IMG/VR virus record: IMGVR_UViG_3300010883_025052
Location: 1 to 50,918 of that record
Strand: one strand, 5' to 3'
Source: a virus
Length of the DNA stretch: 50,918 nucleotides
The notes under the pieces: generated by a model
What the model was told of the DNA's origin: nothing
Database searches by the model: none
What the model saw: the letters and a program-made list of their open reading frames with translations, nothing else
Position numbers and translations under genes: made by a program
Part shown: piece after piece, positions 1 through 50,918 of the stretch
Numbering within the stretch: the stretch's first letter is position 1
How the letters are laid out: each line of letters begins with the position of its first letter

Positions 1-118
1 AACATTTGTCAATACGAAGTAATTGAATTAGTTGCTGGTCTAATTAAAACCAGCTAACCTTGTAAACGACGTATTATTTGAAACATTCAGGACGGGGGTT
101 CGAATCCCCCCACCTCCA
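1..118 (+). ncRNA. ssrA: tmRNA, 3' portion only (5' part lies before the window)
   Basis: The end of this stretch has the tRNA-like 3' domain typical of tmRNA. There is a T-arm with stem 94-98 GGGGG / 106-110 CCCCC and loop TTCGAAT, preceded by TTCAGGAC, which is close to the TTTCGGAC that precedes the T-arm in bacterial tmRNA. The 3' acceptor strand is CACCTCC (111-117) with discriminator A118; CCA is not encoded. No D-arm, anticodon arm or matching 5' acceptor (GGAGGTG) lies within the preceding 90 bases, which argues against an ordinary tRNA. CTAACCTTGTAAACGAC resembles the CTAAGCATGTAG segment of E. coli ssrA, and GCTGGT...ACCAGC (about 34-54) can form a hairpin consistent with the pseudoknot region. 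The role would be rescue of stalled ribosomes. The tag reading frame would be upstream and cannot be seen. Confidence 0.8.
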
Positions 119-140
119 TAATTTTTACATAGGATTATAT

Positions 141-1316
141 ATGCCGTCAATATGTAGAAAACTTGGTGCTAGCACCAAAACGAAAAAATCAAATATCAAA
201 AGTAGGCATGAACAATATTTAGAAAAAGATGTGGGTACAAATAATGCTTTGCGTGGAGTTTTAAACATGAGTGATGTTAATGATAATGAGTTTGGGTTTG
301 TAGATCTTTATGATGAAGAAAATCAAGTTGAATCAGAGTCTCTACTTCCAAAAAATACATTCCCTAGTGGAATCAAATGTGGGTTTTTAGGATTAGGTGG
401 GGGTGGAGGAAAACTAGCTAAAGCATTCATTGATATCGGATTTACACAGACTATTTTGGTTAATACAACAGACAAAGATCTACCTGAGGGTGTTGCAGGG
501 GATCACTTCTTAAGAATTCCTGATGCGGACGGTGTTGGGAAAGATGTTGAGTTTGGAAAAAAGATATTGTCCGATAATAGCTCAACAGTTGAAGATGCAG
601 TACGAGTACGAATAGGCGAGGTTGATTGGTTATTCGTCTTGGTTGGAGGAGGGGGTGGTACAGGCTCGGCCGGTATTGCCCTTAAGAATCCATTAGGTCG
701 ATATCTTAAATCGACTGGTGCCTCCGGAAGGGTGGTCTATGTTGTTTCAAAGCCAACCGCACAAGAGTTGCTTAATCCAACAATCACAAAAAACTGGAAT
801 ACCATTAAGCAAGATGTAGCATCTGAGCCCCATATCATAATTGATAATGATAAACAGTCTAGGCTTTTAAGAAAACGTGCAGGGCTATTAAATCTTTTTC
901 CAATAGCAAATGCTCAATTTGCAAAAATGTTATCACAAGTTTTAAAGTTGTCCGGAGAACATTCACCGATACAAACATTTGACTCAAAAGATCTTGAGGC
1001 TTGTTTGTTAAAATCCGGACGAATGGTATTGGGGTCCTGCGTAATAAAAGACACGGAAATATCTGAGCTAGGTAGCAAAATTCTTCAGACATGTTTAAGA
1101 ACTAGTCCTTGCCCTAAGCCGGATGCTAGCATCGATGCAGGTGCTATGATGTTGTTAGTACCTCCGTCAATGGCAAGTGATCCGGAAGTTAGTGCTGATC
1201 TGGAGGCCGCTTTTTCTTACGTGGGAGGAAGAACAAATACTCTGTTTTCTGGAATATATATAAAAGACAACGTGCCTGGGCTTATTGCTTTAACTCTACT
1301 GACTGGCATCAAATAA
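141..1316 (+). CDS. Tubulin/FtsZ-like GTPase (phage tubulin)
   Basis: This is a predicted GTP-binding cytoskeletal protein of the tubulin/FtsZ/TubZ superfamily, 391 aa. Motifs in order: T1 loop GLGGGGGK (residues 84-91); VNTTDKDL, matching the FtsZ VNTD segment; GVGKDVEFG at the T3 position; the tubulin signature-like GGGGGTGSA (169-177); IIIDND (235-237) at the T6/H7 position; and a T7-like FDSKD whose aspartates D281 and D284 match the two catalytic Asp of NxDxxD, with Thr in place of Asn. An unusual N-terminal extension of about 77 residues precedes the fold. ATG at 141 is chosen because it has AGGA seven bases upstream and because longer starts run into the tmRNA. The C-terminus overlaps the convergent gene by 8 bp. 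Phage tubulins are known to position or segregate DNA; the role here is inferred. Confidence 0.85.
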   Translation: MPSICRKLGASTKTKKSNIKSRHEQYLEKDVGTNNALRGVLNMSDVNDNEFGFVDLYDEENQVESESLLPKNTFPSGIKCGFLGLGGGGGKLAKAFIDIGFTQTILVNTTDKDLPEGVAGDHFLRIPDADGVGKDVEFGKKILSDNSSTVEDAVRVRIGEVDWLFVLVGGGGGTGSAGIALKNPLGRYLKSTGASGRVVYVVSKPTAQELLNPTITKNWNTIKQDVASEPHIIIDNDKQSRLLRKRAGLLNLFPIANAQFAKMLSQVLKLSGEHSPIQTFDSKDLEACLLKSGRMVLGSCVIKDTEISELGSKILQTCLRTSPCPKPDASIDAGAMMLLVPPSMASDPEVSADLEAAFSYVGGRTNTLFSGIYIKDNVPGLIALTLLTGIK

Positions 1317-1632
1317 ATTCTAAGAGTCTAGGATTTTTTGAGGCAATTTTTTTAAGAACAGTTTTTTCAATTTGGCAAATTCTCATTCTAGTAACACCAA
1401 AAGTATCACCTATAACCTGTAATGTTTGAGGGCCGTCCTCGGCAGCATTAATTGCGCAGTTCTGAAATTCAGAATTTTCAATCCAGCTTTTGCAATCATG
1501 TTTAACACAATTAACCTTATACACTTTATGTGCGGAAAAACATGTTATATCACAGATGTCTGAACTTTTGTTTTTGCAATTATCATTAATTACATGTAGC
1601 TCATTTGTTTTTCTAGTTACTCTTTTACTCAT
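1309..1632 (-). CDS. Cysteine-rich HTH protein resembling sigma-70 region 4
   Basis: A 107-aa protein and the only convincing minus-strand gene in the window. The C-terminal part (about residues 68-98, LQVIGDTFGVTRMRICQIEK and following) matches the region 4.2 helix-turn-helix of sigma-70, whose usual form is IGxxFGVTRERIRQIE. The N-terminal half has Cys at 19, 27, 31, 42, 47 and 59 plus His45, compatible with metal binding. Region 2 is absent, so it is probably not a complete sigma factor; a transcription regulator or RNA-polymerase-binding DNA-recognition protein is more likely. It is transcribed convergently to the tubulin gene and divergently from phoH, with 86 bp between the two starts. 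The AGGT before the ATG is a reasonable ribosome binding site. Confidence 0.75.
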   Translation of the reverse strand: MSKRVTRKTNELHVINDNCKNKSSDICDITCFSAHKVYKVNCVKHDCKSWIENSEFQNCAINAAEDGPQTLQVIGDTFGVTRMRICQIEKTVLKKIASKNPRLLEFI

Positions 1633-1671
1633 TTAAATACCTACTTAACTTAGATATCGTAAACTTAAAAT

Positions 1672-1700
1672 TTGACATGTTCATTTTATTTCAGTATCTT
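1672..1700 (+). promoter_or_regulatory. Sigma-70-like promoter for phoH
   Basis: A perfect -35 hexamer TTGACA (1672-1677) is followed by a 17-bp spacer and TATCTT (1695-1700), a 4/6 match to the -10 consensus. It sits 18 bp before the phoH ATG at 1719, with TAGGG as a likely ribosome binding site. This looks like a host-type (early/middle) promoter. It is a sequence match only. Confidence 0.5.
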
Positions 1701-1718
1701 TTTTTTTAGGGTTTTAAT

Positions 1719-3026
1719 ATGAGAAAACTTTTTGTTATTGACACCAGCGTTTTATTATATGATAAGCGCTCAATTCATTCTTTCCCGGGGAATGATATTG
1801 TCTTGCCTTTAGTCGTCTTAGACGAGCTTGATAGAAAAAAAGAGGCTGCGGGTCTTATCGGCGAAAACGCTAGATATATTAATCGGTTTTTAGATTCTTT
1901 AAGAATGCAAGGACCACTGAACAAAGGGGTAAAAATTAATGATATTGATCAAACAATTACTGTCTTTATTCCTCCCAGTATTAAATTCCCAAATGGACTA
2001 GATACTTCTAGGGGTGATAATCAGATTATTGCAACAGCATTATCATTAAAAGAAATTGCGAAGAGGGATGTATACATAGTTACCAAGGATATTAATCTAA
2101 GAGTAAAATCCGATGCATGTGGGATTCATTCTGTTGATTACTATAAGGACCATATAGAGATAGAAGATTCCAGATTAGATGATGAAATTCAGGAGATTTT
2201 GATTGATGATGATGATATTGATCTATTATATTCTGGAGGTACGATCAAGCATGACAAATATGATGACTTAAAAACATTACCGGTACATGAGAATTCTCAT
2301 GTTATCTTTAAGAGTTCTGAAATTAATTCAAAATCTTGTTTGAGTATATTCAAAAATGATTCATACATAAAATTAATTGAACGTAAAATTAGCTTTACAA
2401 TGAATTTAGAACCAAGAAATAAAGAACAAATATTTGCAATATCATCATTAATGGACGCTAGCATAATGTTAACATGCCTGACAGGATTAGCTGGATCTGG
2501 TAAGACATTCTTAGCACTAATGGCCGGTCTTGAAGGTGTACATAAGAAATTATTTGAAAGAGTAATAATAACTAGATCAATTCAACCGGTTGGTCGTGAT
2601 TTAGGCTTCTTGCCCGGTGATCTAGATGAAAAAATGCAACCATGGCTAGCACCATTAATAGACAATTTTCGTGTTGCATTTAAAGAAATCGGATATTTCG
2701 AACAAATGATGCAAAAAGGACAGATTGAAGTTGCACCTCTATCATATATACGTGGTAGAACGTTTAACAATGCTTACGTAATTGTTGACGAAGCGCAAAA
2801 CACAACTGTACATGAATTAAAAACAATTATTACAAGAATTGGAAAAAATTCTAAAATCATATTATTGGGTGATACAGACCAGATTGACACGCCCTATATT
2901 GATAAAGCATCAAATGGATTGACGGTTGTAGTCGAAAAATTAAGAAATTCTCACCTGACTAGTCATGTACACTTAATTAAGGGTGAAAGATCTGAGCTAG
3001 CTACATACGCTTCACAACAACTTTAA
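1719..3026 (+). CDS. phoH: PIN-PhoH ATPase/ribonuclease fusion protein
   Basis: A 435-aa two-domain protein. Residues 1-140 form a PIN nuclease-like domain: DTSVLLYD with D8, LDELDRKK with acidic residues at 35-37, TSRGDNQI with D100, and VTKDINLR. Residues about 225-435 form the PhoH P-loop ATPase: Walker A GLAGSGKT (256-263), the ITRSIQPVGRDLGFLPGD segment typical of PhoH, and Walker B VIVDEAQN (about 354-361). PIN-PhoH proteins are predicted RNA helicase/nucleases and are frequent in marine phages. An acidic linker (about 145-170) joins the domains. A sigma-70-like promoter lies just upstream, so the gene may be transcribed alone. Its exact role in phage infection is not established. Confidence 0.95.
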   Translation: MRKLFVIDTSVLLYDKRSIHSFPGNDIVLPLVVLDELDRKKEAAGLIGENARYINRFLDSLRMQGPLNKGVKINDIDQTITVFIPPSIKFPNGLDTSRGDNQIIATALSLKEIAKRDVYIVTKDINLRVKSDACGIHSVDYYKDHIEIEDSRLDDEIQEILIDDDDIDLLYSGGTIKHDKYDDLKTLPVHENSHVIFKSSEINSKSCLSIFKNDSYIKLIERKISFTMNLEPRNKEQIFAISSLMDASIMLTCLTGLAGSGKTFLALMAGLEGVHKKLFERVIITRSIQPVGRDLGFLPGDLDEKMQPWLAPLIDNFRVAFKEIGYFEQMMQKGQIEVAPLSYIRGRTFNNAYVIVDEAQNTTVHELKTIITRIGKNSKIILLGDTDQIDTPYIDKASNGLTVVVEKLRNSHLTSHVHLIKGERSELATYASQQL

Positions 3027-3265
3027 TTTAAAATATTTTGTACATCTAAATTAATATGTCTATATATCTGATCTACTGAATTGAACCTGATAATCTATTA
3101 ACTATAATCTATTAACTGATATCTAGTACATTAGTAGTTTTAGTATATAATATAGATCTATATAGATCAGATATCAGTAACTATAGATCTAGATCTTATA
3201 ATAAGATATATCAGATACTGTAGATCAGATATCAGTACTAAATACTATGAGATGGATGCCATTTA
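3027..3265. repeat. Gene-free AT-rich spacer with direct and inverted repeats
   Basis: No credible ORF lies between phoH and the glycan cassette. The stretch holds a 13-bp direct repeat TAATCTATTAACT at 3091-3103 and 3105-3117. It also holds a 17-bp direct repeat TAGATCAGATATCAGTA at 3163-3179 and 3221-3237, and a 13-bp inverted copy ATATCTGATCTAC (3064-3076) of GTAGATCAGATAT (3220-3232). A TATAAT hexamer occurs at 3146-3151 without a good -35. GATATC and AGATCT palindromes recur throughout. It could be an operator array, promoter region of the downstream cassette, or replication-related iterons; the sequence does not decide. Confidence 0.7.
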
Positions 3266-5197
3266 ATGTTTTCAGAAAATACTTTCGAAACTCCGCCTAC
3301 CCTATCAGAAGAATCTAAAATTGTCTTTGTTTCAGATTTTTTTATTGATGATTATGTTGGAGGTGCTGAACTAACAACAGATGCCATAATAAAATCTTGC
3401 CCTGTAAAATATGATACTTTAAAAAGTAATGAAGTAACAATGGAGTTATTAAGATCAGGGTATGAAAAATATTGGGTATTTGGAAATTTTGCTAATTTAA
3501 ATTTTGATTTAATACCAACGATTATTGCAAATATAAAATATTCAGTGCTTGAATATGACTATAAGTTTTGTAAATATCGATCAGTTGAAAAACATATGCT
3601 TACTGAGCAGACTGATTGTGACTGTCATAATGATTCTTATGGTAAGATTGTGTCTGCATTTATGCATGGTGCAGTATCTTCATGGTGGATGTCAGAAAAA
3701 CAGTTTGATATCCATTGCGAGAGATTTCCTTTTTATAGAGAAAATAACGCAACTATTCTAAGTTCCGTTTTTCACGGCGGTTTTTTCGAGAAATTACATG
3801 AAATTCGAAATAGAGAAAATTATGGTGAAAATAGAAATGGGTGGATTGTCCTAGGATCAACTAGTTGGGTTAAGGGAAGAGATGCTGCACTTAAGTGGTG
3901 TGAAGAAAATGATAAAGAGCATGAGGTTATATGGGATATCCCTTATGATGATGTCATTGAACGATTAGCAACTGCTGAAGGGTTTGTATATTTGCCGGCT
4001 GGGTCTGATACATGTCCCAGAATGGTTATAGAGGCAAAGTTATTAGGATGTAAGATAGTATTAAATGAACATGTTCAACATAAGGACGAGTTATGGTTTA
4101 ACACAGATAATCAAGTTGAAACTGAGTCATATTTATATGCCGCACGTGAAAGATTTTGGTCAGCGATAAAAAGTGAAATGGATTATAATCCAACTTTATC
4201 AGGGTACACAACAACGCTAAACTGTATTAAGCACAATTACCCATGGCGGGAAACCATAACCAGCATGTTAGGATTTTGTGATGATGTTGTTGTGGTCGAC
4301 GGTGGCTCTGATGATGGAACATGGGAACAATTAGAAGAATGGGCAGAATCAGAAACATGTTTAAGTGTACATAAAGTTTCTAGAAATTGGAACCATGAAA
4401 GATTTGCCGTATTTGATGGTGCACAAAAGGCTGAAGCTAGGACACGATGCTCCGGGAATTTTTGCTGGCAACAAGATGCAGATGAGGTCGTCCATGAATC
4501 TGACTATGAAAAAATTAGGCAGATGGTTCGTAACTTTCCAAGACACGCAGACTTAATGTGTTTGCCGGTTATTGAATATTGGGGTGGTCCAAATAAAGTG
4601 CGATGCGATATTAATCCATGGAAGTGGAGATTATCACGAAATAAAGATGTTATAACACATGGGATCCCTAGAGAACTGCAGGTTTTTGATGATGCCGGGC
4701 ACATATATGCATCTCCCGGAACAGACGGGTGTGATTATGTACATGCTAATACTTTCGAAAGGATTCCTCACTTAGGATTCTATACTAAAGAAATTGATGA
4801 TTGTCGTAATGCAGCTGTAATGGGCGACGAAACCAGTTTGGAAAAGTACGGAGCGTGGTATAAAAATGTAACAGAGCTACTACCATCGGTTCATCATTAT
4901 TCATGGTTTAATCTACCAAGAAAGATAAAAACGTATAGAGATTATTGGTCTAAGCATTGGCAAAGTCTTTATAACATAGAGCAAGAAGATACATCGGAAA
5001 ATAATATGTTTTTTGATAAAAGTTGGTCAAATGTATCTGACGATGATATTAAAACATTATCAGAGCGTTTATCAAAGGAGATGGGAGGGTGGGTTTTTCA
5101 CACAAAAGTCGACTTTTCTAAAAAAACACCTCATATATCACTACCTCAAGGTCATCCTAGTATTATACAAAACTGGGTTGAAGATGCCAAAAAATAA
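3266..5197 (+). CDS. Bifunctional glycosyltransferase (GT-B plus GT-A/GT2 fusion)
   Basis: A 643-aa protein with two apparently different sugar-transferase folds. The N-terminal half looks like a GT-B (GT4-type) enzyme: VGGAELTTDAI near residue 32 resembles the GGAE donor-side loop, and the segment around 190-290 (WIVLGSTSWVKGRD, then PAGSDTCPRMVIEAKLLGCK) is the usual C-terminal donor-binding domain with its E-rich motif. From about residue 312 a family-2 GT-A domain begins, with VVVVDGGSDDGTW and a DAD metal-binding motif near 404-406. It is the first gene of the cassette, after the repeat-rich spacer, and overlaps the next gene by 14 bp. Substrates cannot be read from the sequence. Confidence 0.85.
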   Translation: MFSENTFETPPTLSEESKIVFVSDFFIDDYVGGAELTTDAIIKSCPVKYDTLKSNEVTMELLRSGYEKYWVFGNFANLNFDLIPTIIANIKYSVLEYDYKFCKYRSVEKHMLTEQTDCDCHNDSYGKIVSAFMHGAVSSWWMSEKQFDIHCERFPFYRENNATILSSVFHGGFFEKLHEIRNRENYGENRNGWIVLGSTSWVKGRDAALKWCEENDKEHEVIWDIPYDDVIERLATAEGFVYLPAGSDTCPRMVIEAKLLGCKIVLNEHVQHKDELWFNTDNQVETESYLYAARERFWSAIKSEMDYNPTLSGYTTTLNCIKHNYPWRETITSMLGFCDDVVVVDGGSDDGTWEQLEEWAESETCLSVHKVSRNWNHERFAVFDGAQKAEARTRCSGNFCWQQDADEVVHESDYEKIRQMVRNFPRHADLMCLPVIEYWGGPNKVRCDINPWKWRLSRNKDVITHGIPRELQVFDDAGHIYASPGTDGCDYVHANTFERIPHLGFYTKEIDDCRNAAVMGDETSLEKYGAWYKNVTELLPSVHHYSWFNLPRKIKTYRDYWSKHWQSLYNIEQEDTSENNMFFDKSWSNVSDDDIKTLSERLSKEMGGWVFHTKVDFSKKTPHISLPQGHPSIIQNWVEDAKK

Positions 5198-5933
5198 TGA
5201 TTTAGTTATTGTTACACCGGCATGGAATTGTGAAAATTCCATACGACAAACATGCATGTCAGTTATTGCACAATCATATGATAATTGGAGAATGATTGTA
5301 GTTGATGATGTTTCATCTGATGCCACATCACAAAAAGTTGCTGATCTTTCGAATAATTTAGGTTTAGGAGAAAAAATATCAATCTTAAGAAGGGAAGAGA
5401 AATACGGTGAGGTAAGAAACACATATGATATTGTGCACGATCAATGTAATAAAAATGATATCGTTGTGCGGCTTGATGGAGGTGATTGGATTACTGATAA
5501 TGATTGTTTCTATATTTTAAATGAAATATACAAGAACCCCACATATGATCCCGCAGTCTTATGGACAGCCCATCGATGGGAATATAACACAAACCAAAAT
5601 ATATCAAATAACCTAGATTCATCGATGGATGTGTATACACACCCATGGGTCTCTAGTCATCTTAAAACTTTTCGAAAGTCATCCATGGATGGAATTAATA
5701 AGAAAAATTATTTTGATGAAAACGGTAGTTGGATTATGATAGCCTGCGATCAGGCTATATTCTTACCAATGCTAGAAAAGTCTAGGAGGGAGAAAAAAAA
5801 TCTTGTATATCTTCCTATGTGTATGTATCATTATTCAATAGATCTATTACGCGAAGATTTATTTACATGTGATAGATCACAACAACAAAAGTTTTCCGCG
5901 GAGCGGATTAGGAAACGAGGGTTTATAGAGTGA
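5184..5933 (+). CDS. Family 2 glycosyltransferase
   Basis: A 249-aa GT-A fold enzyme. It opens with LVIVTPAWNCENSIRQT, followed by SVIAQSYDNWRMIVVDDVSSD, the classic nucleotide-binding N-terminus of GT2 enzymes. RLDGGDW occupies the place of the usual DxD metal site. The ATG at 5184 is preferred over longer frames because the GT2 fold starts immediately after it; the upstream frame merely shadows the previous gene. It overlaps the previous gene by 14 bp and shares GTGA with the next, so the three are surely co-translated. Donor and acceptor are unknown. Confidence 0.85.
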   Translation: MPKNNDLVIVTPAWNCENSIRQTCMSVIAQSYDNWRMIVVDDVSSDATSQKVADLSNNLGLGEKISILRREEKYGEVRNTYDIVHDQCNKNDIVVRLDGGDWITDNDCFYILNEIYKNPTYDPAVLWTAHRWEYNTNQNISNNLDSSMDVYTHPWVSSHLKTFRKSSMDGINKKNYFDENGSWIMIACDQAIFLPMLEKSRREKKNLVYLPMCMYHYSIDLLREDLFTCDRSQQQKFSAERIRKRGFIE

Positions 5934-6880
5934 AGGTGGTATTTGAAAATGTTGATTTTAATTCTAACACCGGCCCTAATAGTTTCGGAGTAAAATTATC
6001 TAGATCATTCAATAGAAAAGGTATAATAACAAATTCTCCTAATCCAGATGTCAGACTAGCATTTATTCAGACGCTATTTCAAAATCATAGATTTCCAGAT
6101 GGGACCAGCCTGGGTAACCTGCCTTACGTTTTGAGACTAGACGGTATATTTTTCAATACGTCTCAAGACTGGCTTAAAATGAATACAGAAATTAAACAAT
6201 CATATCAGCATGCTGATGCTGTAATAATACAGTCAAGTTTTGATAAAAAGTTAATTGATTCATTTTTTGGAGAAAAGGACAATTGTCATGTTATTAGAAA
6301 TGGGACAGACTTAGAAATATTATCAAACATCCCTAAAGCTAGCTTAAAAATAGGCGAAGATAAGTATGATGAATTTTGGTTATGTGCATCTCATTGGAGA
6401 CCTCATAAGCGACTTTTTGATAATATAGCTTATTTTGAAAAGTTTAGAAGTCCCTCTTGTGCATTTTTAGTAGCAGGAAAAATGAGTAAAGAAGAGCATG
6501 AATTCATATCAAAAAAAGAGTATGTTTTTTATCTCGGAGAATTACCATGGTATCAGCTAATGTCGACGATGAAACTGTGTTCAACGTTTGTTCACTTGGC
6601 CTGGTTAGATCATTGCCCGAATGTTGTTGTCGATGCCAGGGCGGCCGGTTGCAGATTGGTGGTGTCATCTGCCGGAGGTACGGTTGAGCTAGCTAAGGAA
6701 AATGATATCGTAGTAATTGAGGATGAGTTTAATTTTGAGCCGGTTAAATTATATTCGCCTCCACCACTTGATTTTACTAAAATTCATATAACGGATGCTA
6801 GCAACGCTAAGTCGACGGTTGATATTGATGATACGGCAGAAAGTTATTTAGGCGTGTTAAATAGTGTTATTAGAAAGTGA
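5930..6880 (+). CDS. Glycosyltransferase, GT4-like
   Basis: A 316-aa GT-B type enzyme with a GTG start that overlaps the previous stop (GTGA). GAAACGAGGG upstream serves as ribosome binding site. The N-terminal domain begins VVFENVDFNSNTGPNSFG and includes DAVIIQSSFDKKLI, typical of retaining transferases that locate an acceptor-side loop. The C-terminal domain carries ASHWRPHKRLFDNI and AWLDHCPNVVVDARAAGCR, matching the donor-binding region of GT4 (P-N/V-E-A type, with D replacing the usual Glu). It belongs to the cassette operon. Substrate unknown. Confidence 0.8.
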   Translation: MKVVFENVDFNSNTGPNSFGVKLSRSFNRKGIITNSPNPDVRLAFIQTLFQNHRFPDGTSLGNLPYVLRLDGIFFNTSQDWLKMNTEIKQSYQHADAVIIQSSFDKKLIDSFFGEKDNCHVIRNGTDLEILSNIPKASLKIGEDKYDEFWLCASHWRPHKRLFDNIAYFEKFRSPSCAFLVAGKMSKEEHEFISKKEYVFYLGELPWYQLMSTMKLCSTFVHLAWLDHCPNVVVDARAAGCRLVVSSAGGTVELAKENDIVVIEDEFNFEPVKLYSPPPLDFTKIHITDASNAKSTVDIDDTAESYLGVLNSVIRK

Positions 6881-6886
6881 GAATTT

Positions 6887-7579
6887 ATGAGTGACTTAAC
6901 TATGAAGAGTATTTTAGAAAAACTTAACCCTGAATTAATTGCTAAATCAGAATTACCTGGAAAATTTGAATATATCTGGAAAATGGTAAACTCTCCAATT
7001 CAGGAACAAAAACTACAACAGTCCAATGTCGATCCAGAAGTAGGTAAACAAATATTAGAAAACTTTAAAAAGCGCGCGTTTCTACTTTCAGAAATAGCTC
7101 GCGTAATAGGTGCAAAAAATATTGCTGAAGTTGGTACTGCACAGGCTTGGCAATCATTAAGTTTTGCACAAGGGTTGATCAACCGATCGGCTACGGGTGA
7201 GGATGTAGGGAAAGTATATACATGTGATATTAGAGACGTCAGGAATATGATAGTCTGGAATAAACTTTCTGATTTTTGTCATTTTACTAATGGTACCAGT
7301 CGCGATATGCGTGAGAATATTGGTGAGAATAAAATTGATATGTTTTATGTTGATGGCTCGCATGATCAATATGCTATATTTCATGATGTATTAGCACTTA
7401 AGGAAACACAGGCAGATACTACGATGTGGGTTTTTGATGATTTTGATGATCGATTTGGTGGAGCAGTCGACATGGCTAGTTTAATGAAAATAAAAGATCT
7501 AGATCATGCAATATTTGACATGGGTCATACAGCTAGTGGACAACCCAACCATTTATTATTGTTATATGGAAGAATTTAA
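6887..7579 (+). CDS. SAM-dependent methyltransferase (class I, Methyltransf_24-like)
   Basis: A 230-aa Rossmann-fold methyltransferase. Motif I is IAEVGTAQAWQSLSFAQG, motif II region VYTCDIRD, and DMFYVDGSHDQYAIFHDV is the acidic loop with a metal-binding-like D-G-S-H typical of the Methyltransf_24 group. WVFDDFDDRFGG follows near the C-terminus. Relatives often sit in polysaccharide or sugar-modification clusters, so O-methylation of a sugar or glycan is the likely role here. It begins 6 bp after the upstream glycosyltransferase and ends directly against the next gene. Confidence 0.75.
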   Translation: MSDLTMKSILEKLNPELIAKSELPGKFEYIWKMVNSPIQEQKLQQSNVDPEVGKQILENFKKRAFLLSEIARVIGAKNIAEVGTAQAWQSLSFAQGLINRSATGEDVGKVYTCDIRDVRNMIVWNKLSDFCHFTNGTSRDMRENIGENKIDMFYVDGSHDQYAIFHDVLALKETQADTTMWVFDDFDDRFGGAVDMASLMKIKDLDHAIFDMGHTASGQPNHLLLLYGRI

Positions 7580-8611
7580 ATGAAGATTGTCTTTATCGTT
7601 TCAAATCAATCCATGTCAGTGGGTTCCTACAGAATATGGATTCATGATTTTTCTAAATATTTAAAATTTTCAGGATGTGAGATAAAGATAACAGGTAATA
7701 TTAATGAAATATGTGAAGATACTGACGTTGTTATATTAAGCAAAGGTGATTATAAAAAATCAGAGGAATGTAGATCAGTAACTAGTTGCCTAATAGGTGC
7801 GATCAATTTTTCAAATACGGATAAACATGATAAAAACATAGACTTTATTATAACCGGTTCACCTGAGGAGAGATTGAGTTTATTACCAAAATATAATAAT
7901 GTTTTTATAGTTAATCTAATAGAAGAAATGCACAATAGAAATTTCATGAAACTACATGAAGATAAATCTAGTGTATTGACTATAGGAATACATGGCAGTT
8001 ATACTCATGTGCCGAAGTTATCATACGGGTTTATCGATGCTGTTGAAGAAATTAACAATGAAAACCCTGGAACATTTAAGATATTAAGCATATCAAATCA
8101 ACCAAAAAATGCTCTTAATTTTTTTAATAGAATGGGTATTTCAAAAACTGAACTACAATGTAAAGAGTGGGAATATTTGACATTCTTACATGAAATAGAA
8201 CAAATGGATATAGGTGTCGTTTGTAATACATCTGATTTAACAAAAATGCATCCGGAACTTGATAATATTTTTGATCCAGAAGTAGGGTTATATAAATCTG
8301 ATTATGCAATAAGGTTTAAGAACAAGTCAAATCCTGGTCGCGCATTTGTATTTTTTCAATCCGGTATACCCATCATCGCGGATATGACTCCGAGCCACTT
8401 TCCCATGTTATTTGATGCGGAATGTGGATTTTTGGCAAGTAATAAAGAGTCATGGAAAAATGCTTTAAATAAATTAAGAGATGCCAAACTTCGACAAGGG
8501 ATGGCCGAGAAGGCCAATATCAGGTTTATGAACCTATACTCTATGCAAAGAGATGCAGACAATCTTGTGAAAAAAATAAAGGAAATAATTGATGTTAGAC
8601 ACCAGCAATAA
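7580..8611 (+). CDS. Glycosyltransferase-like protein (GT-B fold)
   Basis: A 343-aa protein that abuts the methyltransferase without a gap. The N-terminus MKIVFIVSNQSMSVGSYRIW resembles the start of GT4 enzymes (with S-V-G-S at the glycine-rich loop). The C-terminal part has VFFQSGIPIIADMTPSHFPML and CGFLASNKESWKNALNKLRD, the donor-domain pattern of GT4-type transferases followed by the usual C-terminal helix. The canonical E-x7-E motif is not clear, so activity is uncertain. It shares the polycistron with its neighbours. Confidence 0.65.
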   Translation: MKIVFIVSNQSMSVGSYRIWIHDFSKYLKFSGCEIKITGNINEICEDTDVVILSKGDYKKSEECRSVTSCLIGAINFSNTDKHDKNIDFIITGSPEERLSLLPKYNNVFIVNLIEEMHNRNFMKLHEDKSSVLTIGIHGSYTHVPKLSYGFIDAVEEINNENPGTFKILSISNQPKNALNFFNRMGISKTELQCKEWEYLTFLHEIEQMDIGVVCNTSDLTKMHPELDNIFDPEVGLYKSDYAIRFKNKSNPGRAFVFFQSGIPIIADMTPSHFPMLFDAECGFLASNKESWKNALNKLRDAKLRQGMAEKANIRFMNLYSMQRDADNLVKKIKEIIDVRHQQ

Positions 8612-9416
8612 ACAGGCATTCGTCGATAATATAGGGAAAAAAATGAGCGAACGTGAGTATGTTGCTGAAGAAGGATTTTTTTATATTGCTTTTGGTGAAG
8701 CATTTACGGCTGAGGCAATATTGTCTATAGAATCTTTAAAGAAACATAACCCAAATTGTAATGTTGCATTATATACAGATGCACCTCAGAATATAGATAA
8801 AGAAAAAGCTTCATTAGTTGATATCTTGTTAGGAATACAACCAAACCACATTAGGGCAAAGGTCGACTATATATCACATTCGCCGTTTCGAAAGACGTTG
8901 TACTTAGATTCAGATACGGTAATAGTCAGGAATATTGAAGATATCTTTACGTGCCTAGATCGGTTTGATGTATTAGTTACACATGACTATGCTAGAAAAA
9001 GAAAAAAGTATTCGAGCCTAGTACCAGAATATGAAGAGATACCGTACTCATTTTCTGAGGTTAATGGTGGTGTAATGGCATACGTGGCAAATGAAAAGAC
9101 GGAAAAGTTTTTAGATTTATGGAAAGAGTATTTCTATAAATACTTTCAACAAACTAATGGGTGGGATCAGGTTAGTTTGCGTGTATCATTATGGAAAAGC
9201 AATGTCTCAATTAATCATATGCCGTTTGAGTATAATATCCGTAGTCATGCAAATAGAGAGAAGCAAGATAGATTTCATCATGAATTTGGGGATGATCATT
9301 TAGCTCCCAGAATATATCACATGCATTATGATAATGAAATTCATCAGGGTGTATTTAAGATAACAGATTTAGGTGAGCTTGAAAAAATCGTAAAAGAGAA
9401 GGCAGTATGGTATTAG
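8592..9416 (+). CDS. Family 8 (glycogenin-like) glycosyltransferase
   Basis: About 274 aa. It contains FFYIAFGEAFTAEAILSIES, NVALYTD, KTLYLDSDTVIV with the GT8 metal-binding DSD, VNGGVMAY, and a C-terminal IYHMHYDN histidine motif, all in GT8 order. GT8 enzymes move glucose, galactose or related sugars with retention. Two starts are possible. ATG 8592 overlaps the upstream gene by 20 bp with AAGG nine bases before it, and ATG 8643 has AGGG before it and still keeps the whole fold. The longer form is given. It overlaps the sulfotransferase by 10 bp. Confidence 0.85.
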   Translation: MLDTSNKQAFVDNIGKKMSEREYVAEEGFFYIAFGEAFTAEAILSIESLKKHNPNCNVALYTDAPQNIDKEKASLVDILLGIQPNHIRAKVDYISHSPFRKTLYLDSDTVIVRNIEDIFTCLDRFDVLVTHDYARKRKKYSSLVPEYEEIPYSFSEVNGGVMAYVANEKTEKFLDLWKEYFYKYFQQTNGWDQVSLRVSLWKSNVSINHMPFEYNIRSHANREKQDRFHHEFGDDHLAPRIYHMHYDNEIHQGVFKITDLGELEKIVKEKAVWY

Positions 9417-10297
9417 TGGCAGACGTAGAGTTAACGCTAAGTAATGATTTCACGTATCTTTTATTTATAGGTGCCGGTAGGACTGGATCCTCTGCAGTAG
9501 GTCAAATGCTGAATGCACACCCGAACATATGTGTATCTAATGAGACTCGGCATGTACGTAAATGTATTGAAAATGATCTAGAAATATGTGATACTATCGA
9601 TATTGTAATACAGGCAGCAATAAATGATCTATGTACCGGTGTTGAAAAATATTCGATTTCTGATTCACAGTCTTTATCACGACGTAAAAAGATTCAGAGA
9701 GGTTGGGTCGATATGGGATCACACTTTGAATCGGCCGGCCTCAAAAAAGAGTTAATACAATACGTTGGTGATAAGAAACAAGGTGGAAATTCTAGGGTTT
9801 TTTTTGAACACCCGTATATTTTTATGGAAAAATTTGCCAATGTAAGATGGAGACCGATATCTATTGTTCGTCGCCCATCACAAATTATGTTATCATCATT
9901 TAATTGTATACCAGATGCAAAGCTTCGAGATCCTCATGACACAAAAAGCTTGAAACTATTGGATGAGATATGTAAGAAATTTATGTCAGAGATGGTGGCA
10001 TCCTTTGCAATTTGTGAATTAAGTAATAATCCTCTGATATTATGCTATGAAGATTTAATGAATGATTCATATGGTTTTGCAAGAAACATAGAAGAATCCC
10101 TAAAGCTCAAGCATAATGATAAATGGTGCAACCTGGTGTCTAATACGACTACAAAGTTTGAAGATAGGATACCAACCAATAAGCAGTTGAATGTTTTAGT
10201 ATCTAATCCCGGGTTTGAATCATTTTATCAAAGACTTAAAAAATATGGTATAGTTGATGAGTATGTTGAGAAATATATTAAGGAATTTCCACGGTGA
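9407..10297 (+). CDS. Sulfotransferase-family protein
   Basis: A 296-aa protein starting LLFIGAGRTGSSAVGQML near residue 20, the 5'-phosphosulfate-binding P-loop of PAPS-dependent sulfotransferases, followed by NAHPNICVSNE. The segment RPISIVRRPSQIMLSSFN matches the 3'-phosphate-binding region, where Arg and Ser contact PAPS. CYEDLMND follows, as in the family. It would transfer sulfate to a sugar or other hydroxyl/amine. It overlaps GT8 upstream by 10 bp and the next gene by 4 bp (GTGA), which places it inside the glycan cassette. Confidence 0.8.
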   Translation: MVLVADVELTLSNDFTYLLFIGAGRTGSSAVGQMLNAHPNICVSNETRHVRKCIENDLEICDTIDIVIQAAINDLCTGVEKYSISDSQSLSRRKKIQRGWVDMGSHFESAGLKKELIQYVGDKKQGGNSRVFFEHPYIFMEKFANVRWRPISIVRRPSQIMLSSFNCIPDAKLRDPHDTKSLKLLDEICKKFMSEMVASFAICELSNNPLILCYEDLMNDSYGFARNIEESLKLKHNDKWCNLVSNTTTKFEDRIPTNKQLNVLVSNPGFESFYQRLKKYGIVDEYVEKYIKEFPR

Positions 10298-11484
10298 TAT
10301 ATAAGTCTAAAAATGGAGAGATTGATGAAGCTTTACTTTGTAATGAGGGGATTTCTCATATTTTTTCTAGGTATAGTGCTTTAAAAAATAGATGGCCCAC
10401 CCTAGCAGAAGTACAACGTAATATGCCAAAGATGAGGAATGCAAAGAATGCAATTGCTCCCGTTGAACATGACGTTAACTATAAAAAGAAAATTCCTACT
10501 CTCTCAGAAGAAAAGTTAAATATTTTATTTTCACATTTTTCTCCTTTCAAATATGAAGTTGAAGGTTTGGGTTTACCCCTATATGCTGCAAAAGCATTTC
10601 CGAACTCTACAATTCATTTCACTTATGATAAGCATGAAACTAATCCTTTAATTTTTGAGGCAACGAAAGAAGGAAAAACGAGTAGGATTAATGGATATCT
10701 GGAAAAATATGATGCAGTAATTGCCAGATCTAATGTTTTGGTAAAGATGCAAAATCGAGCAACTGATAAGCTAGTGCTAGACAATAGCGGTCCAAAAGTT
10801 TTAATTAAGCATATGTCCTTGCAATCTAATATGAAATTCGCAGATTTATATTTTAATGAAGAGGATTTTTATCCCCTATTAGATCCAGAGTGTAGAGATT
10901 CAGTCGCCGGCTCATTAGATAAGTTTAATAAAGAAAAAATAATTCTACTTCCCGGCACTTTGTGGAGTGTAAAAACGCAATTAGACTTTATTAGACAGGT
11001 TGATAGTAAGTTGATTAAAGGCTATCACATAATATTTGTTGGCCCCCTTAGGGATAAGGGTTATGTTCAAAAAATAATTTCTGAGTGTGATAAGAAAGAT
11101 TTAGATTATAGTTTTTTGGGAAATGTTAGTGATTTATTTTTGATGGATTTATTTGCGCTATCTGAAATTGTTGCAATACCAATGGATCCAAAAGATTGCG
11201 GACAGCCTGGTGGATACCCTAGGGTACTGGGCGAGGCAATTGGGTGCAGGTGTATATGCGTCTGTGCTAAAACTGTGACTGTCCCACCTGCACTTTCAAA
11301 GTATTGCCTTTCCTATGATCATCATTTAGAAAATGAATTGAATAACAAATTATCAGATATCATTGACAAGTATGATGACGTTGTAAAAGACAGGGGTATA
11401 GTTTGGGATGAAATTATTTTTGAAGACATATGTCAAAAAACCCTAGTTGATGCATTGGGAGATCATCTAGATCTCAAGGTCTAA
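10294..11484 (+). CDS. Glycosyltransferase, GT4-like
   Basis: A 396-aa protein with a GTG start overlapping the previous stop by 4 bp and AAGGA as ribosome binding site. The first 80 residues are hydrophilic and not recognisable. The region KLNILFSHFSPFKYEVEGLGL begins a GT-B N-domain, and KIILLPGTLWSVKTQLDFI, YHIIFVGPL and PGGYPRVLGEAIGCRC make up the donor domain of GT4, with E of LGEAIG in the position of the family's nucleotide-contacting Glu. Donor and acceptor are unknown. Confidence 0.8.
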   Translation: MIYKSKNGEIDEALLCNEGISHIFSRYSALKNRWPTLAEVQRNMPKMRNAKNAIAPVEHDVNYKKKIPTLSEEKLNILFSHFSPFKYEVEGLGLPLYAAKAFPNSTIHFTYDKHETNPLIFEATKEGKTSRINGYLEKYDAVIARSNVLVKMQNRATDKLVLDNSGPKVLIKHMSLQSNMKFADLYFNEEDFYPLLDPECRDSVAGSLDKFNKEKIILLPGTLWSVKTQLDFIRQVDSKLIKGYHIIFVGPLRDKGYVQKIISECDKKDLDYSFLGNVSDLFLMDLFALSEIVAIPMDPKDCGQPGGYPRVLGEAIGCRCICVCAKTVTVPPALSKYCLSYDHHLENELNNKLSDIIDKYDDVVKDRGIVWDEIIFEDICQKTLVDALGDHLDLKV

Positions 11485-11488
11485 AAAG

Positions 11489-12280
11489 ATGAAAAAGATA
11501 ATCATTTTCACAAAGCCTGATTCAAGGTATAGGGAATTTATAGAAACGGCCGAGTCATTAGTCAAAAATATTTTGTGGATTGTTCCTGAAGAGTCTGATA
11601 TTTTCAATATGAATAATCTTTTAGATCCTACATGCAATAATAACATAATAAGTCATCCTAGAAAAAAAGATATTATGTTTGACATCTTTGCTCGAACAGT
11701 ATCGCTATATTCAAATTGCATAATATCATTTTATTATAACCGCATAATACAGGAAAGTGTTTTAGGGACTATGAGATTTAAGTTTAATTTTCATGGTTCT
11801 TTATTACCTGATTATGCTGGTTCGCATGCTTTGAATTGGCAAGTATTAAGAGGCGAAACCAAAACAGGCGTAACTGTTCATGAATTAACTAATAAGATCG
11901 ATACCGGAAGAATCGTACTACAAAAAAGCTTTGATATACATGAGGATCATACGGCCACTGATGTATTATTAGGTGGCGTTCATGTTTCATGTGAGCTATT
12001 AAATGAATTATTATCTAGAATCACCGGTGATAAACTTGAGTATTCCAAAAATACCCTTAAGGGAGATGAGTTTGAGTGTGTAAAGAGGACGGAAAAAGAT
12101 GGTGAGATAACAACGGTTATGTCACCAACTGATATTGTAAATTTATCCAAAGCGCTTGTTCATCCATGGCCTGGTGTTTATTATATGTTGCATGGTAAAA
12201 AATATATTATAAGACGTGTGTTATCTGAAAATGATGCTAGTAACATATTGGAAAAATTAAATCATGGGAAAAAAACTTAG
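11489..12280 (+). CDS. Formyltransferase, sugar N-formyltransferase type
   Basis: A 263-aa enzyme of the methionyl-tRNA/sugar formyltransferase family, which uses N10-formyl-tetrahydrofolate. FKFNFHGSLLPDYAG holds the catalytic N100 and H102, and NKIDTGRIV supplies D138. This N-x-H...D spacing equals that of the ArnA formyltransferase domain (N102, H104, D140). A C-terminal subdomain follows (VHPWPGVYYMLHGKKYIIRRV), as in Fmt/ArnA. In a glycan cluster the likely substrate is an amino-sugar nucleotide rather than initiator tRNA. The gene overlaps the second formyltransferase by 17 bp. Confidence 0.85.
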   Translation: MKKIIIFTKPDSRYREFIETAESLVKNILWIVPEESDIFNMNNLLDPTCNNNIISHPRKKDIMFDIFARTVSLYSNCIISFYYNRIIQESVLGTMRFKFNFHGSLLPDYAGSHALNWQVLRGETKTGVTVHELTNKIDTGRIVLQKSFDIHEDHTATDVLLGGVHVSCELLNELLSRITGDKLEYSKNTLKGDEFECVKRTEKDGEITTVMSPTDIVNLSKALVHPWPGVYYMLHGKKYIIRRVLSENDASNILEKLNHGKKT

Positions 12281-12986
12281 AATAGGTATTTTTGCATATA
12301 ATTTTAAACACTGGAAAACTCAAGAAGGAATCAGAAATCTTTGTATAGCCGGTTTTAAGCCAGCCGTAATATTTGCGGCTGAGCCAGTTCAGTTAAATTT
12401 TTATAGGTCTAAAATTCGTGTAGGTCCAAAAGATTTATTTTTATGGCACCCCAGTAAAATTGCAGAGTTTTATAATATAGATTATCACGTAGTAATACAT
12501 AACTCAAATGAAACATCTGATCTGGTTAAGAAATATGATTTAGATGTAGGTGTTATTTTAGGTGCCAGGATATTAAAGCCAATTGCATTTGATAATTTTA
12601 AGATCGGCGTTATTAATATGCACCCGGGAATCCTCCCCCAAAATAGAGGTTTAGATAATTTAAAATGGGCAATTCTTAATAACTTACCCCAGGGCGTTAC
12701 ATCACATCTAATTGATAAAAATATTGATAGAGGGTTGATAATAACACAGGATAAAATATTAATATATGAAGATGATACTATGATTGATCTTCATATAAGA
12801 ATTCAAAGTCTAGAGCAACGTTTAATGATTGAATCATTAAGATTTTTAAGTGAAAATGGAAAATCGGGATTATCTGCTTTAGGAAAGGGGACATATTATA
12901 AATCCGTCCCAGAAGATATAGAATCAACATTAAATAAAAAATTTAAAGATTATAAGAAAAGAATGAGTAATGCCAGTAGCGATTAG
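12264..12986 (+). CDS. Second formyltransferase-family protein
   Basis: A 240-aa protein with the formyltransferase core. VINMHPGILPQNRGLDNLKW gives N118 and H120 of the active site, and KNIDRGLIITQ gives D155. It lacks the C-terminal subdomain of the neighbouring enzyme and replaces the usual S-L-L-P with G-I-L-P, so it belongs to a different subgroup. The tandem pair suggests two different amino-sugar substrates or a catalytic/regulatory pair. It overlaps the upstream gene by 17 bp and the aminotransferase by 17 bp. Confidence 0.8.
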   Translation: MGKKLRIGIFAYNFKHWKTQEGIRNLCIAGFKPAVIFAAEPVQLNFYRSKIRVGPKDLFLWHPSKIAEFYNIDYHVVIHNSNETSDLVKKYDLDVGVILGARILKPIAFDNFKIGVINMHPGILPQNRGLDNLKWAILNNLPQGVTSHLIDKNIDRGLIITQDKILIYEDDTMIDLHIRIQSLEQRLMIESLRFLSENGKSGLSALGKGTYYKSVPEDIESTLNKKFKDYKKRMSNASSD

Positions 12987-13776
12987 AAATATATTTGAGG
13001 AATACGTAAGAGATCGTTTTAATCTAGAAGATTGTATTGCCGTGAATAATGGAACCGCAGCGTTAATTGCGCCTCTATGGTCACTTGACTTAGAGCCAGG
13101 CGATGAAGTTATTACAACACCCTTTACTTTTATCGCAACCACAAATGCAATAGTAGTTGCTGGTGGTATACCGGTATTTGTTGATATAGATCCTGAAACC
13201 TATCTTATTGATCCAAATAAAATTGAGGCTGCAATTACAGAAAAAACGAAGGCAATTATCCCTGTTCATTTATATGGGAGAGTTTGTGGTATGGATACAA
13301 TTAATGAAATTGCAAAGCGTTATGATATTGTAGTAATAGAAGACACGGCACAGGCATTTGGTGCTGAACATAATTCTGGAATATATGCAGGAATGCTAGC
13401 AGATTGTGGAACTTTTTCTTTCTATAAAACAAAAAACATATCAACGTTTGAAGGGGGTATGATCTGTATGCCTCAAGGGACCCGCCTGGATAGTAATAAG
13501 ATTAGGTCAATTTGTGATCAAGGCCAGGTGGGAAAATATAATCATGAATATATTGGTTTTAATTTTAGGCTAGCCGAACCTCTGTGCTTAATGGCATTAG
13601 AGCAAATGAAGATTCATATGACAGGAATTAAAGCCGAACTTGGGATAAGGGGCCCAGAGCAAGGGCATTATCCAAACGTCATATATGATCAACCTGCTTA
13701 TAGAAAAAAAGGAATCACCGGTAATTGCCCCGTGGCTGAAACGGTTGCGTTATCTATCAAAAATAGAAACAAATGA
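12970..13776 (+). CDS. Shortened DegT/DnrJ/EryC1-family sugar aminotransferase
   Basis: A 268-aa PLP-dependent aminotransferase-like protein; the family usually has about 370-400 residues. Present: NNGTAAL (26-32, phosphate binding), TPFTFIATTNA, VFVDIDPETYLID, IPVHLYG, IEDTAQAFGA (D125, pyridine-N contact), SFYKTKNISTFEGGM (K155, Schiff-base lysine) and GFNFRLAEP. Three parts are missing compared with the family: about 30-35 residues before the NGTAAL region, about 65 residues of the small domain between LEQM and YDQPAYRK, and the C-terminal tail after CPVAE. An in-frame TGA six bases before the ATG excludes a longer start. It may be active in reduced form, partner-dependent, or decaying. 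It overlaps WbqC through ATGA. Confidence 0.8.
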   Translation: MPVAIRNIFEEYVRDRFNLEDCIAVNNGTAALIAPLWSLDLEPGDEVITTPFTFIATTNAIVVAGGIPVFVDIDPETYLIDPNKIEAAITEKTKAIIPVHLYGRVCGMDTINEIAKRYDIVVIEDTAQAFGAEHNSGIYAGMLADCGTFSFYKTKNISTFEGGMICMPQGTRLDSNKIRSICDQGQVGKYNHEYIGFNFRLAEPLCLMALEQMKIHMTGIKAELGIRGPEQGHYPNVIYDQPAYRKKGITGNCPVAETVALSIKNRNK

Positions 13777-14495
13777 AAAACGTTAGTATACACCAACCAA
13801 ATTTTGCACCATGGCTAGGCTTCTTTTTTAAGGTAGCTAGATCAGATGTACATGTATTTTTAGATCATGTTGAATATTCAAAAAACGGGTGGACAAACAG
13901 GAATATAATTCCCATTGCAGGTAAAGATCATTATTTAACGATTCCAGTTAGCAAAAGTTGTACCTCAAAAAGGATATGTGACATTAGAATACCAGACACT
14001 AATGCTAATGCACATAAGAAAATTATTAAAACAATATCAAATCAATATGCAAAATCACCAGGCCATGATCTTATATGTGGGTTCTTTGAGAAAAAGCTAA
14101 CTTTATTTCACGAAAAAAAGATGTCTGACTTTAATTCTGAAATAATATTATGGGCAGCAGAAGTACTAGGCATTGAGACGCCCTTCCTAAAGTCATCAGA
14201 TATTAGTGGGATTGATAATTTTAAAAAGTCTGATTTAGTATTGGGTATATGTCATAATTTAAGTGCCGGAAACTATATAACCGGTGTAGGTGGTACTTCA
14301 TATCTCAATTATGATGACTTTAACTCTAGGGGTATTCATATTTCTAGTCTGGATATTAAAAGTGAATATACGTTTCATAAAAATACATATATGACAAAAT
14401 ATTCTGTTATTGACTTTATATCAAGAAATGGTGTATACAGTAAGGACATATTTAAGCAATTACTTTCTGGCGTGACTTCAAGTTTTTTGGTCTAA
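13773..14495 (+). CDS. WbqC-family protein
   Basis: A 240-aa protein starting VSIHQPNFAPWLGFFFKV, followed by DHVEYSKNGWTNRNII and LTIPVSK, then TGVGGTSYLNYDDF near the C-terminus. These are the conserved features of the WbqC family (the H-Q-P-x-Y/F-x-P-W opening). WbqC proteins are found beside DegT aminotransferases and formyl/acyl-transferases in O-antigen clusters, and their precise reaction is not established. The ATGA overlap with the shortened DegT gene supports a shared step. Confidence 0.9.
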   Translation: MKNVSIHQPNFAPWLGFFFKVARSDVHVFLDHVEYSKNGWTNRNIIPIAGKDHYLTIPVSKSCTSKRICDIRIPDTNANAHKKIIKTISNQYAKSPGHDLICGFFEKKLTLFHEKKMSDFNSEIILWAAEVLGIETPFLKSSDISGIDNFKKSDLVLGICHNLSAGNYITGVGGTSYLNYDDFNSRGIHISSLDIKSEYTFHKNTYMTKYSVIDFISRNGVYSKDIFKQLLSGVTSSFLV

Positions 14496-14497
14496 TT

Positions 14498-15160
14498 ATG
14501 ATTTGTGATTTTAGTATAAAACACTATTCCGATTGCCTAAAGAATGCCATACGGTTAGGATACACTTTTTTTAGAATTAGTGATATAGACTTTACTACAT
14601 TATCACCGAAAGATTTAAAAATTATTATACGTCATGATGTTGATCATGATTTATCTTTAGTTAAGAATTTTAGTAGAGAAGAGACAAATCTAGGTATATG
14701 TGCAACATATTATGTTAGATTACACGCAAAAAAATACAATCTACTGTCATATGAGAATATAAAAATAGTTGAGAGACTTCTCGAAGATGGTCACGAAATA
14801 GGGTTGCATTATGAATTTGGGTGGTCATACGATACGCATGAAAGAAATCTTCAAAAACTTGAATGTGAGATATTGTACTTGCGGGAAATATTTGGGGAAA
14901 ATACTTTTAAATCAGTATCTCCTCATGAGCCATCAAGATCAGGTGATATAAAAATCAGTGAAGCGTTTATGAAAAAAAATGGTTTAACAATTCACTCATA
15001 TGATAGACGACTGTTAACAAATTTCAAATACATATCGGATAGCAGCTGTAGATGGCGGGAGGGATGTATGCATGATCATATAAGGTCGATGACGACGCCT
15101 CTTTATATATTAACACACCCTGTTTGGTGGTATCAAAACACGCCATCAGAATGTTATTAA
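14498..15160 (+). CDS. Polysaccharide deacetylase-like (NodB fold) protein
   Basis: A 220-aa protein with IIIRHDVDHDLSL (D47, D49), resembling the NodB catalytic/metal Asp motif, then HEIGLHYEFGW (H104) as the second metal-ligand region, and SPHEPSRSGD. A C-terminal LTHPVWWYQ fits the last conserved His motif. Canonical members remove N-acetyl groups from GlcNAc polymers. This short form belongs to the group found in glycan and O-antigen clusters with unclear substrates. It starts 2 bp after the WbqC stop. Confidence 0.75.
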   Translation: MICDFSIKHYSDCLKNAIRLGYTFFRISDIDFTTLSPKDLKIIIRHDVDHDLSLVKNFSREETNLGICATYYVRLHAKKYNLLSYENIKIVERLLEDGHEIGLHYEFGWSYDTHERNLQKLECEILYLREIFGENTFKSVSPHEPSRSGDIKISEAFMKKNGLTIHSYDRRLLTNFKYISDSSCRWREGCMHDHIRSMTTPLYILTHPVWWYQNTPSECY

Positions 15161-15173
15161 CGGGAGAAGCAAA

Positions 15174-16046
15174 TTGAAAATATGCGTAATAGGTGTTGGG
15201 AAGATGGGGAAAATACACCTGAAATACATAAAGGCACTAGGTGTGAATTGGTGTTGGCTAGACCCAAACGTTGATTCGGATCCAGATGCTTATTCTGAGT
15301 ACTATAGAATGTATTCATTAGATGATTTAAACCATCTTAATGTAACGCATGTTATTGTTGCAACCCCGGAGAGTACGCACTATACTATAATGAACCAAAT
15401 AATGCAGGCCGATAAAACTAACAATATAAAGATTCTAGTTGAGAAACCGGCAATTATAGATAGGGAACATATGCACATAATGGACGCTAGCAATATTTCA
15501 ACAGGAATGGTCGAGAGGTTTAATCCTGCTATACAATCATTAAAAAAGGTGATTGATGTTGACGCAGTTTTGAGCATAGATTTTGTAAGATGTTCAACAA
15601 TGCCAGTATCAAATCGTAATGTTTCATCATTGGTTGATGTAGGAATACATGACATAGATCTATTCTGTTATTTATTTCCAGACGAAGATGTAGTAGAGAA
15701 AAAAATAATGGTCAATTCTGATACATACACACTATCATTAATGACCGCTAATAATATTATAGGCAGGTTTATTTGGAGTAATGAGACATTTTATAAAGAA
15801 AGAAAAGTGACCGTGCGTCAATGTGACTGTGGATATAGCTTAGATCTAATTGATCAGGTTGTAAAGCAGTTTTCAGTATCAAAGGATGGTACTTTGGCAA
15901 ATACTGTTAGAGATATTTATGTCGAAAAGAAGTCCCCAATACTATCTGAAATTCAGGCATTCATAAATGATGAAATAGTTGATGCAAGGAAGTCACATGC
16001 ATTATATTTTGATATATTATCAGCACTTAAACTTAAGCAGAATTAA
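15174..16046 (+). CDS. Gfo/Idh/MocA-family NAD(P)-dependent oxidoreductase
   Basis: A 290-aa oxidoreductase with a TTG start, chosen because GGGAGAAG lies just upstream and KICVIGVGKMGKIHLKYI, the GxGxxG Rossmann loop, begins at residue 2. The EKP motif is in ILVEKPAIID, and the downstream GIHDIDLFCYL resembles the catalytic G-x-H-x-x-D of the family. In Wlb/Wbp-type pathways such enzymes oxidise C3 of UDP-GlcNAcA ahead of a DegT transaminase. That role fits the neighbours but is inference. An 82-bp gap follows. Confidence 0.85.
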   Translation: MKICVIGVGKMGKIHLKYIKALGVNWCWLDPNVDSDPDAYSEYYRMYSLDDLNHLNVTHVIVATPESTHYTIMNQIMQADKTNNIKILVEKPAIIDREHMHIMDASNISTGMVERFNPAIQSLKKVIDVDAVLSIDFVRCSTMPVSNRNVSSLVDVGIHDIDLFCYLFPDEDVVEKKIMVNSDTYTLSLMTANNIIGRFIWSNETFYKERKVTVRQCDCGYSLDLIDQVVKQFSVSKDGTLANTVRDIYVEKKSPILSEIQAFINDEIVDARKSHALYFDILSALKLKQN

Positions 16047-16128
16047 TTTACTTATATTGATGTACAAACGGCCTTTTTTTAGAAAAATTAACAATATGTT
16101 CTTAATTTAGAAAGCTAGGAAATTTTAA

Positions 16129-16992
16129 ATGAAGTGTGGTGATACAGTTGGACTAGTAGGATCCGGATTCGTGGGAGGATCTTTGAGAACAACCTTCGGA
16201 TCTTTTTATAAAGTAAATGTATTTGACTTAGATGAAACAAAAAGAAATGTAGACTCCATTGCCGATTTGGTAAAGAGTACAAACCTTATTTTTATCTGTA
16301 TTCCTACGCCGATGAGATCCGATGGATCTTGTCATATAGGGTATGTCGAAGATGTATTAAATGAGATAAGCAAAGAGAATTTTAAAAAGAACAATAACAG
16401 AATTACATGCGTTATAAAGTCTACGGTACCACCGGGAACAACTCGGGAGTTACAATCAAAATATGAAAATATATCCCTGGTTTTCTATCCAGAGTTTTTG
16501 ACTGAGGCAAATGCATTATTCGATTTCAAAAACCAAAATAGAATTGTGCTGGGAACTGATGATCCTAGTGCATTAGAGATCGTACGTGAATGTTTGGGAA
16601 ACGTTTTTAAAAGAACACAATTTATAAATATGACATCATGTGAAGCAGAGTTGGTAAAATACTTTACGAATAGCTATCTTTCAACGAAGGTAATTTTTGC
16701 AAATCAGATGGAAGAGTATTGTAGAAAGAAGGATATAAATTATTCTCGTGTGGTCGCTGCCGCATGTCTTGATAAGAGAATTACTGAGTCTCATTTTAAC
16801 GTTCCAGGACCGGATGGCGACTACGGGTTTGGTGGTCATTGTTTTCCAAAAGATTTAAATTCAATGATATATGAGTTTGAGACATATGGGATGGACGATT
16901 CTATTTTTCATAAAGTTTGGGATTTAAATTGTAGGTATAGGGAAAATAAAGATTGGGAAAAAATGAAAAATAGAGCAGTTATTGAGGATTAA
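16129..16992 (+). CDS. Short UDP-glucose/GDP-mannose-family 6-dehydrogenase
   Basis: A 287-aa nucleotide-sugar dehydrogenase; full-length enzymes have about 390-440 residues. Rossmann loop GSGFVG (11-16), CIPTPMRSDG, KSTVPPGTT (98-105), FYPEFLTEANAL, ELVKYFTNSYLSTKVIFANQ (K177 and K187 regions) and the catalytic GFGGHCFPKDL with C238 are all present. The C-terminal NDP-sugar-binding domain is missing; the protein ends about 45 residues after the Cys motif. It would oxidise a C6 hydroxyl to a carboxylate, giving a uronic acid. Whether it can bind substrate without the third domain is open. AGGA precedes the ATG, and it abuts the epimerase gene. Confidence 0.85.
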   Translation: MKCGDTVGLVGSGFVGGSLRTTFGSFYKVNVFDLDETKRNVDSIADLVKSTNLIFICIPTPMRSDGSCHIGYVEDVLNEISKENFKKNNNRITCVIKSTVPPGTTRELQSKYENISLVFYPEFLTEANALFDFKNQNRIVLGTDDPSALEIVRECLGNVFKRTQFINMTSCEAELVKYFTNSYLSTKVIFANQMEEYCRKKDINYSRVVAAACLDKRITESHFNVPGPDGDYGFGGHCFPKDLNSMIYEFETYGMDDSIFHKVWDLNCRYRENKDWEKMKNRAVIED

Positions 16993-17865
16993 ATGAGAAT
17001 TTTAGTTACCGGAGGTTTGGGGTTTGTTGGTTCTCACTTAGTTGATTATCTAAGTGAAAATACAGAATCAGAGATAGTTGTAATTGATAATCTTTCATCT
17101 GAATCTTCAAACAGAAATTATATACGAGATGGTGTAACATATTGGATCGATGATATTGCAAATCTTAATACATATCGTTATGAGAATGAAAGATTTGATT
17201 TAGTATATCATTTGGCTGCATTAGCTAGAATACAACCATCATTTAAAGATCCTTTAAAGTATTTGAATATAGACATAATGGGCACTGCTCATGTTTGTGA
17301 GTTTGCACGTCGTTCTGGCCCTAGCACAAAAATTATTTATGCCGGATCTTCCTCTGCGTTTGGTGGACCAATGTTAAATCCATATGCTTTTGCAAAATTT
17401 ACCGGTGAACAATGTTGTGAGATGTACTCGGAGGTCTATGAGTTGAGTACCGTCACGGCTAGGTTTTTCAATGTATACGGCACACGCCAACCTACTTCCG
17501 GACCATATGCAACAGTTGTAGGTGTGTTTGAGAAACAGACTAATGATGGCCATGACTTAACAGTCACAGGCACTGGTGAACAAAGAAGGGACTTTACCCA
17601 CGTGTCAGATATAGTGTCTGGCCTAATATCATTATCTAAGAATGCATATTCTGGTAATGTATATCAACTAGGTACAGGCAAGAATTACTCTATAAATGAT
17701 CTTGCAAACATGTTTGGGGGAAACATAAGATATATCTCGCCAAGGCCAGGTGAAGCATGGACGACACTAGCAAACTTTGATAACATACATAAAGCTACGG
17801 GATGGTTTCCGAAAGTTTCTTTAGAAATGTATATAGATGAAATGAAATTACAAATTGCCAAATAA
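16993..17865 (+). CDS. NAD-dependent nucleotide-sugar epimerase/dehydratase
   Basis: A 290-aa extended short-chain dehydrogenase (GalE-like). TGGLGFVGSHLVDYL is the NAD-binding loop, IDDIANL follows, YHLAALARIQPS is the second NAD contact, YAGSSSAFGG supplies the Ser, and NPYAFAKFTGE is the YxxxK catalytic pair. RFFNVYGTRQP and RRDFTHVSDIV are the classic substrate-domain motifs. The likely reaction is C4 epimerisation, or C4-keto formation, of an NDP-sugar. It starts directly at the stop of the 6-dehydrogenase and ends 10 bp inside the nuclease gene. Confidence 0.9.
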   Translation: MRILVTGGLGFVGSHLVDYLSENTESEIVVIDNLSSESSNRNYIRDGVTYWIDDIANLNTYRYENERFDLVYHLAALARIQPSFKDPLKYLNIDIMGTAHVCEFARRSGPSTKIIYAGSSSAFGGPMLNPYAFAKFTGEQCCEMYSEVYELSTVTARFFNVYGTRQPTSGPYATVVGVFEKQTNDGHDLTVTGTGEQRRDFTHVSDIVSGLISLSKNAYSGNVYQLGTGKNYSINDLANMFGGNIRYISPRPGEAWTTLANFDNIHKATGWFPKVSLEMYIDEMKLQIAK

Positions 17866-18700
17866 CTCAAACACAATTCAATTTCCTACCAAGAAACCTC
17901 ATATATCATATTCAGAAGTTAGAATATGGAAAGAATGTCCATGGAAGCATAAGCTAACATACATTGACAAAATTGATCTCTTTAAGCCTTCACCTTTTTT
18001 AGATTTTGGCACCGCCGTACATGAGGGCTGTGAATCAATTATTAATGGGGAACCAATAGATCGTGAAGGTTTATGTGAAGGAATAAGGTCAGCATGGGAA
18101 AAGAATGGGTTTGATGATCAAGACTGGGTTTCAAAGCAACCTGGTTGGTATAAGTATCATCACCATGATACATGGATCAGCTGGGCTAATAGTATGTGGG
18201 ATCACATCCCCGGTTTTTTAGATGATACATTTCCCGGGTGGGAACCTATTAAGGCTGAGGCTGAGCTATATGAAAATATAGACAATGATAATATAAAGTT
18301 CAAGGGTCTTATCGACGCTATTATTAAGGCACCTAAAAAAAGAGGCAAGGGTCATGAATACTGGATCCTTGACTGGAAAACGGCAAATGCTTATGGCTGG
18401 CGCAGAGAAAAGAAGCAAGATATCTTAATGACGGCACAGTTAATTCTATATAAGCATTTTTGGTCAAAAAAACTAGGAATACCATTAGATGAAGTTAGAT
18501 GCGGATTTATTCTTTTAAAGCGTGGCGGGAAGCCTGGAAAAGTTTGTGAATTAGTAAAGGTTTCTGCCGGCCCAAAGGCACTTGAGAAGGCAACAAAAAT
18601 AGTCCGAAGTATGTTAACCATGGTGAGAAAAGAATTTTATATCAAGAATAGAAACTCATGTACATATTGTCCTTACAAGGATACGGAGCACTGCACGTAG
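17855..18700 (+). CDS. PD-(D/E)XK nuclease with Cas4/AddB-type Fe-S cluster motif
   Basis: A 281-aa RecB-family nuclease. The early SEVRIWKECPWKHKL has C28. GTAVHEG gives H56, GLIDAI gives D154, and ILDWKT gives D173 and K175, followed by a TAQLILYK Gln motif. The C-terminus SCTYCPYKDTEHC gives C269, C272 and C280. The single N-terminal Cys plus three C-terminal Cys is the 4Fe-4S arrangement of Cas4 and AddB. A TTG start overlapping the epimerase by 11 bp is used because no ATG precedes the conserved region. No cas1/cas2 or CRISPR array is present, so a phage recombination or DNA-degradation role is more likely than adaptation. Confidence 0.9.
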   Translation: MPNNSNTIQFPTKKPHISYSEVRIWKECPWKHKLTYIDKIDLFKPSPFLDFGTAVHEGCESIINGEPIDREGLCEGIRSAWEKNGFDDQDWVSKQPGWYKYHHHDTWISWANSMWDHIPGFLDDTFPGWEPIKAEAELYENIDNDNIKFKGLIDAIIKAPKKRGKGHEYWILDWKTANAYGWRREKKQDILMTAQLILYKHFWSKKLGIPLDEVRCGFILLKRGGKPGKVCELVKVSAGPKALEKATKIVRSMLTMVRKEFYIKNRNSCTYCPYKDTEHCT

Positions 18701-18754
18701 TTTTTACTATGTTATCTCATAAGATATATTTCATGAAAATATAAGGTTTATTAA

Positions 18755-20008
18755 ATGTCAGAAAAGAAAAAAATATTATTGTTATCGGATCATGCACTTA
18801 GTACATCTGGCGTAGGTTGTCAAAGTCGATTTTTAATGACCGGTTTAATAGAGAAAGGTGACTGGACTGTACGGCAGTTGGGTGCAGCAATAAAGCATAC
18901 CGATTATGAGACCGTCGTAGTCAACGAAGATTTCATAATCAAACCCATCGATGGGTTTGGTGATCGTAGTATGCTGAGAACTGTTTTAGCCACGGAAAAA
19001 CCAGATCTATTATTGATATTCACTGATCCCAGATTTTTTATATGGTTGTGGGAGATGGAAGATGAAATACACCAGATTTGTCCAATAGCATATTGGCATG
19101 TTTGGGATAACCGTCCCAGGCCAGATTTTAATGACGTATTATACGAGTCGACCGATTTAATAAACTGTCATTCACATGTCACATACGAGATAGTAAAAGA
19201 GAAATGGCCCGATCGAACAAACTTTATACCACATGCATTACCCGATGACGTATTTTTCCCAATACCAGATAAAGATACGAAGGTATTTAAAGAGCAAATC
19301 GTGGGAAAAGATAAGGCAGATGATTTTCTTTTTTTCTGGGTAAATAGAAATGCAAAGCGAAAACGCCCTGGTGATCTATTATGGGCATGGAAACTATTTC
19401 AAGATAAGCTTAAAGCCCGAGGGGAAAAGAAAAAAGCGCACTTATTTTTACATACTGACCCATATGATCAAGAAGGCCCAAACCTGGTTGCAATAACAGA
19501 GCATTTGGGAATAGTTGATTCGGTAATAATGTCACCTGAGCGAATAGAGTTTGAAAAAATGAATATTTTGCATAATGTTGTTGACTGTACAATACAGATC
19601 AGTTATGCGGAGGGTTTTGGTTTATCAACGCTCGAGTCAATGCAGGTTGGAAACCCAATTATTGCAACTAAAACTGGTGGTTTAATTAGGCAAGTTGTAG
19701 ATCATAGAGACGGGACAGAAAACGGTGTTGCATTACCAATAGAGTTTAAGACGTTAGTAGGTTCACAATCAGTGCCTTATATATATGAGGATTATACATC
19801 GGTTGAAACGATATCTGAGGCGATATTAAAGATATTTGACATGGATCCAGAAGATAGAAAAAAGTTAGGGCAAAAAGCGCGAGATTATGTAATGTCTGAA
19901 TTTAAGTTCCAGTCGACTATTGATATGTGGCATGATGCATTAACCAAATTAGTAGATGATTGGAATAACAAAAAAGATAAAGATCTTTGGGCAATACGGG
20001 AGTTGTGA
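18755..20008 (+). CDS. Glycosyltransferase, GT4 family
   Basis: A 417-aa GT-B enzyme. The N-domain opens KILLLSDHALSTSGVGCQSR, and TNFIPHALPDDVFFP marks the linker to the donor domain. FFWVNRNAKRKRPGDLLWA, SYAEGFGLSTLESMQVGNPI (the E-x7-E type motif of retaining GT4) and TKTGGLIRQVV are clear. It follows the nuclease after 54 bp and precedes a second GT4 in the same orientation, separate from the main cassette. Acceptor unknown: it could be a host glycan, a phage structure or DNA. Confidence 0.85.
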   Translation: MSEKKKILLLSDHALSTSGVGCQSRFLMTGLIEKGDWTVRQLGAAIKHTDYETVVVNEDFIIKPIDGFGDRSMLRTVLATEKPDLLLIFTDPRFFIWLWEMEDEIHQICPIAYWHVWDNRPRPDFNDVLYESTDLINCHSHVTYEIVKEKWPDRTNFIPHALPDDVFFPIPDKDTKVFKEQIVGKDKADDFLFFWVNRNAKRKRPGDLLWAWKLFQDKLKARGEKKKAHLFLHTDPYDQEGPNLVAITEHLGIVDSVIMSPERIEFEKMNILHNVVDCTIQISYAEGFGLSTLESMQVGNPIIATKTGGLIRQVVDHRDGTENGVALPIEFKTLVGSQSVPYIYEDYTSVETISEAILKIFDMDPEDRKKLGQKARDYVMSEFKFQSTIDMWHDALTKLVDDWNNKKDKDLWAIREL

Positions 20009-20010
20009 GC

Positions 20011-21216
20011 ATGAATAAATTAAAGGTTGTGGTAAGGGCTCCATCGTTAACGATGTCGGGGTATGGCGTACATTCCAGGCAAATTTGTAAATGGGCTTTG
20101 TCTAGGGACGATTTTGATCTTAGATTTGATTTGTTAAACTGGGGTATTAATAGTTGGTATATCAATCCCACGGCTAGATCGGGATTGATAGGTCAGATTA
20201 TGAAAAACTCGGAAAATAAGTGGGGAGATGAAGTAAAGCCAGACATATCTTTTCAGGTACAACTTCCAAATGAGTGGGATCCTCAGCTAGCACATATCAA
20301 TATAGGCATAACGGCAGCTGTAGAGACAGATATCTGCAATCCTTCATGGATAAGTAATTGTAATCAGATGCATGCCGTAATCGTTCCTTCACATCATACT
20401 AAGGACGTATTACAAAGATCTGGAGAGCTAAGGACAGAAGTATATGTAATTCCTGAGTCATACATAGAATCTATATGTAGCACTGAAAATAATATAGAGC
20501 ATAAAGAATTAGTTGATTCAAAGTTTGAAAAAATAGACACAAAGTTTAATTTTTTGATGATGGGTCAAATTACTTCAAATACGGCTCATACTGATAGAAA
20601 GAATACATTTAATACACTTAAGCTTTTTTGTGATACGTTTGCTGACAATAAGGACGTAGGTCTAGTAATTAAGACAAATTCTGGTCATATGACAAAAATA
20701 GATAGAATGGTTACGACTAGCCTTCTACAAAATGCCCTAATTCAGATTAGGGGTAAAAAGAAATACCCAAAAGTATATTTGTCTCATGGGCAAATGAATG
20801 ACTTAGAGGTTGCTGAAGTATATAAGCATGAAAAGATACATGTGCTACTATCACTAACACGAGGTGAAGGATTTGGTCTACCCCTTCTAGAAGCAGCGGC
20901 ATCTGATCTACCTATAATCGTGACTAACTGGTCTGGACATCTAGATTTTATGAAGCTGGGTAGGTTTGGTGCCGTAGGTTATCGGATGGAGAAAATTTCT
21001 AGTGATCGTGTCGATAACCAAATATTCATGGAGAATGCTAGCTGGGCAGAAGCTAATTACGGGGAGGCTCAACAGAAGATTAGAAAGATTGTCTCTAGCT
21101 ATGATACACCAAAAGAGTGGGCAGTAGATCTAGGAAAAAAGGTAAGAGAACAATATTCACAAGAGAAAATATCAAAACTATATACAACGTTTTTGAGTGG
21201 GATATTTGGTATATAA
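20011..21216 (+). CDS. Glycosyltransferase, GT4 family
   Basis: A 401-aa GT-B enzyme. ATG 20011 is chosen because GGGAG lies about 9 bp upstream; the frame stays open further 5' into the preceding gene. The N-terminus LKVVVRAPSLTMSGYGVHSR has the acceptor-side glycine loop. The donor domain shows LLSLTRGEGFGLPLLEAAAS with the paired Glu of GT4, then VTNWSGHLDFM. It lies 2 bp after the preceding GT4, so the two probably work together or sequentially. Substrate unknown. Confidence 0.85.
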   Translation: MNKLKVVVRAPSLTMSGYGVHSRQICKWALSRDDFDLRFDLLNWGINSWYINPTARSGLIGQIMKNSENKWGDEVKPDISFQVQLPNEWDPQLAHINIGITAAVETDICNPSWISNCNQMHAVIVPSHHTKDVLQRSGELRTEVYVIPESYIESICSTENNIEHKELVDSKFEKIDTKFNFLMMGQITSNTAHTDRKNTFNTLKLFCDTFADNKDVGLVIKTNSGHMTKIDRMVTTSLLQNALIQIRGKKKYPKVYLSHGQMNDLEVAEVYKHEKIHVLLSLTRGEGFGLPLLEAAASDLPIIVTNWSGHLDFMKLGRFGAVGYRMEKISSDRVDNQIFMENASWAEANYGEAQQKIRKIVSSYDTPKEWAVDLGKKVREQYSQEKISKLYTTFLSGIFGI

Positions 21217-21217
21217 A

Positions 21218-21529
21218 ATGTTTGATATTCTTTTTTGGCAAGTATTATGTGCAGCTTTACTTATCTTTTCTGTGGCAGTAGGGTATTATGTTGTAAAGTT
21301 TGGGTTTATAATCCTACGAATCCAGGATACAGTTGAAAACGCGTTAGACGTTATGGATGAGAGGTATGCAAGAATTTCTGAAATTCTATCAATACCAATA
21401 TATTCAGATAGTCCGGAGATTAAACGGGTCGTAGAAGATATTTCGCAATCTAGAGATGCTATATTAAAAATTGCGGGTGAGTTTGCATCTATAGACGAAG
21501 CTGAGGCTACATTAGAAGACCCCGAGTAA
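21218..21529 (+). CDS. Small single-pass membrane protein, unknown function
   Basis: A 103-aa protein; ATG 21218 starts directly after the upstream stop. Residues about 5-33 (ILFWQVLCAALLIFSVAVGY and following) form one membrane helix, followed by a soluble helical region (IQDTVENALDVMDERYARIS and onward) that looks coiled-coil-like and acidic at the C-terminus. No family was recognised. It sits between the paired GT4 genes and the late sigma factor. It could be a membrane anchor or an inner-membrane phage protein; nothing supports a holin call. Confidence 0.6.
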   Translation: MFDILFWQVLCAALLIFSVAVGYYVVKFGFIILRIQDTVENALDVMDERYARISEILSIPIYSDSPEIKRVVEDISQSRDAILKIAGEFASIDEAEATLEDPE

Positions 21530-21571
21530 TGACGCAGCTTGATTGTCAAGAGATGTCGGGGATCATAGATT

Positions 21572-22303
21572 GTGAAAAAAAGAAAGAAGATAAGACGAGG
21601 AAAAAAAGGCGCGCCTCGTCAGATGTATTTTACCAAAGATACTCAAGCGTCTCTAGAAGAAATACTTGTTGAAACAGACGAGCTAAAGAAAAAAGAAATA
21701 TATCAAAAAGATGTTCAGCCGGCGTTTTCGAAACTAGCCGAAAACTTAATTTTGGTTTATGGTTTTTCATCTCCTTATGAATCATTTTCAGAATTACAAA
21801 ATGACTGTATTTCATTTATGTTTGAAACAATTCATAAATGGGATCCTACTCGTGGTACAAAAGCATTTTCATATTTTAACGTTGTTGCAAAAAACTGGTT
21901 AATTGTACGATGTAGAAAACATAAGAAAATGCAAATAAGAAATGTTAGTATAAGTAATCCAAGCGAAATGACACATCGTCAAAAAGTTGTTCTGGAATCA
22001 CATAGTACGATACCTCCACCAGACGAAGTAATGATCCTCGCACTTCAGAGACAAGAGATAATGAATGTGATGGAGGATATTAAGGGGGTAATAACCTCTG
22101 AAACTGAGAAAGTTTGTCTAAGTGCAATAAAGACTGTTTTTGAAAATATTGATGATTTAGATTTTTTAAATAAGAGAGCTGTATTAGTCTATATACGGGA
22201 AATCTCTGGACTTCCACCAAAGAGGTTATCCGTTGCCATGTCATCAATTCGCAGACATTATAGAAAGATAGTAGGGCCAGATAAAAAGTTTTCTTTATTT
22301 TAG
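21572..22303 (+). CDS. gp55: Late-transcription sigma factor, T4 gp55-like
   Basis: A 243-aa protein with a sigma region-2-like core. SFSELQNDCISFMFETIHKW (about 71-90) is followed by DPTRGTKAFSYFNVVAKNWL (91-110), the pattern of gp55 of T4-type phages and of minimal sigma-70 region 2. In T4, gp55 directs host RNA polymerase to late promoters together with gp33 and the sliding clamp. The N-terminus is strongly basic (KKRKKIRRGKKGAPR). GTG at 21572 is used, with GGGGA about 10 bp upstream; ATG 21623 is an alternative without a good ribosome binding site. The gene directly precedes the tail block. Confidence 0.8.
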   Translation: MKKRKKIRRGKKGAPRQMYFTKDTQASLEEILVETDELKKKEIYQKDVQPAFSKLAENLILVYGFSSPYESFSELQNDCISFMFETIHKWDPTRGTKAFSYFNVVAKNWLIVRCRKHKKMQIRNVSISNPSEMTHRQKVVLESHSTIPPPDEVMILALQRQEIMNVMEDIKGVITSETEKVCLSAIKTVFENIDDLDFLNKRAVLVYIREISGLPPKRLSVAMSSIRRHYRKIVGPDKKFSLF

Positions 22304-22328
22304 GTCTTTATTTTAGGTAGTATTATAA

Positions 22329-22706
22329 ATGGTAAATGATAGCATCACAAAAATTGATAAGATATTAGATAGGGTAAAAACATCCGAAGAGAAAATTGCA
22401 ATATTCTCAGATATTTTAGATAGTTTAAGCAGTACAGAAGAGAAGAAGAAGCTCTTGTGGAAAGAGATATATGAAAATGCTTTAAACGATAGGGAAAATG
22501 CTAATATGCTATTTTCTAATGCATGGAATAATATGACCGGAGGAACACAGGATCACATTGTTATCGGAAGCGTGATGGCAAAATATTTAGAGGGTATGAG
22601 AAAGGCAAACGATCAAATTCTCAAGTTGGCAGAGTTGATTGAAAAATCAGAAGAGAGAGATGCGAAGATTGATCCCAACGAAATATTTGATCAGATAGGA
22701 GACTAG
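22329..22706 (+). CDS. Small helical acidic protein, unknown function
   Basis: A 125-aa, apparently all-helical protein. The middle (KKLLWKEIYENALNDRENAN) and the C-terminal part (VMAKYLEGMRKANDQILKLA) look like two amphipathic helices separated by the loop NNMTGGTQDH. The context after a gp55-like sigma factor and before the baseplate genes is compatible with a gp33-like coactivator or a small-terminase-like protein, but no diagnostic motif was seen and the function is open. It ends 4 bp before the gp5-like gene. Confidence 0.65.
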   Translation: MVNDSITKIDKILDRVKTSEEKIAIFSDILDSLSSTEEKKKLLWKEIYENALNDRENANMLFSNAWNNMTGGTQDHIVIGSVMAKYLEGMRKANDQILKLAELIEKSEERDAKIDPNEIFDQIGD

Positions 22707-22710
22707 GGAA

Positions 22711-24453
22711 ATGGGTGAGATTAATCCATCACCAGATAGAGTTGCAGTTACCGGCTTTGGTCAGGTCTTTTCCTCAGGTGAGTCTGGATTTGAGGCGTTA
22801 TTAGGGACTGGAGGCGTTAGTATATACAGGGCCTTAGTTACAGACGTGATATATGATACGGCCGACACTCCTGCGGACGACGATGAGAAATTTTTAGAAC
22901 ACTTAGATAAGAAAAAAATTCCTGTAGCTTATTATGAGAATGCACCCAGAAATTCAATAATGTTTCAATTCCTGGAAGCAACGGCAGGTGTAGATAATAC
23001 TGAGTATATCGCGTATCCATTTTTTCCTTCTCATTTTGCCATGCCGGTAAAGGCAGGTGAAAACGTTTGGGTTCTCTGTCGTCGGGGGGAAAAAGAGCCA
23101 ATAGTATATTGGTTATGTCGCATTACAGAGTCTGATATAGCTGAGGATACTAACTTTACTTTTCATGAGCATAGACATAATGAAGTACCTGGAAAGCTAG
23201 ATAAAGACGCCGCGGCCAAAATTGATACTATTTCAGGCGATGAGGATGCACCGACAAAGGTAGGTGATCATATAAAGACACCGGCCGTAGGAGCCTCAGG
23301 TGTTCCTAGACCAAATGAGGATGAGGACGAGATATATAGCCAACCGCTACCCGGATCAACGGATGAGGGGGGAATGGAAACAATTATCCTAGAGTCCAGG
23401 ACAAGCCACGCCGTAATGATAGAACCGGTACCTAGGTTTACAAAGAGACCAGGTGATATGGTGCTACAGGGATCAAACAACACTCTAATATGTCTTGGGA
23501 CAGACCGGGGTTGGACCGCGGAAAAGAGGCCGAAACCGGCCGACGCAAAGGCATCAAATGCATACTTTAATCCGGACGATGAAGGGAAAAATCCTCAAAC
23601 AGAAGAACCAATGCCAGACTTTACCGGCACAATAGACATTGTCGTGGGTCGTGGTAGGTTTCCAAAGGAGATGCCTGCGGCTGGTGATGCGCCCAAAGAG
23701 ACTGAGCCACTAATGGTAGAGGATTCAGAAAAAACATTACAGGTTGATAAAAATCCCCAGGCTACAGAGAAAGGAACCACTGACGCTAATCGGTTGGAAA
23801 ACCCGACGGAGGGTGATCCAGATTTTATGAGAGATGCTAGCAGGATATATATTTCACAGGCAACACACGGCGATTTAAATTTTGGAACAAAGGACGCAGC
23901 AAATAATAAGTTTAAGGTTCCAAAACCTGACGATAAAGATAATACTGGTGTCGATATTGAGCCTATCCCGGCAGACTTAAAAGATCCGGGAGAACCTTAT
24001 GTTATAATGAAATCAGATCATATCCGGATAATTGCGAGACAGGATAAGGATGAGAAGATTGATGGTAGCATTACTATAATAAAGGAAGGTAAACCTGATG
24101 ACAACAAGGGTAAGCCTGGAGAAAGCGGTAGGGCAATAATTACATTGAGACCAGATGGGACAATCTATATTGATGGCCCAAAAGTAGTGATAGGTTCAGG
24201 TGCCGATTCAATAAATTCTAAGCCAGGTGAGGGTTCACAGGTTTCTTTCGGGTTAGATGCTAAAGAACCTATTCATCGTGGTCTCATGTTAGAAAAAGCA
24301 ATCTTGGATTGCCTTAAGGAGTTTCATAAAGACACGACGACACCGTCTGATTCATTGATGGCACCTTTAGTATTACCATTATGGCCTGCGGCGATCGCAA
24401 AACTAGAAAAAGATCTAGAGGCAGCAAGAAGTACTGTTGTGAAGACGAAGTAG
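22711..24453 (+). CDS. gp5: Baseplate hub / central spike protein, T4 gp5-like
   Basis: A 580-aa protein. The N-terminal region includes RNSIMFQFLEA and PFFPSHFAMPVKAGENVWVL followed by EPIVYWLCRI, an OB-fold-like segment as in gp5/VgrG hub proteins. The middle is acidic, Pro-rich and probably linker-like. The C-terminal region (YVIMKSDHIRIIARQ, then GRAIITLRPDGTIYIDGPKV) has the short repeated strands of the triple-stranded spike helix. No lysozyme domain is visible, unlike T4 gp5. Position immediately before gp25 and gp6 supports the assignment. Confidence 0.8.
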   Translation: MGEINPSPDRVAVTGFGQVFSSGESGFEALLGTGGVSIYRALVTDVIYDTADTPADDDEKFLEHLDKKKIPVAYYENAPRNSIMFQFLEATAGVDNTEYIAYPFFPSHFAMPVKAGENVWVLCRRGEKEPIVYWLCRITESDIAEDTNFTFHEHRHNEVPGKLDKDAAAKIDTISGDEDAPTKVGDHIKTPAVGASGVPRPNEDEDEIYSQPLPGSTDEGGMETIILESRTSHAVMIEPVPRFTKRPGDMVLQGSNNTLICLGTDRGWTAEKRPKPADAKASNAYFNPDDEGKNPQTEEPMPDFTGTIDIVVGRGRFPKEMPAAGDAPKETEPLMVEDSEKTLQVDKNPQATEKGTTDANRLENPTEGDPDFMRDASRIYISQATHGDLNFGTKDAANNKFKVPKPDDKDNTGVDIEPIPADLKDPGEPYVIMKSDHIRIIARQDKDEKIDGSITIIKEGKPDDNKGKPGESGRAIITLRPDGTIYIDGPKVVIGSGADSINSKPGEGSQVSFGLDAKEPIHRGLMLEKAILDCLKEFHKDTTTPSDSLMAPLVLPLWPAAIAKLEKDLEAARSTVVKTK

Positions 24454-24460
24454 GGAAGAG

Positions 24461-25033
24461 ATGGCTGAAGAGAATGAAGAGAAGAAAGATGATGAAGAGG
24501 GTGGGGGTATTGTGCCTCCGGTCGCTACATTAGTAAAACCTATTATAGATTGTATAGGTGAACCGGTACCCAAACTAGAGATTGTGATGCTTGGGCTCAT
24601 TGGTGCAAACCTAGGTCCAATTAAGCCGTTTATAGATCTTTTGACAGATCCTCTAAAAATCCCAACACTGGCGGTGGACCTCCCATTAATGGTTCCGGAC
24701 TTACCGGGTTTAGTATTGGGGCCATTTCTACAAGTACCTGACATGCCGCCCGTGACAATTCCTGCGATTGCACCACTGCCTGAGATATCAATTCCTGGAC
24801 CACCCGGGTTCGGTCTTTCACTGGGAATGATGGTTTTTGGTATATTAACTCTACCCTTAATAGTGATTGGTGCAATGTTGGATATTCCACCAGCAATACC
24901 AACACCTGAGTTGATAATTGATTTATTGCTTAAAGGTATTGGTATACCTTCGATAGGCGTATTAGGTTTAATAGAGTGCCTAGTCCCGGTACTGATGCTT
25001 ATTTTTTTATTGCCATTGGCATTTTTTCCGTGA
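24461..25033 (+). CDS. Proline-rich hydrophobic protein of unknown function
   Basis: A 190-aa protein with an extraordinary composition. A short acidic head (MAEENEEKKDDEEGGG) is followed by about 170 residues dominated by Pro, Leu, Ile, Val and Gly with almost no charges (for example PPVTIPAIAPLPEISIPGPP). The C-terminal end is a plausible membrane segment (LVPVLMLIFLLPLAFFP). No family was recognised. It lies 7 bp after the hub gene and 65 bp before gp25, within the baseplate block. It might be a hub-associated or ejected protein that inserts in the membrane; that is inference. Confidence 0.7.
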   Translation: MAEENEEKKDDEEGGGIVPPVATLVKPIIDCIGEPVPKLEIVMLGLIGANLGPIKPFIDLLTDPLKIPTLAVDLPLMVPDLPGLVLGPFLQVPDMPPVTIPAIAPLPEISIPGPPGFGLSLGMMVFGILTLPLIVIGAMLDIPPAIPTPELIIDLLLKGIGIPSIGVLGLIECLVPVLMLIFLLPLAFFP

Positions 25034-25098
25034 GGATAATCTGTCGAGCAAAAGGGTTAGTTGATACTTATTGCTGTCAAGCATTTTGTGGGGTGTAG

Positions 25099-25608
25099 AT
25101 GTCTATTATTTCGACAAAGAATCGGCGAGAATTTTCATTTAAGAGTGTTGGTACACCTCGTTCCTCGAGGAATAAACAAAGACTAGTAGATGAAGAGAAG
25201 AAAAAGTCTATACCTGTAGGAGTAAAGACGCCTCTGCGTTTAGCATCTGATAATTCTGGTTTATTATATATGAACAAGAGTGTGTCTGATCAGATCAAGG
25301 ATAATTTTCGAAATATGCTTATGACTAATCATGGAGAAAGGCTCGGTCGACCGGATTATGGCGCAAATTTATTGCCATTATGTTTTGAGTTAGCATCGGA
25401 TAATGGTGATGCTAGGGCTCAAGAAAGAATAAGGAGGGCAACATCTAAGTATTTTCCTTATATAACACTGGTATCATTTGAACCTATTGTTGAAAATTTT
25501 GATAATGAACATGTTTTGAGAATAGGCGCAAAGATTATTTATAAGATACCTCGTTACACCAATGATTTAGATCATATGGTCGAATTTTTAATTTTTTATG
25601 CGGGTTAA
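25099..25608 (+). CDS. gp25: Baseplate wedge subunit, gp25-like
   Basis: A 169-aa protein whose C-terminal 100 residues match the GPW/gp25 family. SVSDQIKDNFRNMLMTNHGE is followed by RLGRPDYGANLLPLCFE, where the E-R-x-x-x-P-x-F/Y-G element is the family hallmark, and RYFPY-like SKYFPYITLVSFEPI. gp25 nucleates sheath polymerisation and joins the wedge to the tail tube in T4. The N-terminal 60 residues are a basic, Ser/Lys-rich extension. It is followed after 5 bp by the gp6 homologue, as in T4-type phages. Confidence 0.9.
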   Translation: MSIISTKNRREFSFKSVGTPRSSRNKQRLVDEEKKKSIPVGVKTPLRLASDNSGLLYMNKSVSDQIKDNFRNMLMTNHGERLGRPDYGANLLPLCFELASDNGDARAQERIRRATSKYFPYITLVSFEPIVENFDNEHVLRIGAKIIYKIPRYTNDLDHMVEFLIFYAG

Positions 25609-25613
25609 TATTA

Positions 25614-27467
25614 ATGAGTAGTAATAAACTTAGAGGAAAACTCAAAAAGTCTAGGGAAAGAAAATATCTTGCAAGAGATTTTGAGGGTTTTAGAAATCAA
25701 ATATTAGATTATGCAAATCTACATTTTTCAGACAGAATCCAGGATTTCTCAGAAGGATCTTTTGGAGGCTTATTACTTGATATGGCATCGATTGTAGGGG
25801 ATTCGTTATCATTTTATCTAGATCATCAGTTTCATGAGCTTGATCCAAATACTGCAATTGAGACTAAGAATGTGATAAGGCACCTACAGACTGCCGGTGT
25901 TGAAATAAGAGGCGCGGCACCAGCAACTGTTCGTGGAACAATATTTGTAGAAATTCCAGCCGCAAAAGATTCTTTTGGCCGGTATATCCCAACAAAGAAT
26001 TTAGTGCCAATAATTAATGCTGCTTCAACATTTGTTTCAAATTCTGGAATTGTATTCAATCTAGATGATGATACAGATTTTTCAGAAAAAAATGAAGACG
26101 GCGTTTTATTAGCAAAGGTAACAATATCACAAAAGGATACGGTATCTGGTCTACCTACACATGTAATATTATCTCGGGAAGTTGATTTAATATCCGGTGT
26201 TGAAACTGAGGAATCTTTTTTAATAGGTGATAATCATATACCTTTTAGGGAAATTTCTTTAAATAATTCAAACGTATCAGAGATATTAAGGATTTTTGAT
26301 AGTGACGGAAATGACTGGTATGAAGTTCAGTCTCTGGCACAAGATACAATTTTTAGAGGTAATCCAAATGAAGAAGAAGACAATGTTCAAGTACCAATGG
26401 AGCTTGAAATTATTCCAGCCCCTAGAAGATTTGTAGTAGTCAGAAACCCATCATTAAATACAGTAAAACTAAGGTTTGGTTCGGGTGCGGCAGATACACT
26501 TGACGATGATATAGTACCCGATCCTAGTGAATTATCAATGCCACTATTTGGGAAGACGACATTTTCTAGATTCTCCATTGATCCTAATTCATTATTAAAG
26601 ACAAAGACAATGGGAATGTCACCTAGAAATACTACAATATTTGTTGTCTATAGATATGGGGGCGGCTTATCTCATAATATAGCAACAAAAAGTTTGGTAA
26701 ATATAGGTGATTTACAAATGAGGTTTGTGGGTAGTCCAGCAGTAGCCGATGCTGTCGATGTCAGGGGATCTGTAGGGGTTCGAAATTATTATCCAGCATA
26801 TGGGGGTGATGATGCCCCATCATTAGAAGAACTACGATCAATGATAACGGCATCTAAACAATTACAGGGTAGAATTGTTACAAAACAAGATCTTCTTGCG
26901 AGGATACATACATTACCATCAAAGTTTGGTAGGGTTTATAGGGCGGCAATACGACAAGATCCTTCAAATCCCTTGGGATCTCAATTGTTTATATGTTCTA
27001 GAGACAGTAAGGGAAACCTAGGTTTAAGTCCGGACATGCTAAAAAGGAATCTATCTAGATATTTGAATGAGTTTAGGTGTATAACGGATAGCTATGATAT
27101 TTTAGATGCAATGATTGTAAATTTTGGAATAAGGTTTGGAATAGTTTGTGCCCAGAATGTTAATAAGGCGGCAACGATAAAGAAATGTATACAGGCTATA
27201 TCACCGTTGGTCCGCAGAGAGATGTATCAAATTGATCAGCCTCTTGTATATGATGATTTTGTAAATGCAGTAATCAATGTTACGGGAGTTGTATCACTAG
27301 CAGAATTAAAAATAATTCCAAGAATGGGAAGCATCGATGGTCGTAGCTATTCCCTACAAAATTTTAAATTTAAAAATGCAACTAAGGATCGGATGATCTT
27401 TGGTCCAAAAGGTTCAATTTTTGAAATGAAATTTCCACTTTTTGACATAGTCGGCTCAGCCGTATAA
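25614..27467 (+). CDS. gp6: Baseplate wedge subunit, gp6-like
   Basis: A 617-aa protein. The N-terminus has YLARDFEGFRNQILDYANLH and FSEGSFGGLLLDMASIVGDS, which match the start of T4 gp6-family (baseplate J-like) wedge proteins. The central part carries LRFGSGAAD, the G-D/S-G segment of the J-like core, and the C-terminal third (IVTKQDLLARIHTLPSKFGR) matches the domain that joins neighbouring wedges. gp6 forms the inner ring of the baseplate. The gp25-gp6 order and 5-bp spacing support the call. Confidence 0.9.
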   Translation: MSSNKLRGKLKKSRERKYLARDFEGFRNQILDYANLHFSDRIQDFSEGSFGGLLLDMASIVGDSLSFYLDHQFHELDPNTAIETKNVIRHLQTAGVEIRGAAPATVRGTIFVEIPAAKDSFGRYIPTKNLVPIINAASTFVSNSGIVFNLDDDTDFSEKNEDGVLLAKVTISQKDTVSGLPTHVILSREVDLISGVETEESFLIGDNHIPFREISLNNSNVSEILRIFDSDGNDWYEVQSLAQDTIFRGNPNEEEDNVQVPMELEIIPAPRRFVVVRNPSLNTVKLRFGSGAADTLDDDIVPDPSELSMPLFGKTTFSRFSIDPNSLLKTKTMGMSPRNTTIFVVYRYGGGLSHNIATKSLVNIGDLQMRFVGSPAVADAVDVRGSVGVRNYYPAYGGDDAPSLEELRSMITASKQLQGRIVTKQDLLARIHTLPSKFGRVYRAAIRQDPSNPLGSQLFICSRDSKGNLGLSPDMLKRNLSRYLNEFRCITDSYDILDAMIVNFGIRFGIVCAQNVNKAATIKKCIQAISPLVRREMYQIDQPLVYDDFVNAVINVTGVVSLAELKIIPRMGSIDGRSYSLQNFKFKNATKDRMIFGPKGSIFEMKFPLFDIVGSAV

Positions 27468-27482
27468 TAGTGGGGTCATAAC

Positions 27483-29030
27483 ATGTATTTAGTCATAACC
27501 GCATCTAGCGATACGTATTTAACAAATAAAATAGTAGACCAATCATTTCGTGCTACCGACGCAAATGTTGGGGCGGCTAGCACACTAGATTTGTTTAAAC
27601 TATATAACGAGACATCAATCACTGGCTCAGATGGTGGAAATGAGATATCTCGAATATTAATTAAGTTTAACTATGATAACATTGGTGCATTAACATCATC
27701 TAGGTTAAATATTGATGATGCATCTTTTAATTGCAGATTAAGAATGTATGATATTAATGCAGGAAACCCAGTACCAGCAAATTTTACGGCCGCCATATAC
27801 CCACTTTCTAAATCATTTCAAGAAGGTTTAGGTCGCGATACGTTGGCATTTAGTGATCTTTATACATCAAACTTTGTAACATCATCATACAAATCAGGTG
27901 TTACATCATTGTGGAATCGCCCAGGTGCCATGGCATCAGGTACACTGGGGCAAGAAAATTTAGATATATTCGAGAGAGGAAACCTAAATGATAATTTAGG
28001 TATAGTCGATCTGTATAAGAAACAACTTTTTACCGCAGGTACGGAAGACTTATCCATAGATATTACAAAAATAGTATCAGGTTCATTATCCGGACAATTC
28101 AAGAACCATGGTTTTTTAATAGCGTTCTCAGGTTCAGATGAGGTAGATATAAAAACCAGGTTTGTTAAGAGGTTTGCATCTAGGCATGTATCCAATAAAT
28201 TAATTGTCCCACGTATAGAAATGTCATTTGATGATACGATACTTGATAATACATTAAATTCTTTTTTGAATATGACCAGCTCATTATATTTAAGAAATTC
28301 AACTAGAGGCACTCCCACAAATATAGTTTCTGGTTCTGGATTAAAAGAAATCGGCGGCCCAGATTGTATAAAGCTTAAATTAAAATCAGGATCATATTCA
28401 TTAACTGTTAATGCATCACAAGTAACACAAAGTTCGAACATGTCAGGCATGCCTGGTTTATATAAGGCTCAATTTTGTATTCCATATGATGCAGCAAACG
28501 TAATTTCTGGATCTGATACAATTTATAAATTTGCATCAAAGTCAGGTTCAATAAAGTTTCTTACAACGTGGGGCTCAATTGATCAAACTGTAGGTTACTT
28601 AACTAGCTCAATATTACTTACTAGTCCATTTACTACATCTAATTCACTTTCCGTAGATCCTGATATTAGAATCTCTAATTTGAAGAAAGAATATAGAGAG
28701 GGTGAGATTCATAGGGTTAAGTTATTTTGTATAAATGCAAATGAAACCAATTTTAGATCTGTTAAGCGAAAGATTACCAAGAGTAGTCTAGTTTTTGATG
28801 AGGTTTATTATAGGGTAAGGGAAAAAAATAGTGGTAAGATAGTCATACCATTTAAGAAAGACAACAACGGGACCCGCGTTTCTTCTGATGGTACTGGGAT
28901 GTTTTTCGATTTTCATTTTGGTTGTCTAAACCCTAGGTCCTTATATAGTTTTGAATTTTTTATAAAAGATGGTGGGATAGAGAAGACGATAGTTGATGTT
29001 AATAGGTTTGTTGTCTTAGGAAGAAAGTAG
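27483..29030 (+). CDS. Putative baseplate/tail structural protein
   Basis: A 515-aa Ser/Thr/Asn-rich protein. The opening SSDTYLTNKIVDQSFRATDA with NVGAASTLDLFKL resembles DNRLRE-type beta-sandwich domains (a D-T-Y/T-L followed by N-x-G), and ISRILIKFNYDNI fits the next strand. The C-terminal half has repeated beta-strand patterns (SGSYSLTVNASQVTQ, RVKLFCINANETNF), likely further beta-sandwiches. No catalytic motif is visible. Placement right after gp6 suggests a wedge or tail-tip component. A 99-bp gap follows it. Confidence 0.6.
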   Translation: MYLVITASSDTYLTNKIVDQSFRATDANVGAASTLDLFKLYNETSITGSDGGNEISRILIKFNYDNIGALTSSRLNIDDASFNCRLRMYDINAGNPVPANFTAAIYPLSKSFQEGLGRDTLAFSDLYTSNFVTSSYKSGVTSLWNRPGAMASGTLGQENLDIFERGNLNDNLGIVDLYKKQLFTAGTEDLSIDITKIVSGSLSGQFKNHGFLIAFSGSDEVDIKTRFVKRFASRHVSNKLIVPRIEMSFDDTILDNTLNSFLNMTSSLYLRNSTRGTPTNIVSGSGLKEIGGPDCIKLKLKSGSYSLTVNASQVTQSSNMSGMPGLYKAQFCIPYDAANVISGSDTIYKFASKSGSIKFLTTWGSIDQTVGYLTSSILLTSPFTTSNSLSVDPDIRISNLKKEYREGEIHRVKLFCINANETNFRSVKRKITKSSLVFDEVYYRVREKNSGKIVIPFKKDNNGTRVSSDGTGMFFDFHFGCLNPRSLYSFEFFIKDGGIEKTIVDVNRFVVLGRK

Positions 29031-29129
29031 GATCTATATAACCATTTGGTGATATAAGTCTGATGAGACGTGGTTAAAATATATTTACTTTGTGTATTAA
29101 TACCGTGATGTTGAAGGAAACGTTTAAAA

Positions 29130-32100
29130 ATGTCTAGAGATAAATTAATAACTTTTGCGAAAGGAAAGTTATTTAACCCCTTTATGATTAGGCATTATAG
29201 ATCATCAAAATCGGGAATAAAAAACTTTAGTGCGTCATTATTAACCGGCTCTATATCCGGATTTACATCATCATTTCTATATGACGCACCAGGGACTGGT
29301 TTAAAATCCACACAGCAATTAAGATTAGATTTTTCTAAGTTTGAAAATCATGTATTTTTCTCTAGCGCAGAAGTTAAGGTCAACGAATCATTTGAAAAAA
29401 TAATAAATGGATATCCGTTTGATGGTAGGAGAGAAGAGATAACTAACTACTTCTCTTCATTGACGGGTTACGAAAAATATATATATGATAGCTTCCCAAA
29501 GAATCGTGGGTTTTTATGGTTTAATTCAACACAAAAGACGTTTATAAACATAAAGGATATCGCCGGTGGCGCAAACCCATCTCTTTCCAAGCGTAGCGAT
29601 GCTGGTAGTATTTTAGACCCTGAAGAAAAATCATTCACAATAGAGCTAAAGCTGAATCCTTCAAAGTTAAGTACCGATGTGGGAAATGCAGTTGTCTTAC
29701 AACATCTAACATCTGATAAGTCAAGAGGGTATACTCTGTACTTATCAGAGTCAATAGCATCTAGTAATAGTCAAAAATTAAATTTTGTAATATCATCTGG
29801 TAGTTTGGCAACATCCGCTAGTATGACTTTGGCGCGTGAAACATTTCAGCATGTAGCGATTGTATTCAACAGAGGATCAGAGCCCCCCACAATAGAAATG
29901 TGGAAAGATGCAGTATTACAAACGAGGAGTACTGATAATATAGAGTTTGGTGGGATGGATCTAATGTCTAGACCCATGATGATAGGGTCTGGTACCGTAC
30001 ACAATGCTGCACCCGATCGTACAATAATACCAGCACAGACACTAACCGGTGCCATTGACGAGTTAAGAGTTTATCATAAGGGGCAACCATATAAACATAT
30101 AAAAGCATTTCAAGATGCCAGTGTATTTCCGGATGATACTCTAAAACTATATCTTAAATTTAATGAACCAACAGGATCGTATACATCTAATGATTATGTC
30201 TTAGATTATTCGGGAAACTCACTACATTCTCAGATTACAAATTATGATATGTCCCAGAGAACACTTTCCGGTGTTGAAATTCCTGTTAAGTCGGAGGAAA
30301 TAAGTTTAAATCCTGTACTTTTTCCAACGTATCCCGATTTGATAACTTTAAATTCTAACCTGTTATATTCTGCGTCATTATATGATGCAAACAATCCCAA
30401 CATAATAACAAAACTTGTTCCAAAACACTATTTTCTGGAGGCTGCACAGTTTGAAGGGTTTGATCCTTCAAAGGAGCTTGGTAATATAACAGACGATTAT
30501 TCATATCATACTGATTTTCCTGCCGGCGGAAAGATGGGGCAACCCCATATAATGGCTGCAATACTCTTTACTTGGTCAAAGTTTTTTGATGAATTAAAGC
30601 AATATATTGATCAGTTTGGCGATCTTAGAAATCCGGATCATACATCATACAATACTGTGCCTGATCAATTTTTACCCATACTCGCCGGAACTTACGGATT
30701 TCACTTACCTGATTTCTTTGCAAACTCTAATTTAAAGCAGTGGCTACAGGGCGTAAATCTTACAACATCTGTAGGTGTACAACAGGATAACTTACTGAAT
30801 ATACAGAACGAGATATGGCGAAGAATACTGTCAGAATTACCAGAAATAATTCAGAGTAAAGGGACAATTCATTCAATAAAAGTTTTGATGCGTACGATGG
30901 GTATTGAACCAGATCAAAATTTTAGATTTAGGGAATTTGGAGGATCAAGAACCAGATACCTGGCAACAGATGTAAGGCAAAATAGATCAGAAGTAAGTAC
31001 AATGCTTGATATGTCATCATCATTTAACCCTAAGGGAACTCTAGGATATCAAGGGTTTGATTCAGATCGACCACATATAATATCGCCCGCCCTTGCTGCA
31101 ACCCGTACATCTCCAGGCTGGCCGCACATGCATAAAACGTCAAGCCTAACCGACAAATTATTAACAACGGCATCATGGACGTATGAAGCAATATACCAAT
31201 TTCCAAGACGCAAATTATTTGAATATCCAGTGACTCAGTCGTTGGTTAGATTTTCAGTGACCGGTACAAATGCGGCGTCTAATAAGCATGGTATGGTCTT
31301 AAATCTATGTGCAGTATCCGGTACTATAGCAGAGAACCGGACCGGATCTTTAACATTGAATATTCGTCCTGAAATGGGAACATCAAAACCTACCATGGTT
31401 TTGCCTTTGACTGGCGTTAATATTTTTGATGGAAAGAAATGGCATATTTCATTCGGTAGAATTAGACGAGATCAATTCAGTTCGATTTTAACTTCATCAT
31501 ATTTCTTACGCGTGGCCTCTGTTGATAGAGACGTAAAGCTGAAAGTATACAGTTCATCATTTGGGTTTAATGATCTCAAAGGAACATACGAAAATATGTT
31601 TGAGAACGGTATATCATCGCAGACAAAATACAACGCTAATGGGCTTTATTTTGTAATAGGTAGCCAGTCTCTTGCGGGAAATAATAATTTTCTAAATTCA
31701 AAAGATCAATTTCGGAAAACAACACATTTTCATGGGAGTATTGGTCATATAAGATTTTGGTCAAAGGCGTTATCCGGGAAAGAGACTTTGGAACATGCAA
31801 AAAACTTTAAATCAGTTGGTGTTGATGATCCTAAGATAAACTTTAATTTCGTTACTAATATATCTGGTAGTTTTGAGAGATTAAGGATAGACACTAGTAC
31901 TGATCAACCCCTAACAAACTCAAGTGCTACTGGTGCACTACCAATATTTGATTTTTCACAAAATAATTTCCATCTTTCTGGGTTAGGATTTGAAAATAAT
32001 AAAAGGATTATAAAGCCTGAAAGATTTATGTACTCAATTCTTACAACAAGATTTGATGAATCACAGACGGATGACATGGTCAGAGTTAGGAGCTTTAAAA

Positions 32101-32603
32101 AACTGGATGGACTGGTTGATCAGGGTGTCAGCCTTGCACCGGTGCATAGAACACCTCCAGGAGAAAAACCGGCAGCAGATAAAAGGTTTTCAATAGAAGT
32201 ATCCAGTGTTCAGGCATTAAATGAGGATATTATAAATATTTTATCATCACTAGAGTCTTTCGACACATATATTGGTGCACCAAACAACATGTATGCAGAG
32301 CAATATAAGGATTTGGCACACTTAAGAAACATATACTTTAATAGGTTAACTGATAAGATCAACATAAAGTTATTTTTTGAATTTTTTAGATGGTTTGATG
32401 GTACGATATCAAATTTCTTAGACTCACTTGTTCCACGAAAAACAAACTACATTGGTTCTAATTTTGTAATAGAGGGTCATATTTTGGAACGTGCAAAGGT
32501 ACAGTATAGAAATGCAGACATATATCTGGCACCAAATGATAGACATGCAATAAGTGATACATTATTATTACAACAGTTAGTAGGGGCCTTTCGGAGAATC
32601 TAG
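29130..32603 (+). CDS. Large baseplate structural protein with two LamG-like domains
   Basis: A 1157-aa protein. The first LamG/concanavalin-like domain spans about residues 165-335 (KSFTIELKLNPSKL, HVAIVFNRGSEPP, GAIDELRVYHKG). A central tail-type region has WLQGVNL near 535 and ELPEIIQSKGTIHSIKVLMR near 567-586, reminiscent of tail-fibre-connecting baseplate proteins of the P2 gpI type. A second LamG-like domain runs from about 678 to 890 (ASWTYEAIYQFPRRKLF, GSIGHIRFWSKAL). The C-terminal FFEFFRWFDGTISNFLDSL and LVPRKTNYIGSNFVIEGH look like a conserved assembly domain. Role: wedge/adaptor with possible glycan binding, inferred. Confidence 0.7.
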   Translation: MSRDKLITFAKGKLFNPFMIRHYRSSKSGIKNFSASLLTGSISGFTSSFLYDAPGTGLKSTQQLRLDFSKFENHVFFSSAEVKVNESFEKIINGYPFDGRREEITNYFSSLTGYEKYIYDSFPKNRGFLWFNSTQKTFINIKDIAGGANPSLSKRSDAGSILDPEEKSFTIELKLNPSKLSTDVGNAVVLQHLTSDKSRGYTLYLSESIASSNSQKLNFVISSGSLATSASMTLARETFQHVAIVFNRGSEPPTIEMWKDAVLQTRSTDNIEFGGMDLMSRPMMIGSGTVHNAAPDRTIIPAQTLTGAIDELRVYHKGQPYKHIKAFQDASVFPDDTLKLYLKFNEPTGSYTSNDYVLDYSGNSLHSQITNYDMSQRTLSGVEIPVKSEEISLNPVLFPTYPDLITLNSNLLYSASLYDANNPNIITKLVPKHYFLEAAQFEGFDPSKELGNITDDYSYHTDFPAGGKMGQPHIMAAILFTWSKFFDELKQYIDQFGDLRNPDHTSYNTVPDQFLPILAGTYGFHLPDFFANSNLKQWLQGVNLTTSVGVQQDNLLNIQNEIWRRILSELPEIIQSKGTIHSIKVLMRTMGIEPDQNFRFREFGGSRTRYLATDVRQNRSEVSTMLDMSSSFNPKGTLGYQGFDSDRPHIISPALAATRTSPGWPHMHKTSSLTDKLLTTASWTYEAIYQFPRRKLFEYPVTQSLVRFSVTGTNAASNKHGMVLNLCAVSGTIAENRTGSLTLNIRPEMGTSKPTMVLPLTGVNIFDGKKWHISFGRIRRDQFSSILTSSYFLRVASVDRDVKLKVYSSSFGFNDLKGTYENMFENGISSQTKYNANGLYFVIGSQSLAGNNNFLNSKDQFRKTTHFHGSIGHIRFWSKALSGKETLEHAKNFKSVGVDDPKINFNFVTNISGSFERLRIDTSTDQPLTNSSATGALPIFDFSQNNFHLSGLGFENNKRIIKPERFMYSILTTRFDESQTDDMVRVRSFKKLDGLVDQGVSLAPVHRTPPGEKPAADKRFSIEVSSVQALNEDIINILSSLESFDTYIGAPNNMYAEQYKDLAHLRNIYFNRLTDKINIKLFFEFFRWFDGTISNFLDSLVPRKTNYIGSNFVIEGHILERAKVQYRNADIYLAPNDRHAISDTLLLQQLVGAFRRI

Positions 32604-35600
32604 ATGAATGTTGATAGGCTAAATAGAATAATAAAACACATGCAGTCTGGCTCTTTGTCAACTGCAAAATTCCAGTCGGGCTCTCTAGAGGAAAAAGAGT
32701 TTGGTGATATAAATCGATTCTTACAAGGTGTTAATTTACGGACGTACGGTAATCATTTATTACGAGGGTTCGGTCGTATACGAGGAATAGGAGAAGATCA
32801 AGAGGTTAGAATATCCTCAGTACCGCTATCTCCACCCAAGTCTTACTTTACAATTACCGTTGGTGCTTCGGCTACGAAGGCTAATCTTCATGGTACATAT
32901 TTTTGGCTTCCTCATATAGAGAGTCTTAACCCCGCAATCGATGGCTATAAAACGTTTACGTTTGATCAGGCCGTATTAAATGTGTCAGGTACGACAATCA
33001 ATAAAATTGGATTACTTAATGCTAATACACCTCATGATATATCCGCTAGAATAATAGAGTCAATTAATAATGATCACTTCCATGGTGTAACGCCGTTTAG
33101 ATTAACGGCTACCGACGATTCGGGCGCAGCCGCCGCCGGCGCACCTCACGCAATTCGTTTTGATTTTGATAAGCCCGGTTGGCCACCCCTCGAGCGTGGA
33201 CGCAATGCCCGGTGGTGGCATAACAAAGGGGCCATCTCTCGTCTATTGCAAATAACAGGAAGCACTAATAGTCGTTTTCGGAGGTATGCTAGCGAAGGTG
33301 TCGTCTTGAATCGGGCATATGTAGAGTTTAATGAATATGAGTGGGTTATTGGTCAAAAGAGCGAGTTAGTAACAAAATCACCAAACCACTTTAATGATCA
33401 GCGGGTTCCTGTTTTTCCAATATCTGAAGCGGATGTATATAGCTTTACGGGATCCATGGATTTCACCGGTGGTCGATATTTAGCACGTGATGGTCAACAA
33501 TTAATACACCCACATCCAGACATAGATCCCTATGTCCTGCCAATGCTAATACTTTCAGAAAGAGAGAATATTTTATTTGTATTTTCTTCTCATATTAAAG
33601 ATCAGACACCCGGTAACAACTATGTTAGTGACAGGAAGCGCCCTAGGATCACTAAAATAAGGTTATTGCAGGAGGCATTATTTTGTGGAGCCGAACATTA
33701 CAATCGGTGTTATGCTGAGTGGAATGGTATCGAAAGATTAAACATTCGTTATAACTATGAGGATATTGCCGAGGCTAGCCTACTTGCTAAAGCCTATGTT
33801 GATAGGACAAATTCTCCCGAGTGGAAACACTTAATGAGAGATGATACCCCGTTTTACCAGATTGATGTACAACTACCTGCCGCCGGCACGGGTGCCGATC
33901 TTGGTCTAAACGTCCAGCGGATGGCTGGTAAGGTGAGTAGTACTATTAATCGTATTATGGGTATGAACCACCCCCTCACATCGTCAATGCCAATCAACGC
34001 TCGAAAGGGCGGCCCCACACAAACAAGGCCAAACTATCCTCTAGGTAGGGTTAAACTTACGACAACCGGTAAGGGTGCTTTTGCCGGATATGGTCGACAA
34101 ATATTAACAATGTCAGCTGTACCTGCGTCGGATAGTTCTAATAGCAATCTATATCTGCAGGGTTCAACAGCTGAAATGACGATAGGGCATGGTAATATAC
34201 ATTATAATAACCCTGGACATGTTACTGCTGCCACGGTAGCCGCCGGCTTAAATGGGAAGTTTTTGGGGTTGACATCATCTGACGGCACAACAATGCAATA
34301 TGTATTTGATACGTCGGTCGCAGTAAATGCCTCGGCCAACAAAATAGGGCTGTCAGGAGTTTCATACGTAAAAGATATTGCAAACCGCATTAAGGACACT
34401 ATTAATAATACAGCAACTCACGCTGCATCAGCAGGTACTGATCCAAAAATTAGTTGTACCTATGCATTTAGTAGCCTGGGTTCAAATGATGATACTATGA
34501 GAATACTTTGTCTACACCAGGACGCGACCGGGTTTGCCGGAAACAAACCAGTATTTTTAAGTCCTAGTACTAACCAAAAGCATTTGACTGTGACTAATTT
34601 TGTTGCTCCAACATTAAATATCCAGCAGTTTTCTGGCAAGTTTGGTAGGGTTACCGGATCAATTGCAACCCTGGGTTCTGTAGCTGCCATGTTAAGGCTA
34701 GAAGGAAAGCTAAACGGAGAAAAACAATTTCAAGTTGTACCTGGTTTCGCACATGTTGAAACATTCGGCCAGTCAACCCCGGAGTCCGATGATCAGGATG
34801 GAAAACCGTACGCAGATAAGGATGGTCACTTACAGGTAGTTATCAGATACCTGTCGAAGTCATTGAATGACCCAGACCTGACGCGTGTGACCCACGCAGG
34901 AATTATCCATGGGTCAATATTAAACCCATTTACAAGTGCCTCAAATGGAAGAATTGACACCGGTGTTTCACTGATGCAGATTAAGGCAGCTAATCAGTAT
35001 GACGCTCTAGCACCCAACGTAGTGGGTTCGATTTATAGGCCGTCTGCATTATCATCCAATATATTAATGCACCAATCCAGCCTATGGCCAGTACATACTG
35101 CCAGCAGCGGTTTGCTTCATAGGAATCAGTTAATGAGATGCTACAGAGTGTCTGCTGGATTTTCTATTAATGGTGGGTTCAACCAAGGTACCGGTCGTTA
35201 TGATCAGTTTTCAAGTGTAGTAGTATCGGATCAGATTGATAATGCTCATAATCATGAACAAGATCCATTTATTGATAAACCCGTGTTTATTAATGATCCA
35301 AAACAGTTTACATTAAAACATTACGTGGTGGGAAAGTCTATAGTTGTAAATCCCACAAGTTCGCGAGGTACTTTTCTCGCGATCGCTGAAGGTGGGGGTA
35401 CTGCAGGAGCAATGGATGTGACTAGGTTGAGCCATGGGATAGTTGATAAGTCTCCATTCGTTGATAATCACGATGCAGAGATAATTTATGATATGCCATT
35501 ATCACACCCAAGAAAAACCCTTACTGTCGGTTCAGGCGGTACATTTCAAGAGTTATTGTTTAGTGGTACGTTGTCAGCCAGTTTGTCTATGAATAGTGAT

Positions 35601-35702
35601 CTTCGACTGAATCATCGATTTACAACTTCTGGTTTCGTATATGGTAAGACAGATACCGGCAGGGACTCGATATCATTCGGAGGTCTAGACAGAGATGGCT
35701 AG
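32604..35702 (+). CDS. Large tail structural protein carrying the recurring 130-aa module
   Basis: A 1032-aa protein whose ATG follows the previous stop directly. The recurring domain occurs twice. A divergent copy at about residues 84-190 contains NKIGLLNANTPHDISARIIE, and a canonical copy at about 539-668 contains GLNGKFLGLTSSDGTTMQY and THAASAGTDPKI. Between them are unrecognised regions rich in Tyr, Arg and Asn. No enzyme motif was seen. It overlaps the next gene by 8 bp (ATGGCTAG). It is probably a baseplate-periphery or tail-fibre-network protein together with the flanking large proteins. Confidence 0.6.
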   Translation: MNVDRLNRIIKHMQSGSLSTAKFQSGSLEEKEFGDINRFLQGVNLRTYGNHLLRGFGRIRGIGEDQEVRISSVPLSPPKSYFTITVGASATKANLHGTYFWLPHIESLNPAIDGYKTFTFDQAVLNVSGTTINKIGLLNANTPHDISARIIESINNDHFHGVTPFRLTATDDSGAAAAGAPHAIRFDFDKPGWPPLERGRNARWWHNKGAISRLLQITGSTNSRFRRYASEGVVLNRAYVEFNEYEWVIGQKSELVTKSPNHFNDQRVPVFPISEADVYSFTGSMDFTGGRYLARDGQQLIHPHPDIDPYVLPMLILSERENILFVFSSHIKDQTPGNNYVSDRKRPRITKIRLLQEALFCGAEHYNRCYAEWNGIERLNIRYNYEDIAEASLLAKAYVDRTNSPEWKHLMRDDTPFYQIDVQLPAAGTGADLGLNVQRMAGKVSSTINRIMGMNHPLTSSMPINARKGGPTQTRPNYPLGRVKLTTTGKGAFAGYGRQILTMSAVPASDSSNSNLYLQGSTAEMTIGHGNIHYNNPGHVTAATVAAGLNGKFLGLTSSDGTTMQYVFDTSVAVNASANKIGLSGVSYVKDIANRIKDTINNTATHAASAGTDPKISCTYAFSSLGSNDDTMRILCLHQDATGFAGNKPVFLSPSTNQKHLTVTNFVAPTLNIQQFSGKFGRVTGSIATLGSVAAMLRLEGKLNGEKQFQVVPGFAHVETFGQSTPESDDQDGKPYADKDGHLQVVIRYLSKSLNDPDLTRVTHAGIIHGSILNPFTSASNGRIDTGVSLMQIKAANQYDALAPNVVGSIYRPSALSSNILMHQSSLWPVHTASSGLLHRNQLMRCYRVSAGFSINGGFNQGTGRYDQFSSVVVSDQIDNAHNHEQDPFIDKPVFINDPKQFTLKHYVVGKSIVVNPTSSRGTFLAIAEGGGTAGAMDVTRLSHGIVDKSPFVDNHDAEIIYDMPLSHPRKTLTVGSGGTFQELLFSGTLSASLSMNSDLRLNHRFTTSGFVYGKTDTGRDSISFGGLDRDG
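34221..34608 (+). other. Recurring structural module, copy in the 1032-aa protein
   Basis: About 129 residues with the shared pattern LNGKxLGLTxSDGT, FDT, NASANKIGLSG, DIxxRIxxTIN, THAASAGTDPKI, ND and GxxxLTVTNF. It aligns by eye with copies in two other genes (36442-36846 and 44899-45292). The protein pattern is conserved while codons differ extensively, so the duplication is old or the copies came in separately. Confidence 0.8.
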
Positions 35703-38700
35703 AGATATTGAAAATGAAAAAAAGCTTCCTGATTATGGAAGTACATGGGTACCTATAAGCAACCCATTGATTAGGTACACCAAGGCTGATGCCGCTGCGT
35801 GTGAAGTACAGGTGGCTAGCCTTGTCTGGGTACAGGTAGCCTCTAGCAACTCATTATTGAGTACCGGCTTAAACCACCTTGGCCTTGCACACAACCTACA
35901 GATATCTGACACTGCACACCGCGGTGCAATAGATGGGCATGCGTCAAGTGGTGTAGTCGCAGTTAGGCTAACAGGCTCGAACCAACATGTCTCGGGTAAT
36001 CTTTGTGCACCACATATAAGTGGTTCATTCTCTTCACCCTATTCAAGACATTTATGGTTTTCCGGTACCTTTGGAAAATTCTGGGACGCGTCCACTATGT
36101 GGACAGCGGCAACACAAAAGAAGTACAGGTGGAGAATAGGGTCAATATACAGAAACATCGTTTCTCCCACGACGGCATCACACCAGTGTATGATAATTAC
36201 TGGATCACATGCTAATCTAAACCTGTACAAGGCAACAAAGAATAACATATCAGGCCCGGCATCATTTACAATTGCTGGCTGGTTTAAGTTTCATAATGAT
36301 GGTGAGGCCGATCACGGCCGATCACTCTTTAGGTTATCTCTTGCTAGCGGGGCTGATACACCTTTCATTGGTAGAGATGGGAATATAGATTTCGCGACCA
36401 CCGGTCTCTTTAATACTGGTTCATCTCCCGACGCCGCGGCCGTCGGGACACTCACGGTTCAGGCCGGGGTGCCTGTGACTGTCGCAACAAATTTAAACGG
36501 AAAGAAACTAGGGTTAACGGCTTCTGATGGCACAAAAATAGAGTATATATTTGATACTGCAAAAACCCTGAACCAGACAGCGAATAAGATAGGCCTATCC
36601 GGTATAACTACGATAGATGATATTTCCGATAGGATCATTGCGACGATTAATGATACTAGTACCCACGCAGCATCAGTAGGAAATGATCCAAAAATAGCAG
36701 CAGCTGATGCATCTGGTGTCGCTGGTGACAATGATGCGCACCCAATATCGCTAACGCAGGATGATGTAGGCCACCGCGGTTTGCGTACGGTATATTTTGA
36801 TGCTAGCGCAACATATTTGACAGGTACAAATTTTTCTGGGCCTAAGTTTGGTGCACTTCACAGATCACAATCTTTTGGTGTTAATGCATCCAATAAGGCA
36901 AATTTGGCAGTCGGCCAAATTGCAAACGTACATGGAAACGGATCAGTATCCCCATATCGGTTTGAATTATTTCATGCTAGTTATCCAAAGAGGGGACAAA
37001 ATTTCTTATCTGTTAATTTTTTGTCAAAGGATCAATCTTCTAGGATGTTTGTAGCATCGACAATTCCTTTAACTACGTCACTGGGGGTTGTCGATAAGGA
37101 TAAAAGAAAAATTGATCAGATGTCGGTTGCTAGTTTATCAAATGACTGGTTTCATATTGCGGTTACTTTCAATAATCAAGCGCACTACGATGCACAGTCT
37201 GCTAGCAGGGTAACTCCGGCAACAACGGCAACAACGGTCTATTTGAACGGTGTGAAGTTATACAATCAAAGATTTCCACAGGAGCCAAAATCAACAGCTT
37301 TTCCTCAATCTGATGGTATGATAGGCGATTTTGGAAATCAACCGCTGAATTTAATTGTGGGCGGTCCGGATGTAGACAGAAAGAGTATGTCCTGGTCACA
37401 TATCGGCTTTTGGAGAAAAACACTATCAGAAGATAGTATAACGGCATTATACGAAGCCAGGAACGGTGTTACATATAGCAAGAAATCTGGTAAGCTAACA
37501 ATGCCTCCACGGCTACAAATGGCTTATAATGAAGATGTGGAGTGGCATTCTAGGTTGAGATCGACAACCACGGTACCTGATGCATTTGTTGAAGATAAAT
37601 CGGCAATAGACTATCAAACATCATTCTCATCAATCGAGCTTGATTTTTCTAGTCTAATAGTCTCTGGTGATGATACAACATTTAGGGGTATGCATCTTTA
37701 TATTACTTCTTCTCATCCAACTGGTAGTAGGACAACTGATAAGGTAAGTCAGTTTTCCCCTACAAGACGTGGTTGGACAAACCTCGCCAAACACAAAGTT
37801 ATAAAGTACATGTCGGGAAATTTTGCTAATTCCATAGGCACAATTCAGGATGACGGATCACACATTAATCGTGTATACATGGGTCATTCTGCTACCGGCC
37901 GCATCAAGCTAGCAGATGGCTTAGGCGCCGCTGATAACGGATCAGTGCTTGTCGTGACGGCCGCAAACGGTGATCGTCCGGACGGTCGATTTATCAGAGG
38001 AAAAATAAAGAGATATATCTTTACCAAGGATGTTAATTTTGCCACCAGTGATCTTATGGTTGCTAGTAGTTCTGCCACTGTCGTGAAGTATGTAGCTGGA
38101 TCCACAACAACACAGATTGCACAGCAGTTACAGGCTGCTATAAATTCTACAAACGGAAACAATGTTAATGTACATAACTCAGTTATAAATCTTCACAGGC
38201 TTGATAACATTATCCACCTAACACAGCAAGTATCAGGCGCATGTGGTAATACAAACATAGAGACACCATCATTGAATTCTGGCCTTTTTTCCATTGCCAG
38301 CTTTAGCACGGGTGTTGACAGGGAAAGAATCAATTTTGGTGTGAAACCATCTGATGATAGTGAAACAACGGTTCAGAAGTTTCTTGTTCAGTTGGCTGCA
38401 GCTATAAATAAGTCCAAGGCCGGAATGAGGGCAACACTATTATCATCGAACCCTGGTAAGAGGTTAAGGTTGGAGTCTGCCAGACCGGGTGATCTTTCAG
38501 ATAAATTTCGCGTGACATTTACCAATAAGAAGAATCGTTATAATTTTCCAAAGCTTAAGGGCCAGAGACCGGCCACAGGTAGTGTAGTTGAAAATACTAT
38601 GATTAATACTACCTTAAGCCCACCTCGGATTAGTTTTCGATTTTCAAAATCAAGAATTGCTACTGGTAGTTTTTTGTTTGGCGTTAATAGATCAATTGAG

Positions 38701-41700
38701 ACGTCCAGGACAAAGTATCAACCAATATTTGACAGGATGCTCCCAGATATTACAGGTAGTGGTATCATGAGATCAGGCAATCAATCCTTGTTTTTGTCTG
38801 AGACGTTACCAAAGGCTACACCATTTAATGAAGCTTCTCATCCAGAAATATTTGGATTTAATCAGTTAAAAAGATCAACTATATATACTTCATCTTATGA
38901 TGCAAAATTAACGAATAATGCCTATCATTCTGCATCATTTGGAGTGTCGGAGGGTCATGGGATCCGAATGTCTATGGATTCTGATTTATTTGTAACAGGG
39001 ACATTATCTAACAGAGGCCTGCATAGGTTAGGGCCGTCAAATTCTTTGAGAATGAATTCTCAAGATCACATAGTGATAGATCTACCAATTACAGCATCAA
39101 ATCATTCAAGTGGATCGGGAAAAAACTGGCGAGGCTCATCAGATGCCGGCACTGCTGGTAGCTCACGATATATGTACATAAGTGGGGCAACTAATGTTAA
39201 TCATAATATGGGCTATTATAATTTTAGCGCTAAGTGCTGGAAAGGTGTTGGCCGAGGCCTAAACGCAGCCGAAGCCGAAGCCGAGTGGAAATATTTAAAA
39301 AATGGAACAAACCAATATACCACTGATCAACAAATACAATTTTATCTTGATCAACAAATAAAAGGGTTTGGACAATCAACAGACAACTTGCTGCAGAATG
39401 CATCAATAATTAATGGGGGCTCAGGGTTTCAACGTGGGTTAAGACTAAGAGATGATTCCAATAATAATCTTCAGACAAAACTTTTGGTCCAAGAAACAGG
39501 GCTAGCACCGGCAATTAATACATATGGGTTTCCTTCCCATGGAAAATTTCATCTATCAGATGATGAAACTATACGTGTTAAAGACTACATTGGCACTGAC
39601 TCATTTTTATTAGAGAATGTATTCCTGGAGTTTTCTGCATCTTACGAAATCAGGAACTGGGGTGGGGCCTTGCCCGACTGGTGTAAAAGTGCTGCTGCCA
39701 GCTTGAACGAGATAGAATCATCAACATTTACATTTTTTCTATTGAACCAAAGAAAGGCGAATCTTAATTCTGATATAGAGAATGAAACAATCAAGGCTAT
39801 ATTTGGTACCGGAGACATCAACACGGTCCATCTAGACAAGCCAAATGATGATATAGTCCAGGTTCCAGATACTAGTTCACCGTATTCATATAAGGTACAG
39901 ATACCCACGAACATAGTTACGACATCATCTATTTCTGTGGCAACACTCACGAATACAACAAAATATGTCGACAGTATTAGGGATCTAGTTGCATACACCA
40001 GGGTAGGATTCTTTTCATCTGATGTTGACGAACAAGCTAATAAGTATCATCCGGATATTACTCAACCAATCCAGCAAATAGATGTACCGATCACATCATC
40101 AATCCCTAATGTGAAAACACATTCCGGTGATGGTTCGGACGGTAAAGGCCTCAAGCACGTTACGATTCAAATAAGTGGATTTATACCATTAATTCCTCGG
40201 TCACCAGGTTTAGGTCCTGGATTTAGCGATTTTAGGACCCCAATCCCACAATATAATGCCGATCCCACCTCTGGTAGTCTGTCAAATGAGAACATATTAC
40301 AACGGTATACGCGAGGATCAAGGAATGGGTTAGGGTTGTCAACTGGTCGTGCACCTTTTGGTGGTGAATTCTCAGGTATTAAAAAAGATTATGAAGTAAG
40401 AACATTTCGAAATATTGCCATGGCTATAGCACCTGAAAATATGGATGATGAAGTACCTTATTTATTAAAGCCTGAAGATAAGCTAATATTAGGGATTCAA
40501 CTTCCTACGTCATACATGTCGCATGCAAATTTCAACGACCACTTAGTAAGTTTTAATCCTCAAGTAATGAGACTTCACTTCTTTGGTGGTCCAATCAGAA
40601 ATAATGTGATTACACCTACAAAGAAAATATCTGAAGACGACCTATTTTATACTGATGCCGTTCATGATGTAATAGGGATCGACAATATTTTTGATCAATT
40701 TGATACTGAGCCAAACTTTACACAACCTGGAACATATACTGATAAAATCATAACCGGCTCAATGATTAGTGATGAAGTTAAGAGTAGTACTAACATTTCT
40801 ACTGGAAGGAAGAAGATAGGGAACTTTACCGAAATAGGAGGGTGGGTTACTAGCAGTTTTCCTAGAAATGTTAGGTTATTATCTGATGAGATTTATTATG
40901 ACTCGCTAGTTCCAAACTTCGCAGAAATGTTCGGGATCATCAATGCTAACGTGATGGGCTTAAGTATACATGATAGTACCATAACTGGTGAGGCCGCGGC
41001 CGGGGGTGCTTCACCACGAATAGGGATATCTGACGTTAATCTAAATGATGATGCTAATCGTGCTGCAAATACTCCTGGTGCAAGATCAAAACAGTTTGTA
41101 ATTGCGATACACAGTCCCAGGATTCCAACATTTTCGACGACCATTAGTGGTACGGCTGTAACATTCATGAGTCCTGCATTATCGGGAGCTAATGGTACTT
41201 ATTTTGGTGCAATAAATAAGTCTGCCGGTGCAGCTGGGACCGTAGGATCAACCCCTTGGCCATTACATGTTATTGGGGGTGAGAAAACTGCACCATGTAC
41301 ATACTATACGGATGCTATTAAACCTGGACTAGTTGATAATTGGTATACCTGTTTTCCTTTTGAACCTAAATTTTTGAAATTAAAGAGAGTTACGACACCC
41401 ATGAATCGTGATGATTTTATGATGACAGAGGCTGACTTTGTTCCAAACATCCACCCATCCGGTACACAATGTAATGCATTAGTTGGGGGTACAAAGAGAA
41501 CACCAGATTTATTATGTTTTGCTAGCCCATTTTTGTACCCTCCGATATTAGAACACTTATATCATATACCTAAGAAATTTAGCAAAGGAAAAACCCACCC
41601 TTCATATGAGAGACTATATAGCCAGAAAATGGTTACGATGACTAGTCCCTATACAACAAATACTGCTATTCCTGGTGGTGATAGTGGGATAACCCATTTT

Positions 41701-42315
41701 TCTAGTGTTGGAGTTATAACTGCCGGTGCCGCGAAATATACATCTGGTATATATTCAAATGCAAATCTTAAGGGCGGAAATTTAGATAGATGGAATAGGG
41801 CTTTGTTTGGGTTTGGTGATATTCCAGGGGGCATACCCAGATCCTTGGCCACCCCTGGGTTTATGCCTGTCATGACACAGTCAGCAGGAACCCTGACACC
41901 AAGATCTGCAGCAGAGGTAACGGATGCAAGTTTTCATCCTGACTCTATTGATTATTATAGAGGGGTAGAACTCCGCGGATTGAGGTATGGGTTAATAAAT
42001 TATCAAAAACAGCCACTATCATGTGTCTTCCGTCGAGATCGTTATGGCCAGTTTAGGGATATGCTGGAACAAAGATTAGATTCTAGAATTTTTAAAAATG
42101 GGGAAATTGAAGATAAGGCTCCGGTTAATGTTGTTTTTATGAAGAGGCCTGATTTAGAATCAGGTATACGTAGCTCTACGACGCCAACCGATACAAACAG
42201 CTCGAATCTTTCACAATTTGCAACATCTTCTTTACCATATTTTGATGGTCAATTTAGAGATAGAGCAGATCAAGAACCAGACATTAGAACAATTCTAGAA
42301 GTATACATAGATTAG
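35695..42315 (+). CDS. Giant tail/baseplate structural protein with LamG-like domain
   Basis: A 2206-aa protein, the largest in the window. A LamG-like domain starts near residue 190 (SFTIAGWFKFHNDGE) and resumes near 484 (WFHIAVTFNNQ) to about 590 (WSHIGFWRKTLSED). Between these halves sits the recurring 130-aa module (about 249-383). A further divergent copy appears near 750-870 (RYIFTKDV, TTTQIAQQLQAAINSTN). The C-terminal half has ordered but unrecognised regions and ends with RRDRYGQFRDMLEQRLDSRI. There are no internal stops or frameshifts over 6.6 kb. A structural scaffold or fibre-base role is inferred. Confidence 0.65.
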   Translation: MARDIENEKKLPDYGSTWVPISNPLIRYTKADAAACEVQVASLVWVQVASSNSLLSTGLNHLGLAHNLQISDTAHRGAIDGHASSGVVAVRLTGSNQHVSGNLCAPHISGSFSSPYSRHLWFSGTFGKFWDASTMWTAATQKKYRWRIGSIYRNIVSPTTASHQCMIITGSHANLNLYKATKNNISGPASFTIAGWFKFHNDGEADHGRSLFRLSLASGADTPFIGRDGNIDFATTGLFNTGSSPDAAAVGTLTVQAGVPVTVATNLNGKKLGLTASDGTKIEYIFDTAKTLNQTANKIGLSGITTIDDISDRIIATINDTSTHAASVGNDPKIAAADASGVAGDNDAHPISLTQDDVGHRGLRTVYFDASATYLTGTNFSGPKFGALHRSQSFGVNASNKANLAVGQIANVHGNGSVSPYRFELFHASYPKRGQNFLSVNFLSKDQSSRMFVASTIPLTTSLGVVDKDKRKIDQMSVASLSNDWFHIAVTFNNQAHYDAQSASRVTPATTATTVYLNGVKLYNQRFPQEPKSTAFPQSDGMIGDFGNQPLNLIVGGPDVDRKSMSWSHIGFWRKTLSEDSITALYEARNGVTYSKKSGKLTMPPRLQMAYNEDVEWHSRLRSTTTVPDAFVEDKSAIDYQTSFSSIELDFSSLIVSGDDTTFRGMHLYITSSHPTGSRTTDKVSQFSPTRRGWTNLAKHKVIKYMSGNFANSIGTIQDDGSHINRVYMGHSATGRIKLADGLGAADNGSVLVVTAANGDRPDGRFIRGKIKRYIFTKDVNFATSDLMVASSSATVVKYVAGSTTTQIAQQLQAAINSTNGNNVNVHNSVINLHRLDNIIHLTQQVSGACGNTNIETPSLNSGLFSIASFSTGVDRERINFGVKPSDDSETTVQKFLVQLAAAINKSKAGMRATLLSSNPGKRLRLESARPGDLSDKFRVTFTNKKNRYNFPKLKGQRPATGSVVENTMINTTLSPPRISFRFSKSRIATGSFLFGVNRSIETSRTKYQPIFDRMLPDITGSGIMRSGNQSLFLSETLPKATPFNEASHPEIFGFNQLKRSTIYTSSYDAKLTNNAYHSASFGVSEGHGIRMSMDSDLFVTGTLSNRGLHRLGPSNSLRMNSQDHIVIDLPITASNHSSGSGKNWRGSSDAGTAGSSRYMYISGATNVNHNMGYYNFSAKCWKGVGRGLNAAEAEAEWKYLKNGTNQYTTDQQIQFYLDQQIKGFGQSTDNLLQNASIINGGSGFQRGLRLRDDSNNNLQTKLLVQETGLAPAINTYGFPSHGKFHLSDDETIRVKDYIGTDSFLLENVFLEFSASYEIRNWGGALPDWCKSAAASLNEIESSTFTFFLLNQRKANLNSDIENETIKAIFGTGDINTVHLDKPNDDIVQVPDTSSPYSYKVQIPTNIVTTSSISVATLTNTTKYVDSIRDLVAYTRVGFFSSDVDEQANKYHPDITQPIQQIDVPITSSIPNVKTHSGDGSDGKGLKHVTIQISGFIPLIPRSPGLGPGFSDFRTPIPQYNADPTSGSLSNENILQRYTRGSRNGLGLSTGRAPFGGEFSGIKKDYEVRTFRNIAMAIAPENMDDEVPYLLKPEDKLILGIQLPTSYMSHANFNDHLVSFNPQVMRLHFFGGPIRNNVITPTKKISEDDLFYTDAVHDVIGIDNIFDQFDTEPNFTQPGTYTDKIITGSMISDEVKSSTNISTGRKKIGNFTEIGGWVTSSFPRNVRLLSDEIYYDSLVPNFAEMFGIINANVMGLSIHDSTITGEAAAGGASPRIGISDVNLNDDANRAANTPGARSKQFVIAIHSPRIPTFSTTISGTAVTFMSPALSGANGTYFGAINKSAGAAGTVGSTPWPLHVIGGEKTAPCTYYTDAIKPGLVDNWYTCFPFEPKFLKLKRVTTPMNRDDFMMTEADFVPNIHPSGTQCNALVGGTKRTPDLLCFASPFLYPPILEHLYHIPKKFSKGKTHPSYERLYSQKMVTMTSPYTTNTAIPGGDSGITHFSSVGVITAGAAKYTSGIYSNANLKGGNLDRWNRALFGFGDIPGGIPRSLATPGFMPVMTQSAGTLTPRSAAEVTDASFHPDSIDYYRGVELRGLRYGLINYQKQPLSCVFRRDRYGQFRDMLEQRLDSRIFKNGEIEDKAPVNVVFMKRPDLESGIRSSTTPTDTNSSNLSQFATSSLPYFDGQFRDRADQEPDIRTILEVYID
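36442..36846 (+). other. Recurring structural module, copy inside the LamG domain of the giant protein
   Basis: About 135 residues (TLTVQAGVPVTVATNLNGKK onward to YLTGTNFSGP) interrupt the LamG-like domain between its first strands and the WFHIAVTF strand. Key shared motifs are LNGKKLGLTASDGT, ANKIGLSGITTIDDISDRII, THAASVGNDPKIAAAD and NDAHPISLTQ. The insertion boundaries are approximate. Confidence 0.75.
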
Positions 42316-42327
42316 TAAGGAATTAAT

Positions 42328-42333
42328 GGAGGT
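42328..42333 (+). promoter_or_regulatory. Strong ribosome binding site of the fibre gene
   Basis: GGAGGT with a 7-base spacer (ATAAAAG) before the ATG at 42341 is the closest match to the ideal Shine-Dalgarno sequence noticed in the window. It suggests that the downstream fibre protein is made in larger amounts than the giant protein before it. Confidence 0.6.
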
Positions 42334-42340
42334 ATAAAAG

Positions 42341-43087
42341 ATGGCAGATGTTGTCATAGAAGATTCTAGAATTCCGATGCTTGAGAAAATCGTCGCTAGA
42401 AATAGGGCTAACGGTAAGATAGTAAAAGTTATATTCCCGAATAGAATGCAGATAGGTCTTACAAATGCAGCCGGATCTTTTACTGGTGGTGTAACAATAT
42501 ATGGCGATCTAGAAGTTAAAGGTACCTTTGATGCAGCTGCAGGTGGCATATCTGAGGCAGATGTTTTAGAAATATTATCAAATAACAACTACGTAAACCA
42601 GGCATATCTAACAACTTATGGGTACATAACACAGGCTACTCTTTCATCACAATTGGGAAGTTATGCCAGCATTGCATTCTTGACGGCAAATAATTATATA
42701 ACGTTATCATACTTACAAAGCAACAAGTATATTGCAATAAAAGAACCCACTGAGACTACAGTGTCGAATGTTGCTGCCGGCGCAACTGGCACGGCAACAA
42801 TATCAATGTTTCAATCAGGGACAATAGACTTCTTACAGTTAACCTCCTCGGCTAATTCAACAAACTGTGACATAGAAATATATGGTGATGCTTCTTATAC
42901 AAGATCTACATTAAACTACAAAGCGGTGGGCATAAATATGTCATCACCAGGTACGTCATATGTTGATAGGGTACCATTCGTTTACTTCACCGGTGAAGGC
43001 GATACAAATTTATATTGTAAGATATATAATAACGGAATAACGGCCCAAACTTATAAAGTTCGAGTAATAGGGAAGGGAATGGTATAA
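42341..43087 (+). CDS. Tail fibre / short-fibre-like protein
   Basis: A 248-aa protein. The N-terminal IPMLEKIVARNRANGKIVKV and IGLTNAAGSFTGGVTIYGDLE segment resembles virion attachment domains of phage fibres. A central repeated pattern follows (LTTYGYITQATLSSQLGSYA, LTANNYITLSYLQSN), characteristic of fibre shaft repeats. The C-terminus (TVSNVAAGATGTATISMFQS to the end) looks like a small beta-sandwich tip. It is preceded by a strong ribosome binding site and overlaps the next gene by 1 bp (TAATG), which suggests a fibre-and-tip pair. Confidence 0.7.
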   Translation: MADVVIEDSRIPMLEKIVARNRANGKIVKVIFPNRMQIGLTNAAGSFTGGVTIYGDLEVKGTFDAAAGGISEADVLEILSNNNYVNQAYLTTYGYITQATLSSQLGSYASIAFLTANNYITLSYLQSNKYIAIKEPTETTVSNVAAGATGTATISMFQSGTIDFLQLTSSANSTNCDIEIYGDASYTRSTLNYKAVGINMSSPGTSYVDRVPFVYFTGEGDTNLYCKIYNNGITAQTYKVRVIGKGMV

Positions 43088-44214
43088 TGCCAACTACAAG
43101 AATATACCCATATCAATTACATGCTAATAATAGGTGGATATGGTATTTTGTGAGATTTATAACGGGGGCTGATTCAACATATACAGGTCCGGGCTGGAAA
43201 ATTATTGACTCGTATAGTTATGCCGGCACTCGTCAGGATGCACCGATCGGTGGCACTAGCAGTTCAAATTTACATGATTCTAATGGTTGGAATTCTAGTC
43301 ATGTTAATAATGCTGGGGGTATTCGTGTTAATTCAGGCGATTGGATAGTGCTCAGTACCAACCGTGGAGGTTCTAATACTGAATGCCAGGTATATATCAA
43401 GATATTCCAGGCCACTGCAACCTCGTTGCAGTATACACACTTTTATCTTTTGCCCCTAGCTGATTATGTCGCGGGAACCGCACCTGTTGAGAGAAACATC
43501 GATTTGAAGGGGTTAGGTTTGGTCATGTTGGGGACAAGCGGTACCAGCATGGCATCAGGCTTTAAGAATTGTATGGGGGGAGTTCCCTCTGATCCCGCGA
43601 AAAATATACCTCTTCCTGGTTTATATGACATGACAGATGGTGAAGGTTCCTATTGGGGCTACGAGAATAACCAAGCGGGAACTACGTATAACTTTCATTA
43701 TCACAGGTCCCACGGCACCTGGAATCAATCGGAGAGATTTTCTTTTATAGCTGATGAAGCTACATGTGTTATTTGGTGGACTGATGAGAGCTCGGCCAGT
43801 TTTCTTTATCTTGGGTTGTTTGATTCAATTTACTTATCATCAGAGGATACCCGACCTTTTTGTATAGGAGGTGGCCATGGCAATTCAAATGATCCCTATT
43901 ATGGCGGGTTTAATCGTTATTCGACAGGCCAAACAGTTAGTGGATCACACACCTTAAGAGTAGCCGCCGATGTACAGAGTGCATTGACTGGCTATCCCGG
44001 TTCACCATTCGGAAAAAAACCTATATTACCATGGGGAGTTCACACATATGGTGCTGCATATCAAGGATTTCAAGGTTATCTTAGATTATTTTGGGCTAGT
44101 AATGAAAATCTAGGCTTAATGGGAACGCTGCAGGATAAAAATTATTGTTTTCATTCTCATGGCGACGCTTACACATCGCGAGTCCATCCATGGGATGGCG
44201 TGACTGATTTATAA
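43087..44214 (+). CDS. Putative receptor-binding / fibre-tip protein
   Basis: A 375-aa protein rich in Gly, Ser, Tyr, Trp and Asn with little charge, the composition of beta-rich adhesins. Examples are WIWYFVRFITGADSTYTGPG and GGGHGNSNDPYYGGFNRYST. No enzymatic motif was recognised. Its start overlaps the stop of the fibre gene (TAATG), so the two are translationally coupled, as is usual for fibre and tip or fibre and chaperone pairs. Its aromatic-rich surface would fit carbohydrate binding; this is inference. Confidence 0.6.
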   Translation: MPTTRIYPYQLHANNRWIWYFVRFITGADSTYTGPGWKIIDSYSYAGTRQDAPIGGTSSSNLHDSNGWNSSHVNNAGGIRVNSGDWIVLSTNRGGSNTECQVYIKIFQATATSLQYTHFYLLPLADYVAGTAPVERNIDLKGLGLVMLGTSGTSMASGFKNCMGGVPSDPAKNIPLPGLYDMTDGEGSYWGYENNQAGTTYNFHYHRSHGTWNQSERFSFIADEATCVIWWTDESSASFLYLGLFDSIYLSSEDTRPFCIGGGHGNSNDPYYGGFNRYSTGQTVSGSHTLRVAADVQSALTGYPGSPFGKKPILPWGVHTYGAAYQGFQGYLRLFWASNENLGLMGTLQDKNYCFHSHGDAYTSRVHPWDGVTDL

Positions 44215-44239
44215 TGTAGTTTAGTTGACGGGAAAATAG

Positions 44240-44479
44240 ATGCCAGTAACAGGAAGCTATGCAGCATTTGATGCAACATTTGGAGGTGTTGCGGTATTAA
44301 TAGGGTATTATACTGCATCCATAGCAGGTTCGGGCGGCTTACGTCGTCCTGAAGCACAGGTAGCTTATGCATTTTCTAAAAAAATGATTCATTTTACTCA
44401 CCGTATATTTCCGGTAATTCCATCTGAGAGAATAGTTGTAGATAAAGGCGCATATGGTTCCGGATCGTATGGTATTTAA
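44240..44479 (+). CDS. Small protein, unknown, in the fibre region
   Basis: A 79-aa protein with GACGGGA about seven bases before the ATG. It reads MPVTGSYAAFDATFGGVAVL, then IGYYTASIAGSGG, and ends KGAYGSGSYGI. It is Gly/Ser/Tyr-rich with a moderately hydrophobic N-terminal half. The opening MP and composition resemble the upstream tip protein, so it may be a small virion or fibre-accessory protein. No family was recognised. An 80-bp AT-rich gap follows, with no clear promoter or terminator. Confidence 0.55.
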   Translation: MPVTGSYAAFDATFGGVAVLIGYYTASIAGSGGLRRPEAQVAYAFSKKMIHFTHRIFPVIPSERIVVDKGAYGSGSYGI

Positions 44480-44559
44480 ACTAAGTCTAATTTCACGCCT
44501 CAAAAAAAATATATATAGTAATATTTATCTGTGTTATTATTCTTTGACTGAGGTTTGTT

Positions 44560-46038
44560 TTGACAGGTATTTTAGATAGTAAGTCCCGAGTTTTAGATTT
44601 TATACTCACGCAAGAAGGCCGAAACCAGATGGTGGCTGACCGGCTGGAGTTTTCTTTTGCATCATTCACCGATTCCGCGTGCTTTTATAGATCAGGTTCT
44701 GACTCTGCGGCAGACGAAGCATCTGACAGAATATATTTTGAAGCAGCTTCTTCTCCGTTTGATCAGATCATTATTGAGAGAGGTCCGGAAGGACAATCGA
44801 TTACTGGATTTGGTGTATCGACCGGTAGTATAAGAGTTGTAGGTGAAAGCGTATATCGAAAAGGTGAATCATTTACGAATGCTTTTCCAAAGGCTACGCT
44901 GACTATTCCATCAGCCTCTGTCCCAGCAACCGTTGCATCGAATTTGAATGGGACATTTTTAGGATTAACAGCATCAGACAATACGCGGATGCAGTATTCA
45001 TTTGATACAACCGCAGGGTTAAATGCTTCCGCAAATAAAATAGGTTTATCTGGTATAAAAACGATAGATGATATATCAAGTAGAATCGTATCAACAATTA
45101 ACAGTACAATATTACATGCAGCATCAGCTGGTACAGATCCAAAGATCACAGCTGCTGACTCATCCACAATATCAACGTCTAATAATGATGCACACTCAAT
45201 ATCATTAATACAAAATACTCGTGGCCATGCCGGTCTAACCAACATTTTCATCACCGCTACATCAACATATTTAACCGGCTCAAATTTTAGTATTCCATAC
45301 TCAATTGAAGTTAGCGAGAATATGTCGGGAACACAAGTGATTGATAATGCAAAATTAATTGCGAAAGGTATATCTAACAACTTTATGAATTTAAGGATGC
45401 TGGGAGGGCTAGACCCGTTTTCTGATTCAAATAAGTTTGATATATCGATAAGTCATGGAAGCATAATTGATGATGAAAATATAGAGGTTGATTTCACAAT
45501 GTCTGACTCTATCCCATGGGACTTAGGGTCAGTAACGTCTGAGAGAGATAGGATTAGAGGGAACCTAGAAGATTCTGAGACGTTTTTTCAAGATAAGCGT
45601 ACGTCACATATGCCAAATTTTATGTATTTACCTCCAGTAAATAAACGTGATGCTGCCGGTGATAATATGAGCCTACCTTTAGCAACGTATGAAAATCTAA
45701 ACAGTATGCCAATACTCTCTTTAGATACACTTAATAGACAGTTTTATAATGAAGAGAAATTAGCATATAAAAAAGAATTTATTGACATTAATTTTACGGA
45801 CACATCACGTGATAATAACATCATGATTCAACCATTTGAGTTTCGAAATGCTAGTGTAAGAAAATTAGAGATAATAGACTTTGGCCAGTTTGTTGATGCG
45901 GATACCGGTCTATCACAACATGTATTTTTTGTCGGAAAGGTTTTTGTAGATCTGGCGGGTACATCAAAATTTATAAATTTATTTACCATTGTATGTTCAA
46001 ACCAAGAGAACTCTAGAATAGGAAATGGTGATATTTAA
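44560..46038 (+). CDS. Virion structural protein carrying the recurring module
   Basis: A 492-aa protein with a TTG start preceded by GAGGT. The first 100 residues (GILDSKSRVLDFILTQEGRN, FASFTDSACFYRSGSD) look like a compact structural domain, and ASSPFDQIIIERGPEGQ follows. The recurring 130-aa module spans about residues 113-244, and the sequence then resumes with SIEVSENMSGTQVIDNAKLI. The C-terminus (QFVDADTGLSQHVFFVGKVF) is a beta-rich end. No catalytic site was seen. It is coupled to the next gene by TAATG. Confidence 0.65.
   Translation: MTGILDSKSRVLDFILTQEGRNQMVADRLEFSFASFTDSACFYRSGSDSAADEASDRIYFEAASSPFDQIIIERGPEGQSITGFGVSTGSIRVVGESVYRKGESFTNAFPKATLTIPSASVPATVASNLNGTFLGLTASDNTRMQYSFDTTAGLNASANKIGLSGIKTIDDISSRIVSTINSTILHAASAGTDPKITAADSSTISTSNNDAHSISLIQNTRGHAGLTNIFITATSTYLTGSNFSIPYSIEVSENMSGTQVIDNAKLIAKGISNNFMNLRMLGGLDPFSDSNKFDISISHGSIIDDENIEVDFTMSDSIPWDLGSVTSERDRIRGNLEDSETFFQDKRTSHMPNFMYLPPVNKRDAAGDNMSLPLATYENLNSMPILSLDTLNRQFYNEEKLAYKKEFIDINFTDTSRDNNIMIQPFEFRNASVRKLEIIDFGQFVDADTGLSQHVFFVGKVFVDLAGTSKFINLFTIVCSNQENSRIGNGDI
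44899..45292 (+). other. Recurring structural module, copy in the 492-aa protein
   Basis: About 131 residues with LNGTFLGLTASDNTRMQYSF, NASANKIGLSGIKTIDDISS, HAASAGTDPKITAAD, NDAHSISLIQ and YLTGSNFS. It is closest by eye to the copy inside the giant protein (36442-36846). Together with the 34221-34608 copy it defines the module. Confidence 0.8.
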
Positions 46039-49000
46039 TGATTACAACCCCTGTTAATGACCGTAGTACGTCTGCACAAAGTGTTATAAAAGTTGATCCA
46101 ACTACTCAATGTGCAAAACTAGAGGATCCATGGATTTATGAAATTCCAGCAACAAGAAGAATAAAGTCAGATCCCAGGACCGCGGCCGGCCAATATCACT
46201 ATGTTTTTAATTGTAAGATAGATCCGCTATTTGTTAGGGATGAAGGCATAAAGACACTAGTTTTTGAGTTACATAACAGACTACCTTCTCCAAAGACCAG
46301 ATATGGACTAACACAGGATCAACGCTTAAAGAAAGCTGAAAAAAATCAGACTAGCCCTGCTTCTCCCGCAGGTGCTGCGAGCAAGGGAGATGCTATCTTA
46401 ATGAATGCAGGCGCTGCTACCCCTGCTAATGCACCGGCCGCCCCGACATCGCCACCAATCATTGCCGTTGAGCCACCCCCGGAATATGTTGTAAATGTTC
46501 GTTTGGATGAAAGGTATAGACAGGTACCTACGATCGAGATATCTAATCCTTTTGGATATAACTACAATTATTATACGGTTAATCCACGTCACGTCGACGC
46601 AGGGTTTAATAATCAATTACGTCAAGTTAACTATGACACACATCAACTGGCATTATTAGCTAATTTTGCGGCGTCTGGTAGTATTGAATCTAATAACTTT
46701 GGGGACCCACGTCTTCCAGTTTCAACACCCCCGCAGACGCCATATCAGATTGCTAGTGATCTAGATCGTATGGGTGGCCGTGAGGCTGAGTCAAATGCCT
46801 TTGCAGCGATGAGAAATGGGGGTACTGATCCCGCTAAGGTTGGATCATACCAGCCGGCGATTAATCATAATTCGGGCCCCCCAATCGGTCCGGGGATGTC
46901 AATGAACGCCGGTTTCGGAGCGTTTGATAGGCCTTCACCTGTATCACAACTCCAGAAACCCCCTGCAATAATTAATGGATCATCTAGATTGGCAATGGCA
47001 TCTGATGCTGGTGCTACAACAAGCAATTTACCAAATATTTCATCTGGCGCGCCAATCCTGGCTGCAATTGGCGAATCATTAATTCAGGATGCCGGTAGGT
47101 TGGAGACAGCGTATTTAGCAACCGTTACAAGCATTGTTGGCTCCGTACCTCGCAGTGAAACGGCAAATCCTGAAGATTCAAATACTCGTCTTCCACCACC
47201 CAGTACAATCCAGGTTATTGCCTCATTGCAGTCCAGACTAATTCCATTAGAGATTAGATGTACGCCCAGTATAGAGAAAATATCAAACCAGGAAGAAGTA
47301 TATATAAGGATTAGGTTTTTTGGTAGTAATATGATTGAGCTTGACATACCCCCTCTAATGTCACAAATTAATCATGCCGCACAAACTAGACAAAAAATGA
47401 TTCCCCAATATAGCCCTAGTATTACTGCCGGCCTAGCATCTGATGGGTCTGGTCGTATAAAAATATTTTGCACACAACGTGATCCATACGGTTCTGATGT
47501 TTCTATAATTAGGGTACCAATGTCTGATCCTAGTGGCGAACTAACTTCACGTGAAGTTTGGACAGGTCGGTTAGCTGTAGGCGGGTTTATTAATATAGTC
47601 GATGATCTGAATGGGTATCCAATGACTAGCCCATTTACATATTCTTATAGGGCGATAGTAAAAAATATTAGTGGCGATGTTGGACCAACCGGTTTTAGTG
47701 AGGTTGTTATGTGCAAGTCAAAACATCCTGCAGTTCCAGCTGAGGCCTCACAAAAAGATGCTGAATGTAAAATTGTTGCGTTTAACGGTAAAGAACAATC
47801 TGTTGCAATTTTAATAGACGATGTTCCCGATAATGCAATATCAATGATGCTACAGAGGACTAGAATTGGGGGAAGTGAAGGACCAACATTCGTTAAAGTA
47901 GAAAAGTCTTGTGATCCAGTGAAGCTTAGACATACAAGAAAATCAACCCGTGATCATGCTCTAACAACTCAGATTAAGAACAATAGGCAATTTCGTAAAC
48001 AAAACCCATTCATTTATCCCTTAAAACAAGAAGAGACCCAAACCAGGGCTATAAAGTTTATAGATTTTCAATTTAAGGATAATGCAAGATATCGTTATAC
48101 ACCTATATTTTTGATGGAGGATCGAAAGTCACATGTTCTCTCTTATTCATCATCAACCGTTAGGGCACAGAAAGATGCTAGAGTTGAAGGGTTTACGTTT
48201 AGACACGGTTCTCCATCGCTAAATATTCCATCAAATAATATTGATAGGGCGACAGTCAGATTTACATGTATTCCGATAGTAGAAGAAACGGCACAGGGCT
48301 TAGAATCAGCTATGTCAACGTTATCTAGGTTAGGAATATCTCAAGCTTATCAAGACACAGTACGGGAAGAGAGAAATAGGATATCTGACCTATGCGGAAT
48401 TAGGGTAGAACGCATCCAACATCCTGAAGGTATAACTGTTGACTTTGGTTTAGTAGAAGGTACTGAGTTTTCTGATGATCCATCCACAAGAAAAGTGAAA
48501 AATATACCTTCCTTAAGAAGAGGAAAGAAATATACGTATGTTCTGAACTTACTAGTAAAACCGGTTGGTGAATTATTTGAGACTACAACGTTTAAACAGG
48601 TTAGATTAGACGTTGGCACCGGTGAGTCAATAGGACAATCAATTGCTGTTACACCTTTAATCGACTTTGAAAAAAATACCGGCCAACCTAGTTTTTTAAA
48701 GGATTTTCTAGATGGTGATGTTGGTGTAAGATCAAACAACGATATATTCATACCGTATTTGAAACCGCGAGTTGTTGATGTTGAGATTAGTAGAGGCATC
48801 TTAGATGTACTTCAGGTAACATGGTCAATAGCGGATGGGCCAATGGCTTCCGTTATGCATTTTGAAGTATATGCAATATATGATACTACCGCGGGCATGG
48901 TCAAGATGTTAAGAAGTACCGTAACACCACTACCATCTAGTACAACAAATTTTCAATATAACGATAATCAGATGGGGACTATGTTAGGATTAATTAGATA

Positions 49001-49250
49001 CCGGATTAGACCAGTATATCTAGATAATTCTTTTGGTGTAGAAAGTCCTGCACAGGCTGCGCCTATAAAGACATCAGATATGACAGACTGGACTATAAAC
49101 CAATTGATTGAAACGTCTGTAAGTAATACACCTGATCAGGTGGGTGAGTTATTGGGTGCACCAGAATCAGGTGGTGCCTCACAGGCTTCTTCGGCGAATA
49201 TATTTACGCAGTTTTCAAGCCAGGGCAGTCCTCCTTGGGCCAATAATTAG
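46038..49250 (+). CDS. Large structural protein with Ala/Pro-rich linker and Ig/FN3-like regions
   Basis: A 1070-aa protein starting at TAATG shared with the previous stop. Residues about 95-150 are Ala/Pro-rich (SPASPAGAASKGDA, TPANAPAAPTSPPI), followed by a probably disordered region rich in Gly, Asn and Met. The second half shows beta-strand patterns (FTYSYRAIVKNISGDVGPTG, VDVEISRGILDVLQVTWSIA) that fit fibronectin-III or Ig-like repeats. No enzyme signature was seen. It is probably a tail appendage or baseplate decoration. Confidence 0.55.
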   Translation: MITTPVNDRSTSAQSVIKVDPTTQCAKLEDPWIYEIPATRRIKSDPRTAAGQYHYVFNCKIDPLFVRDEGIKTLVFELHNRLPSPKTRYGLTQDQRLKKAEKNQTSPASPAGAASKGDAILMNAGAATPANAPAAPTSPPIIAVEPPPEYVVNVRLDERYRQVPTIEISNPFGYNYNYYTVNPRHVDAGFNNQLRQVNYDTHQLALLANFAASGSIESNNFGDPRLPVSTPPQTPYQIASDLDRMGGREAESNAFAAMRNGGTDPAKVGSYQPAINHNSGPPIGPGMSMNAGFGAFDRPSPVSQLQKPPAIINGSSRLAMASDAGATTSNLPNISSGAPILAAIGESLIQDAGRLETAYLATVTSIVGSVPRSETANPEDSNTRLPPPSTIQVIASLQSRLIPLEIRCTPSIEKISNQEEVYIRIRFFGSNMIELDIPPLMSQINHAAQTRQKMIPQYSPSITAGLASDGSGRIKIFCTQRDPYGSDVSIIRVPMSDPSGELTSREVWTGRLAVGGFINIVDDLNGYPMTSPFTYSYRAIVKNISGDVGPTGFSEVVMCKSKHPAVPAEASQKDAECKIVAFNGKEQSVAILIDDVPDNAISMMLQRTRIGGSEGPTFVKVEKSCDPVKLRHTRKSTRDHALTTQIKNNRQFRKQNPFIYPLKQEETQTRAIKFIDFQFKDNARYRYTPIFLMEDRKSHVLSYSSSTVRAQKDARVEGFTFRHGSPSLNIPSNNIDRATVRFTCIPIVEETAQGLESAMSTLSRLGISQAYQDTVREERNRISDLCGIRVERIQHPEGITVDFGLVEGTEFSDDPSTRKVKNIPSLRRGKKYTYVLNLLVKPVGELFETTTFKQVRLDVGTGESIGQSIAVTPLIDFEKNTGQPSFLKDFLDGDVGVRSNNDIFIPYLKPRVVDVEISRGILDVLQVTWSIADGPMASVMHFEVYAIYDTTAGMVKMLRSTVTPLPSSTTNFQYNDNQMGTMLGLIRYRIRPVYLDNSFGVESPAQAAPIKTSDMTDWTINQLIETSVSNTPDQVGELLGAPESGGASQASSANIFTQFSSQGSPPWANN

Positions 49251-49273
49251 CTAGCTAATGGGGAAAATATTAA

Positions 49274-50918
49274 ATGCCAACTAATGTAACGAATCAAGGT
49301 GGCCGCCGAGGCACGCCGAGCAGCCAACCTCGCCAGGTTGAGAGGAATCAGCGCCGGCCAACCCCAGCACCTTCTCATGATAGAGAGGACCGGCCAATAC
49401 GTCCGGGCGCGCCTCAGGAAAACAGAAGAAGATCTTCGGATGCTGGGGAAGAACAGTTCTTCGCGATAGCAACGGAGACAGCTGGTCAGAAGCTGTACAC
49501 CGGCGCCGGCGATACCAATACGGTAATACAACCTATCACGTCGAACGTAGTCAGCGCTGCAGGAGTCCGTGCACGGACACCGAGCCCGTCTCCAGCAGAC
49601 CTTCTCACAAGTACGGTTGGTATAACCATACTGGCGTTCCCAGAACTTATGGGAATTGGGTCTATTCCAGGGTATTGGTTAGAAGCACCACAGCTTCCGG
49701 AGTATAGTCATTCGGATGAGTATGCTATGCAATGGATCAGCGCAGAGGTTCAAGATGAAGTGATAGGTCCGGATGTTATCTCTTTATTTGACGCCGCAAA
49801 GGGAATTGAGTATAATGCTATCCGCGCTGAAATTAATGATCCGGATATTATTTCAATTATTCGATCTGGCGATATTTTAAATACCGGTAGTCCAGTTGAG
49901 TTGGAACGATCATTAATGAGTAATTCAATGGATCTATCAAATATATTAAGAAACAACTCCGATCCAGGTTCTACACAAATTGATGAGGCAACAGCCCTAG
50001 GTCAAGAGTTGCCAAACAACGGAACTGTTGATTCAAGGATTAACAGCATATTTGAATCTCAGCTTACTCCCTTTAATGATGCAAAAAACAATACAAACAA
50101 ACGAGCGTTTCAAAAACTGATTAAGTTGAAAATGCTTGAAAGAGATCTAATAGTTGAGATAACTAATAGAAAAATACAAAAACTGATTGATGTTGATACA
50201 AATAATGAGATAAAAACATTACGTGATAACGCCATAGAGTCAGGTAGGTTACTGTCAGAAGAAGTTGATGTTCTAATGACATATCGTGCAATGATTGACA
50301 GGTATAGAGATTCTATAAACTTTCGAAATTCTGAGAGCTTAATTTTTGTACGTGCAATTGATACTGTTATAAGAAATCTTCCAGCGGGTACTCATCGTTT
50401 AAGTACTATTCCTACTAGTTTTGTAACATTTTTACAAAGAATAGGTGGCTGGGGTAATAATATCACCTCCGAGACATTAGCAACATTTACTAATAACAAG
50501 ATAATTGTCGAAATTATGATAGCGTGTGCCTCAACATTATATTCACACTATCCATCATTGGCAGGTTCTACATCTGATATAATGTCCGGCCGGGCAAGGC
50601 TCGGGTTACCTGGTCAAACCAACCTCACGACTCGTGGTGGCAAAAATGATACACTCGGCGTCGGCGTGCACTTTCGACGTATCGTTCATAATTTTACCGG
50701 TGAAGGAAGTAATGGAAACATAGGGTATGTGATGCCGGTATGTTCGGGATTTGTTGGCAATTCACTCCGGGCGCGCCCATTACGAGATTTCGTGAATAGC
50801 TATAGGTATCGTAAGTATCAACCTCAACATCCTCTAGCAAGGTGTGAAATATTATTATCGGCATTTGCACAAACACTTAATTTATCATCGGCAACAGCAA
50901 GGTTGTCACAGACGTCGG
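49274..50918 (+). CDS. Putative virion structural protein, 3' end outside the window
   Basis: An open frame from ATG 49274 to the window edge: 548 codons and no stop. The start follows GGGGAAAA. The first 55 residues are Arg/Pro/Gln-rich and low-complexity (GGRRGTPSSQPRQVERNQRR, PIRPGAPQENRRRSSD), so probably disordered, and this part is visibly richer in G+C than its neighbours. After about residue 130 the composition returns to the phage norm, with helical stretches (FQKLIKLKMLERDLIVEITN). GGKNDTLGVGVHFRRIVHNF occurs further on. No family was recognised. Its place at the end of the structural run suggests a virion protein. Confidence 0.75.
   Translation, partial: MPTNVTNQGGRRGTPSSQPRQVERNQRRPTPAPSHDREDRPIRPGAPQENRRRSSDAGEEQFFAIATETAGQKLYTGAGDTNTVIQPITSNVVSAAGVRARTPSPSPADLLTSTVGITILAFPELMGIGSIPGYWLEAPQLPEYSHSDEYAMQWISAEVQDEVIGPDVISLFDAAKGIEYNAIRAEINDPDIISIIRSGDILNTGSPVELERSLMSNSMDLSNILRNNSDPGSTQIDEATALGQELPNNGTVDSRINSIFESQLTPFNDAKNNTNKRAFQKLIKLKMLERDLIVEITNRKIQKLIDVDTNNEIKTLRDNAIESGRLLSEEVDVLMTYRAMIDRYRDSINFRNSESLIFVRAIDTVIRNLPAGTHRLSTIPTSFVTFLQRIGGWGNNITSETLATFTNNKIIVEIMIACASTLYSHYPSLAGSTSDIMSGRARLGLPGQTNLTTRGGKNDTLGVGVHFRRIVHNFTGEGSNGNIGYVMPVCSGFVGNSLRARPLRDFVNSYRYRKYQPQHPLARCEILLSAFAQTLNLSSATARLSQTS

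Follow-up and report, generated by a model that had tools for sequence, protein, structure and literature searches.

The window analysed here, an IMG/VR fragment of 50,918 nucleotides from a marine jumbo myovirus, contains at positions 3266-17865 a glycan island of 16 sugar-gene ORFs (A to P), all on the + strand and tightly packed, with gaps of at most 82 nt and overlaps of 4-20 nt at roughly half of the junctions (Table 1). An initial annotation had described this region as about 16 consecutive sugar genes that make up a large phage cassette for assembling and modifying glycans, well beyond decoration with a single sugar; the same-strand ORFs, their Pfam families and their recognisable active sites support both statements, and catalytic residues or motifs are intact in most island genes.

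Within the genome, the island lies in the tail/baseplate half, in the order phoH - A ... Q nuclease - R - S - baseplate genes. Comparison with relatives, as the initial annotation had proposed, places the left edge at phoH and the right edge at the PD-(D/E)XK nuclease gene Q, at the same site in 40 relatives from separate metagenomes. In nearly all islands, gene A is the first gene and R and S are found downstream of the nuclease; the functional block runs beyond Q to these two conserved GT4 genes and ends at 21216. The distance from phoH to the nuclease is 14.8 kb here and 3.3 to 44 kb over the relatives (0.2-31 kb from A to the nuclease). Q is present in 41 of the 50 relatives, the PhoH-like ATPase matched 79 viral loci and the FtsZ/tubulin-like gene precedes phoH in about 11 relatives. 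The gp25- and gp6-like genes have full-length homologues in Flavobacterium phage immuto, and the baseplate protein searched matched only immuto, Microcystis phage Mel-JY01 and one uncultured huge phage. Since the arrangement is homologous in 40 other contigs, chance and an assembly chimera with host DNA (the artefact considered initially) are excluded; the GC content is also even.

Table 1. Genes of the glycan island and of its flanks, with their positions in the window
Gene	Position	Strand	Assignment	Evidence
Flank	78..1316	+	FtsZ/tubulin-like GTPase, true start inside ORF	TIGR00065 E 3.6e-7; PF00091 E 0.0019
phoH	1719..3026	+	PhoH-like ATPase, left boundary	phrog_2765 E 6e-99
A	3266..5197	+	Conserved two-domain glycosyltransferase: N-terminal GT-B-like, C-terminal GT2/GT-A domain with DxDE	PF13704/PF00535
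B	5184..5933	+	GT2 glycosyltransferase	PF00535 E 3e-15
C	5930..6880	+	GT4 glycosyltransferase	PF00534 E 1e-10
D	6887..7579	+	O-methyltransferase-like (Methyltransf_24)	PF13578 E 5e-12
E	7580..8611	+	Probable GT-B transferase, no family match	Agl16 NF041010 E 0.0027, far under cut-off
F	8592..9416	+	Nucleotid_trans/GT8-like transferase, DxD present	PF03407 E 6e-6
G	9407..10297	+	Sulfotransferase with PAPS-loop motif	PF13469 E 6e-8
H	10294..11484	+	GT4-like glycosyltransferase	PF13692 E 1e-5, just under curated cut-off
I	11489..12280	+	Sugar N-formyltransferase, ArnA-like	PF00551 E 3e-19
J	12264..12986	+	Second sugar N-formyltransferase	PF00551 E 4e-16
K	12970..13776	+	Compact DegT/DnrJ/EryC1/StrS sugar aminotransferase, 268 aa	PF01041 E 3e-73
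L	13773..14495	+	WbqC-family protein	PF08889 E 3e-52
M	14498..15160	+	Polysaccharide-deacetylase-like, motif-based	RHDxD and GHEIGLH, also in the homologue of relative G004
N	15174..16046	+	Gfo/Idh/MocA dehydrogenase, UDP-GlcNAc 3-dehydrogenase type	NF040723 E 3e-23 (under its cut-off); PDB 7bvj E 4e-10
O	16129..16992	+	Compact UDP-sugar 6-dehydrogenase without C-terminal domain, catalytic Cys present	PF03721/PF00984
P	16993..17865	+	SDR sugar epimerase, SSSA and YxxxK	PF01370 E 2e-44
Q	17855..18700	+	PD-(D/E)XK nuclease, right boundary	PF12705 E 7e-22
R	18755..20008	+	Conserved core GT4	PF00534 E 9e-15
S	20011..21216	+	Conserved core GT4, start corrected from 19987	PF00534 E 2e-9
Flank	25099..27467	+	gp25- and gp6-like baseplate genes	phrog_43, phrog_219

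Enzyme content of the island

By sequence, the transferases of the island belong to two folds (GT-A and GT-B) and not to three as first thought; these folds do not fix the acceptor. In gene A, the DGxS and DxDE motifs are invariant across a 35-member alignment and the AF2 model reaches a pLDDT of 91.6. Gene A has no match among 50,697 phage records and none in cultivated phages; its nearest solved structures, both weak matches to protein glycosyltransferases, are GmaR in a profile comparison (E 0.0025) and SunS in a fold comparison (E 2e-9, low TM-score). The families of B, which probably starts at 5184 rather than 5013, and of C occur in 25 and 18 of the 41 islands, respectively. Gene E, with homologues in two relatives, has no Pfam match and is GT-like by weak similarity alone. 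Gene F, whose start is probably at 8592, is 61-63% identical to homologues in relatives G016 and G050 (the G050 copy also matches PF01501) and has no match in phage records. R, whose nearest solved structure is the chlorovirus glycosyltransferase B736L, is present in 39 relatives as well as in cultivated Flavobacterium and Microcystis phages, and S follows it in relatives and cultivated isolates. The Q-R-S core also lies beside a sugar cassette in two cultivated phages.

Among the other activities listed initially, methyl-, sulfo- and formyl-transfer, transamination, dehydrogenation and epimerisation were all recovered by Pfam, whereas the deacetylase M is recognised by its motifs, with no significant family match. 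Sulfotransferase G has no match in phage records and dehydrogenase N a single one (24%). The Asn/His/Asp catalytic set is present in I (ArnA alignment), the catalytic set is also found in J, and the PDB matches of J include sugar formyltransferases. Aminotransferase K retains its PLP lysine (AF2 pLDDT 83; best fold matches perosamine synthase and WbpE). Its compact form is shared with a 73% identical copy of 273 aa in relative G015, which makes a decayed pseudogene unlikely; the copy in relative G046 is split into two ORFs. For WbqC-family protein L, searching GTDB for a possible host or donor gave only matches of about 30% in unrelated bacteria and hence no host clue. Homologues of O occur in 22 relatives, mostly with 279-331 aa, and 20 of them carry the GGxC-PKD motif. 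P lacks the Ser-Glu of UDP-GlcA decarboxylases, here and in relatives, and a role as UDP-xylose synthase is ruled out on this ground. N, which carries the EKP and DxxxH motifs, and K together provide both enzymes, with active-site motifs, of a 3-amino-sugar pathway of the GnnA/GnnB or WbpB/WbpE type. As judged from these sequences, the enzyme set matches the synthesis of a 3-amino, N-formyl sugar, with UDP-GlcNAc or UDP-GlcNAcA as predicted substrates.

Variability, selection and membrane proteins

The interior of the island is hypervariable: at 30% identity, the 760 genes of 41 islands fall into 346 families, with large presence/absence differences and many singletons, and 756 of these genes lie on one strand. 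The dN/dS of island genes in close relative pairs is about 0.04-0.07, and pN is well under pS for each window gene having a homologue. This purifying selection and the retained motifs rule out, for most of the genes, the inactivity considered at the outset. Most relatives encode fibre-like giant proteins (700-2356 aa) between phoH and A, in which [ST]GS motifs are three times as frequent as in shuffled sequences; these giants have no Pfam fibre match, and the window has no such gene between phoH and A.

Only one of the 760 island genes, located on the wrong strand, encodes at least three TM segments, against 23 of 97 genes in bacterial control loci carrying WbqC. PF02397, PF00953, PF01943 and PF04932, which cover the PglC, WecA, Wzx and Wzy-C families, were not found in 17 longer relatives but were detected in 9-13 control genomes. 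An initiating phosphoglycosyltransferase, a flippase or a polymerase was found neither across the 41 islands nor in the 17 long relatives, in searches for these four families and for multi-TM genes. LPS-core transferases are soluble too, and the absence of membrane genes is therefore compatible with a lipid acceptor.

Acceptor of the glycan and known systems

The initial annotation had named the host surface, the virion or modified nucleotides as targets. All three are kept, but no longer as equals: the weight shifts towards a cytosolic acceptor because of the lack of a lipid-carrier glycosyltransferase, flippase or polymerase, the tail/baseplate location and the giant fibre-like genes beside A in relatives. 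With moderate confidence, we infer that the block is a soluble pathway transferring formylated, sulfated and methylated amino and uronic sugars to a cytosolic acceptor, for which virion fibre proteins are the most likely candidates. Briefly, O and P would supply UDP-uronic sugars (UDP-GlcA, then its 4-epimer), N and K would form a 3-amino sugar to be N-formylated by I or J, and M, D, G and L may remove acetyl groups from the sugars or add methyl, sulfate or acyl groups to them. A short oligosaccharide would then be assembled directly on a protein in the cytoplasm, most likely a tail-fibre or other virion protein, by A, B, C, E, F, H, R and S, all of them soluble transferases. A, R and S would provide a shared glycan core and the variable genes its tip, so that frequent gene replacement would alter the surface glycan of the phage and, through it, attachment to the host, shielding or stability. 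More tentatively, gene A may found a so far undescribed family of cytosolic protein glycosyltransferases in phages, which would initiate glycans on giant tail fibres; the island next to it would be a swappable chemistry module that diversifies the virion glycan coat of marine jumbo phages in an O-antigen-like manner, without membrane machinery.

Remodelling of the host surface is the main alternative, although we regard it as rather unlikely. In this case, the host LPS/LOS core or a lipid-linked O-unit would be extended or modified by the soluble transferases from the cytoplasmic side, with export by host transporters and exclusion of competing phages. The enzymes of the island are of the types found in O-antigen loci, soluble transferases of the LPS-core kind would require no phage membrane protein, and such a role was preferred for a similar island by the authors of the pelagimyophage study (PMC7029224). 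It is disfavoured by the missing initiating, flipping and polymerising enzymes, by the tail-region location with fibre-like genes inside the islands of relatives, and by the retention of up to 35 genes by phages whose host is soon lysed.

DNA hypermodification is the least likely target and, in our opinion, improbable. The conserved transferases would glycosylate phage hydroxymethylcytosine, and diversity of the sugar, created by the variable genes, would allow escape from restriction. In the window fragment, no enzyme making a hydroxymethylated base was found. Thymidylate-synthase-family proteins are encoded by 7 of the 17 long relatives, those read having Asp at the Asn177 position, presumably as in dCMP hydroxymethylases, and phage DNA modified with a pentose has precedents (PMC12838424; RB69, PMC6024577). 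Against this, two island-bearing relatives, both fragments (G048, 284 kb; G031, 237 kb), have no such protein, a TET/JBP search run without a positive control gave no match, and the gene number is far above that of known DNA-sugar pathways; the pentose route is unsupported because P lacks the UDP-GlcA decarboxylase residues. Finally, stuffer DNA, with genes that have no selected function and only help to fill a headful capsid, an idea proposed for cyanophage LPS clusters (PMC3037559), would suit the presence/absence variation and the singletons but is very improbable given the dN/dS near 0.04-0.07, the low pN, the retained catalytic residues, the nearly uniform strand and the conserved core genes at both ends.

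The conserved frame with its swappable interior, the strong purifying selection and the scarcity of membrane genes make the target of the product (host, virion or DNA) a testable question, since cultivated relatives (immuto and Mel-JY01) carry the R-S core. If virion glycosylation is true, marine phages change the sugars of their own coats in the way bacteria do, with consequences for host range and for the interpretation of metagenomic "auxiliary metabolic genes".

"LPS clusters" in phages have been recognised from the first large genomes of cyanophages onwards; together with the pelagimyophage host-recognition cluster, those of cyanophages are the known analogues of the island. The host-recognition cluster is a hypervariable island of marine myoviruses that combines tail fibres with many glycosyltransferases (mean size 44.6 kb in pelagimyophages and 34.2 kb in cyanomyophages; PMC7029224). 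The present island is likewise hypervariable and fixed in place within the tail-gene region, but it belongs to another phage lineage (not T4-like pelagimyophage or cyanomyophage, by baseplate-protein matches), has the frame phoH - A - ... - PD-(D/E)XK - R - S, is dominated by sugar genes and practically devoid of membrane proteins, and contains gene A, unmatched in phage records. Cyanophages P-SSM2, S-SSM7 and S-SM2 carry large LPS gene clusters in the biggest genomes, one of them near phoH in P-SSM2 (PMC3037559). These clusters are sporadic in their group, whereas the island occurs in nearly every member examined, has conserved genes at its ends and is under strong purifying selection. Moraphages, large and mostly freshwater aquatic phages with variable genomic islands, have PhoH, gp25, gp6, a sigma factor and four core putative glycosyltransferases (PMC12619734). 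In immuto (MW353176) and Mel-JY01, PD-(D/E)XK - GT4 (R) - GT4 (S) is followed by more transferases and a methyltransferase, and in immuto also by an aminotransferase and an epimerase; this short cassette (about 10 genes or fewer) flanks R-S on the opposite side, and neither phage has a full-length gene A homologue.

A bacterial O-antigen/LPS locus likewise combines NDP-sugar synthesis with several glycosyltransferases, but differs by its initiating phosphoglycosyltransferase and Wzx/Wzy, not found here. Bacterial flagellin glycosylation islands and chlorovirus capsid glycosylation use soluble sugar-nucleotide enzymes and transferases on a protein acceptor in the cytoplasm, with a conserved core and variable tip sugars; the island resembles these systems rather than being a member of them. 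Soluble, phage-encoded transferases acting without lipid-carrier genes, as in virion glycosylation systems, are present here as well.

Layout of the window and of its relatives

The window is a virus record that IMG/VR classes as linear, probably a fragment, and its left third carries, in order, an FtsZ/tubulin-like gene, PhoH (phrog_2765, E 6e-99) and 16 same-strand sugar genes (A to P), followed by a PD-(D/E)XK nuclease (Q), two GT4 transferases (R and S), a late-sigma-like gene and baseplate genes. Although R and S lie beyond 3266-17865, they form one system with the genes there. The enzyme families listed in the initial annotation are present, with several details corrected: the glycosyltransferases adopt two folds (GT-A and GT-B) and not three, E, counted among the sugar genes, is without a family hit, the deacetylase assignment of M is based on motifs, and B and F start at 5184 and 8592, downstream of the mechanical ORF starts. 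The FtsZ/tubulin-like GTPase gene, directly upstream of phoH, is conserved in about 11 relatives; PhoH and baseplate genes of its carriers are not indicative of a PhiKZ-like group. Downstream of the baseplate genes lie three very large genes (1157, 1032 and 2206 aa); a lectin-like Laminin_G_3 domain (E 3e-10) occurs in the first of them.

A PhoH search gave 79 loci, and the relatives sampled comprise 38 fetched phoH-to-baseplate stretches and two short loci. Their gene order is constant: phoH, a small ORF, one or two giant genes (in most relatives), A, B, C, variable genes, O, P, Q, R, S, a small ORF and the sigma-like gene. B, C, O and P are not in every island, and Q is present in 41 of 50 relatives. 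The phoH-to-Q interval ranges from 3.3 kb (locus L077) to 44 kb (contig G001) and the A-to-Q interval from 0.2 to 31 kb. When genes of at least 120 aa from 41 islands, including the window, were clustered at 30% identity, 760 genes fell into 346 clusters (240 singletons), and 756 of them lie on the same strand. In the phoH-A gap of one locus (L116, contig G020), several sugar-gene-sized ORFs, one of them GT2-like, are on the opposite strand, which is a rare inversion or insertion. Pfam families in 126 genes from five islands (epimerases, transferases, UDP-sugar dehydrogenases, methyltransferases, cytidylyltransferases, NeuB, carbamoyltransferases) indicate that relatives make other sugars, including, by inference, nonulosonic acids.

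Locations of individual features in the window and in two other loci (L108 and L170)
Feature	Location	Description
FtsZ/tubulin-like GTPase	window 78-1316	
Compact DegT aminotransferases (K in the window)	window 12970-13776; L108:520-1341; L170:19531-20175	214-273 aa, several phage lineages
Compact UDP-sugar 6-dehydrogenase (O)	window 16129-16992	without C-terminal UDP-binding domain
Three very large genes	window 29130-42315	

Active sites and predicted sugars

The Asn/His/Asp set is intact in both formyltransferases (I and J) when aligned with ArnA and related proteins, and the residues Lys, Asn, Cys and Asp, catalytic in UDP-glucose dehydrogenases, are all retained in O; its homologues in 22 relatives are mostly of 279-331 aa, with the GGxC-PKD catalytic Cys motif in 20. 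The Ser region and YxxxK are present in P. Since the Ser-Glu found at this place in decarboxylases is missing from P and from its relatives, P resembles a 4-epimerase. The dehydrogenase N hits NF040723, a model for UDP-GlcNAc 3-dehydrogenases, with E 3e-23, which falls short of the model's cut-off, and its nearest structure is 7bvj. K is a shortened DegT aminotransferase that has the PLP lysine and misses an internal stretch and both ends; its AlphaFold model (pLDDT 83) is closest in fold to perosamine synthase and WbpE, and contig G015 carries a 273-aa copy with 73% identity. The copy in contig G046 is split into two overlapping ORFs. From this active-site and fold evidence on I, J, K, N, O and P, we infer that the pathway would yield a UDP-sugar carrying first a 3-amino and then a 3-formamido group, together with UDP-uronic acids.

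Acceptor and alternative targets

The core gene A has GT2 motifs invariant across 35 aligned sequences and a high-confidence predicted fold (pLDDT 91.6). Its nearest solved relatives are weak ones, namely GmaR by profile (E 0.0025), known as a flagellin O-GlcNAc transferase of Listeria, and by fold the peptide transferase SunS (low TM-score), followed by heparosan and chondroitin synthases. R is nearest to the chlorovirus glycosyltransferase B736L. In most relatives, one or two giants per locus (700-2356 aa) lie between phoH and A, a gap from which they are absent in the window; they are Ser/Thr/Gly-rich, with [ST]GS at three times the shuffled expectation. Taken together, the similarities of A, the nearest relative of R and these giants lead us to favour a protein as the acceptor. 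Many of the fibre-like giants (L082-L152) begin like MAKDFRADQIRTxxIIGSGS.

Remodelling of the host LPS core, for which soluble enzymes alone would suffice, is a less likely alternative; a change of host O-chain was preferred by the pelagimyophage authors for a similar island (PMC7029224). The islands show no membrane-bound step. By a simple, crude hydropathy count, at least three TM segments were found in just one of the 760 island genes, a reverse-strand ORF, but in 23 of 97 genes of eight bacterial control loci carrying WbqC. The 17 long relatives, whose records are fragments, gave no match to PF02397 (initiating phosphoglycosyltransferase), PF00953 (WecA type), PF01943 (flippase) or PF04932 (ligase/polymerase), each matched in 9-13 of 14 control genomes.

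Thymidylate-synthase (TS)-family proteins occur in seven relatives, and those read (L156-L161, from G005, G004, G020, G038, G008 and G017) have Asp replacing Asn177 of TS (MRSNDAVFGFCND, MRSSDLIFGIAYD); these candidate dCMP hydroxymethylases suggest that some members of the lineage have modified DNA. They lend some weight to a role of the island in DNA modification; counting against this role, which is unlikely, are two large contigs that carry the island without TS-family proteins, the epimerase signature of P and the pathway size. Stuffer DNA was rejected on low dN/dS in four close island pairs (median 0.038-0.067, maximum 0.19) and on pN far below pS between window genes and their nearest homologues, for most of which dS is saturated.

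Comparison with known phage sugar clusters

Cyanophages are known to carry large clusters of sugar genes close to phoH or hli genes, for which "stuffer DNA" has been raised as an explanation (PMC3037559). In pelagimyophages, fibres and transferases occur together in the host-recognition cluster (PMC7029224), and moraphages have four core transferases and islands of unexamined content (PMC12619734). Q, R and S are also present, beside short sugar cassettes, in the cultivated Flavobacterium phage immuto and Microcystis phage Mel-JY01. Among 50,697 phage records, A, F and the sulfotransferase G had no match. Sugar clusters of a similar kind are therefore already known, and it is the fixed frame and the core transferase that are apparently undescribed.

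Follow-up and report, generated by a model that had tools for sequence, protein, structure and literature searches.

A probable accessory insertion domain shared by tail proteins of an environmental phage

Promiscuous accessory domains on virion proteins, and sheath extension and FliD-like domains, are kinds of domain already known. The external extension domain of the Milano tail sheath spans residues 91-203 (PMC10811340), and the inserted domain of XM1 (InD) was earlier reported to be similar to domain D3 of FliD (PMC10457771). Promiscuous Ig-like domains of phages go back to Fraser et al. 2006 (cited through PMC9230969 and PMC10684548), and a part in adhesion or stability has been proposed for extra sheath domains as well as for Ig-like domains (PMC9230969). 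Here we describe a module that recurs in the tail proteins of a virus of bacteria. The DNA under study (the window) comprises an entire IMG/VR virus record (50,918 bases), which may be part of a larger genome. Most likely, the module is an accessory insertion domain that was duplicated between tail proteins and works like the promiscuous Ig-like domains without being classed as one. The copies are named after their carriers, proteins B, C and D:

32838..33191, + strand: divergent copy B1, aa 79-196 of a 1032-aa protein; pairwise E 1e-5 to 1e-9 with B2, C1 and D1
34212..34613, + strand: module copy B2, aa 537-670 of the same 1032-aa protein; 50% identity to C1 and D1; family profile E 1.9e-6
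36436..36855, + strand: module copy C1, aa 248-387 of a 2206-aa protein; 62% identity to D1; family profile E 4.5e-5; the copy used for structure prediction
37891..38325, + strand: C2, a wider-family copy, aa 733-877 of the same 2206-aa protein; family profile E 7.3e-9; PHROG 165 tail sheath E 4.5e-4
38326..38511, + strand: possible half copy after C2, aa 878-939; family profile domain E about 1, not significant
44890..45312, + strand: module copy D1, aa 111-251 of a 492-aa protein; single-domain insertion relative to homologues; family profile E 1.2e-4

The sequence-only reading of this DNA had placed one module at 34221-34608, 36442-36846 and 44899-45292. All three copies lie there in frame, in separate intact ORFs, and the motifs it quoted are seen in their alignment. 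B2, C1 and D1 (~130 aa) are homologous: pairwise identities are 62%, 50% and 50% (BLASTP E 3e-54, 8e-38 and 1e-36), and the copies match significantly in profile comparison, shuffled carriers (100 shuffles each) reaching E 3 at best with an HMM of the three copies. Two divergent relatives had also been suggested. The one at 32857-33180, B1, is weak but real, with 30-36% identity to B2, C1 and D1; it scores weakly with the family profile described below, its membership coming via pairwise similarity to the other copies only. The one at 37944-38310, corresponding to C2, was not matched by the HMM of B2, C1 and D1 and entered instead as a member of a wider family (E 7e-9). Beyond B1, the three-copy profile found no further significant copies in the six-frame translation of the record.

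We sampled the wider family in IMG/VR with a single strict motif, LTQ..xGxxGNT.[IV], which returned at least 120 stretches. The same motif had four matches in 84,980 prokaryote genomes, one of which (L213) was clear by profile; it lies on a Euryarchaeota MAG contig of 20,962 bases, which may be a virus that was binned into the MAG. A family profile was built from 83 non-redundant viral sequences, window sequences excluded. This HMM, made from other viral contigs, detected C2, B2, C1 and D1 at E-values of 1e-4 to 1e-9 (individual values above), while shuffled carriers scored no better than E 16, and on iteration the four copies reached about 1e-12 to 1e-15, the later rounds including window copies. 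All four are thus members of the family. At the signature LTQ..xGxxGNT, C2 has LTQQVSGACGNTNI, while B2, C1 and D1 retain Q, G and G in the corresponding columns, with the conserved N replaced by L in C1 and D1. Counting copies per genome, another of the checks the first reading had proposed, gave 1-20 family matches per viral record, some partial, among records chosen for containing the family. The ORF at 1606-6330 of two records (L083 and L084) has seven full or partial copies in a row, in which truncated N-terminal pieces precede complete copies.

The family is promiscuous across unrelated virion proteins. One carrier is a tail sheath (L177; PHROG 23, E 2e-59) with the module at aa 271-387, another is a tail fibre with an endosialidase chaperone (L119), and two match the head-tail adaptor Ad2 (L121 and L139). 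Pfam, PHROGs and NCBIfam hold no model for it and gave scattered weak matches across 100 members; the commonest was PHROG 165, tail sheath, in 6 of the 100. Isolated Pfam and NCBIfam matches (FAM25, SDR and others) were discounted, being either under the cut-off or not consistent from one member to the next. Close relatives of the window module numbered zero in IMG/VR and zero in GTDB genomes, and tblastn against INPHARED gave no match, either with the window module or with C2 and four family members from other contigs. Whole protein D and whole protein B likewise found no relatives when used as queries against IMG/VR. A literature search, with thin coverage of subscription journals, found no paper naming the family. 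As a sequence family, and in its spread over several protein types, it is without a model in the libraries searched.

Upstream of the module carriers are two baseplate wedge genes:

25099..25608, + strand: second baseplate wedge gene (PHROG 43, 1.1e-8)
25614..27467, + strand: baseplate wedge protein (PHROG 219, 2.6e-6), the query for related contigs
32604..35702, + strand: carrier protein B, 1032 aa; its slot holds 270-297-aa proteins in most related contigs
35695..42315, + strand: carrier protein C, 2206 aa; two genes of relatives fused, plus an extra N-terminal part
44560..46038, + strand: carrier protein D, 492 aa; homologues are 313-325 aa and module-less

The wedge protein encoded at 25614..27467 led to 152 related viral stretches, 80 of which were kept as loci. 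Slot order in these relatives is mostly conserved, with proteins of ~1140, 270-297, 560-860, 370-470 and 313-325 aa, the first a homologue of the product of 29130-32603. The corresponding slots of the window hold 1157, 1032, 2206 (two slots fused, with an N-terminal part of ~985 aa) and 492 aa, and the modules are located in the surplus material of these enlarged tail proteins. Protein C matches two separate genes of the relatives at aa ~985-1660 and ~1665-2185, and its aa 1-985, which hold C1 and C2, are extra relative to them. Protein B shows faint similarity to its slot counterparts at both tips only. A Pfam and PHROGs search of the window carriers found no tail sheath match. By eye, C1 seemed to sit in a LamG context within protein C, but Pfam gave this no support, even with the module removed. 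The neighbouring 1157-aa tail protein (29130-32603) has a Laminin_G_3 (concanavalin-like) domain (E 2.9e-10). In one relative (L008), an ORF at 12911-13792 that resembles a GIY-YIG homing endonuclease by eye sits between two tail genes.

Protein D differs from its homologues by one domain. All seven that were sampled (L005, L010, L032, L027, L037, L030 and L039) align on both sides of the module and lack it, the missing piece being ~143 residues. When residues 109-251 were removed from protein D, short gaps at the junction were the only ones left against these homologues, indicating that protein D differs from them by the module and little else. The idea of an inserted module is thus upheld for the 492-aa protein; proteins B and C gave no clean empty site, because the homologous slots are too divergent. 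A profile of the window module matched none of 28 related viral records. The B slot of one relative (L017) has a weak family-like half domain, not significant. Since the baseplate tree places the window basal to its relatives, the polarity of gain and loss is not fully fixed by that tree alone, and the module could be ancestral in these tail proteins and have been lost by the sampled relatives. We regard such loss as distinctly improbable: the three copies, each from a different protein, group in a single clade, all seven homologues of protein D are cleanly without the piece, and no significant family domain was found in the stretches around the baseplate gene of the nearer relatives (L002-L041), the distant L058 being the only baseplate-gene locus with significant wider-family members. 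Gain in the window lineage is the simpler reading, and the one we infer.

We then considered how the copies are related to one another. Their codons had been described as strongly different, and this was borne out: nucleotide identity among the three main copies is 55-60%, and identical residues use the same codon at 34/83, 30/64 and 26/66 positions, where codon usage alone would give 32.6, 25.5 and 26.7; synonymous agreement is barely above expectation. Synonymous sites are therefore near saturation and the copies are old. The family tree, with 101 members, joined B2, C1 and D1 in one clade with support 100/96; C2 was placed apart from that clade, on a long branch, in a tree that has long branches and few columns. 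C2 is probably of separate origin. The original description, mobile or duplicated, stands in its duplication part, with the copies being old; overall, the first reading was correct on the copies themselves and in the main on what they are.

Conceivably, independent horizontal transfers from different phages, with no duplication within the genome, brought in B2, C1 and D1. The near-saturated synonymous sites would fit such a history, as would the separate grouping of C2 and the wide sharing of the family: among pairs of members from different records, about 20% are at least 40% identical locally. However, identity to C1 is 61% for D1 and 48% for B2 but at most 32% for sampled members from outside the window, and the three copies form one starred clade. 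Closer relatives of the three could be missing from the sample, since the sampling pattern is absent from these copies. On balance we consider separate acquisition unlikely. A general tendency for copies within a genome to be more alike across proteins was looked for and set aside: 8 of 29 cross-ORF pairs reached at least 40% identity, compared with 20% of between-record pairs (window excluded). Pairs within the same ORF do look enriched at 40% identity (43/108, window excluded). Under the duplication reading, in-frame copying inside the tail gene cluster would have placed one domain in at least three proteins, at a time remote enough for saturation of synonymous sites, and C2, at least one further copy from the wider family, would probably have arrived separately.

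Structure prediction, a further check proposed at the outset, yielded a confident model of C1 once family rows were added. AlphaFold2 reached a pLDDT of 41 from four sequences, and a pLDDT of 87.5 with a pTM of 0.85 for C1 with 100 family rows; the model represents the family as much as C1, because the prediction is driven by those rows. It is alpha/beta, with a 13-residue helix between strands. The best solved match in Foldseek was the Mu sheath (entry 9ki1, E 0.019), and among predicted viral structures matches reached E 5e-6 and included baseplate J-like proteins. VIA-align paired the model with sheath residues 102-217 of Mu (Z 8.8), 94-204 of Milano (Z 7.4, 23% identity) and 99-217 of XM1 (Z 7.2); the sheath set of Milano, Mu, XM1 and E217 (92-214) spans Z 6.9-8.8 over the full domain length, for a predicted model and in a range (Z 7-9) that unrelated models can attain. 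Other matches were a tail protein of Sf14 (Z 8.1), Helicobacter FliD (Z 8.1) and T7-type nozzles (Z 5.8-7.2). The link in fold comes from consistency, namely whole-domain coverage, repeated sheath matches, the PHROG 165 matches and the sheath carrier L177, and from no single strong match. On the predicted model, the module resembles, and appears to share a fold class with, the sheath extension/insertion domain and FliD D2/D3; its whole-domain agreement with external sheath domains suggests that it belongs, by fold class, with inserted domains that face outward.

Among described systems, the module can be compared with four. The sheath extension and insertion domains (Milano gp20 91-203, XM1 gp6 InD and Mu gp39 102-217) have the same predicted whole-domain fold class, are likewise whole-unit insertions in a host protein, and have a counterpart in the family member that sits in a tail sheath protein. 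By contrast, the window copies lie in distal-tail proteins with no sheath match, and the module has marginal sequence similarity to sheaths of solved structure (profile E 0.067). Accordingly, we assign the module to the same fold class and do not classify it as a sheath extension domain. FliD D2/D3, of the flagellar cap, is similar in fold (Z up to 8.1 by VIA-align); FliD, however, is a cellular flagellar protein, and searches of Pfam, NCBIfam and PDB sequences found no FliD-type match to the module. The inserted domain of T7 gp12-type nozzles is comparable in fold, and two family members lie in the Ad2-matching proteins, although the nozzle is a podovirus adaptor and presents another protein context. 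Promiscuous phage Ig-like domains are likewise accessory across unrelated virion proteins and genomes, often with several per phage. The predicted fold of the module has the 13-residue helix, antibody chains are insignificant in Foldseek (E above 2), and no Ig-type Pfam match was found among 100 family members, although such an absence is no proof by itself.

The explanation that we favour, with a probability of roughly 0.7, is that the module belongs to a family of plug-in accessory domains, was duplicated within the tail cluster and serves as an add-on contact surface. It would be a self-contained alpha/beta accessory domain of ~130 residues, plugged into distal-tail proteins of a phage whose baseplate-wedge genes are like those of contractile tails, and would belong to a large unnamed insertion-domain family of environmental phages. 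The domains would extend outward from the virion and provide added contact surfaces, not enzymatic activity. Such a role is favoured because family-library searches found no credible enzyme match to the module, the tail-protein carriers are unlike one another, and the fold is external in sheaths. The proposal that the module decorates the tail surface gains indirect backing from the predicted fold match to external sheath domains and from the baseplate wedge genes upstream. By analogy, surface display would primarily let the phage adhere to the host surface, weakly and multivalently, with packing or stabilisation second. The domain might, alternatively, mainly stabilise the virion through lateral contacts between tail subunits and have no part in host contact, and extra sheath domains have indeed been proposed to cement neighbouring subunits (PMC9230969). 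We think this rather unlikely, as a common neighbour contact would not be expected of a domain found in sheath, fibre, adaptor and distal-tail expansions.

More tentatively, and with slightly less than even confidence, we suggest that the sheath extension domain, XM1 InD, the T7 nozzle insert and FliD D2/D3 are a single promiscuous superfamily, swapped and duplicated by phages among sheath, nozzle, fibre and baseplate-region proteins. If so, this superfamily, so far with no family model, would play in environmental phages the role that Ig-like domains play in cultured ones. Many large tail proteins of environmental phages are unannotated. One profile of the domain would label the at least 120 viral stretches recovered by the strict motif and would show where tail proteins grew by accessory-domain insertion. 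With the insertion in protein D and its module-less homologues, the effect of the domain on adsorption and stability can be tested by its removal. Elsewhere, the window has a PhoH-like gene (1719-3026), a glycosyltransferase (18755-20008) and a late sigma-factor-like gene (21572-22303).
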